Shown here: one piece after another, positions 1-64,000 of the stretch
Position numbering within the stretch: position 1 is the stretch's first letter
Layout of the letters: each line of letters begins with the position of its first letter
Assembly: GCA_013368315.1 (NCBI GenBank)
Contig: JAACJM010000067.1
Span: 310,001 to 374,000 of the forward strand
Source: Tetrapyrgos nigripes
Taxonomy: Eukaryota > Basidiomycota > Agaricomycetes > Agaricales > Campanellaceae
Reading direction: 5' to 3'
Length of the DNA stretch: 64,000 bases
Translations under genes and position numbers: made by a program
Notes under the pieces: generated by a model
Told to the model about the DNA's origin: nothing
Databases searched by the model: none
What the model saw: the letters and a program-made list of their open reading frames with translations, nothing else

Positions 1-2893
1 ATCCTAGAGGGCCTTTCCTCCACCTACACGCCTATTCTGCGCGACTATATCCTCGAGATTGCCGTTTTGGTCCTGGGAGCGAATTCCAGAGTAGGCGGTT
101 TGAGAGAAGTCTGTGCAATTGCAGCACTGGTGCTGGGATTGGATTGTTTGTTGTTGTGCACGTACTTGAGTAGTATTTTGGGAGTTATGGTTGAGGTGAG
201 TAGATTTCTTCTCAGTAGGGGGGAGATGACGCTGATTTTTTTGCAGGTCCGTAGGATTCAATCCGTCCGTGCCACTTCACGTTCGCGAGCCAGCTCGTTC
301 TCGTCGTCGTCGTCGCCACCTTCTGCGTTGGTTGGCTCCCCCACTTCTCGCTCTCCGACCCCCTCCAACTCTTTCTCGTCGTTGAGCAACAAAATCTCCG
401 CTATCCTCGGAGCCAAGGGCTCTTCACTCAAATCCAAGTCTTCTAAAACGAAACAAGAAAACCCCGTCGCCCGACTTAAACTCTTGCTCATCGCCAGCTT
501 CCTTACTCTCCATGCTTTGAATTTGGTTGCACCCTTCTCTGGGCCTCACCCTAGTAGACAACACAGTGGAGTTTCGGTTGCCCCGACGAGAAAGGTCGAT
601 GTCACGACCCCGGTCGTGCAGAGGGTCTTGGAGGCGTTGGCTGGCACGGAGGAGGTTGAGGCTGGGGAACAGAGAGATGGAGGTCTGGTAGTCAAGGTCA
701 ATCCGACTGTGAGGGTGAAAGTGGTTCCCAGTTCAGCGTTACTTTCTTCGGTGATGCCTCAAACCTATGGATCGACAGGATTGTTCTCCTCGTTGACGGG
801 TTCGGTTTCGCTAGACTCGGCTGCTTCCGATGTAGGCACCGACGCAGACGCACACGCTTCAGGCCTTGGAGATCTGCTCAATAGGTTCTTGAACCAGTGG
901 ACTCTAGCTGTTGGTGATCCGTTATTGAGTAAATGGATCGTGGTGGTGTTGGCGTTGAGTATTAGTCTGAATGGGTATTTGTTGAGGGGGATTGCACAGG
1001 GTGTTGTTGGCTTGGGAGCACAGAATAATAGGAAGGTGACGAGGTTTGATGATGCCAAGGTGGAGGATGCCAAGGTGGAGGAGAAGAAGGTAGAGGAGAA
1101 GAAGGTGGAGGAAAAACAGGTTGTTCCGATTGTGAAAGCACCTGTTGTCCCGATTTTGGCGCCTGCTCCTCCCCCCGTGGTGAAAAAGGAGAAACCAACC
1201 TTTGTGGTCGGTTCAGCCACCCCCTCGACATCCAACTCGGAATCCAGCTCCCCCACCGAGATGTCTGCTGCTCCTAGACCCTTGAAGGAGTTGATTGAGA
1301 TATACGAAGCTACAACTCCCGCTAGGACCAAGCCCGAAGTGATGAAGCTCCTCAACGATGAAGAAGTGATTAGTCTCTCGCAGAATGGAAAAATTGCAGC
1401 GTATGCACTCGAAAAGGTTATGGGGAATACCCCTGAAGGGTTGGAGAGGGCGGTTAAGGTTAGGAGGTCGTTGATTTGTGAGTGTGTTTGATTAAACCAG
1501 TTGATTGTGGTACTGACTAGTTGTAGCCCGAGCCTCTCGTACCCAAACCCTCGAATTCTCCGATGTCCCCATGTCCAACTATGACTACTCCCGCGTCATT
1601 GGTGCCTGTTGTGAAAACGTCGTCGGCTATATCCCCCTTCCCCTCGGTATCGCCGGTCCCCTCAAAATCGACGGTCATCTCTTCCCCATCCCCATGGCCA
1701 CTGCCGAAGGTACCCTCGTTGCTTCTACCTCTCGTGGCTGCAAAGCTCTCAACGCTGGTGGAGGTGTGACTACCGTCCTAACCAACGACGCTATGACCCG
1801 TGGTCCTGCTATTGATTTCCCCAACATCGTTCAAGCTGCTCAAGCCAAAGCCTGGATCGATGGAGAGGAAGGTTATGGGATTCTCAAAGAAGCCTTTGAG
1901 AGCACATCTAGGTTTGCAAAGTTGCGAGGTCTCAAAACAGCGTTGGCAGGACGAACGATGTTTGTGAGGTTTGCTACTGCGACGGGTGATGCGATGGGGA
2001 TGAATATGATTTCTAAAGGCACGGAAAAGGCTCTCGAGGTGATGAGTGTGTATTTCCCCGAGATGATCACGTTGGCGTTGAGTGGCAACTATTGCACGGA
2101 TAAGAAACCTGCTGCGATTAATTGGATCGAGGGTAGAGGGAAGAGTGTCGTTGCTGAAGCGGTCATTCCAGGTGCGGTGGTGAAGAGTGTGTTGAAGACG
2201 ACGGTGGAGGCATTGTGTAATTTGAACACGAAGAAGAATTTGGTAGGGAGTGCAATGGCGGGCAGTATTGGAGGTTTCAATGCTCATGCGGCGAATATTT
2301 TGACGGCGGTATTTTTGGCGACGGGACAGGACCCTGCGCAAAATGTGGAGAGTTCGAATTGTATGACGTTGATGGAGCCGTGCGTTGTCCCCCTTCTTTT
2401 GTGATTTGATTTGACTGACTGACATGTTTTTTTTTACAGAACGAACAACGGCCAAGATCTCCTCATGACCGTCACCATGCCTTCCATCGAAGTCGGTACC
2501 GTCGGCGGTGGAACAGTCCTCGCACCCCAACAATCCGTCCTCGAAATGCTCGGTTTCAAAGGCGCACACCCTACCCACCCAGGTCAAAACGCACAAAGTC
2601 TCGCTCGCCTCATCGCTTCAGCCGTCATGGCAGGAGAACTTTCCCTCATGTCTGCTCTAGCAGCCGGTCACCTCGTCCGAGCTCATCTCGTCCATAACCG
2701 ATCTCAAGCGAATTCAGCTGTGGGTACACCTGCTTCGAGTCGACCTCAGACACCTGCACCGCAGTTGAGTGGGAATAAGATGATGTTTGCGGCAAAGGGG
2801 GGGATATTGGGTGCTGCGGGGGCCTTGACGCCGTTGACGACGGCAAGTTCGACGGCGAGTTTGCCGCCGTATGAGGAGAAGGAGAGATCTTGA
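1..2893 (+). CDS. HMG1: HMG-CoA reductase, 5' partial, four exons
   Basis: 3-hydroxy-3-methylglutaryl-CoA reductase reduces HMG-CoA to mevalonate with NADPH, the committed step of sterol/isoprenoid synthesis in the ER membrane. I read exons 1-195, 247-1477, 1527-2379 and 2440-2893, which join to 910 codons plus stop; the 5' end lies outside the window. The N-terminal part is the end of the sterol-sensing membrane domain, followed by a serine-rich linker and two further hydrophobic segments (about 480-540 and 900-990). The catalytic domain shows the [10 protein letters not shown] glutamate motif, the NADPH loop DAMGMNM, the lysine motif DKKPAAINW, the aspartate in [19 protein letters not shown], and the catalytic histidine in [15 protein letters not shown]. 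Splicing at 1477/1527 gives the family sequence VRRSLISRAS; splicing at 2379/2440 gives LMEPTNNGQD. No lesion is visible, so it is probably functional. The first intron (196-246) is 51 nt and in frame. Confidence 0.96.
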
Positions 2894-3250
2894 GGGGTTT
2901 GTTTTTGGTTCTCTTTCCTCGACGCCGCTTTACATTCTATTCTTCATGCCTTGTCATCATCATCATCATCATCATTCGTTAGACTTTTTCACCTTTTGTT
3001 CATCGCCGTTGTTCTGTTGCATTTGCATAAACGTTTGCTTGCTGCTCTTTTGTCCCTTTGTTGGATTCTAATTGTTTCGCTGGTCGGTCAGTGGTCAGTG
3101 GTTAGTTGGGACTGGACTGGATTAAGTTGGTATATAGATAAATGGTAATACTCACCAACATCGTCGACGTCGTCGTTTTTGCTTGTTTTTGTATCATAAT
3201 CACAGTTCATACATAGCATACCTTAAGTTTATATCATAACCTAGCGACGT
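2894..3250 (+). other. 3' flank of HMG-CoA reductase with (TCA)n run
   Basis: Probable 3' UTR and terminator region of the reductase gene. It holds a short TCA trinucleotide run at 2954-2976 and T-rich sequence. No coding potential was seen. Confidence 0.5.
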
Positions 3251-4225
3251 AGTGTACGCGCTTTCTTTTCTCTTGTATTTATTAACTACAATTACAGTTA
3301 CTTGCATGAATTGATCATGGTCATGTTTGAAAAAGTTGTGTGTGTGTTTGTAGTATTGCGCTGTACTGAAGTTTGGTGGGGAAATCTAGCTAATCGCCTT
3401 GCAGCCTCGTTCAAGTGAATTTCTCATCAGGAATGAATAGGTATCACCTGGATATATTGAGTGATGATGACTCGCTAAGCGCATACAGGACATGTAACTA
3501 GAGGGGGCAATGCAAAATAATAAGTAACTGATCAGTGTGTTGGAAAAATCGTGTTTACTTTGCATGGAATTGCAAGGTATGACAATGTCCTTAATCCCGC
3601 GCAAGGTAGCCCTAGCCTTACAATGTTCAGTATTTCTGGTTAAGATATCTTAAGGTCTTGATGTCCTTGTAGTGTATCACAAGGTATTGTAAGGATGGAG
3701 GGATTTTGAGCTGAAAAACTAGAAATAGTGCAGTAGGATTCTTCACTTACTGTATATACTACTCTAGCACCTTACATCACAAAAAAGGCAAAGATCTTCT
3801 GAATGAAGACAAGCAGCGTAACCCATTGTAGATAATGAAATCATATTTGAAAGAAGAATGCATACATTGTTGCCTTAAGTTGGAATAACCAGTACTCACA
3901 GAAGAAAATAAGTTGAAGATAGGAGATATCACATCTGAGAATCATAATTCTAATTGGTCTTAAACTGACACCCCAAATCATGTAAGTGAGGAGAACCTTC
4001 AGATAGAAGTTGAAATTTAGGATGATATTTGACCCTAGAAGTCATACTTTTCTGGTGTCTCCTATCTACCTGTTTGCTATTGCATGAAAGAAGATCATTT
4101 CCAGAAGTATGAGAAAGACATGATACTTACCTAGTAAATGATGCTGCATGAAGAATAAGTGCAGAGCTGCCAGTCAAACTATTAAAGAATTCTTGTTTCA
4201 ATATCATCCACTGGTATAAAAGAAT
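3251..4225. other. AT-rich intergenic DNA, no gene seen
   Basis: Stop-rich, AT-rich sequence between the reductase gene and the first retrotransposon remnant. No conserved protein motif was recognised in six frames. It is probably decayed transposon DNA. Confidence 0.4.
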
Positions 4226-5354
4226 CCTGGTGAAAATGTATTGTCAGCTTTGTCTTCAACTAACGGAGCAAACTAGTGTGCAGGATGCATCAATTTTCAG
4301 ATGTCTCTTTGAGCCTATTGATAATGGAGATCTTCAAAATGAATTGTACAATCTCAGTAACAATTTGGATGTACTAATTCAAGGTACTTACTTGCTGAAT
4401 AATGAAGTATGGTTTCCCATCCAATTGAATGGTGTGCAAGTCAAACAAGGCACTTACCCTGCAGTACAATGCAATGTGACAGTTACCAAGGACTTGTTGT
4501 GAAAGATCCCAAAGCTAATAGTGATTGTTGTATGTGTGCTCTTAGTGATTTCATTTCTACAACCTTTGCAGATCAGCTCAAAATTAAGAAAATGGAACTC
4601 ACAGAGCCATTACCACTACCATTGGCAGTGCAAGGATCCCAGTCTTGCATCAATTGAAGTGTAAAGGTTCAATTCCACTATCAAGGAATATCTGAACCTT
4701 GGTATTTTGATGTGGCAAATCTATCCAGTTATGATCTAATCCTTGGCACACCTTGGCAGTTCCAGCACAAGGTACTGCTTGGATTTAATGAGGCCAAGAT
4801 AAGCATTGGAAGCTCAGTGGCACTATCTATTCTTGGAGAAAATGTTTCTTGGCTTTCCTCAAGGGCCATGGATATACTTGAAGATAGACTTGAAGCAGTT
4901 TGACAACAATTGATCGAGTATGCTAAACCATTGTGTCAAAAAGTAGGAAACACTGACCTCCCTCCTCTTAGGGCTATAAATCACAGCATTCCTCTGGCAA
5001 CAGTGAGCAGAGAAATGAGATGCCTATATTTGAACTGGTAGGTGGAAATTTATCAGTGCAAGTAATACAGTGCTGATGATGCTAATACACAAGTCAGGAA
5101 CCAATAATTTACACACCGTCAAGCTAGGAATGTCAATACTTGTAGGTTATCCTCTTTGCTATGCTAAATATTGTTCTATCATTGATAGACAGGATGCCTA
5201 TGAACAAATCAGGATTATACCTGAACATGTAGATCATTCAACGGTTACTACTCCTGATGGAAATATGGTGAGCCTTGTGATTTGACAGGGTGACTGCAAT
5301 GCCCCAGCAATGTACCTTTTCTCAGAATACATTGGTAGATTCATGGATTTGTAC

Positions 5355-5785
5355 CACTGCAGACATGAGGCCATTTGCACACTGTGTAAAATGATTGCAC
5401 ATCCTTTGTAAATGGATAATAGTCAATCAGATTTTAACAAACTGATTTACAACACTGGGTGCAAACACTTGTAATTCCTTGGATATACAGAGGAATTACA
5501 TAAGACTTACACTGATACACTCAATATGTAAGTCCACTTGACTTACTGAAGTATTACCAGAGACCAAGAAAAATAGAACAATTATATAAAACCATTGTAA
5601 GGCATGAAGTCTCACAGTGGTCCTTGGTAATACTTCAGTAAGTCAAGTGGACTTACATATTGAGTGTACCAGTGTAAGTCTTGTGTAATTCCTCTGTATA
5701 TCCAAGGAATTACAAGTGTTTGCACCCAGTGCAACGTTTGTGAAACTGATTTACACAGTGTGTAAGCAGCCTCATGTCTGCAGTG
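5355..5785. mobile_element. CACTA-type MITE (outer), TSD TAC
   Basis: Non-autonomous DNA element with 17-bp terminal inverted repeats CACTGCAGACATGAGGC, flanked by the 3-bp duplication TAC (5352-5354 and 5786-5788). CACTG termini with a 3-bp target duplication are the hallmark of the EnSpm/CACTA superfamily. It sits inside the YLDD motif of a Gypsy RT; the flanks join without loss. The core is only about 149 bp, because a second element is inserted within it. Confidence 0.8.
5453..5731. mobile_element. CACTA-type MITE (inner), TSD CAA
   Basis: A 279-bp near-palindrome inserted in the outer MITE. Its termini are CACTGGGTGCAAAC and the reverse complement, flanked by CAA on both sides (5450-5452, 5732-5734). 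The arms (about 5453-5570 and 5620-5731) pair along almost their whole length. The terminal sequence recurs at 8115 at the start of a tandem repeat array. Confidence 0.8.
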
Positions 5786-5891
5786 TACCTTGATGATATT
5801 GTAATCTATTCAGATACACTCAAGGATCATATAAAGCACTGAAAAATTATCATTGATATTCTCAAACAAGAATGACTGTCAAATAAGCCAC

Positions 5892-6297
5892 TCAAGTCAC
5901 ACAAAAGACAAGAACAAGATAGTAGATTGGTATAGAGATAGAGGAAAGTGAGCTAGCTGACTAGGCTCAACACTGTGTAGACAGGTGTATAGAGTGGAGA
6001 CAAAGTGAACAAACTGGGGAATCAGTTACAAAGGATCACAAGTATATATGAGAAAGTCTAAGGGATGAGAAAGGGTTGATGAAAATAGAACAATGGCATG
6101 AGAACAATAGATCAAATATGGATAGATATAGGTACCAAATTATAGAAGAATGATTGACAGTTATTATAGGGTTTGGCAGAAGTTATAGGGTTCACTGAGT
6201 ATGAATCTGAGTATAAATCAACAAGGAAAAGCAATGGATGAATGATGAAGGAATTCCAGGTTTAATGACAAAGTAAGAACTGTAGCAGTTTGTGAAA
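5892..6297 (-). mobile_element. Family A 3' LTR, truncated
   Basis: LTR of the minus-strand family A chromovirus, matching the LTRs at 25002-25451 and 32408-32918 (shared blocks such as AAGTCACAC and AGACAAAGTGAAC). The outer about 35 bp are missing at the junction with family D. The inner end reads TGAAA instead of TGACA. The adjoining sequence, read on the minus strand, is the polypurine tract AAAGAGGGGGTAA. Confidence 0.75.
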
Positions 6298-7107
6298 TTA
6301 CCCCCTCTTTAAGCTGTGCTTTCACCTGGAGCACACGAGTACTTTTCCAGATATCCTGGATGGTAAGTGTCAGAGTGATCATATCCTTCAGTTTTGTCAA
6401 TCCAGAAGCTGGTTTTCATGAGTTTTCAGAGTCTGAGTAATCCAACCATTTGACTAAGTATTGAACGCCTCAACAATTTCTAGTTGGTTTTGAGTCCAGA
6501 ATTGCCTCAACATCATACTCGTTATCCTCTGGTAGTAATCCTGCAGGTTCACCTGTTCAGTTTTCTTATATGGAATACTGGATGAATTCACCAGGTGTTT
6601 GGCAGTTTGAAATGATAGTTAACCTCACCAATTACATCAGTGATTTTGAAGGGTCCATGACAACAGTTTGCCAACTTAGCATTTGGCCTCGCTGTCTTCT
6701 TTGAACTTCACACTTTCTTTCACATGATCCCTGTTTTGCCTTTTCATCAACTCTGCAGCAGTTGTCAAACTTGCTTTTAATTCTTCATGCAACTCTTTCA
6801 AGTTCTGGAGGTGTTCTTTGAGGGATTGATTGATGGAAAGAGTCGAGGAAGGTACCCATGAAGCAACTTGAAGGGTGATTTTCCAGTAGCTGAGACAGAA
6901 CTTGGCATATGGTAAGTATTTGACCCAATCATCCTGGCAATAGTTGCAAAAAGTTCATAGGTATTGCTTGAGCTCTTGATTGAATCTTTCTGTTTCACCA
7001 TATGTCTGAGAGCTGAAGTAATACCTAACTTAGTGCATATTCCTCTCATAACCTGGCTTGCAAATTGGGGACCTCAATCTGATATCATCGTCACTGATAT
7101 GCCATAC
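6298..7107 (-). pseudogene. Family A chromodomain and integrase C-terminus
   Basis: 3' end of the family A pol gene on the minus strand. From high to low coordinates: the integrase catalytic-core end (GPQFASQVMRGICTKLGI, about 7088-7020; SATGKSPFKLLHGYLPR, about 6890-6840), the integrase tail, then a chromodomain (QYLVKWLDYSDSENS, about 6450-6410). Stop codons interrupt it (for example in the chromodomain and before GPQFAS). The rest of the integrase is 2.1 kb away at 9204, so the gene was split by an insertion. The chromodomain would target integration to heterochromatin; this copy is dead. Confidence 0.8.
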
Positions 7108-9203
7108 AAAATTTGTGTATAGAAACACTATTTGGTGGTTAGAAAGCTGGTTCACCACTTCAATTGGTATATAAAGGACTAGAGTGAGTCCCAAACTGCT
7201 AGTTAAAGGATATGCTTATTCTAAGTCCTATGGTTGATATGTACAGTGCTTCAGTTATAGTAGCAGATCGTAACAATTCCTACTATAATGCGCTTAGTAC
7301 CCACTTAGTACTGCCAGTGTGACTCAAGAGAAAGTGAAGCCCCTATTCATGGGCAAGGAACACATTGGCTATACCACCCAGACTCTAGCGCTAAATGATC
7401 ACTGGTTGAGAAATCAAAGGGAAACCAAACTAGCAGTATAGTAATCAATACCTTGCTTATAAACAAAACAGAAGGAATAGTCTTTTGAAAGACAGGAATG
7501 AGTCATAATGAGAAAGCCCCAAAAGGGTAAAGATATTTCTGAATGCAGCAGTAAGATCGGCAAGATGTGTGCCTGATGACTGAGGCGTTCTCAGTGGTAC
7601 AAGTGGAACCTTATAGAGAGCAGGACTCATCTATAAGAGAACTATGCCACTAACTGATGGTATACTAGAAACTAGGTTTATGGACACCAAGTCTATAGTA
7701 GTGCCAGAAAAACATAACAAGAGGAATAACAAAGGCTACACAAACCTATAGTGACTGATTAGTGGTAAAGGAATGTGAGTCAGACGAGTGGAGCCCAGCA
7801 TAGATGGTGGAGCTATGTGAGTCATAATGACTATGGCTGCCAGTTCTAGAAAGGTACCTTAGTCAAGAGGATAGAGTGAAGGGAACATAGAAAGCCCTAT
7901 GAGTTTTAGATAATATTCTACATTTCCTAGATACCCTAATTAGAAGGTACCTACTTAATCTAGTAGTACTGACAAGCATGGACTGGCAGTTAGAAGGATA
8001 TTTCTGTTTTCTTATGTACCCTTTAGCAGACATGTAAAGAAATGTAGAACTATATAGTAGTAGCTGCGAGTAGTATAAAAGGACTAGGTATTTCTCATAG
8101 TTACTAAAGCCATGCACTGGGTGCAAACACTTGTAATTCCTTGGCTATACAGAGGAATTACAGAAGCCTTATACAGGTACATTCAATATGTAATTCCACT
8201 TGACTTACTGAAGTATTACAAGAGATCAAAAAATCTAGAACAATTATGTATGACCATGGTAAGGCATGAAAACTTACAGGAGACTTTCAGTGTTATAACA
8301 CTTGTAATTCCTTTGATATACAGAGAAATTACAGAAACCTTACTCAGGTACACTCAATATGTAAGTCCACTTGACTTACTGAAGTATTACAAGAGACCAA
8401 AGAAATTAGAACAATTATGTATAACCATTGTAAGGCATGAAGACTTACAGGAGACATTCAGTATTACAGAAAAGAATAGTTTGTCCTTAACAAAAAAAAT
8501 ACAAAAGAATTACAAGAAAGTAAGAAAAATTCTAGAATTTGGTAAGTCCATTGTAATACATGTAGACATACTATGGACATTCAGTGTGACTTTCTGTCAC
8601 AGTATGTGACACAATGGATTTACAAAGAAATTTCAGAGTGGGTTTATGTCACAGTATGTCATCCTTAAAAATTCACCAGAAATATGTGAGTATTTTGGTG
8701 TGACAAAAAATCACAGTATAGTCCAGTGTAATACCACTGGGACTTACAGAAGACTTACAAGAAGACTGTGAAACCTTCAAGAAAGGCTGGTATCAAGTGA
8801 CAGACAAGTCACTGTAATTCACCAAAAAGTCTGCCAGTATTACAGAGGACTTACAAATTCATGGCTTTACCAAGCAAGGTACACATGCCTGAGGTGTGTC
8901 ATCTACATTGCACACATTGTTCTTGTCATCCTGGTCATCTTTGTTGTCCTTGTTGTGCATGTTGTCCTTGTTGTCCTTGTCAGCATTTGAGCCTACAAAT
9001 TGTGAATTGAAACTGTTGGTTATACCTTGTGGACTTGTTATAGTCTTTGCGTGTTGAATTTGTGTGCATTTGTGCAAAAAACCTACCAAAACCCCCAAGT
9101 GAACTGTTGAGTATTCTGACTACTCAGAATGCTTGCACTTTACAATTTGTATAAAAGTCTTTAAGTTTGTGTTTGTTCTACACTTACACAAAAGACACCT
9201 ATT
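7108..9203. other. 2.1-kb unexplained insertion in integrase
   Basis: Sequence separating the two halves of the family A integrase. 7108-8110 shows no coding motif and is rich in short TAG/CTA-containing words. 8115-8471 is a tandem repeat. 8472-8860 is rich in ACTTACA/TTACAG words of the kind found near CACTA ends. 8861-9200 carries a low-complexity Asn/Asp/Lys reading frame and a small hairpin (about 9104-9130, ATTCTGA/TCAGAAT). No clear terminal repeat or target duplication was found at the outer edges. Confidence 0.45.
8115..8471 (+). repeat. 171-bp tandem repeat, two copies
   Basis: Two units with a period of about 171 bp (for example TTGTAATTCC at 8131 and 8302). The first unit begins with CACTGGGTGCAAAC, identical to the terminus of the inner CACTA MITE at 5453. 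The unit therefore looks like a duplicated sub-terminal region of the same DNA transposon family. The opposite terminus was not found. Confidence 0.65.
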
Positions 9204-9546
9204 ATCTCCATGTGTTATTGAACAGTATGTCAATAGTACCATCACTGTCAATATCCTTTCTGCAAGGAGAGATGACTACTGTTTTGGTTGACCAGTCTAC
9301 TGTGACATGGATTGCACTGAAGCTATCACATTCTGGGAGATCCATAATGAAATCAGTGGTAATAGTACTGAAAGGTTGTTCTGGAATTTCGTTTGGAACC
9401 AGTGGTATATGCAATGGATAGTTTTGTGCCTTGGTTAACTGGCAAGTAGCACATCCTTCAACATAATCTCAAATGAAGACTGACATATCAGGCCACCAAA
9501 ATTCTCAGCTAACTAATTCATATGTTTTAAACTGGCCTGGGTGGCC
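9204..9546 (-). pseudogene. Family A integrase core fragment
   Basis: Minus-strand integrase segment between two insertions. It contains the zinc-finger/linker motif GHPGQFKTYELVS...FWWPDMS (about 9545-9480), CATCQLTK (about 9445-9425) and the core start TDFIMDLPE with the first catalytic Asp, continuing VTVDWSTKTVVISPC to FNNTWR at 9206. In-frame stops mark it as dead. The next residues of the domain resume at 7105. Confidence 0.8.
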
Positions 9547-11141
9547 TGCCAAAAAAATTGTCCACATGTTTGGCACTTTTGGAAAGATTGCTGATTTAAG
9601 AGCTATTGAGCAGAAATCTCAAAACATGGCTGGTGGTAGCAATAAAGCCTTTGATTAGAGCTACAATGATCTGTCTGTTTTGTCTTATTTGGCCAAATAT
9701 CTGTGGAGTTATGATTGATTTAAAACTGTATGTCATTTGGACAATTTTTTGAGTTGCCACTTCAAAATCATTATTGCAATAACCTGATGTGTTATACATG
9801 ATGTCATGGGTGGAGCTGTACAGTAATGTAATGTATACACTACAATGATGTCATAGCTGCCAGCTGGAGCATACATAGCAACATACAGATACTCTACAGC
9901 CTCTATGAAAATCATGGGGTCCCTCATATCAGCCCAGAAAGACAATCTCTACTCTCTCCTCTTAACTGCCTCTCCATCTGCAAAAATTGCAGCTCAGACT
10001 GGAGTATGGAAGCCAAGAGTTGCTTTTGTGGCTTAAAAGACAAATACAGACAATGAGAACAATACAGCAGGGTGTCCTAGGAGGCTCTACTACTTGCGAA
10101 GAGGTTAGATTAGAAAAAAATCCATTCTGGTAAAGCCAGATTGCTACACAAGTGGCCTGAAACATCAAGGCTCTTCTTGGAAAACCTGTCCCAACCTATA
10201 ACAGCCAAAACATTCCTGAAAACGTCTTGTGGCAATCTCCAAAACACAGAACAAGTGCAAACTTACAGTGACTTGCAGCAAGGCTCACTTGAAGTTTGCA
10301 CAGATGTAAAAAGACCAGGCTGTAGAAGGCTAGAAGTGGGTTATTTTCTCAGATAAGACCAAAACCAATTATTTTGAGGCAAATATGCCCCAGCATGTGT
10401 GAGAAAAGAGAGATAAATTCATGGTACAGCAAGATGTGACAGAAATGATGACATTTGAGAGAGAAAATGACATAATGAGGTAGGGTATGGGGCAACAGTA
10501 AGCAGTAGAAATGGTCCAGATGAAGGTGAAGATAGATTGCAAACACTATATGACCATCTTAAGTAACAAAATCCTGGAAAGCATTAATAATATGGGAGTT
10601 GATCCAGAGGTATTAACTTTCTAAAGTGCTATATCCAATGGTTTCCTTTATCAGAACATGTCTCTCTACCTATAAAAGCAACACTCTGCTTTCATACTTC
10701 AGTCTGAGCTGAAATTTTGATAGAGGGAGGGGCAGTTTGGAGGAGAAAGTAGAGATTGTCTTTCTCGGCTGATATGAGGGACCCCATGATCTTCATAGAA
10801 GCTGCAGAGCATCTGTATGTTGCTATGTATGCTCCAGCTGGCAGCTATGACATCACATTACTGTACAGCTCCACCCATGACATCATGTATAACACATCAG
10901 GTTATTGCAATAATGATTTTGAAGTGGCAACTCAAAAAATTGTCCAAATGACATACAATTTTAAATCAATCATAACTCCACAGATATGTGGCCAAATAAG
11001 ACAAAAAAGAAAGATTATTGTAGCTCTAATCAAAGGCTTTCTTGCTACCACCAGCCATGTTTTGAGATTTCTGCTCAATAGCTCTTAAATCAGCAATCTT
11101 TCCAAAAGTGCCAAACATGTGGACAATTTTTTTGGCCACTG
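9547..11141. mobile_element. Tc1-like fold-back element with about 480-bp inverted arms
   Basis: The left arm (about 9548-10035) and right arm (about 10665-11141) are long inverted repeats around about 630 bp of unique DNA with no transposase. The right end reads, inward, CAGTGGCCAAAAAAATTGTCC preceded by TA (11142-11143), which resembles Tc1-type termini (CAGTG..GGCCAAAAA). The left end has lost its first bases and about 30 bp of host integrase sequence. It is inserted in the family A integrase just before the GHPG motif. Confidence 0.65.
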
Positions 11142-11143
11142 TA

Positions 11144-13330
11144 TCTCCTTGTAGTTGTTGGTCATAAGGAACATAGATCTTTCCTTGAAAGAGAATGATC
11201 TCATTCTTGTAATTCCATTCCTGTAGATTTTTGACTAACAAGCATGGACTGTTGTTCAAGATGACTTTGACGGCACTCACTACCTCGGTGTCTTTCTGTG
11301 GACATTCTTGGATCTGTCTATTGCAGCCACTGCTCCTGGAAGAACTTGGGATCCAGTAATATTCTGTCTTTGTTGTCTTCCTTGACCCCCTCTTTATGAT
11401 CTGGTCTTCAAGAAAGAGGATCACTTCAGTTAAGATTTCCAGGTTTGTGAATAACAGTGAAGTTGAATCTGGTAGGAAACAAAGCCATCTTGCTTGTTGT
11501 TGGCTAAGTTTCTGTGAGGTGGTGAAATATTCCAGGTTTTTATGATCTGTGAGGATTTCAATAGTGTGTGGTGCACCTTCAAGGTAGTGTCACCATGCTT
11601 CTAATGCATGTATAATCACCAAAAATTCCTTATCATGAACACCATAATTTTGTTCAGTTTTGGATAAGGATTTTGACAGGTACTCATGGTCACGGAAAGT
11701 GACAGTCCCGTGATCCAAACATATATAAAAAGTTCGAGTCCATCTTGCACACGCAATGTCTGCTTTGCCCCGATTTTTTGCCACAGATGGGTATTAAACA
11801 TCCCAAAGATCAATGGACTGAAACTTGGGCTTAATTTGGGTATTGTCTAGCTCAAGGTGAAGGAAGCATGGGAGACCATTACTTTCCGTGACCATGAGTA
11901 TGCAACTGGATGCTATTTGTCATCAGAGCCTTTTTGTGATAGAATTCCTCCTGTAGCATAGTTCGAAGCATCAAAGAACAGGCAACAAAGTAAACACATC
12001 TTTAAGTGTCTGAAAGGCTTCTTCTGTATTGACAGACCATTTTCAAGGTTCATCCTTTTTTGTTAGATTGAAAAGTGGTCAAGCAACCCTAGAAAAGTCC
12101 TGTATGAACTGACAAGGAATGATTAAATATCCTTGACTGATTGTGGGGTTGGCCATTCAGTGACACCTTTAACTTTAACTGGATCCATTGCCAACATGTT
12201 ATGAGAGACAATCAGGCCTAGGAATTCTACCAAATCAACTTTGAAGATACATTTCTCTGGTTTCACATAAAGGTTGTTGTTTTGAAATTGTGCCAGCACT
12301 TGTTTGACCATTTGTTGATGTTCTTCCAAGGTCTCTGTAAAGATCAAAATGTCATCCATATAGATTACCACTTTTCCAGAATCAATGAGGTCCTTGAAAA
12401 GAGTATTTATCATCGCTTGGAATGTGGCAGGAGAATTCATAAGACCAAAGAACATCACCATTGGTTCAAAAAGTCCTCTGTTGGTTTTAAATGCCACTTT
12501 CTATTCATCCCCTTTTTTAATTCATATGTTGTTATATCTCCATTGAAGATCAATTTTGGAAAAGACTTGTGCTTCTTTGAGTTTGTCTACCAACTCAGAT
12601 ATGGGTGGTAAAGGATACTCATTTTTCACAGTTCCACAATTCAGTGCTCAGTAATCCTGTACAAGATGTAGCTTTCTGTCTTTCTTTTTAACAAAGAAGA
12701 AAGGACTTGCCGTAGGGGATTTTGAAGGTCTTATATATCCTTTGTTCAGGTTTTCATCAATAAAGCTGTCAAGCTCCTTTTGTTCGACAGGCAATAAGGG
12801 GGTTTGAAGTCTGTTTTCAATTCAATAGCATGGTCCCATTCACCATGTTCTGGTAATTGTAATTGTTCTGAAGTTTGCTTGTCAAAAACCTGTAGAAACT
12901 GATGATATTGAGGCAGAATCTTATCTGTAAGAGGTATATCTCTTTTGATTTCTTGAGCTGCTTCTGCAACTTCCTGAGCCTTGGTAAATCCAGCCTGGAT
13001 ATTGATATCTGGCATTTCAGGTGATTCCAAGTCTGGTTTCAGGTAGTCTCCTTTTCTTCTCAACAGATTTTCCATAACCTCTTGTTCCCACTGGTTCAGA
13101 ATATCTTTCTGATCATCATTTTCCTTGGTAAATATTGTTGTAAATCCCCAAATAGGAATACAGCGACATTGACCTGCAATCTTTGGCTGTGCAATTGGTT
13201 TGAATTGTCCAATTGGTTCTGACCATTTGACCTGGTAATCCTTGTGATGAGTTTGTGGGTCAGCAACAGTTGGTTTGGGAGGTTTGGGTTTCATGCATAG
13301 GTTAAGGATAGGGAGACTTTCCAGAGTACA
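11144..13330 (-). pseudogene. Family A gag-pol remnant: protease linker, RT, RNase H
   Basis: Minus-strand pol of family A. The 5' part (13390-12746) encodes a linker ending QVFDKQTSEQLQLPEHG, typical of the region before RT. RT follows with [11 protein letters not shown] (about 12690), KIDLQWRYN (about 12540), MVMFFGLMNSPATFQ, YMDDILIFTETLEEH (about 12370-12325) and FLGLIVS. The RNase H/connection domain has SKTEQNYGVHDKEFL (about 11665-11620), a [11 protein letters not shown] motif (about 11550) and the pre-integrase segment [14 protein letters not shown] (about 11190-11150). Several stops and a MITE at 11683 break it. The 5' end runs into family C RNase H at about 13300-13330, a recombinant or deletion junction. 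Confidence 0.8.
11683..11898. mobile_element. TA-target MITE, copy 1 (216 bp)
   Basis: Inverted termini CTCATGGTCACGGAAAGT with the target duplication TA (11681-11682, 11899-11900). Removing it joins HPVA to YLSKSLSKTEQNY in the host RNase H frame exactly. The same element occurs at 25687-25921, where about 20 bp present near one end are missing here. TA duplication suggests a Tc1/mariner-driven MITE. Confidence 0.85.
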
Positions 13331-15043
13331 TGTTTCAGGACATAATCGGAAGTGTTGGTTTTGACGATGATCGTTTGGTTCGGAACCCAATGACCAAGGA
13401 TCGGAGCGGAAGTAAAAGCATGCTTAAGGTAATTGAAAGATTCCTGGCACTGGATAGCTTTTCCAGTGAGATGGATTAGGGGTATGACGATATCCAAATA
13501 ATTGAAGATGAAGCGTCTGTAAAAGTTACAGAAGCCTAGGAAGGATTGTATATCCCAGACCTTCCGAGGAACGGGCCATTCCAGGATAGTTCAGATTTTA
13601 GAAGGATCCATTGTCAACCCTTCAGGGGAGAGAATGTAGCCTAGATACTCCATGGTATCAACGGAAAAGAAGCATTTTTCAGGATTGACGAAGAGTCTGT
13701 GCTCTCAGAGCCAACAGAATACTTCGCGAACATGTTTCTGATGATCCTCCTCATTGTCGGAATAGATCAGGATGTCGTCAAGATAGACGATGACAGTAAC
13801 ATCGAGGAGATCCTTGAGGATGTCGTTGATAAATCGCTGAAAAGCGGCGGGAGCATTACTGAGACCAAAAGGCATCACTTTCCATTCGAAGGATCCGTAG
13901 TGGGTCTGGAAAGCAGTTTTCCATTCATCCCCTTTGGTGATGTGGACCAAGTGATAAGTGTGACGGAGATCCAACTTGGTATAGATTTTCGCATGCTGGG
14001 GGGTGTCTAAAAGCTCGGAAATAAGTGGAAGCAGATACCTATCCTTCTTCGTGATGGCATTGAGGCCACGGAAGTCAACGCAAAGCCGAAGCTCTCTGCT
14101 TTTCTTCTTCACAAAGAGGACCAGAGCCGCGAAGGGCGAGGATGAAGGTTTGATAAAACCTACAGTCAGATGTTTGTCGATAAATTTCCATAATTCTCCT
14201 AATTCCCTGTCGGATACTGGATAAATCTGGGCAATTGGCAGAGCCGCACCCTTGACAAGATCAATCTTGAGGTCATAGGGACAATGCGGAGCCAGTTTAT
14301 CTGAGAGTCCTTTGTCAGCTAAGTATTTGGGAGCCTTTGGAGAAGGTGGGGTTTCCAAATTTGAGCATCTGGGGTTAACCAGAGCACCATTGGTTCGAGC
14401 TGATCCTGTTTGCTTCTCCGATGATGCTAATGCAGGTGTCGTCAACGGAAGACGCCATTTGCGAGATGGAAGGATAGGAATAGATGGGTTCGTACAGCCA
14501 TGATGATTTAGAACGAATGGGTGGCGTTGCAGCTGGAAGTGGTGTAGAAACCGGAGAACCCGGGTCAGCCTCAGAGGGCGACACACAGGGTTCAGAGCTC
14601 GGGGTGACAGCAACTGGTTCAGGGTCACGGAATTCGATGTTTCCTTTTATCCAGTCAACCGATGGGTTGTAGCGGAAAAGAAACTATATCCAAGGACTCC
14701 CTTACAAGTTGAGTCGAGATTAGTGACATAAAAGTCAAGAGGAATTCGTTCCCCCTTCGGAAAGTAAACGGAAAAACGGCATACTTTATTCAGGGTGCAG
14801 GGTATGGAACCATCAAGTAAGTGTAAACGAACAGGAGGAATGAAGAAGGTAGGTAGGGAATGTTCGGAAACGTATGTAGAGTTGATAAAACAATCTGAAG
14901 AACCAGAATCCAAAAGTGACGGAAAAGAAGTGGAAAGTTCGGGTTTAGTATATGGGACTAAGGATTTAATGGAAAGAGCAGCAGCGTTGAACGATCCCGG
15001 TCAACACAACTCCAACCTCGTGCCGAGGCATCAGAGTCACTGA
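13300..15043 (-). pseudogene. Family C pol remnant (PR-RT-start of RNase H)
   Basis: Minus-strand pol of the C copy of the C/E family. The retropepsin motif LDSGSSDCF is at about 14915, RT runs 14628-13705 with VKKKSRELRLCVDFRGLN, MPFGLSNAPAAFQ and YLDDILIYSDNEEDH (about 13790-13745). RNase H begins with TSAPILGHWVPNQ (about 13420) and is cut at about 13320. A deletion and stop lie between the gag end and the protease (about 15000), a frameshift lies at about 14650, and a stop lies after FCWL at 13705. Identity with copy E is high; many differences are CG to TG or CA. Confidence 0.85.
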
Positions 15044-16546
15044 CTATTTTGGGGACTGTGTGGAAGCAGTACCAGTTATGGAAGTACTACCAGAAGAGGT
15101 GTTTTCCGTGTTCGCAGCTTGGCTGCAAGCCTCGTTCGCTGCCTTCCACTTGTTACAGTCATCCGTTGAATGCTTCCCACCACAGAACATACAGAGATTG
15201 TTCTTCTTGCAACAGTCCCTTTCATCCTGGGATAGATTTCCGTCCTTCCCGAGCTTGTTGGCCCAGGGTTTCTCCTGGCCAGAAGGGAACGAAGATGACG
15301 AGGATGAGTTAGAGTTGGGATTATAGTTGGAATTGGAGGAATTGGAGGAGTTTCCAGATTTCCCACCTTTACCAGAGTTTGAGGACTTTCCAGAGCCAGA
15401 ACCAGAACTATTACCTCCTGAGCCTTTCCCTCTGGAATTCCCTTTTCCTCCGCTCGCTTCTTCCTGTTTCTTCTCAGTTTGCCAACGCCAGTAACGGGAA
15501 TCGATTTGGAGAACCTGGGATTTGAGACGGGGAAGGTTCTGTTCCTCGTAGACTAGGGCAAGAGTGTCCTTGATTCGTGGAGCCAAACCCTTTCGGAAAA
15601 AGTGTCACAGGGAATTCTCATCCCAAGCGGCCTGCAAAGCAAGTTGTTGGAACTTGACACAGTATTTCGTGGCCCAATCAGAATCCTTCATGAATAGAGC
15701 CTCCAATTGGTCCTCAGCATCCCTGACCCCGTCGAAAACCCTGAAGTTGTCCTTCAGCTCCTTGATGAAAATACCAAAGTCAAGGGTCCATGGAGCAGGT
15801 TCCTTGGGATCCAGGTTGAGGATTTCCGGCTCAAAGAATTCGAGTGCGGTGCCGGAAAGATAGGAAAGAGTGAAACTGATTTTTGCGGCATCAGTTGCAT
15901 ATGCTTTGGGACAGTTCTGGAGATTGATCTGGATCTGGATCAGAAACGGATGGAGCTTCTTCAGATCTGACCCATCAAAGACATCGGGTTTCTTCACTTC
16001 CGTCTTTTCACTGTGACCAGGTGTAAACTTTCCGATGACCTCGTTGAAACTTTGGAGGGCGGTAATGAACTGCCTTCTTTCGTCGTTGGAATTGTCAGAA
16101 CTATCTTCTCCTCCCAGAGGCCCACCATCTGGTGGTCCTCCGCCACCGTCATCAGATCTGCCTCCACCACCCTGGTGTTGTTCATTGTTGTCCCTGTCAT
16201 TTCCCTGACCATAATGCTGGCCTGGTGGAGGACCACAGCTGTCATTGGGATTGGCAGGTGTACATGAGGGTCCTGCTTGAGAGGATCCTTGAGTTTTGCT
16301 GTTGGTTTGTGTAAGGGTTGCGGAGTCTCCTGGCTCTGGGCCGTCCCAGCTATCGAGGAATTCCTTGAACGAACTCGTGTGGGGTTTGGTTGGGCTCGGA
16401 TGTGTGAAAATGCTGCCGGAGCATCTGTGTTGGCGAATTTGAACATTATGGAAGAGGTTGGAATAATAAGCGTTTTTGAATGGAGTTACTGGAACCGTAA
16501 GGTTCGGTGTCAGGAAAGGAGTTCGTGGTTGAGAACGTTGGGACAT
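15044..16546 (-). pseudogene. Family C gag, one nonsense mutation
   Basis: Gag protein starting with MSQRSQPRTP, with an acidic Gly/Asp-rich linker, a capsid-like central domain (KKLHPFLIQIQINLQ, FTLSYLSGTALEFFEPE) and a C-terminal CCHC zinc knuckle CMFCGGKHSTDDC (about 15200-15150). A TGA replaces the CGA seen in copy E at 15605 (DENSL*HFFRKG), a CpG-type transition. Gag ends SPK-stop, with the slippery heptamer CCCAAAA directly before TAG (plus coordinates 15047-15053), as in copy E. Confidence 0.85.
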
Positions 16547-16562
16547 TGTAGACAACAAGAGT

Positions 16563-16573
16563 GAAGTCTAAAA
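16563..16573 (-). promoter_or_regulatory. Self-complementary primer-binding site, element C
   Basis: Read on the minus strand, ATTTTAGACTT directly follows the LTR end AACAGT. It is identical to the PBS of copy E, which is complementary to an internal LTR segment. This supports self-priming rather than tRNA priming in the family. Confidence 0.65.
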
Positions 16574-17470
16574 TACTGTTAAGTCCAGGCGGATCCTAGT
16601 GTTAGGAAACACGTTGGATCTGAGCGGAAGTGTCAAGTCCATGCAGATACCCAATGCTAGGAAACATCAAGGACCCGGATAGAAGTCTTGAGTGGATTGG
16701 ATGGAGATTCTGAGTGGATCCAGATAGGAAAGAGCTTATAAAGATAAATAGGGATTTCAGTCGGAAAGACTGGGAAGCTCTAGGGAACCATCAAGGAAGG
16801 ATAGGAGACCAGCCTTGTTGATTTTGCACTTAAGCTATCTACTACAAACTTGCTAGCTTAAGTACTACTTTGGAAAATATCGGAATGAAGAGGAGTAAGA
16901 TAGGGATGGTTCGGAAATGAAGGAAAAGCACATGGTGCTACTGCAGAACAAAGTGGAATGATGTGGAAACAAAGTGGAGTAGGTTTGGAGATTAGATACG
17001 AGTTGTCCAGTAGTTATCCGAAATGAATCACAGGTTCCTGGATGGGATCCGTTGTGGAGATTAATAGTGGAGCTCGGATATGAAATCGGAAATGGCGGAA
17101 ATGAAGGAAAAGCACATGGTGCTACTGCAGAACAAAGTGGAATGATGTGGAAACAAAGTGGAGTAGGTTTGGAGATTAGATACGAGTTGTCCAGTAGTTA
17201 TCCGAAATGAATCACGGGTTCCTGGATGGGATCCGTTGTGGAGATTAATAGTGGAGCTCGGATATGAAATCGGAAATGAATGTGTGAATAAGGAAAAGGG
17301 AAAAGATTGGAAAGCGATAGGAAAGTAATGGAAACTAAGACTGTACTGGAAAGTCATAGGAAAGTACTGGAAAGTAAGACTGTACTGGAAAGTCATAGGA
17401 AAGTACAGGAAAGTAAAAGGGTACTGGAAAGCCATAGGAAAGTACAGGAAAGTGCATAGATCCTACAGGA
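16574..17470 (-). mobile_element. Family C 5' LTR with internal expansions
   Basis: LTR in minus orientation, starting ACTGTTAAGTCC at its inner end. It is longer than the about 625-bp LTR of copy E because it holds a 184-bp tandem duplication (16915-17098 and 17099-17282) and a 39-bp minisatellite of about 3.5 units with the core TACTGGAAAGTCATAGGAAA (about 17310-17457). Confidence 0.7.
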
Positions 17471-18035
17471 AGTCTTATTGGGGGTTTTTGGGAAAGGATC
17501 AAGACGAATCTGGGCGGAACCGGTAGTCTCTGAGATCGAAGTATAAGGAAGACACGGAATGGAATCTGTTAGGACGGTACTATGTTGTCTGAAGTCAGAT
17601 GAAGTTAGGAGACCAGCTAATTTGATTTTAGACTTAAGCTATCTACTACAAAGTTGCTAGCTTAAGTACTATTTCAGAAACTATCGGAATGAAGAGGAGT
17701 AAGATAGGGATGGTTCAGAAATAAAGAAAAGCACATGGTGCTATTGGAGATGGATGGAGTACTGCAGAACAAAGTGGAAACAAAGTGGAACGGATTGGAG
17801 ATGAAGTGGAGTAAGTTTTGGAGAGTAGATATGAGCTATCTGGTAGTTATCCGAAATGAATCATGAGTTCCCGGATGGAATCCGTTTGTGGAGATTAATA
17901 GTGGAGCTCGGATATGAAATCGGAAATGAATGATTGGAAAGTGTTCAGGATGAAAGAGAATGAAGTTCGAAATAAAAGAAAAAGAAGTTCGGAAAAGAAT
18001 CGGATACGATCAGAAAGATGTATGGAAGCATAGAT
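17471..18035 (-). mobile_element. Second, truncated C/E-type LTR
   Basis: Most of another LTR of the same family and orientation, lacking the inner about 45 bp and ending at the conserved terminus GGAAGCATAGATA before plus-strand element F begins. It carries the CTTAAGCTATCTACTACAAA block also found in the LTRs of C, E and F. Confidence 0.65.
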
Positions 18036-21000
18036 ACTACACATCCAATCACTCCAAGAAACCTTCCTAGCCAAACGAACCCATTTATTCCTATCCTTCC
18101 ACCATGCAAATGGTGTCTTCTGTGGATGACACCCATATCACTATCATCAGAGCAGCAGCTTTCCATCACTGTTGTAAACAAGATCAGCTGGATCTGATAG
18201 CTCTCCAGCTCAATCCGGAACCAGAGGTACAGGCTCAGGCCATATCCACATCAAACTTGAAATCCAAGTATCTAGCTGACTTTTCCAACGTTTTTGACAA
18301 AGGACTCTCAGATGAACTGGCTCTGCATCGTCCCTACAATCTCAAAATCAATTTGGTCGATGGTGCACCTCTACCAGTCGCCGATCAGAAACTAGGGGAT
18401 TATGAAAATTCGTCAACAAACATCTTGCCATGGGTTTTATCAAACCCTTGTCCTCTTCCTTTGTGGCTCCAGTCCTCTTTGTGAAAAAGAAAAATAGAGA
18501 GCTTCAGCTCTGCGTTGACTTCTGTGGCCTCAATGCCATCACAAAGAAGGATAGGTATCCACTTCCACTCATTTCCAAGCTTTTAGACACTCCTAGGCAT
18601 GCGAAGATCTATACCAAGCTGGACTTATGTCATGCTTACCACTTGGTCGGACCCGCTACAGTTCATTTGAATGGAAAGTCATGCCTTTTGGTCTCAGCAA
18701 CACTCCCACCACTTCCCAGCGTTTTATCAACAATATATTCAAGGATCTCCTCAACGTTACCATCATCATTTATCTGGACGATGTCCTGATTTACTTGGAA
18801 AATGAGGAGGATCATCGGAAGCATGTATGCAAAGTGTTCTGCCAGCTCCGCAAGCATGGACTCTTCGTCAATCCTGAAAAATGCTTCTTTTCCATTGATA
18901 CTGTGGAGTACCTAGGCTACATTCTCTCTTCTGAGGGTCTTACAATGGATACTGCTAAAATCTGCACTATTCTGGACTGGCCTGTTCCTCAGAAAGTTGT
19001 AATTTTTACAGGCAGTTCATTTATAATTATTCTGATATTGTTGTACCCCTCACCTGTCTTACCCGAAAAGCTATCCTGTGGAAATGGACCTCGGCATGCC
19101 AACAATCCTTTGAATACCTTAAGCACACTACTCTGGTTCTTGGTCATTGGGTACCAAACCAGCAAATTATCATCAAAACCGGCACTTCCGACTACACTAT
19201 CACAGCTATCCTGTCCCTCCAGTATGATTCCAGAGAAATCTATCCCATCACATTCCATTCCCGCACCCTCCATGCTGCTGAACTCAATTACGACGTCTAC
19301 AATAAGGAATTGCTCGCAATCTTTGAAGCATTCCAGATTTGGCAGCAATACCTATTGATGTCATCACAGATCACAAGAATTTGGAATATTTTTCAACCAC
19401 CAAAATTCTTACTCAACATCAAGCATAGTGGTCCGAGTACCTTTCTGGATTCAATCTCATTACAGTAGAATACCTCATAATGAATAAGGTAATAATGAAT
19501 AATTGGTCATAAGAATACACTTTTGGCTCTCCCAAACTGATGTTTACAGCCAAAAAAATATATCATAAGGAATAACCACCATAATGAATAGCTTTGGGCT
19601 GTCTCCCAACACTATTCATTATGAGGTATTTGACTGTATTTGGTTCCAACCAGGTAAATTGGGTGCCAAACTGGATTCTCTTACTAGACAGTAGGACGTC
19701 TACCCAAAAGAGGGGGATAGTGGCTACATCAAGGTCAATCTGCAGAATTTCCATCCAGTTTTTACTCACGAACAACTTTCCGAGTCACTCCAAGCCTCTT
19801 TCCTGGAAGGTCCTATGCTCCATGCATCAGTTATCATGGATATTGAGCAACTCCATTCCACTATTTGGGAATCCTATGCCTTGGATCTGGAATCACAAGC
19901 TGGTCTTAAGCTTGCTCAGGATCCAGATGCATCCCGATGGAAACTAGATGACTCAGGACTTCTATGCTTAGATGACAGGATATTTGTTCCTGTAGGTTCT
20001 AACCTTTGCCTTCAAGTATTGTGTCAGCACCACGACCATCAACTCACAGGACACTTTGGACAGAACTGGACTCTTGATCTTATCTGATGGCATTACACTT
20101 GGCCAAAGATACAGGAATTTATCTGGGACTACATGTCTTCCTGCACAGTTTGTGGTCACAACAAACCTTGACAACATCACCCCTACGGTCTGCTCAAACC
20201 CCTTCCTGTTCCAGTCTGTCCCTGGGATTCTATTTCCATGAATTTTATTGAGCAATTACCAGATTCCTGGTAATTGTGGACCGAGCATTCAAACAGGGAA
20301 TTTTCCTTCCTACCCACAACACTATCACCTCAGAACAACTCACAGAACTCTTTGTTCTTCATGTTTTCTCCAAACATGGCGTTCCTAACCATGTCACTTC
20401 CAACCGCAGTTCCAAATTTGTTTCCCATTTCTTCCAGTCCTTAGGCAACGCCTTCACTTCAGGTTATCACCTGGAAGCCAATGGACAGACTGAGCATACC
20501 AACCAAACACTCGAGCAGTACATCCAGATCTATTGTTCCTACCAACAGGACAACTGGTCTTCCCTACTTCCCATTGCTGAGTTCACTTACAACAACACTC
20601 TGAATGCTTCCACTGGAATCACCCCTTTCTTCACAAACAAGGGTTTCCATCCAAACCTCACAGTTCATCCAAGTGTGCCCAGCATTTCATTGTCAATCTC
20701 AAGGAACTTCATACTTTCCTTGAGGATGAGATCCAGGAAGCTCAGCAATGTTACAAGGTTCAAGCTGACAAACGTCATCTGGATTTACCAGATATCCCTA
20801 TCGATTCTGAAGTCTTTGTATCAGCCAAACATATTAAGACTACCCAACCTACTCCGAAGTTTTCTGAAAAGTTCCTAGGTCCTTTCAAAGTCATCGCTCA
20901 TCCTAGCTCTCTGTCATATACCCTAAAACTTCCCGACTATCTCCGGGCTATCCACCCCATTTTCCATGTGTCCCAACTTGAACCCACTGTTCCCAACACC

Positions 21001-21258
21001 ATTTTGAATCAACACCCGGATCCACTAGCCCCAGTTGAGATTGAAGGTGAACTCCAGTACGAAATCACTGAAATCTTAGACTCAAAAATCAATTGGCACT
21101 GCTGGAAATGTCCTCTCTTATACATGGTACAGTGCTCTGGTTACGAGGGCACTAACAAGGAATTTTCATGGATTCCAGCAGATGAGCTTACTGCCAATGA
21201 AGCTATTGCAGACTTTCACAAGAAGAATCTGACAAAACCCAGTCCACTTCCATTATAA
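18036..21258 (+). pseudogene. Element F pol remnant (RT, RNase H, IN, chromodomain)
   Basis: A 5'-truncated plus-strand copy of a diverged relative of C/E. Recognisable blocks: SSVDDTHITII (18115), VKKKNRELQLCVDFCGLN (about 18480), MPFGLSNTPTTSQRF (about 18680), YLDDVLIYLENEEDH (about 18770), an RNase H remnant (19000-19450), the pre-integrase segment LCLDDRIFVPVGS (about 19965) with HHDH zinc ligands, the integrase core FTSGYHLEANGQTEHTNQTLEQY (split here: FTSGYHLEANG, then QTEHTNQTLEQY, about 20455-20520), and a chromodomain tail ending SPLPL (21258). Many frameshifts and stops occur. CG dinucleotides are depleted compared with E. Confidence 0.85.
19463..19636. mobile_element. TA-target MITE (174 bp) in F
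   Basis: Termini CAGTAGAATACCTCATAATG and, inverted, CAGTCAAATACCTCATAATG with TA on both sides (19461-19462, 19637-19638). Comparison with copy E (about 30855) shows the empty site, so the boundaries are exact. It is probably a Tc1/mariner-type MITE. Confidence 0.85.
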
Positions 21259-21525
21259 TCATTTCTGAGTGCTTTCCACTTTCTCCATCTCTGTCTCATC
21301 TGTTTCTACCATTTACAAGTCCTTTCCCAATTGTTCTGACTCATTTCCATTTTACAATTGCATTACATGCACTCAATTCATACTTCCTTTCGGTTCCAGT
21401 CTTATTCACACCAAACATGTTCAAGAAAGTTTTTGCCCATCCAGGTCCAGTCAAGTATCCATTACATGCAAAACACTATATATAATAAAATTACAAGTCT
21501 GTGTCTGTGCATCCCTGACTCATTC

Positions 21526-22533
21526 CTAGTCCTCAACAGTAGCCTTGGATTTCGGCTTTCGACTCTTCGATCCAGCCGATCCCTTAGCCTTTCCCTTTCC
21601 CTTTTCCCTTCCTGATGGATCCCCAATAGACATCAGCCTCTCCTCATTGGCACTCCACACATTCACCACCACTTCCTCGACATCAATCTTAAAGTGCTTC
21701 ATGATTGCGTCCATGGTGTCTCCGATCCTGATGAGACGATTCAGTTGAGCCAGCTGGAGGTGTCAGGAAATAGCTCGGCCTGACCAGTGAAGCTGCACCC
21801 ACTCTTAGCGTCGGTACAACCCTTGCAAGCTGTCTTCCCGTGCCCATTGGAAATGCATGGAATTCCATCCCTTCTGCACCAACCACAAGGATCTTCAAAC
21901 ATGTCCCCTTCGTCGACATCGTTCTCTGACTTGTTCCCACTATCCTCATCAACTCTTCTTCTCTGAGATGCACACAGGCTTGCTGGCTCCAGTCCTGCTG
22001 GCCGTTTTCCTCTCCCCTTTTCCGATGGCCCTACCACGTTTCCCTCTTCTTCCCCACCAGACCTTTGCCTCTCTGCATTCCTGTTCACAACTGCAATTGA
22101 CTTCTCCTTTTCCTCTGTTCATTTCCAAAGCACTCTGGCCTCTTCCTCTTCCAACTTCACCTTCTCTCCAGCTTCCGCTGTCTTCCAGTCATCCTCCCAA
22201 TCCTCCATCACCATGTTCACCTTCACAAATGCCTTGTGTAACATGATATATTCATCTATGGCTAGACAAGAACTTTCTGTTAAAACCTGGAAGATTCCAC
22301 TCCTCTCAGAACTACTTACCAGCTTCATTTTCCTTGTCAATTGCGACCTTTTCCACTTGGCTACCAACATGCAGTTTATTGACAGGAATGACAGGCTCCA
22401 GAGGAACTTTGGGTCTCAGGTCGTCATTCTTCTACTCTTGCAGGAATTTGTGAAGGCAGGTGGAAACATTGATAGGAACATGAGGAGCAGGGCTGGTGGT
22501 AGTGGGACTGGTAGAAGAAGACTGTCCAGGCAT
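21526..22533 (-). pseudogene. Antisense Zn2Cys6-type gene of element F, decayed
   Basis: Lies antisense between the end of pol and the 3' LTR of F, the same place as the gene at 33294-34323 in E. Exon 1 starts at ATG 22533, 20-25 bp from a TATAAATA box (about 22550), and aligns with E exon 1 but has one in-frame stop (HKFLQE*KND). A 58-nt GTAAGT...TCTAG intron (about 22263-22320) falls at the same phase-1 position as in E. Then comes an acidic/Glu-rich segment and CGWCRRDGIPC...CKGCTDAKSGC, spaced CX2CX6CX9CX2CX6C exactly as in E. A frameshift at about 21765 precedes LNRLIRIGDTMDAI and a Lys/Gly-rich basic tail. E's second intron is not present here. Function unknown; DNA binding is inferred from the cysteine pattern. 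Confidence 0.75.
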
Positions 22534-22755
22534 TCCCAACCCTATCCATATTTATAGGACCCAAAACTGCGCACAGACCATTTACATAAATAACCCAACA
22601 ACTTTCTGATCATTCCCATTACTTTTCGTTTCTTATTGTTCTGTTCCGGGGTCAACCCTTTTTCTATTTTTACTTCTATTGTTCCATAACTTCAATTTCT
22701 TACAGACCCTATTCTTTTCCATATTTCTCAAGTGCTCAAGGCCTAAGAAGGGGAT

Positions 22756-23592
22756 ACTGTAAAGCCTATGCCTTTCCATAACTCTTTCCAATCACTTTCA
22801 ACTCCTTTCCGACTCTCCCCTTTTGTTCCATTTCATTTCTGATTCATTTCCGGGTTGCCACAAATCTGTTTAGTTTACAATTCCCATTGAATACTATCTG
22901 ACTCATATTGGATACTAACTGGACAGCTCACATTCATACTTCTTTCATTTCTGCTTCATATCTCGTAGCACCTTGTGCTTCCCTTCCTTTTCTTTCCAAA
23001 GGGTTTCCATGCAATGATAGCAAATTGAGTGTTTTCCTTTGTCTTTAACTTTTCCAGTAGTTTCCATATTCATTTCCAATAGTTCCCTATCTCATTCCAT
23101 TTACTTCTGATGTATTACTTAAGCTAGCAACTTTGTAGTAGATAGCTTAAGTCTAAAATCGATTTAGCTGGTCTCCTATCTTTTCTAATCGATTCTGATT
23201 AGACAACTAGTGAGGTGGTACCTGTCTTGACTTCCCAGTCTTTCAAACTGGATCATCCCTCTTCCAGTCTATCCTCTTCCTATCCGGTTCCACCCAGATC
23301 TATTATCATTCCATCCTTTCTCATAGACCTCTGTCCAGGGCCATAGTGTTTCCTAGTACTAGGATCCGCCTGGACTTAACAGTCTCCTATCCTTTCCAAT
23401 TGATTCTGTTAGACAACCAATGAGGTGGTACTAATAATGCTATTGACTTTCTGTCTTGACTTCCCAGTTGTTCCAACTGGAATCCCTCTTCCTGTCTATT
23501 CCCTTGGATTCATCATTGTTCCACTCCTTCCCATAGACCTCTGCCTGGGTCCAAAGTGTTTCCTAGCACTAGGACCCACCCAGACTTAACAG
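22756..23592 (+). mobile_element. Element F 3' LTR plus partial tandem copy
   Basis: The LTR begins ACTGTAAAGCC directly after the purine tract AAGAAGGGGAT and ends CTTAACAGT at 23383 (628 bp). A further 209 bp (23384-23592) repeats its 3' third and again ends GACTTAACAG. The block CTTAAGTCTAAAATCG (about 23146-23161) is the segment that in copy E is complementary to the PBS. Confidence 0.75.
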
Positions 23593-24432
23593 GAGACTAC
23601 TTATCAATTTTGAAAGAAAAAGGTGGTTACAACCAGCTGGAGATGTACATTGATGCATACTCACAACATGTATGGGTCTTTAAGTTCAAAAAAAAGGGGT
23701 CAGCAAAAACTACACTGGAAAGTCTATGAGAGCTCTGTCACCTATACATGTGTCCTGAAACATTTATGACAAAGAACCATGAAGTCACTGAATTCTGCCA
23801 GAAACATGGAATAACACAGCAATTCACACCAGCATATTCAGCATGGGTCAACAGTCTAGTTGAAGGCATCAACAAATTGCAGTGTTGAATCCAAACACTT
23901 CAAAAATGAGAGCAGTGGCAGTTAACACCCTGAACAACAGAACTCTACCAGCACTCCAGTACTCACCTAAAGAACTGCTATTCAGAATCGCAGTGAATAT
24001 GCCGAAAACACCAATAGAGGTTGCAGCAATGGAAATAACCCAGAATGACATCAAGGTGCAAACAGCCTATGTTGATCAACAGAGGGTGGATGGATATGAA
24101 AACACAGTTAGACATGCCTTAAAGAGGAAAGCAGCATTTGATAGGGCAGTGTTGATCTAGTACAGGTGAAGTGGGGTGACCTATTCAACACCTTCAAAAC
24201 AGAATGCAAACTAGCACCCATGTGGTCAGTGCTGTATAAGGTGGTGGGCCATAATGTTAATTCATACAAATTGGAGACATTGGCAGGAGTCTGGCTGGAA
24301 GGGGAAGTACATGCCAGAAGACTACAACTGTTTGCAGAAATGGTGGAAGCCAAAGACAAAGAGTGGATTGACATAGAGGAGATGGTCAAGATCAAACCCT
24401 GTTTGTACTTTTTTGGCAGCACCTTTAGGTAG
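23593..24432 (+). pseudogene. Family D integrase remnant
   Basis: Integrase of the same lineage as the RT at 4.2-5.9 kb. Visible blocks: core start YIDAYSQHVWVFKFKKKGS (about 23650), KNHEVTEFCQKHGITQQFTP (about 23770-23830), PAYSAWVNSLVEGINK with the catalytic Glu (about 23830-23878), TPIEVAAMEI, AYVDQQRVDGYENTV (about 24065-24110), and the C-terminal LFNTFKTECKLAPMWS and SYKLETLAGVWLEGEVHARR (about 24180-24325). Frameshifts and stops break it. It is cut on the left by the F LTR. Confidence 0.75.
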
Positions 24433-24471
24433 AGTAGGAACATTGTACATGAGTAGCATAGCAACAACAGA

Positions 24472-25001
24472 TCATCTCAGTCCTTGACTATCTCCATCAA
24501 AGCCCACTCCAGTAACAAACTGGGCCCAGTCTTTCTGATTGGCACATGGGGCACTGCCTGAATGGACATTGTTGCCATTGAAGAGAAGGAAAAACTGCAC
24601 CTGCCCTTGGCTATCTGGCCTCAGACGAGCATAGAGACCTGGTTGTCCCAGCAGGAAATCTCCAGCAGTACTATCTATAATTTGTAGCAATCAGAGGTGA
24701 AATACAGGCAAACAATCAGTTATTGATGACATACCTGGTGAAATGTGAAGAAGCCCAATCAGCAGTGTCCAACCAGTCTGACCATCTTTATGATCCAGAT
24801 GCCACCCTTGTATCATACCAATAAAGTCCTCCAATCTGCCTCTCCATCTCACTGAAGAGATGTTCTCCTGACAACTTGAGAAGGACATAAAATGTTAAGC
24901 CAGGAAACCCAGTCCAATTTTGATACACATAATGGGACAATCAGTCTCCAAAGTGTGTGAAGCCATCTAAGAAGAAGCTGTATACATATAATAGCTTCAG
25001 G
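24472..25001 (-). pseudogene. Unrecognised two-exon coding remnant
   Basis: The minus strand reads as protein-like sequence with GDFLLGQPGLYARLRPDSQG and NNVHSGSAPCANQKDW (24472-24660), preceded by a plausible GTATGT...TATAG intron (about 24675-24735) and an upstream segment with LKLSGEHLFSEMERQ (about 24870-24840). I do not recognise the family. It is bounded by a family D integrase remnant and a family A LTR, so it is likely a fragment of a host or transposon gene. Confidence 0.35.
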
Positions 25002-25451
25002 TGTCAAGGTCATTGATACACTTAATGACAAACCACCCAAGTCACACAAAGACAAGATCAATTGAGATTAGAGAGATAGATAGAGAGCAAGAGTAAGCGT
25101 AGTACTAGTATGGAGCAGAGACAAAGTGAACGAACTAAAGGACTAACTAGAATGTCAAGTGGTTTATATAGAAGAACAATGAATAGGTGATAGGAACAAG
25201 ATAGGAGAAATAGGAGAAACATAGGAGAAAGTGGAGGAACATAGGGAAAAGATAAGATCAATCAAATGGAAGATTGATTGATGGTTATTATAAAGTTTAA
25301 CAGGTTTTATAAGGTTCAAAGTCAGTAACACAAGGTTTATAAAGTTTTAAAAAGGTTTATCAAGGAAATGCAATAGACAAGTGATCAGAAAATGGGTTTG
25401 ATAATGAAGTAGAAGAAGGAGGAGGACAGAGAACTGTAGCAGTTTGTGACA
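25002..25451 (-). mobile_element. Family A 3' LTR, second copy
   Basis: A 450-bp LTR with TGTCA...TGACA ends. On the minus strand it directly follows the polypurine tract AAAGAGGGGGTAA, which marks it as the 3' LTR of the integrase fragment at 25452-26577. It contains a purine-rich block of GGAG/GAAA repeats (25180-25260). Confidence 0.8.
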
Positions 25452-26577
25452 TTACCCCCTCTTTAAGTTGTGCTTTTGCCTGGAGCACACGTGTACTTCT
25501 CCAAATATCTTCGTAACTAATTCCCATAGAATGTATTGTTGATCCTTCACATATCAGGTTTGGTGGTTGATATGCATCTGGATGTTCTCAATGAAAAGTT
25601 TTGATCATATCCTTCAGTTTTGTCAACCCTGAAGCTGGTTCCCATGAATTCTCAGAATCTGAGTAGTCTAACCACTTGACCAAGTACTCATGGTCACAGA
25701 AAGTGACGGTCCCGTGATCCAAACGTATATAAAAAGTTCGAGTCCATCTTGCACACGCAATGTCTGCCTTGTCCCGATCTTTTGCCACAGATGGGTATTA
25801 GACATCCCAAAGATCAATGGACTGAAACTTGGGCTTAAGTTGGGTATTGTCTAGCTCAAGGTGAAGGAAAATTCTACAGCACAAAGAAGCGTGGGAGACC
25901 GTCACTTTCCATGACCATGAGTACTGCACTCCTCATTGATTTCTAGTTAGCTTTGAATCTAGAATTGCTTCGACATCATACTCATTATCTTCTGGCAGTA
26001 ATTCCGCTGGTTCTCTCAGGTAGTTCACTCCATGAGCTTCAGTTTCTTTGTATAGTGATAGTAATGAAGCATGGAACACTGGGTGAATTCGCCAGGTGTT
26101 TGGCAGTTTGAGACAATAATTAACTTCGCCAATTACATCAGTGATTTCAAATGGTCCATGACGACAGTTTGCCAACTTAGCTTTCAGCCTCATTGTTTTC
26201 AGATTCTTTCTGTCCAAAAGCACCTTATCTCCAACTTTGAAATTCACCCCTTCTTTTATGTGATCCATGTTCTGTCTCTTAATCAGCTCTGCAGCAGTCA
26301 TTATATTTGCTTTCAACTCTTCATGTAATGCTTCCAAATTCTGAAGGTGTTCTTCAACTTCTGGTATGTGTGACAAGGGATTGAATCAATGGAAAGAGTC
26401 AAGGAAGATATCCATGGAGTAATTCAAAAGGTGATTTTCCAGTGGCTGAGTGTACATGAGTATTATGGCAAAACTCAGCATATGGCAGATATTTGACCCA
26501 ATCATCCTGGTGATAGTTACAGAAGGTTTGTAGGTATTGTTTGAGTTCTTGATTGAACCTTGTGGGTGATAAGCCAT
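25452..26577 (-). pseudogene. Family A integrase C-terminus and chromodomain, second copy
   Basis: Minus-strand 3' end of a second family A element. It reads AYHPQ, then a long open stretch 26376-25933 with VGDKVLLDRKNLKTMRLKAK and RIHPVFHASLLSLYKETEA (the integrase C-terminal domain), EAILDSKLTRN, then a chromodomain with QYLVKWLDYSDSENSWEPAS. The chromodomain is interrupted between Q and Y-LVKW by a 235-bp MITE. The 5' side was cut off by insertion or recombination of element E at 26578. Confidence 0.85.
25687..25921. mobile_element. TA-target MITE, copy 2 (235 bp)
   Basis: The same family as 11683-11898: termini CTCATGGTCACAGAAAGTGA, duplicated TA at 25685-25686 and 25922-25923. It is inserted within the chromodomain codons for QYLVKW. 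Comparison with the uninterrupted family A chromodomain at about 6450 confirms both edges. Confidence 0.88.
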
Positions 26578-27202
26578 ACTGTAATATCTATGCTTCCATA
26601 CATCTTTCCGATCGCATCCGATGCTATTCCGAACTTCTTTTCCTTTTATTTCGAACTTCGTTCCCTTTCATTCCGAACACTTTCCGATCATTCATTTCCG
26701 ATTTCATATCCGAGCTCCACTATTAATCTCCACACACGGATCCCATCCGGGAACTCGTGATTCATTTTGGATAACTACCGGATAGCTCGTATCTAATCTC
26801 CAAAGCTATTCCACTTCATCTCCAATCCGTTCCACTTTGTTTCCACTTCGTTCCGTAGTACTCCATCCATCTCCAAGAACACCATGTGCTTTTCCTTCAT
26901 TTCCGAACCTTTCCTATCTTACTCCTACTCATTCTGATAGTTTCCAAAGTAGTACTTAAGCTAGCAACTTTGTAGTAGATAGCTTAAGTCTAAAATCGAA
27001 TTAGCTGGTCTCATAACTTCATCTGACTTCAGACAACAAAGTACCATCTTAACGGATTCCATTCCGTGTCTTCCCTATACTTCATTTCCATAAGACTACC
27101 GGTTCCGCCCGGTTCTGTCTTCATCCTTTCTTAAACTCCAACAAGACTTCCGCTCGGGTCCGACGTGTTTCCTAACGCTAGGATCCGCCCGGACTTAACA
27201 GT
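26578..27202 (+). repeat. Element E 5' LTR
   Basis: 625 bp, ends ACTGT...ACAGT. The segment AAGTCTAAAAT at 26986-26996 is complementary to the PBS and is therefore the predicted first 11 nt of the transcript (start of R) if the element self-primes. Confidence 0.85.
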
Positions 27203-27213
27203 ATTTTAGACTT
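27203..27213 (+). promoter_or_regulatory. Self-priming PBS of element E
   Basis: ATTTTAGACTT directly abuts the LTR. It is the exact reverse complement of 26986-26996 in the same LTR, and the match stops at 11 nt on both sides. No initiator-tRNA-like PBS (TGGTATCAGAGC) is present. In Tf1 the first 11 nt of the RNA fold back on the PBS to prime reverse transcription. Confidence 0.7.
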
Positions 27214-27231
27214 CCTCTCTTGTTGTCTACA

Positions 27232-28760
27232 ATGTCCCAACGTTCTCAACCACGAACTCCTTCCCCGACACCGAACCTTACAGTTCTGGTGACTCCATTT
27301 AAAAACGCTTATTATTCCAACCTCTTCCGTAACGTTCAAATTCGCCAACACAGACGTTCCGGCAGCATTTTCGCGCACCCGAGCCCAACCAAACCCCGCA
27401 TGAGTCCGTTTAAGGAATTCCTCGATAGCTGGGACGGCCCGGAGCCAGGAGACTCCGGAACCCTTACACAAACCCAAAGTTGTTCATATGTCCAACAGCA
27501 AACTCAAGGATCCTCTCGAGCAGGACCCTCTCGTACAACCGCCAATCCCGATGACGGCCGTGGTCCCCCAGCGGGCCAGCGTTATGGTCAGGGAGAAGAA
27601 CATCAGGGTGGTGGAGGAGGCGGATCTGACGACGGTGGCGGAGGACCACCGGATGATGGACCGCCAGGAGATGGTGGTTCCGACAGTTCCGATAGCAACA
27701 GCGATGATGACGAAGAAAGGAGGCAGTTCATTACCGCTCTCCAGAATTTCAACGAGATCATCGGAAAAGTTACACCTGGTCATAGTGAAAAGACGGAAGT
27801 GAAGAAACCCGACATTTTCGATGGGTCGGATCCGAAGAAGCTCCGTCCGTTCCTGATCCAGATCCAGATCAATCTCCAGAACCGTCCAAAGGCATACGCG
27901 ACAGATGCCACAAAAATCAGTTTCACTCTTTCCTATCTCTCCGGCACTGCACTCGAATTCTTTGAACTGGAAATCCTCAACCCGGATCCCGAGGAACCCG
28001 CTCTGTGGACCCTTGATTTTGGAATTTTTGTCAAGGAGCTGAAGGATAACTTCGGGGTTTTCGATGAAGTCGGAGATGCTGAGGACCGATTGGAGGCCCT
28101 ATTCATGAAGGATTCCAATCGGGCCGCGAAATACTGCGTCAAGTTTCAACAACTTGCTTCACAGGTCGCTTGGGATGAGAATTCTTTGCGACACTTTTTC
28201 CGAAAGGGTTTGGCTCCGCGAATCAAGGATGCCCTTGCCCTAGTCTATGAGGAAACGAACCTTCCCCGTCTCAAATCCCAGGTTCTCCGAATCGATTCCT
28301 GTTACTGGTGTCGCCAAGCTGAAAAGAAACGGGAAGAAGGAAGCAGAGGAAAAGGGAATTCCGGGGGGAAAGGCTCGGGAGGTAACAGTTCTGGATCCGG
28401 CTCCGGAAAGTCCTCAAACTCTGGTAAAGGTGGAAAATCCGGAAATTCCTCCAATTCCTCCAATCCTCCAATTCCAATTATAATTCCAACTCCAATTCAT
28501 CCTCGTCGTCTTCGTTCCCTTCCGGTCAGAAAAAACCCTGGGCTAACAAACTCGGAAAGGACAGAAAACTATCCCAGGACGAAAGGGAGCGCCGCAAGAA
28601 GAACAATCTTTGTATGTTCTGTGGCGGGAAGCATGCGACGGATGACTGTAATAAGCGGAAGGCGGCGAATGAAGCTCGCGGCTGAGCCGCAAACACGGAA
28701 AACACCTCGTCCGGTAGTACTTCCGTGACTGGCACTGCTTCCATGCAGTCCCCAAAATAG
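27232..28760 (+). pseudogene. Element E gag, frameshifted near the zinc knuckle
   Basis: Gag starts MSQRSQPRTPSPTP just 19 bp after the PBS. It has an acidic, Gly-rich linker (about 27600-27720), a capsid-like domain (KKLRPFLIQIQINLQ, SYLSGTALEFFE, 27830-28200) and a Ser/Gly/Asn-rich tail. A frameshift in the Ser/Asn repeat at about 28465 moves the CCHC knuckle CMFCGGKHATDDC (about 28612-28650) to another frame, and a TGA follows at about 28684. Copy C shows the intact frame through this region. Gag ends SPK-TAG at 28758-28760. Confidence 0.85.
28751..28757 (+). promoter_or_regulatory. -1 ribosomal slippery heptamer CCCAAAA
   Basis: Gag reads TCC CCA AAA TAG. The seven bases C CCA AAA fit the X XXY YYZ rule for -1 slippage, and the -1 frame from here is open without a stop through protease to the end of RNase H (31174). 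The heptamer and stop are conserved in copy C. Confidence 0.65.
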
Positions 28761-31700
28761 TCAGCGACTCTGATGCCTCGGCACGAGGTCGGAGTTGCGT
28801 TGACCGGGATCATGCCAATCAGGAGGTTACTCTCAATGCCGCCGCTCTTTCCATTAAATCCCTAGTCATTCCACTTTCTATTCCCTCATATACTAAATCC
28901 GAACTTTCCATTTCGTTTCCATCGCTTTTGGATTCTGGTTCCTCAGATTGTTTTATCGACTTTACTTACGTTTCCGAACATTCCCTACCTACCCTTTCCA
29001 TTCCTCCCGTTCATCTATGCTTACTTGATGGTTCCGTACCTTGCACCCTGAATAAAGTATGCCGTCTTTCCGTTTACTTTCCGAAGGGGGAACGAATTCC
29101 TCTTGACTTCTACGTCACTAATCTCGACTCAACTTGTAAGGGAGTCCTCGGATATAGTTTCCTTTCCCGCTACAACCCGTCGGTTGACTGGGTAAAAGGA
29201 AACATCGATTTCCGTGACCCCAAACTGGTTGCTGTCACCCCAAGCTCTGAACCCTGTGTGTCGCCTTCTGAGGCTGACCCGGATTCCCCGGTTTCCACAC
29301 CGCTTCCGGCTGAAACGCCACCCATTCGTTCTAAAACATCATGGCCGTACGAACCCATCTATTCCTATCCTTCCATCTCACAAATGGCATCTTCCGTCGA
29401 CGACACCCGCATTAGCATCATCGGAGCAGCAGCTTTCCTGCGCTGTTGCAAACAGGATCAGCTTGAACCAATGGCGCTCCAGTTAACTTCGGATGCTGAG
29501 GTTCATGCGAAAGCCTCAAATTCGGAAACCCCATCTTCTCCAAAGGCTCCCGAATATTTAGCTGACTATTCCGATGTGTTTGATGAAAAGCTTTCGGATA
29601 AACTGGCTCCGCATTGCCCCTACGACCTCAAAATTGACCTTGTCAAAGGTGCGGCTCTGCCGATTGCCCGGATTTATCCTGTATCCGACAGGGAATTAGG
29701 AGAATTACGAAAATTTATCGATAAACATCTGACTATAGGTTTTATTAAACCTTCATCCTCGCCCTTCGCAGCTCCGGTCCTCTTTGTGAAGAAGAAAAAC
29801 GGAGAGCTTCGGCTTTGCGTTGACTTTCGTGGCCTCAATGCCATCACGAAGAAGGATAGGTATCCGCTTCCACTTATTTCTGAGCTTTTAGACACTCCCC
29901 GACGCGCGAAAATTTATACCAAGTTGGATCTCCGTCATGCTTACCACTTGGTCCGCATCGCCGAGGGGGATGAATGGAAAACCGCTTTCCGGACCCGTTA
30001 CGGATCCTTCGAATGGAAAGTGATGCCTTTTGGTCTTAGCAATGCTCCCGCCGCCTTTCAACGATTTATCAACGACATCCTCAAGGATCTCCTCGACGTC
30101 ACCGTCATCGTTTATCTCGACGACATCCTGATCTATTCCGACAATGAGGAAGACCATCAGAAGCATGTTCGCGAAGTATTCCATCGGCTCCGAGAGCACG
30201 GACTCTTTGTCAATCCCGAAAAATGTTTCTTTTCCGTTGATACTGTGGAGTATCTAGGTTACATTCTCTCCCCTGAAGGGTTAACGATGGATCCTTCCAA
30301 AATCCGAACTATCCTGGAATGGCCCGTTCCTCAGAAGGTCCGGGATATACAATCTTTCCTAGGCTTCTGTAATTTTTACAGACGCTTCATCTTCAATTAT
30401 TCGGATATCGTCGTACCCTTAACCCGTCTCACCCGAAAAGCTATCCAGTGGAAATGGACGCAGGCATGCCAGGAATCTTTCGATTACCTTAAGCACGCTT
30501 TTACTTCTGCTCCGATCCTTGGTCATTGGGTTCCAAACCAAAAGATCATCGTCGAAACCGACGCTTCCGACTACGCTATCGCCGCAATCCTCTCTCTCCA
30601 GTACGATTCCGGAGAGATTCATTCCATCGCATTCCATTCACGCACCTTACAATCCGCTGAACTCAATTACGATGTTCACGACAAGGAATTGCTTGCCATT
30701 TTTGAAGCTTTCCGAATCTGGCGACATTATTTGGAAGGTTCCGGATCCCCTATCGATGTCGTTACCGATCACAAGAATTTGGAATATTTTTCAACCACCA
30801 AAATTCTAACACGACGACAAGTCCGATGGTCCAAGTATCTTTCCGCCTTCAATCTCATTATTCAGTTCCGACCGGGTAAATTAGGTGCAAAACCCGACTC
30901 ACTCACTAGACGATGGGACATCTACCCAAAAGAGGGGGATAGCGACTACGCCAAGGTTAATCTGCAGAATTTCTGCCCAGTCTTCACCCAAGAACAACTT
31001 TCCGAATCGCTCCGAGCCTCTTTCCTCGAAGGACCCGCACTCCGTGCATCCATTATCATGGATATCAAGAAACTCCATTCCACAATCCGAGAATCCTACA
31101 CTTCTGATCCGGAATCACAAGCCGGTCTCAAATTAGCTAAGGATTCCTCATCATCCCGATGGAAAGCTCGATGAATCCGGGTTATTACGCTTGGACGATA
31201 GGATATTCGTTCCTGGTGCTTCCGACCTTAGACTTCAAGTTTTGCGACAACACCACGACCATTCCCTAGCAGGATACTTCGGACAAAACCGGACGCTTGA
31301 CCTTATCCGATGCCACTATACCTGGCCAAAGGTCCGAGAATTTGTTCGGGATTATGTCGCTTCCTGCACGGTTTGTGGTTGCAACAAGCCTCATCGACAT
31401 CGTCCTTATGGTCTCCTAAAACCACTTCCTGTGCCGGTCCGTCCATGGGACTCGATTTGCATGGATTTTATCGAACAACTACCGGATTCCAACGGATACA
31501 CAGCAATCCTGGTAATTGTGGACTGCGCATCCAAACAAGGAATCTTCATCCTGACTCACGATACCATTACATTGGAACAGCTCACGGAACTATTTGTTCT
31601 TCATGTTTTTTCTAAGCATGGTGTTCCTAACCATGTCACTTCCGACTGCGGTTCCGAATTCGTTTCCCATTTTTTCCGATCCTTAGGAAAAGCTTTGAAT

Positions 31701-32407
31701 ATGGAACTTCATTTCACTTCGGGTTATCACCTGGAAGCTGACGGACAAACCGAGCGCACGAATCAGACACTCAAGCAGTACATCCAGATCTATTGTTCTT
31801 ACCAACAGGATAATTGGTCTTCCCTACTTCCCATCGCTGAGTTCGCTTACAATAACGCTCCGAACGCTTCCACCGGAATCACACCCTTCTTTGCAAATAA
31901 AGGGTTTCACCCAAACTTAACGGTTCATCCTGACTACAATCTCGCTTCCGAACACGCCCGACATTTCGTTGTCAATCTCGAGGAACTTCATGGTTTCCTT
32001 CGGGACGAGATTCGAGAAGCTCAGAAACGTTACAAGGTACAGGCTGACAAACGCCGTCTGGATTTACCAGAAATCCCTATCGGTTCTGAGGTTTTTGTGT
32101 CTGCCAAACACATAAAAACTACAAGACCCACTCCGAAGTTCTCCGAGAAATTCCTTGGTCCATTCAAAGTTATCTCTCGTCCGAGCTCTCTTTCTTATGC
32201 CATAAAGCTCCCTGACTATCTCTGTGGGATCCACCCTGTTTTCCATGTGTCCCAACTAGAACCCGCTGTCCCAAACACAATTCCGAATCGTATCCCAGAT
32301 CCGCCCGCTCCGGTCGAAATTGAAGGTGAACTTGAATATGAAATCACCAAAATATTAGACTCGAAAATCAATCGGCGCCATCGGAAATGTCCTCTACTAT
32401 TTTTTGG

Positions 32408-32918
32408 TGTCAAGGTTGTCGATACACTCAATAACCACCCAAGTCACACAATACGAGAAAACTGGTTTTACAAGAGAAATAGATGGGTTAAGAGAGAAAG
32501 AGAGATAGAGAGAAAGTGAGCTGACTAGGCTCTACACTGCGTAGTAAGAGTACGGAGCGGAGACGAAGTGAACGAACTGAGGAATAGGTTACAAAGATCA
32601 CAGGTATATAAGTAAAATATGAACAGATGGGAAAGAGTAAGTAATAATAGACAGTATCATGTGGAAATGTCAAGGGCGAGAGAGTAATGAGCTAAATATG
32701 GATAGATGAAGGTACTGGATCATGAAGAATGATTGACAGTGAGAATGTTCATGGAGATAGGGATCGGAGGAGATAAGAATGTGAGTCATAGATCTACGGA
32801 GATGGTAACTATAGACGATGATGAGAAATGGTTAGTATTTATGGGGTTAGAGTGGGAAATGGGTAGTAAAGGGAAAAGAATAGAAAGGAAATGAATAGGC
32901 AGGGGACGATTCATGACA
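32408..32918. mobile_element. Family A solo LTR, TSD TTTGG
   Basis: TGTCA...TGACA, 511 bp, flanked by TTTGG on both sides (32403-32407 and 32919-32923). It is inserted in the chromodomain of element E. It is most similar to the LTR at 25002-25451. The T-run at the left junction is one base longer than needed to restore the frame. Confidence 0.88.
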
Positions 32919-33293
32919 TTTGGTACAATGGTCTGGTTACGAAGGCACCGACGAAGAATTTTCCTGGCTTCCCGTGGATGAGCTGACAGCCGAAGAAGCT
33001 ATAGACGAGTATCATCAGAAAAATCTGAACAAACCCAGTCCTCTTCCAATTTCATCTTAATCCTTATCGTTCTGACGTTTTCCGTCCCTTCCAGCGCTCT
33101 TCACTAATTTCAATTTATTCTAATTTTTCTCATTTTTTCCTTTTACTCCGATCGCATCTTAACTTCACTCAAAATTTGTTCCAAGAAAATTTTTTTTGCC
33201 CATCCGGGCCCAGTCAAGTATCCATTACCATTACAAAAAATCTATATACAAAAGTTCATGTCCATCGCGTCCGGCGCGCAACTGTCCCTTTCC

Positions 33294-34323
33294 TCAATCT
33301 TCCTCTACCACTGCCTTTGACCTCGGTTTCTTCCCCTTTCCTTTCTTCTTCGGCTTCCCGAGCGAATCCGGCATGTCCAGCAACCTTGCCTCCATTCCCG
33401 TCCACTCCTCATCCTCCATTTTGGGAAGTGGGATGTTCGACGATTCCGCCATCGCTTCTAGAACATTCCCTATATGGATGATGCGACGGAGTTGAGCCAA
33501 CTGTATGGCACAAAGGGTCGAGACGTTGGGAAGGACGGCTTTCCGACCAGTGAAGCTACACCCCACGCGTGATGCTGCGCAGGACTCACAACCACGTTTC
33601 CCGTCGCCTTGGGACGTGCACTCCAAACCGAGTCGGGTACACCAGGAACACCGCTATACAATCAAGGTCAAAATCCGAAGGTAAAGAAAAAACAGAAAAA
33701 CAAACGTACCTCGGCATATGCCTCTCCCTTCTTCACCTCAACCTCTTCCTCACTCTCCGAATCCTCATCCCCAGATCCCTCGTCCCTATGTTGCCTCCGA
33801 GCCGCACGAGGACTACTCAGTCTGGGATTCGCTTTTCTTTTTCCTCTCGCCTTCTCCGACAGGCCTGCATCGGAATGCTCCATCTCCACCTCTGGACCCC
33901 GTTCCATCCGTTCTGTCCTTTCCTTCTTCTTCCTTGCCCATTCCTCCAGCCGTTTCCCCTCCTCAGCCTCCAATTCCTCTTTCTTCGCCTTTTCCGCGTC
34001 TTTCCGCTGCTCCAACCACAACTCCATCAACTCCTCTGCAGCCTCATATTCCTCCATCAGAGCTTCATATGCTTGTCGAGCTAAAGTTGATTCCGTTAGC
34101 ATCTGTGGAAAACCCAATTCAAAACCGGTCACGTACCATTCTTGTTTTCCTGACGGACCCGATGCTTTTCCGTCACCCTCATACTATCATCGATCACTTT
34201 TTCCACCAAAGGTTCGGGATGCACAGGAGCCGGGGGTTTTGCGTTGGACGTTGTCCATTTGGTCATATACTCCGTCAGGAGCTTGGAAACATCAAGGGGA
34301 ACGTAGGAGGTGGTAGAAGACAT
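33294..34323 (-). CDS. Antisense Zn2Cys6-type accessory protein of element E
   Basis: Three exons on the strand opposite to gag-pol: 34323-34137, 34080-33710 and 33653-33294 give 305 residues without a lesion. Intron 1 (34081-34136, 56 nt, GTACGT, branch CTAAC, TTTAG) is phase 1; intron 2 (33654-33709, 56 nt, GTACGT...TATAG) is phase 0. Exon 1 begins MSSTTSYVPLDVSKLLTEYM. Exon 2 is Glu/Lys/Ala-rich and probably coiled coil, with the basic stretch KARGKRKANPR. Exon 3 opens with RCSWCTRLGLEC...CESCAASRVGC, spaced CX2CX6CX9CX2CX6C, and ends in a Lys/Gly-rich basic segment. The cysteine spacing is that of fungal Zn(II)2Cys6 DNA-binding domains. A nuclear, DNA-binding role is inference; no function is known to me. 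A homologous decayed gene sits at the same place in element F. Confidence 0.8.
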
Positions 34324-34368
34324 TGATAACGGTGAAGTTGGTTTTGCTATGCTTCCGAGGACCTCTCC

Positions 34369-34376
34369 CTTTTATA
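34369..34376 (-). promoter_or_regulatory. TATA box of the antisense gene
   Basis: On the minus strand TATAAAAG lies about 46 bp upstream of the ATG at 34323, outside the 3' LTR (which starts at 34610). It suggests that the antisense gene has its own promoter in the internal region. Confidence 0.55.
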
Positions 34377-34609
34377 CGTTTTCGAATACGTGCACGGACC
34401 ATCCTTATTGTTTCCTGTTCATTTTGTTACCAATTACTTAATTTAGAAACCATTCACAATCCCGATCGTTTCCATTTGTTTCCGATTCCATTGTTCATTT
34501 TCCGGGGTCCACCCCTTTTCTATTTTTTTCTATTGTCCTTTCAACTTCATTCCGACGGATTACTATTCGTTTCCATGCCTCTCGAGGGCTCGAGGCCTAA
34601 GAGGGGGAT

Positions 34610-35233
34610 ACTGTAATATCTATGCTTCTGTATATCTTTCCGATCGTATCCGATTCTTTTCCGAACTTCTTTTCCTTTTATTTCGAACTTCATTCCCTTC
34701 CATCCCAAATACTTTCCGATCATTCATTCCCGATTTCATATCCGAGCCCCACTATTAATCTCCACACACGGATCCCATCCGGGAACTCGTGATTCATTTC
34801 GGATAACTACCGGATAGCTCGTATCTAATCTCCAAAGCTACTCCACTTCATCTCCAATCCGTTCCACTTTGTTTCCACTTTGTTCTGCAGCACTCCATCC
34901 ATCTCCAATAGCACCATGTGCTTTTCCTTCATTTCTGAACCATTCCTATCTTACTCCTATTCATTCCGATAGTTTCCGAAGTAGTACTTAAGCTAGCAAC
35001 TTTGTAGTAGATAGCTTAAGTCTAAAATCGAATTAGCTGGTCTCTTAACTTCATCCGACTTCAGACAACAAAGTACTATCCTAACGGATTCCATTCTGTG
35101 TCTTCCCTATACTTCATTCTCAGAGACTACCGGTTCCGCCCGGTTCTGTCTTCATCCTTTCCTAAACTCCAATAAGACTTCCGCTCGGGTCCGACATGTT
35201 TCCTAACGCTAGGATCCGCCCGGACTTAACAGT
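34610..35233 (+). repeat. Element E 3' LTR with polypurine tract
   Basis: 624 bp, ACTGTAATATC...CTTAACAGT, preceded by the purine tract AAGAGGGGGAT (34599-34609). It carries the same CTTAAGTCTAAAATCG block as the 5' LTR. Confidence 0.85.
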
Positions 35234-35574
35234 TGCAGCCATCAACGTCATCTATGTAGAACAATAGTAGTAGTTATAAATAGAACAATAAGATTATATA
35301 GACAATAAATGTAGTACGACAATAGTGTACGAAACCAGCATTGTACTATCAAGTACAATAGAATCTTATTGTTACTCTAGTATTAGTTTACATGTATTTG
35401 TACCTCCTCAAAGGTATATAAGGACTCGTAGATAGTCCTCCAAATAACAAGTTTTATACTTAACTCTCATCGCTCAATAAGCCTCTTACAAGCCTTACAA
35501 GCTATTCTCTATCCACAGGTAAGTTGCGTGGTTGCCACTGCGTTTAGTAGTGTACAGGACCATACCATGCCTGC
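35234..35574 (+). other. LTR-like promoter fragment
   Basis: AT-rich sequence with TATATAAGG at about 35416 and a GTAAGT splice-donor-like site at 35519 after CCACAG. It resembles the promoter half of a copia-type LTR, but no matching second LTR was found. No gene seen. Confidence 0.35.
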
Positions 35575-36081
35575 TTAACATTTGCGAGTGCCGTTGGAAT
35601 TGATTTTCATAGTATCATTCATTTGGCCAATGTACGTTTTGTACATCAGAGGAATAGAAGTTAATACATGATTTTTCCTCTCTTGATCAGAGATGATTCC
35701 ACCCGCATCTCCAATACGACGAATGATATCTTCATCATCCTCCAACCACTTGCGCAAATTGACTTTGGAGTCATTCGCGCATGATCTGTTCATCCAGATC
35801 TTGATCAACCCCGCAGTGTCTAACACGTTAGCCACTTGATAGCGGCTAATAAGACACATCCAGATGTCCAGGCACGTATGACTACCGTGCAGGGCCCATC
35901 GCATGATGTCACTTTGTAGTTTGCCTACCAGTAAAGCCCGAGTTTGGTGTTCCAGCATTTGGTACGTCCTAAATGCGTGCATATTCGCTTCATAATCGGG
36001 GTCATTGGGTAATGGCTCCATAGGACCATCACAAAAAATACTAACATCTTCTGAGCATTGATAACCAGCAAAAGTAGACAC
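35575..36081 (-). pseudogene. Copia-type gag (UBN2-like) fragment
   Basis: 168-codon open frame with NDPDYEANMHAFRTYQMLEHQ, CLDIWMCLISRYQV, KVNLRKWLEDDEDIIRRI and LTSIPLMYKTYIG, the pattern of the gag-polypeptide (UBN2) region of Ty1/copia elements. It is open but lacks both the N-terminal part and the zinc knuckle/pol. It may be the continuation of the gag start at 39094-39927, with 3 kb inserted between. Confidence 0.65.
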
Positions 36082-36600
36082 AAGCCCAAAATATAATATT
36101 CTGTCTTAACATGGCATCCAAAATCTCGTACTCTTCTGCGAGCCTCGATTGTATAATGGATTCCAGCAAAATGTTAGTGTGTACATGGCTATCTATGCCT
36201 AGATTTCATTCCTCAAGCTATAAGAACAAGTAGAACTGCAGTCAGTGCAAGGCTGGGAACGTATCCTCAATCCATAAGGTTCATAAGATTCTCAGTGACT
36301 CAGAACACTACTACGCAGTCTGGATACTTTTACGGCAGTCCATCACACAGACTACTTATTGCAGAGATAAGATTTATTATCAGGCTACATAGCTATATAC
36401 AAGCGAGTACTGACTAGAGCACTAGAGACAGATATTGTACGTATTAGAGCTCAGTTTTCGTGAAAGTGAGATCAAAAGGAAATACCTTGAAGCTGATGCA
36501 TACTTGTACAAGTACGGGGTAGAGAGGACAGTCATTTGAAGGCGAGTATCAAGGCTAGTTTGGAACAGGACCGGCAAAGAGGCAAAGAGGTGGATGGCTT
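36082..36600. other. Spacer without recognisable gene
   Basis: No conserved frame or repeat seen. It lies between the copia gag fragment and a minisatellite. Confidence 0.4.
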
Positions 36601-36607
36601 GGAGAAG

Positions 36608-36885
36608 AGATGCGAGTGGGCTTGAACATTGTACGCCGTTGAAGGAAGATGGATGTAGGCACTCGCCGGTTGAGGGGACGAGAAGTGCGAGTGGACTTGA
36701 ACATTGTACGCCGTTGAAGGAAGGTGAATGTAGGCACTTGCCAGTTGAGCTGTTGATAGTGTGCTTGAGGGGACGAGAAGTGCGAATGGGCTTGTAACAT
36801 TGTATGCCGTTGAAAAGGAAGGTGAATGTAGGGCCTCGCCGGTTGAGCTGTTGATAGCGTGCTTGAGGGGACGAGAAGGTGCGTC
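36608..36885 (+). repeat. Minisatellite, three imperfect units
   Basis: Units of about 77-102 bp share the core CATTGTACGCCGTTGAA and GGGGACGAGAAG. Units two and three carry an extra segment GAGCTGTTGATAG. Long Ser/Pro-rich frames on the minus strand are a by-product of the repeat. Confidence 0.7.
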
Positions 36886-37040
36886 AGAGGGAGGATTGAG
36901 AACAAACGGCGGTACCACTTGATCACAGCTGGGGTGGAGCAAGAACGAGGCAGGAGGGGCGGCAGTAGATAAGTACACCCCCAGCTATACTCCTTTGTAA
37001 AAGAACGCCGACGAGGGAAGGTTGTGGTACAAGTGAAAGA

Positions 37041-38399
37041 TAGGGCTCCAACCGAATACTATTAAATACTGTTATACTGTTAATAACAGTTATATAACAA
37101 GTTATACCTGAGCCCAGTAACAGGTATTAACTGTTATAACCTGTTAGTAACTGGTAGCCACATGCCGGCAATTTCTGAAGAATGACATCACGTCGATGGC
37201 GGTCCATCAATTGCTGTGTGAGGTTGAGTCGGACCCGAACATCAGATTCCTGCACAAAATCTTTTCCCCGACAGCCATACCGCCACCTTTCCTCTTTTGC
37301 ACTAGCTAATGTCGCGAAACCATCTGTGAGGTTGAGCCGGACCCGAACATCAGAGTTCTGGACAAAATCTTTTCCCCGACAACCATACCGCCACCTTCCC
37401 TCTTTTGCGCTAGTGGACGCCAATGACAAGCTCGCTTAAATTCTTGACCATCGACGTGGACCATCCTAGAATCTTTGAAGCTGCACACAGGACTATGGAA
37501 GTCATTACTCACTGTAAGAAGTACTTAGACACTGGTAAGCTTATCATTTTTTACTTGTTTCTTACGCATATTATGCACTTACAGTGATATATTACCCTGG
37601 TGAGTATCAGGCAATGCTTTCCAGATGTCTATGCATTGAACAACAATTTTTTCCAGTATACCATCTGACATTCCACCTGAGTTGGTTTGGAAAGCGTCAT
37701 TCGGATGAGTATCAGCAGGCGAAGGCCCTTTTTGAGCATGTCTACGAGTCCTATTCTCAGGCTGTGCCTGTGGGCTCGAACGGCGTCTCTCCGAGAAAGC
37801 CAAAGAAGACATCCAGCAATGACAAACTCTTTGAGTCTCTGTGGAACGAAATGCCATCTGATTCAGAAGACGAGAGCTTGTCTGATATACAGGGTAGCTC
37901 TAGCCAAACATCAGATGGATTGGAGCGATATTTTTCTGGAGAGGGAGGGCAAGGTGAAATGAAAAAGCCCTTGCAATGGTGGAAGGTATTCTAGGTTTTT
38001 ATGTCTGTGTTGAATCCTATTCATGTTTTCCCATACTAGACCCACTGCAAGACCACTGAAGATCAACGTGGATTTCCAATCATATCACGCATAGCCCACA
38101 ACTTTTTGGCCATTCCAGGAACAAGTGTATCCGTTGAATGGCTATTCTCAAAATTGCGTCACCTTTGCTCTGATGTGCGCTCATCTATGAAAGCCGAGAC
38201 CACCACTCAAGCGATGTACGCAAAAGTCTGGTTGAAGGAGGGACTCTTTGAATTTCACTCCCATAAGCTTATTTCACACAAAATCCGGTCGTCGGAAAAA
38301 TCTGTTAGTAACTAGTTATAACATGTTATAACATAGTATACCTGTTACTTATTAGTTACCTCGAGAATTGTAACAAGTAATTAACAGGTTGGAGCCCTA
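37041..38399 (+). mobile_element. hAT element with perfect 8-bp TSD
   Basis: 1359-bp element with 12-bp termini TAGGGCTCCAAC/GTTGGAGCCCTA and the exact 8-bp duplication GTGAAAGA (37033-37040, 38400-38407). Sub-terminal regions are rich in GTTATAAC/AACAGGTT words. It holds a shortened transposase and a 108-bp in-frame tandem duplication (about 37207-37425; unit contains GGTTGAG and AACATCAGA). Confidence 0.9.
37440..38315 (+). pseudogene. hAT transposase C-terminal remnant
   Basis: Pieces of a hAT transposase: YLDTG (37525), then after a possible intron VIYYPGEYQ and LTFHLSWFGKRHSDEYQQAK (37590-37730), an acidic Ser/Asp-rich segment, WWK (37980), and the C-terminal dimerisation domain with GFPIISRIAHNFLAIPGTSV, SVEWLFSKLRHLCSD and MYAKVWL (38070-38240). 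The N-terminal zinc finger and first catalytic part are missing, so the element is non-autonomous. Confidence 0.75.
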
Positions 38400-38407
38400 G
38401 TGAAAGA

Positions 38408-39090
38408 GCTGAATGACGACGCGTGTACCTATTTGAATTCGGAGTTTCAAAAAAACTTGAACCAAACTCACGTGGACGCGGTAGCTCAAAAACCGTAAAC
38501 GATGAAGTTCCTCCAAAGTTCCTCGTCGGGACCTTTGCAAAGAACATTGCTGCCAGCAGCCAGTGTGTACCTGAATATGTGGTTATTGATCACGGAGCGG
38601 TACATAATCAATCTGTGACACTGCTATTCTAGCATCCGCATTGTGCTAACTTTGACGTCTTTCAAGTTTACTGGAATTTCTGACTGGTAATGGCCTATCC
38701 GAGTTAAAGCACTAGCAAAGCCTGGAACAAATGTACTTGCTTTCAATTTCCTCCAGCATCTTCAGAAAGACTAGGAAAATGGGCATTACATACAACAAGG
38801 ACCATATGGATCTTACGCGGGCTTACAGGTACAATGCAATCATAATGGGGCTTACCCGACACTCGAAATACTTTCGTCAGGATTGTATGCCCATGTAACA
38901 ATACGGAAATGATAATGAGAGACTTACACTGGCCTACAATAGATGCAGAATCATTGCCGGAGACTTGTAATCCATTCAGAACCCTTACCTCGACCTACAT
39001 CTCTGCTCAGATTTTCAAACACTTGGACAAGCTTGCAAGTAAGTCAGAATAATGTTGATGACATTGTGTTCACTCATGAGTGCTTCATTT
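38408..39090. other. Spacer without recognisable gene
   Basis: The short open frame at 38423-38632 continues the sequence interrupted by the hAT element but matches no family I recognise. Confidence 0.35.
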
Positions 39091-39093
39091 TTA

Positions 39094-39927
39094 TTATGTA
39101 CTCTGTACAGAGTTGTATGCGGTTACAAGTTTTTTGCATTTTTTGTGATGACGGTAATTCGCGTATTGAGGATCAAGAACACTAGCCACGCCACTGGCTG
39201 TGGCGGCTATCTCAACCCTTTGCCTAAACTCGGTGAAGTTCGTCTCACCCTTGAGCATTGGCACACTCGACCAGAAATCAGCCTTCTGTCCAATTCCGAA
39301 TGTTTGGTCAGGCACGCGAGGGGGTACGAATCCGTTTAGGGGATGTGCGTGCTGAACGACGACATTCCAGGGGTGAACGCCAATGAGTCGATTCGGATTA
39401 GGAGGAGGGATAGGAGGTTGCATCGGCATAGGCTGATACTAAGTGGGAATATATTGGCCGGGTGGAGCAGCTGGCATTCAAGGAATCCACTGCTGTTGAG
39501 TAGGTATTTGCTGTGGCTGTGGCACAGGCACCGGCTGAGGAACGGGTTGAGCAATAGGCTGGGGAATGGGCTGTGGGATAGGCTGGTGTTGCGGTGTTGC
39601 AGTAGGCGAACCCACTTGAGATGGAGCTTGGGTAGGATACCCATGTGGTGGTGTGATCTGACCACGCATAGTGTTGGGCTGATACGAACTACGAGGAGTT
39701 GCACCACCCGATAAATTGCCTGAAGCAGTTCTTGGGATACCGCTATACAAGTCTTCATCTCCATTACCATTGGGGGATGGTGAAGAAACAGAGGGGGTAG
39801 GAGGACGTGAGACATTTGGATTAGGAGTGGGATACGAAAATATGTTTCCTAATCCAGTGAAAACACCTTGGCCAACTGTTGGGGAACAGTGACACGGAGG
39901 AGAGTCGGTTGGACTAGTAGAAGTCAT
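39094..39927 (-). pseudogene. Copia-type gag N-terminal fragment
   Basis: Minus-strand reading with a Pro/Gln-rich N-terminus (MTSTSPTDSPP...; PIPQPIPQPIAQPVPQP), then after two stops/frameshifts (39478, about 39450) PPNPNRLIGVHPWNVVVQ and the gag core start SSVPMLKGETNFTEFRQR (about 39270-39215). The last motif is typical of Ty1/copia gag N-termini. It breaks off at about 39110. Confidence 0.55.
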
Positions 39928-39929
39928 AA

Positions 39930-40330
39930 TTATAGCAGTACGTCGCTAGGGTAGCAGAGCGGGGCCCAATAACCTGTAGGACCTGATCTCTTCCATATCT
40001 ATATGAACAGATACAGCTCAGCGAGAAGGAAGAGTCAACGCTTAATATATTCATACCTATACGAACAGATACAGCTATAGGTATACATGAGCAATAGAAA
40101 TACTTGTGAGACATAAGTACTAACCTCAGCGAGAAGGAAGAGTCAACGCTGAGGTTACTGTGGCTATGATTCGATATATATAGTACGGAGACAAATAAGT
40201 AAACCAAGTGACCATAAGTGGGCAGTACACGGACGAGATCCGGGTTGCCACATGAGGGAACGAAAAAGGAAAGAAATGAAATACCAAATCCTACACATCC
40301 GGGGTCATAATACGACATGATATCATAACA
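39930..40330 (-). mobile_element. Probable copia-type 5' LTR
   Basis: The region upstream of the gag start, in minus orientation, beginning about 40330 (TGTTATGATATC) and containing TATATATA (about 40176-40183). It contains a 30-bp direct repeat with core CAGCGAGAAGGAAGAGTCAA at 40017-40046 and 40129-40158; the second copy extends to an inverted repeat CCTCAGCG/CGCTGAGG. Ends and PBS are not certain. Confidence 0.45.
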
Positions 40331-40349
40331 AAACAGTCTCCGTCACAGT

Positions 40350-40850
40350 TAGACTCATGGACACTGGTCAACAGAGTGAACAAGGCCCAGCCCGCATGGG
40401 TATGATACAGTGTTGATGTCGTCCTTGGTGGGCCTGAGTGCGCTCAAAGACGAGGAGAGGGCAAGGGAAGATTGGGGAATATGATCATGCGAGTCTGTCT
40501 GTGATAATGAGGGGCAGATCTGGAGACTTGGCACATTGGTAGTATGAAGACAGTGGGCCGTTGCTTTCGTTCTCGTTTTCGTTTTCGTTGGTGATGAATG
40601 AACTCTGATAGCTACAGAAAAGTCAGTCAAACAGAAACGTTGATAAAACAATGATGAAAGCCTGTTCATAATTTTCGCGTTCCTCGATAATTTCAGCTCC
40701 AGCTCCAAAGCATTCCAGACCTATGACCATCTTCAACTATTTGAGAATGTCCCGGGTTCCTGCAGTGCTGCCGAAAGTTATCTTGAATTTGTCATCCTCT
40801 ATTCTTCCCCAAGTCCGACGTTTCCCTAGCCATAAAGATTCCCAGTAAGA
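40350..40850 (+). repeat. Segmental duplicate of the NLR-B 3' region
   Basis: About 500 bp closely matching 57455-57935, the end of NLR-B and its 3' flank (shared CGTCCTTGGTGGGCC, GGGGAATATGATCATGCGAG, AGCTCCAGCTCCAAAGCATT). Here the NLR frame is not open. Confidence 0.8.
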
Positions 40851-41850
40851 TTTGCTTTTTCCTCTCCAAATTCCGAACCATCGATGCTGGACAATGTTGA
40901 GTGTTGTGACTTGCGAGTCTGGAGACTGGATACTTAACTGTCGGTGTCAGTAGAAGTAATTAGTGTCCCGAGGCGATACGGGTATGGTTCAAGACAGGAC
41001 AAATGATGACTTCTGAGGGTGGTCCAAAACCCGTGAACGAGTGCCCATCATCGACCTCATTTCGTGGCGCCTTGTAGATACATGAGTAAGAACATCAAGT
41101 AGGAACTCGATGTGCGTATTTTAGCGCATACATTTTCATTTCATTAGATGCCAGGAAGAGGCGGTTCCCGATGCGGTGGTGAGCAACGGTGAGAGTACGT
41201 GCCCAAGCTTCAAACGTGACGCGCGTCAGGAGGCATCCAAAGACGTACAGAACAAAAACGTTTCGCCATTCGATCTTTCTGTCCCGGGTTCTGATTTGGA
41301 GTTTTTTTAGCAGTCAGTGTTGCAGAGAGTAGAGCACATATGTACATAGTATAGGAGTTGTATAGGAGAAGAATATACTTAGGTGACAAAGTAATGCTAT
41401 CTGTCCTTCTGCCACGATGACATCCTAGACTACTGGTCTATGAGGGTTTATGCGGTCCTTGGGTCAGAGAGAACAGTGGAAGTAAGGATTATCGCCATTG
41501 TAGCCGTTGGCTGACACTGAGAGCTTCAAGTTGAGGGATGACTCGCGAGTTCCACCGACTACTGGTTCCCCGCTGCAATACAAGACACCTTGAAGTTCCA
41601 CTCGTAGGCAAGTCATGAACACCGCCAGGAACTCATCCCCACTATCACGAGTGTATCAGGATGAGAAAGGAGCCTGAGATAGAATGACCTCGTTATCCCT
41701 AAAGATGTTCATAAATCAGTCATCATTTTTGCGGGATCTGTAGCTTTAGTTGGGAGTACCGGTGAACAACGTATGTTTACCCTTCGGACCAGGCATCAAC
41801 CAAGCATTGAACGCAACCCATGCTCAAACAAAACGAGGTAGCCGACAACT
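40851..41850. other. 1-kb stretch without recognisable gene
   Basis: No conserved frame, tRNA or repeat seen on either strand. Confidence 0.4.
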
Positions 41851-42860
41851 TTAACCCACATTGAATGTGATGACCCGACAGAACAGGTTTGTAAGTTTGA
41901 GAATTGGTGTCGGCAACAAAGTTATCAAAGGTATCAGTGTCGACGCTGCTGTATGAGTATCCGAATGTCGGAAATTATGTAGCGGCGTCGTTCCATTGGG
42001 TAGATATCCAAGTTGTAAATGGCAGAAATTTGACATTGCGCTTCCTCCGACAACTCCTCCCATTGTGAAAGCAAACGTCTTCCAATGGGAGTTTCCACCT
42101 AGACGATAGATAAAGCTATCGTTGAGCAGGTTACGATTACAGAGAAAATCGATGCACTCACCGGTCACAATCTGTATGTGGAACGTCTGTCGATTGTCGT
42201 AAGATCTGGAGTAAGTATTGTGCGAGCCTATAATGTGACGAAAATCGTTGTTGGTCGTCACATACTGATCTCCGCCAATAAATTCCACTAGCGAATTATC
42301 AGCTGTGATAGTCAGGCTAGTTAGAAATGATTGCGGTTGAGCATGATTGTGGCCATTTGCTGCCTGGTTATCGTCTGACGGTGACGAGTGAGTATCGGTA
42401 TCTGTAACTGAGGAGCTTTGCGCACCTGTTTTATCCTTGTTCTGTGCGTATGGTTGCCGCTCCTGCTCCTACTTCTTTGCCTCCTGTCATTCGTCCTCCA
42501 AGTCTGCCCTAGACTTTGTTATCCCATCCCATGCTCTCCTGGACGCAGCGGATCAGAACTTGGCGAGTAAGAGGGAACGATGAATCGCTCTACTCACCGC
42601 ATTTGGAACCAAACCTGCCGTTGGAGTTATTCAGCGAAAAAGTTGAAAAAGGGTGTACTACAAGAAAGATAGAACTGACCTTGACAAAACGCGGGTCCAA
42701 GTCGAGCCGTTCAGCGAACTCGTTGCGGAGGGCGGCATTGGGGCTTGTGTCGCGCTTGAAGAAGGACTCGAGAGCCTTGAGCACAGCGTGGTATGTCACT
42801 GGATGGGACGGAAGTCGACTGCTGAGGGATCCATGTGGTAGAAGGGGTAGTTACTAGTTG
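41851..42860 (-). pseudogene. Homeobox gene remnant
   Basis: Minus strand. About 42799-42680 encodes helices 1-2 of a homeodomain (VLKALESFFKRDTSPNAALR NEFAERLDLDPRFVK in two parts), then a GTCAGT...CGGCAG intron (about 42615-42678), then helix 3 as VWFQMR (about 42600). The invariant Asn-51 of WFQNR is Met here. Downstream the frame SRRAWDGITKSRADLEDE has two stops and runs on to LVEFIGGDQYVTTNNDF (about 42290-42250). A frameshift precedes helix 1 after MDPSAVDFRPIQ. It would have been a transcription factor; it is dead as it stands. Confidence 0.5.
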
Positions 42861-42889
42861 AGGGAGTGTCAAAAGTTGAGGTATAGGCG

Positions 42890-43340
42890 CTCCAAAGGCG
42901 CTCAGTCAGGGCGTGCAAAATAGGACTTGTATTGGACGTCTTTGACAGCGGTGAAATTGCGTGAATTCGTTCTGAGCCAGGAGGAGGTCTAGAATGCTAC
43001 GTTGAGAACACGTTCCCGAGAGTAGAACCTATCACTGAAACTGTAAACAGAAATGGCAATTCTTTTGCATATTGTAGCCAAGCGAGGAGCCTTGCAAGTG
43101 GTGATTTTGGTTCAAGATGGTGCAGATGTTAATGACAAGTTAACGAACTGGCAGGGGAGGAATCAAGATGGGTGTCCACTGCAAGAAGAAGCAAAGAAGA
43201 AGCGGCATTCAAGTTTGGTAATAATCCGAGATATGGAACTGCCCTCGCGCAGGTGCACACCAAGGATACAATCCAGCCATCATTAGATATCTATAATCTG
43301 CGAAATAACAAAGCTCAAGTCACAGCATAACTATAGGTGT
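42890..43340 (+). pseudogene. Ankyrin-repeat remnant, copy 1
   Basis: Duplicate of 61395-61830. Reads MAILLHIVAKRGALQVVILV, QDGADVN and DGCPLQ, decayed ankyrin repeats of the kind found at the C-terminus of fungal NLRs. An insertion of KLTNWQGRNQ-type sequence and later stops break it. Confidence 0.55.
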
Positions 43341-43389
43341 ACATGTAGTAAAATACATGTATGTACAATGAATAATAAGCTAGGTGTAT

Positions 43390-44496
43390 GTACATTACTC
43401 CGTCATTATAGTTTCACATCACTTCCCCCCCCTCTCATCCCACCAAATCCTCCTAATCCACCTTCTCCTCCTCGTCACAGACCCAGGGTACGGTGTAGGA
43501 GAAGGATTTTGCCAGGCGTCGTTTGTGTAGATGAAGCCGTCTACATGTATAATTTAAAGGTTGGGGTTGGGGTTGGGGTTGGAGTTGAAGCGAGGCAACG
43601 AGGAGGGGGAAACAGAGTGGGGAAGATGGTTCGTCAGTATCAGTGTCGTGTCGGGAACCAAAACCAAAAAATAAAAATAAAATAAAAAAAAGAGAAATTA
43701 AATAACGAAATGGCGTAGTTGGCGTATGGCGAATTCGCAGGAACAGTAAGGGTCAGAGAATAAAAATAAAAATATGGCAGGTAAAAAGTGTCATCGTTCA
43801 TATCGGCTGGCAGCGGGGCGACAGAGAAAAGATCGATAGTCCGAAAAAACAGATGAAACAAAAAGAAAAAAGAAAAAGATCAAGAAAAAGATGAAGCCAC
43901 CGACACTTTATCGGCTTTTCAAGTACCCGCATCCCCATACCCAGACGTAGATGTAAACGTCGACGCCCCACCCCCACCCCTAGCATCATAATCAACCCTC
44001 CAATCTTCTGTTTCTATGAATTTTCATCCTGGGGCGAGGGAGAAGGTTAGGTTGCTGCTATACGAATGATGAGGATTGAGGTGTGAATTGCGGCCACGGG
44101 CGGATGTGCGATGTGAGTTGTGGGCGGATGGGGGACGATTGTGCGATACGCGTGTGGAAAGGGTACGTTTATTGTGCGTTCGTTATGTGTTGGGGACGAC
44201 GTGAACGTGTCACGTTAAATTTTGAGTTGCTGTGTCTTGAAACCAGAACAACCCCCCTACTACGCGGTCCACGAAGCGTTTAAAGTTGATGGTAGTAATT
44301 TGATGGAAAGAGGGTCTTTATTGGATAACAAGAATGCTTTGGTGCGTTTGCGACGAGGGTTGTAGCCTGCATCTTCAGATGGGACAGAGGAAGATAAGAG
44401 CAGTTGGGGAAGGATGGCAAAGGCGCAAGTGGATTGGACGGTAAAGACGTTCGTTGTCTCTTTGCATCTTGTCTTGTTGCAGTCGATGGTAGCCAT
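43390..44496 (-). pseudogene. Pex24p-type peroxin remnant, internally deleted
   Basis: Minus strand. The N-terminal piece (44496-44260) starts MATIDCNKTRCKETTNV and has SEDAGYNPRRKRTKAFLLSN, identical in kind to the start of the peroxin at 52480-54230. The central part is missing. The C-terminal piece (44060-43400) has the dysferlin motifs VHVDGFIYTNDAWQNPSPTP and SVTRRRRWIRRIWWDERG. A GGGGTT run (43561-43588) interrupts it. The family sits in the peroxisomal/ER membrane and regulates peroxisome number. Confidence 0.65.
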
Positions 44497-44539
44497 GATT
44501 AGCTAATACGCGTTTCTTCGACGCGTCCGACTCTCAAAT

Positions 44540-45605
44540 ATGATTCCAAGTTCTCTTTTACTCGTGCAGACCCTCCTTTGCTTTAAAATGTCCAAATGTT
44601 TTTCGACGAGGAATCTGTCATGGAAGAGGACAGTCAATGGGATGATGTTGCAGTTTATTCAACAGTTGAACGACGTGAGTGAGGTTTATTCCTTTGCATC
44701 TGTATCTGCTTGGCTAGCGCTTTCAGTGTTTCTGACCTATCCTAACCCCCTCCTTACCCTTTGTCATTCAGACGATTCTTGGAGCTGTCTCTGTCGTTGG
44801 TACTGTTCCTGCTTTGATATGTTACTGTCTTTTTGGCTTCTACTTTACATGCACGTCAACTCATGGATGTTCCACAGTACCTCATTGAAACCTGGGGCCG
44901 TCGTCGCTCCCTTCTAACCGGGTCAACAATGGAAGCCGTCTGTGCTATCATCGTGTGTCCCGCCCCTCTCTCACCTAGGCCAGCGTGGTTTACTTCGCTT
45001 ATCGCTTATCCAGACCGGGCTCATAGGCCACTTCACCCTCGCTCCCCCTGGCACAGATCCCTCCCAACTCACGCCGTCTCAGAAAAGAGGTGGAGACGTG
45101 CTTATAGCGTTCGCTGTCCTGCACATGTTCTCGTTCGCGGTCTTTTGGGGTCCGGTTCCTTGGGTACCGTTACGTGTTAGGGCCAAAGGCGATTGCATTG
45201 GGTAGCGCGACGAATTGGATTTGGAATTTTTTGCCGAGTTTTTTCTCGGTGTGAGGATTTCGAATGAGTGAGTTTTTCTTCTTTTTTTGAGGTGTTTCGT
45301 CAATATGTTTTTTGATAGGCTGTACTGACCATGCCGCTTTTGTTCCACTTAGCATCGGCCCCCTCATCCTCATGATCTTCTTCGGCATGCTCGTATTCGG
45401 ATTTGTCTACGTCTACCTCTTTATCCCTGAAACCAAAGGCCTTATATTGGAAGAGATAGACGAGATGTATGTCGCTGGGGTTAAACCTTGGAATAGTGCT
45501 TCTTGGAAACCTCATAGGATAGAAGAGGCACATGAGAAGGTTCCGAATGCGCATGCGCGTGCGACTGGGCATGCGGAGGTAAGAGAGGTTGAGGAGAAGG
45601 TTTAG
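44540..45605 (+). pseudogene. MFS hexose transporter pseudogene
   Basis: Sugar-porter family remnant. Blocks: ILGAVSVVGTVPALI (about 44775), VPQYLIETWGRRRSLLTGS (44870-44930), GLIGHFTLAPPGTDPSQLT (about 45018-45075), GGDVLIAFAVLHMFSFAVFW (45085-45145), GPVPWV joined directly to LRVRAK (the usual YLGE.FP is missing), a +1 frameshift before AIALGSATNWIWNF (about 45185), and IGPLILMIFFGMLVFGFVYV with FIPETKGLILEEIDEMY (45353-45470), ending at 45603-45605. The first half of the protein is absent or unrecognisable. Confidence 0.75.
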
Positions 45606-46290
45606 GATGGGGCTGCGTGATGGTTGTTGAGAAGGGGGGAGGCCGTGATGTGTGTTGGAGTCCAGGGTCCTTAGGTCCAGGTGGATAGAAGAGCACTGAG
45701 GAGATTAAGCTGTGATTCGTTGGAAAGAACCGGCATCGTTGTTGTCTCCCTGTACGATAAGTCATTTCAAAGAATTGTTCATCATGCTCTTTCCTTGGTC
45801 TACATCATACTCTGGCGGGGCCGGACTCCACATACTCGTCTTCCCGTGCGCCGGGTCCCAGTCAAGTTTCCTATCGCAAGGTCTTTTGACGCGTTGAAAT
45901 GAAGATTTAGGAGGCCTGGGTCAAGTACCTTCCTCCTGTACCTCGCACAAGAAGAATGCGTACGATCTTGTCTTTATACTCTGCTGGCCTCATGCGTAAT
46001 TGAGGATCAGTCTCCTTTTACTTTGTGCAGTGAAACGGGGGACTATCCATACACTGCGGACGGCTGTCTGCCTTTATTCCAACAGGAGTGTTATAGAGAA
46101 ATGTTATATGCATGACGGTTTCAGAACTCAAGGGAAGCAATCCTCACGCGTACGCTAAATCGCTGAACAAACCATGTAAATCCCTTGGCCCTTAATCGAA
46201 ATCCTTGTACCTGTCGAACTCAGACTCGATATTGTTTCTTATTTTCAGGAACTGGCATTGACTTGAGCGTTTTTCACCTCTAGTTCCCAA
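45606..46290. other. Spacer without recognisable gene
   Basis: 3' flank of the transporter remnant and upstream region of the secreted-protein gene. No conserved coding frame seen. Confidence 0.4.
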
Positions 46291-46293
46291 GAG

Positions 46294-46301
46294 TATAAAT
46301 A
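46294..46301 (+). promoter_or_regulatory. TATA box
   Basis: TATAAATA about 110 bp before a GTAAGT donor in the leader of the small secreted-protein gene. Spacing fits a transcription start at about 46325. Confidence 0.6.
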
Positions 46302-46494
46302 CTCTCTTGTCGGACTGGGAAGGACAACGGTTCAACAAACCTTCAAAGCACACAAGTCCGAGTCAATCCTCTGCTCCGAGTCTACAACCTTTTTTTCAAC
46401 TTCTTAAACCATGTAAGTCTTCTCTACTGTGCTTCTACCTCCCTATCGCGAGCTCATTCTTCTCTTCTCTTCCCCCCCCCCCCCTTTCAACAGC

Positions 46495-46749
46495 ATGCAA
46501 TTCATCACCAATGGCACCAACACCTCTGGCTTCTTCACCATATCCAAGCTCATGGCTTTGGCCGTTGTAGCTTTGACTATGACTATGCAGGCAACTGCTT
46601 CCCCGGTGGCAGTCGCTGAGCCGGATGTTTTGGAAGGTGAGTCTACTACCTCCTCACCTGGCATTCGCTATTCCATCGACTATCCGAGTACCGTGACTTA
46701 CTCGTTCCCGACTAGCTCGCTGCATTTGCCGCAACCCCGCTTGTTCTAA
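46495..46749 (+). CDS. Small secreted protein, 84 residues
   Basis: ATG at 46495, stop 46747-46749. The N-terminus MQFITNGTNTSGFF is followed by a hydrophobic stretch ISKLMALAVVALTMTMQATA and a likely signal-peptidase site before SPVAVAEPDVLEGE; the mature part is about 45 residues, Ser/Thr/Pro-rich, no cysteine. A leader intron is predicted at 46413-46493 (GTAAGT, C-run, TTTCAACAG), placing the ATG two bases into the second exon, and a TATA box lies upstream. The family is not recognised. Size, signal and clean promoter suggest a real expressed gene; the proteins of this class in agarics are mostly uncharacterised. Confidence 0.6.
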   Translation: MQFITNGTNTSGFFTISKLMALAVVALTMTMQATASPVAVAEPDVLEGESTTSSPGIRYSIDYPSTVTYSFPTSSLHLPQPRLF

Positions 46750-47060
46750 CTGCTAAACACTCAGTGCTGAGCTGCGAAATGCATACAGTATGGGCACTGC
46801 AGTATAGTACTTCGAGGTTATCCATCTAAGGCTTATCCGTCTTTTTCTTCGCCTTCGCCTTCGCCTTCGTCTTCTTTCAAACTATGTATTGGGTTTATCG
46901 TCATTGGATTTTGGGTTCTGTTTCATCGGGTTTCGAGTATGTTGTATGTGCATTGAAAGAAAAGTGGATAAATGTAGAAAAGAAAACTGTGGATGTATAA
47001 ATTTGTATACGTAGTAAATTTGAGCCTTCCAAGAACGTTTCAAGTTCAGCAGAAAGAAAA
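46750..47060. other. Spacer without recognisable gene
   Basis: Downstream region of the secreted-protein gene, with a short CTTCGCCTTCGCC repeat at about 46849-46872. Nothing else seen. Confidence 0.4.
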
Positions 47061-47159
47061 ACAAAGCTCAGGACTTCTGAAGGCGGGACTGACTCAGAAG
47101 TGAAGCATAGACAACAAGATTGCAATTTGGAAAGCTTCCTGTATTATTGACGAATAAGG

Positions 47160-47265
47160 TAAGATGGGGATGGATTGGGTGGATTGGACGGTAATGACGT
47201 TCGTTTTGTCTTTGCGTCTTGTCTTGTTCAACGCACTGGTCGATGGTATACGAAAGGGTAGCCAT
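47160..47265 (-). pseudogene. Peroxin 5' end remnant in front of NLR-A
   Basis: ATG at 47265 opens MATLSYTIDQCVEQDKT and then corresponds to the KETTNVITVQSTQS segment of the peroxin N-terminus in a shifted frame (47230-47170). Only the first exon part remains. It keeps the divergent position relative to the NACHT gene seen at 54230. Confidence 0.6.
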
Positions 47266-47580
47266 GCTTATCTAATACGCGTTTCTTCGACGCGTCCAAT
47301 TCTTCTGTTCAGGTTGCTCCAAACCGTACTGTGTGCATTGAGCAAAGCTATCCGAAGACAAGAGACCTTTCCATGACTTAATCATGACTGCAGTCCACTG
47401 CAACCAAGCAACTTCTCCTTTGAACGCGTATCTTGAATCCGCGTAGCAGTCACACTCTTTCAAGCATGATCACATTAGCGCTCTGTTACAGCCTCTGGAT
47501 GCCTTTTTAGCCAATCAGCCCTAGGCGCTCATCTATCTTCTTCTCGACTCTGTGATAGCTGTCGTCAGTAATCGATATCG
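47266..47580. promoter_or_regulatory. Divergent peroxin/NLR promoter, copy A
   Basis: About 315 bp shared with 54231-54544. It contains ACGCGT at 47277-47282, 47290-47295 and 47424-47429 (the MluI cell-cycle box, bound by MBF in yeasts) and a CCAAT box at 47511-47515. The first two boxes form the conserved block ACGCGTTTCTTCGACGCGT. Confidence 0.55.
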
Positions 47581-49235
47581 ATGACAGACAGCTCTAGTGA
47601 AGTGTGGCGAGGAGCTCACTCGGCTAGGCAACCGCAATCGCGTCGTAGAGGTCCAGAAGAAGACTGGGATCACAGCAGAACTGGAAGACAAGTTGGGCCA
47701 CGTCAAGTGGAGAGCTCCAACCAAGGCCTAACTACTGCAGCTCTCTTTGCTAATTCGCACCACAACTCGTTCTCCCATTCTTCCTTCAGTGTTGTTGGAC
47801 GCGATCAAGTCAACACCTTTGTTGAAGATTCAGAAGCCGGTAAGTCATTACTTCTTCTCTAAATCATACATCCTCATTTTGTGGCTCCTCTTTTAGGTTT
47901 AAAGCTCTTATACCAGACTATCGCTCACGTTGGCGCGTTCCATGATTCCGAAACTCGTTATCCACCTCCCAAATGCCATCCTGAAACGCGAACAGCCGTC
48001 TTATCGGATATCTCTTCTTGGATAAGGGGTGCAGAGGCAGGGACCCGGGTTCATTGGCTATATGGTCCAGCAGGTGCAGAAAAGTCTGCCATCGCCCAGA
48101 CTTTGGCGGAGAGAGAGCAACGCAATCATTTGGCAGCCATTACCAGCTGGGTCGTCTTCCCCGAGTCTACTGTGATGCCTTGGATAGAGAGGAAAGAGGA
48201 AGATAATACTGGTTGTATGGCATTGCCACTCCGCATTATTCGGGCGGACAGGGATGGACTCTTCGACGACGAGGCTCCTCAGGAACACTTGCAAAAGGCA
48301 GAGTTGACAACGGCTCTACTAATACCATCTCGACCGCATAGTAAAGTCAAAGCCAGTCCTAGAGATCAAGCCAATCATAGAGATCAAGCCAATCATAGAG
48401 ATCAAGCCAATCGTGAATGCTCCAGAACGGCTCTACTAGTACCATCTCGACCGTATAGTAAAGTCAAAGCCAGTCCTAGAGATCACAATCGTGAATGCTC
48501 CAGAAATGTCCCAATCCCCGTCCGAGTCCGACTCATCGTCACACTCATCATCCAATCCCAGCCTCCAGCCCACTGGCAGTCTCCGAGAAATGGCTCCAGC
48601 TTATTTTCAAACGCCCATGGTTTCGACGCCCTGCATTCGACTTTCAACAATGCTCAGACGATCAATGTTACGATCAACAACCTCAATGGTCCTGGGGCCG
48701 AGGATTCTACAAACAGGGATTTAGAGCTAGAACTGGCTCAAACGAAGGTGCGTATAGTATTTGTCCATTTCTCAAACAGGTACTTACAGTTTTGCGTTGC
48801 TTCCTTTAACCACGGACACTACTAGGAACGACTCACGCAAGTTGAAATCGAGGTGAGCCCTTCATAATCTCCAATTGTCTCATTTGCACAGCGTCTTAAC
48901 CTGGCTTCTTGTGCTTCTATCAGAACCTACAGCTGCGAAACACAATTACAAATCTAGAGTTAAGATTTAGCCAATTAGAACAACAAGTTAGACAGAGAAT
49001 TCCACCTGAACCACCTCCACCTCCGGATTCGCTGTCAGGCTTACGATCATCTTTTCCCAATGCTAACGAACATTCTTCTCCTAATCCTCCGGCTCCTATT
49101 TCAGATTCTTCTTCTTTATCATCTAGCATTCCGCTCTCGTATCTTTTATTAGCCGTTCTTGTTTTGTTTATGCTTTTCTCAATACTTGTACTCGTACGTA
49201 GTATACCTAGGCCTCGAATAACTTATATCACTTAG
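47581..49235 (+). CDS. NLR-A: chimeric, NACHT-truncated protein with coiled coil and membrane anchor
   Basis: Exons 47581-47839, 47897-48747, 48826-48852 (27-nt micro-exon ERLTQVEIE) and 48924-49235 join in frame to 482 residues. The N-terminal 180 residues follow NLR-B: SFSVVGRDQVNTFVEDSEAG, then HVGAFHDSETRYPPPKCHPE and the P-loop GPAGAEKSAIAQTLAEREQR, where Gly of GAGKS is Glu. After RNHLAA the sequence leaves the NACHT domain and enters a basic region with duplicated SRPHSKVKASPRD blocks, then FNNAQTINVTINNLNGPGAE, a coiled coil (LQLRNTITNLELRFSQLEQQ), Pro/Ser-rich linker and one membrane segment YLLLAVLVLFMLFSILVLV near the C-terminus. No Walker B is left. The whole frame is open, so it may be expressed as a new protein; alternatively the join is accidental. 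Confidence 0.55.
48311..48508 (+). repeat. Tandem repeat in NLR-A, period 117 bp
   Basis: Two units starting CGGCTCTACTA (48311 and 48428). The first holds three copies of an 18-bp word AGATCAAGCCAATCATAG (about 48362-48415); the second lacks these extra copies. Both periods are multiples of three, so the protein frame is kept. Confidence 0.8.
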
Positions 49236-49239
49236 AGAG

Positions 49240-49600
49240 TTGGAGAGACCCAGAGTCCGAAAAATCCAAGGCGCAGAGGGGCCTACATTATCACCCGCTA
49301 CTGCAGTTGATCTGCAACCCTTGTGTCATTTTCGACCATTTGCAGTTTCTTTTCGTATGCTCCAATGTCTTTACGCTTCCAGCTATCCAGGGCCAACTAC
49401 TAGTATGCTGCTGAGCATCTGGGACTGACTGCTCAGTGATTACCGTGACCGTTGGACTTCTGTTAACATCGAGCTCGTGGATAATCTTGGGATAATCATC
49501 TTAGTCTCTCTTGACCATCAATGCCACATCCACAAGATGCATATGGGAATCACCTCGACGCAACGGAACCGTAACTAATCACTGCAGCAAATTCATGCAT
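49240..49600. other. Spacer without recognisable gene
   Basis: 3' flanks of NLR-A and of the convergent helicase remnant. No conserved frame seen. Confidence 0.4.
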
Positions 49601-49609
49601 TGAAGCGAG

Positions 49610-52475
49610 TAAAAACTAACCTTGAGCCTCAACACGACTAGGCGCGATAAGAGCATCGTTCCTATGGGTGTCCATCGAATTCAAGACTTTATAAACCTCG
49701 CTTTCTCGCTCGTTTTCGGCTTGAGGCACATCGTCATCAAACATCTGAGAGCTTGCAGTCCAAGCATCTGAAAGCCCCAGAAATGTCAGTAACGTCTCTG
49801 CCAACGATAAGAAACTGGCCTACGTCGTCTCCACTCTTGCTGTCCGGCTCCGCGAATTGATTGCCCTTATACGAGGAACCGGCGGTCATGTTGGACAGTG
49901 CCCAAGTCAGTTCGGATGTTTGAGCTTTCTCGATCTACAAAGTAGTCAGTCAACCCATTAGGATCGCACCATGGCTACCCACCGCTTCCTTCGTCGCCAT
50001 GCCTTCGTGTAGCTTGAGAATGTTCTGGATCCTTTTCTCGTCGGGTCATTTTGAACACCTTCAAAGTACCTGCAATAAAAGGTTGACACAGGTTGATTGA
50101 AAGCTCAAAAAAAAAAAAAACAGCACACACCTTGTCTGAAAACTGGCGTTGTAACCAATCACCATCTGGTGCTGCTTGTATATTTGACGGGCATAGATGA
50201 GTTCTTCAAGGGCACCTGCGCCTAGTAGACGAAAGACGTGCACATCTCGGGTTTGACCAATGCGGAAGGCTCTGTCCATGGCTTGTAGGTCGTGCGCAGG
50301 ATCTGTTATACAGTCAGTGAAAGTGCAACCAAAGACAACGATGACTTACTCCAGTGAGGATCTAGACGACACAGAATGTTAGCTCCTTGGACACGTCAAG
50401 AATGGAAGATACTGACCAAAGACTACGACTTTGTTGGCACCTGCGGGGCGATGGTGTTAAACGAGCTATAGAAAAACCAAATAGATGGCTTACTGGTGAG
50501 ATTCAACCCTGTCCCACCGGCAAGAGTTGAGATAAGGAATATGAAAACTTCCGGGTCAGTCTGGAATTTATCAACGAGTGCCATTCCTATACAAAATTTA
50601 GATAGGCCATCTTCCTGAAGGAGAAAAACGCACTTTGATGTTGGGGAGTGGCGCCGTCCAACCTGACATTTCGGAAGGCTACAAGGTGATCTATTAGCCC
50701 TGGTGTCTACAAGTCTTTACTGAGACTTACATTTCTGAATGTGAAATTCGAGCATGTTGAGAAGCTTCACGGACTTTGAGAAAATCAGTACTTTGTTGCT
50801 GCGATCTTGGCGCCACTCGTGCAGAAGAGAGTCCAGAACCTATGAAGCTGTTCAGCTCAAGAAACTTAAAGAGATAGACAGGAGACCAACCGTCCACTTT
50901 CCACAAAAGTCGGGAGCTAAAACAGCCGTCCCATATACTGGGGGACCCTTGGGAAAGATGTCTCTAGCCAAAGCCCGATAGCGTTCATGCTGCATTTCGA
51001 AGCTGTCAGCTACTTTTAGTATGCGATTGGTGCTAACATTTACCTGTTCGTCGGTATCTGTCGGGGCTCCTAAACAGATATGGGGTCAGCTAGCGTAATC
51101 TCGGAAGGAGGTCGCACAAACCTGGCAGGATCAACGCTAGATGGTTCGACAGCTGAAGGAGTATAGACATATATCGTAAAAGTGCCGCGCCATCAATATC
51201 CTTCCTCCAGGGAGAACAGCACTTCTTCCTCCTAGAAAAGAGTTCAGCGTATCGAATAGAACATCAGTTGAGCTAGCATACTTTTTCCCAGAGCCGCATT
51301 CGCAAGGATCATCTTTAACAATCAATTCCAAGACCTCTGGAATCTGCAGGATACGCTTGTATGCGCTACGCTGTTTCTTTGCCAAGGGACAAAAGACGAT
51401 CTGATCAATTTTCTGAGGAAGCTACTTGCGTTGTGAGCATAGTGCGCAGATAAGACCGACCGATTATAACTACCTGATCTTTAATAAGGTCCTTGGTCCT
51501 GACGGATGTATGTGGATCAGTGCTCGGCCATTCGCTCGCAAAACACAAGTCCTTACCTACGCAAGAAAAAGACCGGCAGAATGTCCTTTTGTAAAGTGGA
51601 TGCAATGAGCTACAACGTCGTGAGCGGAGAATCGAGGGCATATACAAGATGCCTTACCAATACCTTAGACCTCTGGTCCTCGGAAGCTTTGGAGGATTGC
51701 CCTACGCGTAGAGGTTTCGATACAAATTGCTTCCACTCTTTTCCTCGGCACAAGAGACCTGGAGTGGTCCAATTTGCAATCGCCCATAATTCGTCATACG
51801 AATTTTGAATGGCGGTTCCAGTCAGGCCATAGCGACGCAAACAAGTAAATTTTGAAAAGGCCTGGGCTCCTTTGCTTTTATCATTCTTTATGCGATGTAC
51901 TTCATCAATAATGATACATGACCAATGAAGGTCACAGAGTTGCTCAATATCTCGAGCCGCCAGATCAAAGCTAGTGATAACTGTGCTCATGTAAAAATGG
52001 GTAACATAGAATAGATGATGTCAGGACGTACCAACATCTAGCCTGCCGTAGCGAAAGTCTTTGAGCACCACTTCTCGCTCTTGGGGTGGACCAATGTAGC
52101 ATCCAATCTCGAAATAGCCCCACTACAGAACGTCAGAAAAAAGAACGCCGCAGGTTACATTAGAGACTCACTGTGGCAAATTCTCTTTCCCAGTTTCCCA
52201 CTACGCTACTAGGCGCTATGATGAGGCATGTGGGCCAAAATTCGTTGGCAGGAGGTAATGACCTGTTCTTCTTCCAATCTTTCCCGTCCATGAGTTGGGA
52301 GACCTTGTCGTGTCATCGATTCTCGTCCGGAGAGGTGCCCGTTTTCTTCATAATGGCAGATAGGAACGAAATGATCTGGATGGTTTTCCCTGCAAATTAT
52401 CTTTGGCGGCGTGTATTGCGTAAATCAAGAGGTTCAACTTGCCCTAAAGATCTCCAGTATAGGGTTTAAACTCCC
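49610..52475 (-). pseudogene. ERCC6L2: ERCC6L2-like Snf2 helicase, 5' truncated
   Basis: Multi-exon minus-strand gene of the Rad26-like Snf2 group, DNA-dependent ATPases in DNA repair. From the 5' side: motif I remnant around a splice junction (GKTIQIISFLSAI, about 52410-52370), CLIIAPSSVVGNWEREF (about 52235), ITSFDLAARDIEQL (51985), the DEVH box IIIDEVHRIKN (about 51925-51893), GLTGTAIQN, then the cysteine cluster PCECGSGKK and RKKCC (51315-51225), characteristic of ERCC6L2, LLHEWRQDRSNKVLIFSKSV (about 50830-50770), LISTLAGGTGLNL (about 50550) and motif VI AMDRAFRIGQTRDVHVFRLL (about 50280). It ends at 49616. In-frame TGA at about 52335 and loss of everything before motif I, at a junction with the peroxin duplicate (about 52480), indicate a pseudogene. 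Confidence 0.8.
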
Positions 52476-52479
52476 CGAA

Positions 52480-54230
52480 TACCCACCCCCACCCCCACTT
52501 CCACTCCCCAACCCAACCCCCAACGGATTAATCACCCCAAACCCATCTCTTCCCCTCGTCCAAGGTGCCCTTCAGTTCCAAGATTCAATTTACTAAAGCC
52601 TTTTTTAAAGGTTTGAATGGCTTGGGTTATTTCTGGGGATATGGAGTTTATGTGGTTGGCCGAAGACGAAGAAGACGGGACGGGGTTTGGTTGTATATGG
52701 TTGGCCGAGACGTTTCTGGTTCTGGTTCTGGTTCTCCCTGTGTTCTTTCTGTTCCAACTCGCGCGACGTCTCTGTCTCTACACCCCCCACACACCCCTCC
52801 TTAACCAAATCCCCCATCGCACTAGCCGGCAACGGGGGTATAAGCGCAAAGGGGGGTAATGGTGCGAGAGTATTTAATAAAGCGTTATGTGTCTGTGTCC
52901 GAGCGGGGTGGGTGTTAGTGTTGGATTTAGCCGCTTTCTTCGCTTTCTTGACGGTTGGAGAAGTAGACGGCGAAGACGAAAAAGCCAACGACTCTGAGAG
53001 TTTACGTCCAATTCTCGAAGTTGATGTAGAAGGGGGCACTATAGATGGTGCGCTGGCATTGGTATCATGTCACTAGTAAACCTCGCCGCCGTCTGTGAAT
53101 CACACCTCTCATTCTCCCACAACTCGACCTCTCGTAACTCTGCATTCCGAATTCGATCTGTTAACGAATTCGTTGAGAGAGCGAGGATAGCGAGAGATTT
53201 GAGGCGATTTGTCAACCCCGATGCTCCCAAGTGAGAACTCAGTAAAGATACATTGATCGTGATGAATGGTCTTGGACAGAATCTGAAAGATATTTGTGTA
53301 ATAGGAACTTTGGGAATGTGTTGAGGGAAGAAAGACCTCGGGGTCAGAGGGACGGGTTTAAGAGGAAGCGAACGATTTGGGAAGAAGAACGCGAGAGGAC
53401 AGAGAATTGGGAAGGTTAGTGTGGGTGTTGGTGAGGGGGACCATGTCCAGAGATAATTGGGACGAAGGCTGGAAGTGACGTGATGGCGAAGTTGAAGGAA
53501 TAGTAAGGATAAATGTGGGTTGGATGATAATACGGGTAATGCAACGCCAAAAAAGGCGATTAGTCGGGTTGGTATGAACGGAGAGAGGAATAGGATTGAA
53601 GGTATGAGGAGAGTTAGGATGGTGAGAGCTGTTGTGGATACAGGAGCGGATAGAGACAGTTGGGATGGTATGGGCGTAATGGCTGCATGAGTATCAGCGT
53701 GTAACCCCATGAGATTCTGTATAGCTTGAAGGTTTCCTTGATAGTCTACACTATCTTCTGCAGGTGGAGGAGAGGTGTCTTAAGTGGTAACGACACCGCT
53801 GGAGGTGGTAGACGACGTCGGGGAATGTGAGCGATGGAAAGCATAATGCACGCCAGTATCACCAATGGCAGAACAAACAAGACTTGCGGAAATGTGCATA
53901 CGAAAGCATAGACGCAGAGCAGCGCAGTAGTGGGTTTCCATCCCTGCTTCCATGTCATTAACTCTTCTGCTGTGTCTTGAAACCAGAACAACCCTCCTAC
54001 ACGATCCACAAAGCGTTTAAAGTTGATGGTAGTAATTTGGATGGAAAGAGGGTCTTTATTGGATAACAAGACTGCTTTGGTGCGTTTCCGACGAGGGTTG
54101 TAGCCTGCATCTTCAGATGGGACGGAAGACGAGAGAAGGAGTTGGGGAAGGATGGCAAAGGATGTTGGGAGAGATTGGGTGGATTGGACGGTAATGACGT
54201 TCGTTGTCTCTTTGCGTCTTGTAGGAATGA
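52480..54230 (-). pseudogene. Pex24p-type peroxin, copy B, decayed and 3' truncated
   Basis: Minus strand, head-to-head with NLR-B. The start codon is lost: compared with the copy at 44496 an ATGGCTACC block is missing. KETTNVITVQSTQS, SEDAGYNPRRKRTKAVLLSN and DPLSIQITTINFKRFVDRVG are followed by the membrane segment LCVYAFVCTFPQVLFVLPLV (about 53930-53850). A frameshift and TAA (about 53790-53830) precede DYQGNLQAIQNLMGLHADTH, a second hydrophobic region (53660-53550) and VELWENERC, the start of the dysferlin domain. The Ser/Lys/Pro-rich segment KLSESLAFSSSPSTSPTVKK (about 53010-52950) follows, then the C-terminus is cut at about 52490 in a G-rich run. The family regulates peroxisome number and size at the ER/peroxisome membrane. 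Confidence 0.7.
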
Positions 54231-54544
54231 TTAGCTAATACGCGTTTCTTCGACGCGTCCAATTCTTCTGTTCAGGTTGCTCCAAACCGTACTGTGTGCA
54301 TTGAGCAAAGTTGTCCGAAGACAAGAGCCTTTCCTTGACTTAATCATGGCACTGCAATCAAGTAACTCCTCCTTTGAACGCGTATCTTGAATCCGCGTAG
54401 CAGTCACACTTTTTGCATGATCACATTAGCGCTCTGTTACAGCCTCTGGATGCCTTTTTAGCCAATCAGCCCTCGAGTTGGTCTCGTGTCCTCATCTGCC
54501 TTCTTCTTAACTCTGGTGGTAGCTGTCGTCGGTAGTCGCTATTG
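54231..54544. promoter_or_regulatory. Divergent peroxin/NLR promoter, copy B
   Basis: Same layout as 47266-47580: ACGCGT at 54240-54245, 54253-54258 and 54378-54383, CCAAT at 54472-54476. The first two boxes are also kept in the third remnant at 44508-44526. Confidence 0.6.
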
Positions 54545-57501
54545 ATGGGAACAACCAGCTCTAGTGAAGCACGGCGAGGAGATCACTTGGCTAGGCAACA
54601 GCAATCGCGTCGTAGAGGTCCAGAAGAAGATTGGGATCACGGCAGAACTAGAAGACAAGTTTGGCCCCGACGGCTAAAGAGCTCCAACCAAGGCCTAACT
54701 ACTGCAGCTCTCTTTGCTAATTCGCACCACAACTCGTTCATCCGTTCTTTCTTCAATGTTGTTGGACGCGATCAAATCAACACCTTTGTTGAAGATTCAG
54801 AAGTCGGCAAGTCATTACTTCTTCTCTAAAACATACATCTTCATTTTGTGGCTCCTCTTTTAGGTTTAAAGCTCTTATACCAGACTATCGCTCACGTTGG
54901 CGCGTTCCATGATTCCGAAACTCGTTATCCACCTCCCAAATGCCATCCCGAAACGCGAACGGCCGTCTTATCGGATATCTCTTCTTGGATACTGAGGGAT
55001 GCACGGGTGGGGGCCCGGTTTCATTGGTTATATGGTCCAGCAGGTGCAGGAAGAGGTGCAGAGGCAGAGACCCCAGTTCATTGGCTATATGGTCCAGCAG
55101 GTGCAGGAAAGTCTGCCATCGCTCAGACTTTGGCGGAGAGAGAGCAACGCAATCATTTGGCAGCCAGCTTCTTTTTCTCTCGCTCAGACCCTTCCAGAAA
55201 TAATCCAAAGTCTCTGATTATGGTCATTTCGTACTGTCTCGCCATCTGGTGCAGAAACTCCCGGCTGCGAGCTGCTATCGATGATGCTGTCAAAACACAG
55301 CCTGCCATCCTTGGATCCAACATTGAACACCAGTTCCAAGAACTTGTTGTCAAGCCCTTCGGAGCGATTCCAAAGGAAAGCTGGAAGATGCTGCCAAGAG
55401 TTGTGATCATAGATGGCCTTGACGAATGTCAGGGTAGCGATTCCCAACGGAGAGTCCTGAACACGCTCTTTGGCGGACTGGGGAACCAGACGCCTCTTCG
55501 TTTCCTCATTGCCAGCCGGCCAGAACCAATGATTCGAGACTTCTTCGGTCAACTTCCCCACCGTGGTATCACGACTCGTACAGATCTCAGTGACGATTAC
55601 TCCACTTCACGTGACATCGAGGTCTATCTTCGCGATGGTTTCAAAGCCATCATGGAGGAATCTCACTCAGACGTAATGGCTCATATCGCTCTTCCTTGGC
55701 CTCCAATTGGTGTCATTCATGACCTCGTCCAGCGGGCTTCAGGCCAGTTTATTTACGCCTCAACAGTCCTGAAATATGTTGGGGCAGAGTACTCCCTTCC
55801 TGTAGAGCGATTGGAGTTGGTGCTTGGTTTGCCTTTGGGTGATCCTGATGCCTTCTCTGAGCTTGATGTCCTCTATCAGCAAATATTATCGTCCAATCGT
55901 AACAAGGCCAGGGTCATACAAATCCTAGGGACAATACTTGTAATCGAGGATACCCGTTCAAAGCAAAGGGTGGAATTGGGACTTACTAGGTATTGGGGTT
56001 ATCGCGTCGATGACCAGAAGGTGATTGGCATGGTGGAGCAGCTGCTTTCGCTGCCCATCGGAGCAGTCACGGTATCCCTGCGAGGAATGCACTCGGTCTT
56101 GCAGATTGACAGCGGAATTGTCAAGTTCCGCCATAAATCATTTCTGGATTTTTTGTTCGATGCACGTCGTTCAGGTGAATATTCCATTGATAAAGCACTA
56201 TTTCACGAGCAATTGGCACGGGTCTGTATGAAGATAACCATCGATTCGTCTGACTCGTAGGTATCATTCCTAGGAACCGGCAGTCGCTTTCACTGATATT
56301 TTCACACACTTTACAGATTGCGAAGCTATGCCTCGTATAATTGCCTGACGCACATACATCTTGCGAAAAGTACGACTGATCTAGTCTCCGAGCTGCGGTG
56401 CTTCAATTTCTGTGGCATGATTGAATCGTATTTGAGAGACCAGTCTCACCATATGCCCCACTATGTCTCCCAGTCTATTCCAGTTTGTCAGAAGTATGCC
56501 GAAGTGAGTCAGGGTAAACTTACCTTTTCCCAAAGCTAATGGAGCTATTTCAGGCTTTAGAGTCACATCAGATCAAGACCTTGTCAGATTCTCTTCAACT
56601 CGGTATCTATGTCGCAGACACGGATAGAAGAGAATTATCCAAGGAATTTTTATCATACCTTGAATTACTATTTGCTCTCGCAATGGATTGCCATTATACA
56701 CCTCCCTATGCACCTTTTCCTCGTAACACTCGTACTTCCAGCAACGTTGACATCCTAGTCGGTCTTGGCTGCACCATCTCTTTCCTGCCCATGAAGGAGA
56801 TTTTCCTATGTCCTGACCCTCGCCTCCATTCACATTCCCATTCCACAGCTTCTTGCAACCCCATATGGCATTTCATTGATTTCGAGAGAGGGTATAGAAG
56901 ACTAGCCAAACATTGCCTGAGGACTATCAGACACAATCCCTCGATCAAAAATCGTACACGTAGGGGCCCGTCCTTCAGCTTGAAATGTGGTTACATCTAT
57001 GCTCAGTCAAGAGTGTCTGAACTACTTTACTACTCTCCTCTCAACGTGAAACTTCAACATGAACTGAAAAAGACAATACCATATTTACATGGAACGAAAG
57101 AGTTGCATAAGGTCCTTCTTTGGCTGCAAGTAAGTACCACAGTGCTCTATCTATATGCTATGTAGGTCGCCTGGCTAATATAACGAGTGTAGGACTTTCC
57201 AGATGACCAGAGGGACATCGAAATGGAAGTCGCAATTCAGCGGTATTCCGAGCAGTTTGATGCAAACATCGAGGAGGATGAGGACGAGAACGAGGACAAG
57301 GAAGACGGGGATGAGGATGAGGACGAGGACGAGGATGAGGAAGGCGAGGATGAGGATGAGGATGAGGACGAGGACGATGATGAGTATGAGTATGAGGAGG
57401 ACGAGGACGAGAATGAGGACGAGTACATGGATACCATAGTAAATCAGTCACACTTAGACTCATGGAGAGCCAACAGAGTCAACAAGGCATGGGTATGGTA
57501 G
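54545..57501 (+). CDS. NLR-B: NACHT protein with duplicated P-loop segment
   Basis: STAND NTPase of the fungal NLR type, thought to sense non-self or damage. Exons 54545-54806, 54864-56256, 56317-56503, 56554-57129, 57193-57501 join to 908 residues. N-terminus with SFFNVVGRDQINTF; then HVGAFHDSETRYPPPKCHPE, a first copy HWLYGPAGAGRG lacking the Lys-Ser, and 20 residues on the complete Walker A HWLYGPAGAGKSAIAQTLAE; Walker B VVIIDGLDECQG; the sensor-like LRFLIASRPEP and the winged-helix-like FRHKSFLDFLFD. The C-terminal half has no recognisable repeats and ends in an about 65-residue Glu/Asp tail and LDSWRANRVNKAWVW. The first intron has a GC donor (54807). No lesion seen, so it is probably functional. 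Confidence 0.8.
57244..57436 (+). repeat. GAGGAY repeat coding an acidic tail
   Basis: Purine-rich imperfect hexamer/trinucleotide array (GAG, GAC, GAT) within the last exon of NLR-B. It encodes the acidic C-terminal tract; the opposite strand gives a spurious Ser-rich frame. Confidence 0.85.
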
Positions 57502-57935
57502 TGCGGATGTTGTCCTTGGTGGGCCCGAGTGCGTTCAGAGACGAGGGGAGGGCAAGGGAAGAATTGGGGAATATGATCATGCGAGTCCGTCTGTGATGAT
57601 GAGGTGCAGATTCGGAGACTTGGCACATTGGTAGTATGAAGACAGTGCAGTTGTTGGTTTCGTTTTCGTTGGTGACAAATGAACTCTGATAGCTACAGAA
57701 AAGTCAGTCAAATAGTAGAAACGTTGATAAAAGAATGATAACAGCCTGTTCACAATTTTCCTCGCGTTCCTCGATAATTTCAGCTCCAGCTCCAAAGCAT
57801 TCCAAATATCATCTACAACCATCTTCAACGATTTGAGAATGTACCGGGTCCCTACAGTGCTGCCGAAAACTATCTTGAATCCGTCATCCTCTATTCTTTC
57901 CCGATTTCCCTAGTCATAAAGATTCCCAGTATTCA
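57455..57935 (+). repeat. Segmental duplicate of 40350-40850
   Basis: 3' end and downstream flank of NLR-B. Its partner at 40.4 kb is not attached to an NLR frame. Differences include small indels in a TTCGTT run (about 57656-57672). Confidence 0.8.
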
Positions 57936-58070
57936 CCTTTTCCTCTCCAAATTTTCGAATCAAAGAGTGTAATCATGCTTCCGCCATTGCCGTAAACAGT
58001 CGCGACGCGTGCACACAGGTGCACACCGGTTTCCTGCACGAACATATCGATCTAGTGAACAACCTCAACA
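57936..58070. other. Spacer without recognisable gene
   Basis: End of the duplicated segment and short intergenic DNA, with paired GTGCACAC words at about 58010-58030. Confidence 0.35.
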
Positions 58071-58074
58071 CCAC

Positions 58075-58990
58075 CTAACCTCGAGAGCACTTCGTGACTG
58101 GGGCATCGTTGTTACTCTGAATAGGTAGCGAAATACAAGTTCCCCAGAAAGCATCGTCGTCAAAGAGCCTCTTCTGCGGGTGGACTGTTACGTGCAAGTT
58201 ACGCAGCATTTCCATTGAACGTAGAAAAACATTTTGACGCGATACAAAACTGCGATACAAGAACACGAGGTATTCTCTGGGTGGTATAACGAGTCTATGG
58301 GATTCCGTGAACGCTGGTACAGTGAAAACTTCCGCACTCTCCAACTTGCGTATGTCCTGTCTTTGAGGCATGTTCTCAGGCTTCTTTTTTGCCAATGATA
58401 CCTTATCCGCATACCTGAAAGAAAGATAAGGAGAATGAGAATGAGATCCGAAGTGAAAAAGAACAAAGCGCACCTGGCACTTCTATGTAAACGTCGCAGT
58501 ATTTGTATACGCCCCCTTTGCCCTCAATGTACCAGCCAGCTTCTTTCCGTTCCTGCCCTCAATATCTCGTCAGCGTCATCATCAGTTGAGCTCTGCATGA
58601 GTAAAGCCAAAGATGGTCAGGAAACCATTGAATGACGAGTCGGTTAGTGGCATGCAAGAACAAAACAGTAAAGTCTACATACCATGGGAAATAATGTTTG
58701 GTGCTATTCCCTTGGCTACAACTGTTGTAGATGCGAACTGATGAGGAAGAAAGCAGAAAGATGACGGTGAATATAACATACTTTGTCTAAATCTCGATGC
58801 TTTCTTCATGTCTTGCTCAAAAACCAGTGCAATAGACGAGAAAGGACAGGAGTTGTCATCGGAAACGACCTACAAGTTGCTGTGCGCTGTGCAGAGAACA
58901 AAGACGAAAAGCACGTACATACCCTATGACTGAAGCTCCACTGGACTTTGGCACATGTTCTGTACGCCTTGTAGATTTAGATTGAACAAT
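58075..58990 (-). CDS. Unrecognised multi-exon gene or remnant
   Basis: The last exon (58415-58075) reads YADKVSLAKKKPENMPQRQD...PREYLVFLYRSFVSRQNVFL and ends KCSRG-stop; it is preceded by a GTGCGC...TTTCAG intron (58416-58474). Upstream pieces such as EGKGGVYKYCDVYIEVP (about 58525-58475) and FASTTVVAKGIAPNIISHG (about 58740-58685), each bounded by GTATGT-type donors, may be further exons, but frames and a start codon could not be fixed. I do not recognise the family. Confidence 0.35.
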
Positions 58991-59110
58991 CGGCTGAGTA
59001 GAAGACAAAGGCACGTCGCCATTTTGCCTGGTTCACTTGACGGTACCACCCTCCTTGATGAGACAATCGTTACTAAAGATAAAGACACCAGCGTTGTCAG
59101 CTAAGGGTTA

Positions 59111-59165
59111 TAACAAAAGGAAAGGAAAGGAAAGGAAAGGAAAGGAAAAGAAAGAAAGAAAAGCC
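59111..59165 (+). repeat. AAAGG microsatellite
   Basis: About seven units of GGAAA followed by GAAA units. Confidence 0.85.
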
Positions 59166-59329
59166 CACCCGACCTTGCCTGCAAGGCTGCAGTTCGTTCT
59201 AGTTACAGCCCCAGCGGATCGCCCAGCCAGGACAGACCGCAGAGAAACTGCAGCCAGAGGCTTAAGTCGAGAAGGAGCGGGAAGGCGCTCAAAAGAAAAA
59301 GAAAAGAAAAAAGATGAAAAAGACTACCC

Positions 59330-59655
59330 ACTCCCTGTCACCGAAAGCAACTCCCCGTTATACGCATCCGTGAAGGCCTCACACCAAGTCCCACCCTCCT
59401 TATCAGAGACTTGAAGTGCATGGGAAAGTACTAGAGACCCATCAGGTTGGACGATGTACTCTACACCGGGTTCTACATCGTTCTTTGTGCGTTGGAAATA
59501 CCTTTGGCAAGGTCTTAGGTTGGTGTGGAGTTGCCTATCTTGAAGGATGAGATTATGTTGAGTATAGCTTTGCTGTAAAATCTGCGAGACTCTTGCATGG
59601 TCGAAGACGCTTGTAGTGAGACTGACTGCCAGACGGGTACTGAAGAAGGATGGGG
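59330..59655 (-). pseudogene. Fungalysin (M36 metalloprotease) propeptide fragment
   Basis: Open minus-strand segment with VSLTTSVFDHARVSQILQQS, VEPGVEYIVQPDGSLVLSHA and GTWCEAFTDAYNGELLSVTG, matching the propeptide (FTP/PepSY-like) part of fungalysins just before the catalytic domain. It stops at TAG 59325-59327 and no HEXXH domain follows, so only a fragment is present. The adjacent minus frame 59903-59685 (MSFLSIVGSVFGILVYGRAW) is not recognised. Confidence 0.55.
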
Positions 59656-59956
59656 AAAGTCACGAGTCGCGACGCGTCCACACTCTACTCATGCCTTTGA
59701 ACATCTTGCAGGACTTTTCTGACTCGGAGGCAATGAAGAGCTTTTTCCAGCAATAGACGAGGATCCTGTGCCAATGCCAAGCGCGTCGCATCCTCAACGA
59801 ATACTTCAGCCCCCATTCTCCATGCTCTCCCATACACCAGGATCCCAAACACACTACCAACAATACTCAAGAAGCTCATGTGGACGACGCACCTCTGAAA
59901 CACGCAACGAAGTCGAAGAACCTAGTTCTCTGGATAACTCTTCTAACGCTGCGTGA

Positions 59957-61280
59957 ATGATACCCAAATCCACTGCTCGTCGCAGTGCTCCTTCAGCTTC
60001 AGCTGCTCCTACCACGTCTGCCTCTATCTCTGTGTCCAACCGTCCAACTCCTGCAGGCCCAACTTCCGCAGCTCCAGCACCTCCCAGTCCACCTACCCCT
60101 GAAGAACTAGCTGCCCAAGCAATCGCCGAACGTAAACGAAAGTTTACTCAGCATGTCAAGACGTCCGACAGGGAGTTTAATGGGAAGAAACGCTGGTGAG
60201 CTCGTCCTTGCCTTTTTTTGCCCCTCCTTACGCGTCTTCTTTTCAAGTTTTCAATGCATACGTCTTTCGAGGATTACATCTTCCGTACATAGACTTTTTT
60301 TACAGCAAAGGCAGAGTCAATCACCGCTAGCAGCTTTGCTCATATCATCCCTGATCGTTTCATAAACTCCTGTCTTCACCGCCAACCTCAACGCTCCCCC
60401 TAAGAAACTATCCGCTCCCTCCGGCGTCTTGCCCCCCGAAACCTTCAAGTCTATCTCTCCCAAAGACATCCAGCCATATCTTGATGACCAGAATAGTCTT
60501 TTCATCAATATACGGCCTCATGCCGCCCACGCTTCTACTCGTCTGCCCAATGTGCTCTCTCTCTCCGTCCCTTCTACATTGCTCAAGCGGCCTCTCTTCC
60601 CATTGGAACGGATAGCTACCATGCTCCCTTCTGTCTCTGCCAGAAACAGGTTCAACAAATTGCAGCACACCTGTAGGCTTGTCGTCTGTGATGCCGACTC
60701 ATCGGGCACCCAATCTGGGCATCTTCCGGAAGGCAACAATATTCTCGCTCTCCTCCGGAAATTTGCCAATGACTCGGATTCGGCCTACAAGGGCCAGCTG
60801 CTATGGCTCAAAAGTGGTTTGCAGGACGTGTGGAAAGAACCCAGGGACTTGGTCGACACTCGTCCAGTCGATCCAGACGCCAACAATGACGAGACCTCCA
60901 CCTCTGTATGTCCAAACAACTTGCCCATGTCCGCCTTCAGCTCATTGTCGACTTTGTTCTCCTACTCATTCGGTTTTTTTTGCTTATCGATTCACTTCCC
61001 TTTACCTCGCACACCTCAGGCCTACACAACAGAACCCCTATCCACGTTTGCATTCAGCGTCTCTGCGATAATGGGATCGCATATGCTTCTCAACCTTCAT
61101 AAATCAGTCGACGAAGGAATTCTCTCCTCTCAAAGGCTGATTGATATTGATCATTATCTCACTATGTCATGGTCGGAAAGCTGTGATCTAGAGCCTGAAA
61201 CGGTCTCGAGTCTGAGGAGCCGGGCTAGTCGTAGTGTCGTTTTGGATAGTATAACGGATTTAGATGACACTGTGGTATAG
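59957..61280 (+). pseudogene. Rhodanese/tyrosine-phosphatase 5' part fused to a foreign tail
   Basis: Exon 1 (59957-60195) is a Ser/Pro/Ala-rich N-terminus ending ERKRKFTQHVKTSDREFNGK. After an intron and an apparent 2-bp deletion (about 60363) the frame TPVFTANLNAPPKKLSAPSG continues into a rhodanese-like domain, FKSISPKDIQPYLDDQ, INIRPHAAHASTRLPNVLSL SVPSTLLKRP (two parts), as in the N-terminal half of fungal dual rhodanese/PTP proteins. No phosphatase domain (HCXXGXXR) follows. Instead, after a 111-nt intron-like stretch (60907-61017), FAFSVSAIMGSHMLLNLHKS and a Ser/Asp-rich end resemble the C-terminal tail of agaric multi-pass membrane proteins of the DUF6533 type. Confidence 0.5.
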
Positions 61281-61394
61281 TAGCGTACTCCAATGAACCG
61301 GGGGCTTAGCCAAAGCACGAAATTCAATCATGTTCTATTTCTAATAGGTCGTTTCGTAGCTTCGTGAATCCTTTGGGAAAGATAAAAATATATC

Positions 61395-61790
61395 TTGAGG
61401 CGCTCAATCAGAGCGTGCAAAATAGGACTTGGACTTGTATTGGACGTCTTTGACAGCGGCGAAATCGCGTGAATTCGTTCCAAGCCAGGAGGAGGTCTGG
61501 ATGGAAAGCTACGTTGAGAACGCATTCCCGAGAGTACTTAGAACCTATCACCTCAGACAGAAATGAGAATTCTTTTGCATATTGTAGCCGAGCGGGGAAG
61601 ATTTTGGCTCAGGATGGAGCAGATGTTAATGAACTGGCAGGGGAAGATGGGTGTCCACTGCAAGCAGCAGCATGGCAAGGATTTTTGGACATTGCTGGGT
61701 ATCTTGCAGAGAAAGGAACAGACCCGAATACAGTAAGAGACCACTTTAGTCTTTGGGACTGCATCGCAAGCAGCAAGATTTCCTAAGGCA
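61395..61790 (+). pseudogene. Ankyrin-repeat remnant, copy 2
   Basis: QDGADVNELAGEDGCPLQAA AWQGFLDIAGYLAEKGTDPN (61612-61731, written in two parts) are about one and a half ankyrin repeats, better preserved than the duplicate at 42890-43340. It lies downstream of no NACHT domain here, so it is a detached C-terminus of an NLR-type gene. Confidence 0.65.
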
Positions 61791-61904
61791 ACTTGGATGC
61801 AAATATCTATAATCTGCGAAATAACGGAGCGACAGTAAAATACACATGTATGTACAGTAAATAATAACCTGTATGTACGTCGTGACTCGTTATAATTTAC
61901 CCAT

Positions 61905-64000
61905 CACTTCCCCCCTCCCTCTCATCCCACCAAATCCTCCTAACCCACCTTCTCCTCGTCACAGACCCAGGGTAGGGTGTAGGAGAAGGATTTTGCCACG
62001 CGTCGTTTGTGTAGATGAAGCCGTCTACATGTATAATTTAAAACCGAAGGTTGGAGTCGAAGCGAGACAACGAGGGGGAAAAGGTGTTTCGTTAGTGTCG
62101 TGTCGAGTTAGACAATCAAAATATGCAAAATAAAAACATGGCAAGTGGCAAGTAAAAGGTAAAAAGGGCCGTCGACGATCGTATCGGCTGACTGCTGCAG
62201 TCGGGGCGACAGAGAGAGAAATGAAAAGACCAGTAGTTCGAAAAAACAGACGAAAACGAAAAGAAAAAGATTAAGAACCAAACCCACCTTCATCACCACC
62301 ACACATCCATCCTTTGTCTTCGCCTTGATCGTTAACCCCACTTCTCCCAGTTCCAGTTCCCCCACCAACATCACTTCCCCCCTTCCCCAAACGAAAAACC
62401 AACATCAACATTAACAGATACCCCAAATACGATGAAGAAGGATATTTCTAATTTACGTTTACGTTCTTGTTGTTCCCATTGTTCTCGTCGTTCTTCCTGG
62501 GATTGTCGGGCTTGGCGGACGTGACTCGGTCCAATCGGTCGAGTACGTTTCCGTACTCCAACTTTAAACGTTATGTTGAACCATCTCCTAGACTTCCCAT
62601 TCCCGTTCTCAAATCATCTTCATCCCCCCCATCGTCGTCGTCGTCAGCATCTTCATCCCCTTCACTGCCACCGTCCCCATCCTCAGCATCGGTGGATAAA
62701 GGCGAAGCTACTTTATCCTCTTTAAATGTAGACGTAACCCCCGCCCCAGCCCCAGCATCATAATCAACCCTCCAATCTTCCGTTTCTATGAATTTCCATC
62801 CTGGAGCGAGGGAGAAGGTTAGGTTGCAGCTGTACGAATGCACGAGTGCACAAATGATGAAGTGAGTACGTGAGTGACAGTGCGATGTGAGGTGTGAGTT
62901 GTGCGTTCGTTGTGTGTTGGGGAAAACGTGAACGACGTGTCAAGTTTTTAGTAAGATGAGGGAAAGGAAAAAGACTAGAGTTGGTTTGGTCAGTACGTGT
63001 TTATTGTCACTTTTTTTACAAGTCAACGAAACCAGAAAAAAACAAAACTCGAGAAAAGAATGAACGAACGAACAAAACCCAAAAAAAAAACCCAAAAGAA
63101 AAAACCCACCTAATCATCCCCGGCCCCAACGCCGCTGGTTCTGATCCTGCTTTATACCCACCTCCACTATTTCCACTTGCACCCTTCCCATCTCTCTCAT
63201 CCTCATATTCACCATGCGCATGCGCTCCAGACATCGTCCTCCTTATAGCATTCGTACCCATGCTACCCGTACCCATACCCCCACTCCCCGACCCACTCCC
63301 CAACCCAGCCCCAACGGATTAATCCCCCCAAACCCATCTCTTCCCCTCGTCCAAGGTGCTCTTTCAGTTCCGAGATTCGATTTACTAAAGCCTCTTTTAA
63401 AGGTTTGAATGGCTTGGGTTATTTCTGGGGATATGGAGTTTATGTGGTTGGCCGAAGACGAAGAAGACAGGACGGGGTTTATGCGAGAAGAAGACGAAGA
63501 AGAAAAAGTGCGTTTAGGTGATAACATTGATAACGATGGAGATGGACGTTTCTGGTTCTGGTTCTCCTTGTGCTCTTTCTGTTCCAACTCGCACAACGTC
63601 TGTCTCTACACCCCCCTCCTCAACCAAATCCCCCATCACACTAGCCGGCAACGGGGGTATAAGCGCAAAGGGGGGTAATGGTGCTAGAGTATCTAATACA
63701 GCGTTGCGTGTTTGTGCTTGTGTCCAAGTGGGGGACGTTGGGGTGTTAGTGTTGGATTTAGCCGCTTTCTTCGCTTTCTTGACGGTTGGAGAAGTAGACG
63801 ACGAAGAGGAAAAAGCCAACGACTCTGAGAGTTTACGTCCGATTCTCGAAGTCGATGTAGCGTTGGCATTGGTATCATGTCCCGCATTCGCAACCACTCG
63901 CCGCCGTCTGTGAATCACACCTCTCATTCTCCCACAACTCGACCTCTCTTAACTCTGCATTCCGAATTCGATCTGTTAAGGAATTCGTTGAGAGAGCGAA
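61905..64000 (-). pseudogene. Pex24p-type peroxin, copy C, C-terminal two thirds
   Basis: Minus strand, running off the window at 64000. From the 5' side: KLSESLAFSSSSSTSPTVKK (about 63850-63790), VLDTLAPLPPFALIPPLPAS, SPEITQAIQTFKRGFSKSNL (about 63430-63370) with RAPWTRGRDGFGGINP (about 63360-63310), the dysferlin segment CNLTFSLAPGWKFIETEDWR (about 62830-62770), an Asp-rich loop, and DGFIYTNDAWQNPSPTPYPG with TRRRRW-type basic end (62030-61920). It supplies the C-terminal half missing from copy B. Introns and T/A-rich inserts (62100-62450, 62960-63110) make exact exons uncertain; it could be a working gene. Confidence 0.6.

What the first reader, a model, noticed from the sequence alone, without database searches (positions are those of the whole stretch)
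33294..34323. Antisense Zn2Cys6-type gene carried by a Ty3/Gypsy chromovirus
Between pol and the 3' LTR of element E, the opposite strand encodes an intact three-exon 305-residue protein with CX2CX6CX9CX2CX6C, a charged probable coiled coil and basic tails. The diverged element F carries its homologue at 21526-22533 in the same place and orientation, with identical cysteine spacing and the same phase-1 intron. Shared position plus protein-level similarity between two diverged families implies selection on an accessory function, perhaps binding the element's own LTR to regulate it, or steering chromatin. Spliced introns in antisense also prove that it cannot be read from the genomic RNA. Function is inference.
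Basis: partly seen in the sequence, partly recalled or inferred. Interest (0 to 1): 0.88.

Follow-up and report, generated by a model that had tools for sequence, protein, structure and literature searches.

The report
Swappable antisense gene of fungal retrotransposon
A family of jumping genes in this (probably fungal) genome carries, on the opposite strand, an extra spliced gene for a cysteine-rich, probably nuclear protein that natural selection has kept working and that has been exchanged as a block between otherwise near-identical elements.

Summary
Confirmed and extended. The minus strand at 33294-34323 reads as a three-exon, 305-residue gene with the stated cysteine spacing. In the host genome it belongs to one Ty3/Gypsy lineage: 66 of 70 integrase loci at least 60% identical to E's carry a homologue antisense downstream; 0 of 55 more distant integrase loci do. 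The protein was under purifying selection: variants shared by three or more copies give omega 0.46 (E type) and 0.45 (F type), singletons 0.8-1.3; integrase of the E copies gives 0.48. Type representatives are only 29-43% identical. F-type genes lack intron 2 and T3-type genes intron 1, exactly, which suggests reverse transcription of spliced antisense mRNA. New: F- and T5-type elements are 87-91% identical in integrase and 80-89% in LTR, but 47-52% in the antisense coding block between, so the gene moved as a cassette. Most likely role: nuclear regulator of the element's own LTR; LTRs of three types are rich in CGG, but binding and its sign are inferred. Zn2Cys6 membership is not established (below Pfam's cut-off). 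Antisense ORFs at this position are known in plants and Botrytis: new variant of a known kind.

The parts
34137..34323 (-). antisense gene, exon 1 (62 codons plus one base)
   Evidence: ATG kept in 25 of 26 E-type copies
34081..34136 (-). intron 1, phase 1; absent in T3-type genes
33710..34080 (-). antisense gene, exon 2: charged probable coiled coil, GKRKA-like basic stretch, acidic stretch
33654..33709 (-). intron 2, phase 0; absent in F-type genes
33294..33653 (-). antisense gene, exon 3: six-cysteine cluster, helix, basic tail, stop
34321..34400 (-). promoter-like block: ATGGTCCGTGCAC, TATAAAA, AACTTC before the ATG
   Evidence: TATA kept in 26 of 26 E-type copies; block aligned over seven loci of four types
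33160..33293 (-). 3' flank with a block conserved in E, F and three T5 loci
   Evidence: not found in the two T3 loci tried
34594..34611 (+). polypurine tract
34612..35231 (+). 3' LTR of element E; 28 CCG/CGG against 13.4 expected
26580..27200 (+). 5' LTR of element E
27220..28728 (+). gag ORF
   Evidence: Ty3_capsid 27.6 bits, cut-off 29.1; Retrotrans_gag at its cut-off
28928..31174 (+). reverse transcriptase and RNase H
31191..32405 (+). integrase, up to the inserted stretch
32917..33060 (+). chromodomain-like end of pol
   Evidence: 19.1 bits, cut-off 25.1
21526..22533 (-). homologous antisense gene of element F (broken copy, one intron)

Best explanation
A spliced antisense accessory gene is a stable component of one Ty3/Gypsy lineage. 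Shown here from sequence: position, orientation, promoter-like and splice signals, purifying selection on the protein, several divergent alleles, exchange of the coding block between elements. Inferred: it is transcribed towards pol from its own TATA promoter just inside the 3' LTR, spliced and translated; the protein (basic stretch, coiled coil, six-cysteine cluster, basic tail) enters the nucleus, binds as an oligomer to CGG-containing repeats in the element's LTRs and changes their transcription or chromatin state, more likely as activator or anti-silencer than as repressor. Divergent alleles pass between elements by template switching or gene conversion in the conserved flanks. That it is a real, selected protein gene of the element I hold about 0.95 likely; the confidence below is for the LTR-acting activator or anti-silencer role.
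For: Linkage 66 of 70 against 0 of 55. Selection in E and F, frame control. Conserved promoter-like block in four types and 3' block in three. Exact absence of intron 2 in F and of intron 1 in T3, both present in E and T5. Six cysteines invariant in five aligned rows. CCG/CGG excess in LTRs of E (28 vs 13.4, 0 of 500 shuffles), T5 L079 (15 vs 7.1, 0 of 500), T3 L041 (16 vs 9.8, 5 of 500); two other repeats of the window show none.
Against: No RNA, binding or localisation data. Zn2Cys6 match below cut-offs. F LTR L040 not significantly rich in CGG (7 vs 4.4, 69 of 500); gag and pol are somewhat rich too, and GGA is as enriched as CCG in E. E and T5 LTRs share 11 of 28 site positions, so the enrichments are partly inherited. 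F and T5 elements share LTRs but not the protein, so strict pairing of one protein with one LTR is not seen. T3 (four copies) shows no selection signal among shared sites, 17:7. A factor acting in trans helps dead copies too, which weakens selection for it.
Confidence: 0.42

Rival explanations
1. Self-limiting repressor: the protein represses LTRs of its own kind (copy-number control), as reported for HBZ and APH proteins of HTLVs. New alleles escape resident repressors, so rare alleles are favoured and the gene diversifies and is swapped.
For: Divergent alleles on one backbone; antisense gene beside the 3' LTR with introns, as in HTLVs (PMC10186651, passages).
Against: F and T5 LTRs are 80-89% alike, so the target of an allele-specific repressor is not visible in the LTR; selection on an element to keep its own repressor is hard to explain unless it limits harm to the host.
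Confidence: 0.2
2. Cofactor of the integration step: the protein helps nuclear entry or chromatin targeting of the pre-integration complex together with integrase and its chromodomain-like end.
For: Present where this integrase lineage is (66 of 70) and not seen with other lineages (0 of 55); basic stretches; selection as strong as on integrase.
Against: F and T5 integrases are alike while the protein differs, so there is no tight pairing with integrase; separate promoter and introns are not needed for a particle protein.
Confidence: 0.2
3. The antisense RNA itself acts (double-stranded RNA, silencing or interference with sense RNA) and the protein is incidental.
For: The transcript would be complementary to the genomic RNA; such a role is discussed for plant elements (PMC7264820).
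Against: Selection is on amino acids: omega 0.45-0.46 for shared variants, cysteines and splice sites kept while nucleotide identity between types falls to about 50%.
Confidence: 0.08
4. A captured host gene carried along without function.
For: Introns look host-like. Three of the 78 places that I read (L072, L077, L078) show no integrase in the 4.0-4.4 kb fetched.
Against: Selection; 66 of 78 homologues beside integrase. A search with the L077 piece finds only itself and six T5-type copies.
Confidence: 0.03

Closest known systems
Antisense ORFs between pol and 3' LTR of plant Gypsy elements (Grande gene23, RIRE2, Retand TRP28)
   Same: Place, orientation, presence in most copies, nuclear or DNA-binding character, own promoter in Grande; function unknown (PMC7264820 parts 1 and 2 of 3; PMC11963269 passages)
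   Different: Six-cysteine protein; no TRP28 match in Pfam; two spliceosomal introns with exact losses; coding block exchanged between near-identical elements. The word 'intron' does not occur in the Retand paper's main text
brtn of Boty elements in Botrytis cinerea
   Same: Antisense additional gene in a fungal Gypsy element (named in PMC7264820 and PMC8365987, passages)
HBZ and APH proteins of HTLVs
   Same: Antisense, spliced, near the 3' LTR, nuclear, acts on the LTR (PMC10186651, passages)
   Different: No bZIP; promoter lies inside the element, not in the LTR; works-like comparison only
VANC anti-silencing proteins of Arabidopsis VANDAL transposons
   Same: Element-borne, related proteins with different targets, target motifs repeated in the element (PMC5735166, abstract and outline only)
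   Different: DNA transposon; no sequence relation tested; works-like comparison only
ORF3 pool of bdelloid rotifer LTR elements
   Same: Accessory ORFs appear exchanged between retroelement types (PMC5408684, passages)
   Different: There different enzyme-like ORFs in different elements; here divergent homologous alleles replace one another at one locus
Fungal Zn2Cys6 transcription factors
   Same: Six cysteines in CX2CX6CX9CX2CX6C; Leu3 among the weak PDB matches (E 0.46-0.71)
   Different: Below Pfam cut-off; in E, F and T3 the glycine loop comes first and the lysine or arginine loop second, the reverse of host factors

Membership tests
Antisense additional ORF between pol and 3' LTR (aORF-3R) | antisense, between pol and 3' LTR | tested here: met
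Antisense additional ORF between pol and 3' LTR (aORF-3R) | present in most copies, conserved like other element proteins | tested here: met
   66 of 70 integrase loci; omega 0.45-0.46 against 0.48 and 0.66 for integrase
Retand TRP28 (PF04195) | Pfam match | tested here: not met
   not among Pfam matches up to E 1 for four type proteins
brtn (Boty) | protein homology | not tested
   sequence not held
Zn2Cys6 (PF00172) | cysteine spacing CX2CX6CX5-12CX2CX6-8C (recalled) | tested here: inconclusive
   met in E, F and T3; T5 has 14 in the middle spacer
Zn2Cys6 (PF00172) | Pfam gathering score | tested here: not met
   13.2 bits against 21; 2 of 4 types match at E up to 1; hhalign against host factors probability 4%, E 0.0095. 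One type also matches LysM models (E 0.0013), taken as spurious
Zn2Cys6 (PF00172) | two-metal cluster fold | tested here: inconclusive
   exon 3 model pLDDT 61.8, pTM 0.29; no fold search made
Ty3/Gypsy element | gag, RT-RNaseH, integrase order between LTRs | tested here: met
Chromovirus | chromodomain at the end of pol | tested here: inconclusive
   E: PF00385 19.1 bits, cut-off 25.1; F: no match up to E 1

The most novel reading that the evidence does not exclude
The antisense locus is a multi-allelic specificity module of the retrotransposon: related elements keep a common pol and LTR but carry mutually divergent alleles that are exchanged as a unit, as immunity regions are in phages (recalled) or anti-silencing specificities in VANDAL transposons; part of the exchange and of the intron loss ran through reverse-transcribed antisense mRNA.
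Probability: 0.25. Interest if true: 0.88.

Novelty: new variant of a known kind. Interest (0 to 1): 0.7.

Why it matters
The function of antisense ORFs in LTR retrotransposons is unknown (PMC7264820). This genome offers natural replicates: divergent alleles on nearly the same element backbone, with evidence of protein-level selection and of past splicing, so that allele-specific action on LTRs can be tested directly. It would also show that an antisense gene of a retroelement can be copied through its own mRNA.

Tried and rejected
Homologues elsewhere: none at E<=0.001 in the large protein collection, none confirmed in viral contigs (34) or prokaryote genomes (35). These collections need not hold fungi, so nothing is claimed about other fungi; the genome has no relatives here. 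Literature: ten searches; in their listings I saw no paper on such a gene in a basidiomycete. PMC3248453, PMC2864245 and PMC3411680 were looked into by word search only. Structure: low-confidence model, so no fold search. Sense shadow frame rejected. Ordinary divergence as cause of the F/T5 difference rejected: integrase dS is 0.30 between F and T5, 0.33 within F, about 1.0 between E and F. A first acceptor for intron 1 gave a stop and was replaced by the later AG after CTAAC.

Weak points. The E copies are 25 of the best protein hits plus the window; the near-identical C310 copy and duplicate loci were dropped; choosing best hits favours conserved proteins. F used 15 loci (window's included), two of them (L060, L067) only 53-55% identical. 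Shared variants may include recurrent CpG changes, which raises omega. Singletons of E gave 84:25 (omega 1.24):34 (0.81), with another alignment. Variants seen in just two copies gave no signal in E (1.03) or F (0.88). AS dS within F exceeds 0.5 in 97 of 102 pairs while integrase dS within F is 0.33; I cannot explain the gap. The 4 of 70 near loci without the gene were not examined; of 12 of 78 gene places without listed integrase, pol was seen in L038 and L044, none in L072, L077, L078, and the rest were not examined; rows F_L046 and T3_L070 are not true LTR and distort tree and means. L073 has no integrase in its stretch, L043 integrase reads 68%, L045 (promoter, LTR) and L046 (LTR) do not align there. 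Precise intron loss is inferred by comparison, not observed.

Full report
Anatomy. Element E runs from a 5' LTR (26580-27200) through gag (27220-28728), RT-RNase H (28928-31174), integrase (from 31191) and a chromodomain-like end (32917-33060) to a 3' LTR (34612-35231). The LTRs are 93.9% identical over 627 aligned positions. Between pol and the polypurine tract (34594-34611) the minus strand holds a gene with exons 34323-34137, 34080-33710 and 33653-33294 coding 305 residues. E's own pol is no longer intact: RT and integrase lie in different frames, and about 510 bp (32406-32917) are present in E and in the near-identical C310 copy but in none of 25 other distinct loci compared.

Distribution. 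The protein finds 170 exon-level matches. With searches from other types they merge into 78 places. Ten of ten diverged loci fetched first (30-38% identical) have integrase next door on the opposite strand. Of 70 integrase loci at least 60% identical to E's, 66 have such a gene on the opposite strand within 4.5 kb downstream; of 55 less similar integrase loci, none. The latter are only the best scored of many. Of the 78 gene places 66 have a listed integrase; L072, L077 and L078 show none in the stretch read.

Types. E: two introns. F (L040, element F): intron 1 at the same place and phase, no intron 2, although the protein aligns through the site without a gap. T3 (L041, L069-L071): no intron 1, intron 2 present. 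T5 (L073-L076, L079): both introns in the loci read (spliced out in L074 exons 2-3 and L076), and a middle cysteine spacer of 14. L072 is a decayed further form that seems to have both. Identity between type representatives is 29-43%. Since E and T5 have both introns, F and T3 most simply lost one each. Loss exactly at the splice sites points to reverse transcription of a spliced antisense mRNA followed by recombination; this is inference.

Selection. For sites with two bases among copies I compared amino-acid-changing with silent changes against the numbers expected if the same base changes (CpG context kept) fell at random in the gene. E: singletons 84:25 (expected 79.5:29.5), two copies 48:17 (omega 1.03), three or more 72:65 (expected 97.1:39.9; omega 0.46, P 4.7e-6). 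F: singletons 207:49, two copies 53:21 (0.88), three or more 57:59 (expected 79.0:37.0; 0.45, P 1.7e-5). T5: singletons 86:51 (0.71), two copies 56:53 (0.53, P 7e-4). T3: singletons 73:50 (0.72), two copies 17:7 (1.26). Integrase: E copies, three or more, 60:67 (0.48); F and T5 copies 94:69 (0.66). So single copies drift, while lineages that went on transposing kept the antisense protein about as strictly as integrase. Pairwise dN/dS by dS bin: E 0.29-0.54, F 0.29 in 97 of 102 pairs, T5 0.18-0.47, T3 0.37-0.71. Wrong frames give omega above 1.4 except the wobble-aligned sense frame, rejected by its stops and weaker similarity.

Cassette exchange. Median integrase dS is 0.95-1.2 between E, T3 and the others, but 0.30 between F and T5, as within F (0.33). 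On the integrase tree F and T5 elements form one clade (100/100) and are intermixed; holding T5 together is rejected at p-AU 0.019. Along L040 (F) against T5 loci L074, L076 and L079, identity is mostly 85-94% in integrase, 32-64% through the antisense coding region (2389-3457), 64-75% in the 200 bp upstream of its start and mostly 75-95% in the LTR; F against F and T5 against T5 stay mostly at 75-98%. By segment, F against T5: integrase 87-91% (four of five loci; L073 lacks it), coding block 47-52%, promoter stretch 67-77%, LTR 80-89%; F against F: coding block 81-92% in six of seven (L045 67%). Such a jump between alike flanks is not ordinary divergence; one side was replaced. Direction is open; the intermixing suggests more than one event.

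Signals. In seven loci of four types an ATGGTCYRTGC-like block, a TATAAA box and AACTTC precede the start (L040 itself has TACAAA; other F copies TATAAA). After the stop a block TGCCCATCCGGG..GTATCCATTAC..ATCTATATACAA is conserved in E, F and three T5 loci; I did not find it in two T3 loci. So the transcription unit, not only the ORF, is kept.

Protein. A PLDVS-like N-terminal motif, charged probable coiled coil, basic stretch, acidic stretch, six cysteines, helix and basic tail. The cysteines are invariant in the five rows. Zn2Cys6 membership fails Pfam's cut-off and a profile comparison with host factors. In E, F and T3 the first half carries glycine and the second lysine or arginine at the fourth loop position, the reverse of the host's factors; a weak Leu3 alignment shows the same crossing. 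This is an observation, not a test.

Function. A nuclear regulator of the LTR is the most economical reading. LTRs of E, T3 (L041) and T5 (L079) hold more CCG/CGG than shuffled sequence; F (L040) does not significantly. In E the top five-letter words are ATCCG and TCCGA, 10 each against 1.6-1.9. F and two older T5 copies have fewer and more TTCCA/TTCTG, as CpG decay would give. Against: gag and pol are somewhat enriched, GGA is as enriched as CCG in E, and 11 of 28 E sites are shared in position with T5. The divergence recalls VANC (PMC5735166, abstract); the arrangement recalls HBZ (PMC10186651, passages).

Known background. [quoted passage not shown] function unknown (PMC7264820, parts 1 and 2 of 3; PMC11963269, passages; PMC8365987, passages). 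Hence a new variant of a known kind. In the listings of ten searches of the held library (named under Tried and rejected) I saw no spliced, six-cysteine, allele-swapping one; subscription papers are mostly missing there.

Noticed in passing
window 32406-32917: About 510 bp inserted near the integrase end of element E, shared with a 99.8% identical copy on contig C310 and absent from 25 other E-type loci; E and C310 may be a duplication or two haplotypes.
   Followed up: partly
L077 (G000:C30:469300-473300), hit at 2403-2630: A homologue of the T5-type cysteine region with no integrase in the 4 kb read; possibly a host gene or an element remnant.
   Followed up: partly
window 13324-16558, minus strand: A third copy of the lineage with gag and RT (up to 88-89% identity to E) but no matching integrase or antisense gene; it seems truncated.
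   Followed up: no
window 9548-9834 and 10850-11136: Inverted repeat of 287 nt, 98% complementary, about 1 kb apart.
   Followed up: no
window 16912-17278: Tandem pair of 183-nt units, 99% alike, inside LTR-like sequence.
   Followed up: no
L041 (G000:C19:749300-754000): T3-type element whose integrase lies on a long branch (0.49) although part of its RT is 91% identical to E's; decayed or recombinant.
   Followed up: no
E-type, F-type and T3-type cysteine clusters: The two halves of the cluster look swapped in order relative to the host's Zn2Cys6 factors.
   Followed up: partly
F-type loci: Synonymous divergence in the antisense gene (dS over 0.5 in 97 of 102 pairs) exceeds that of the integrase of the same elements (median 0.33); unexplained.
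   Followed up: no
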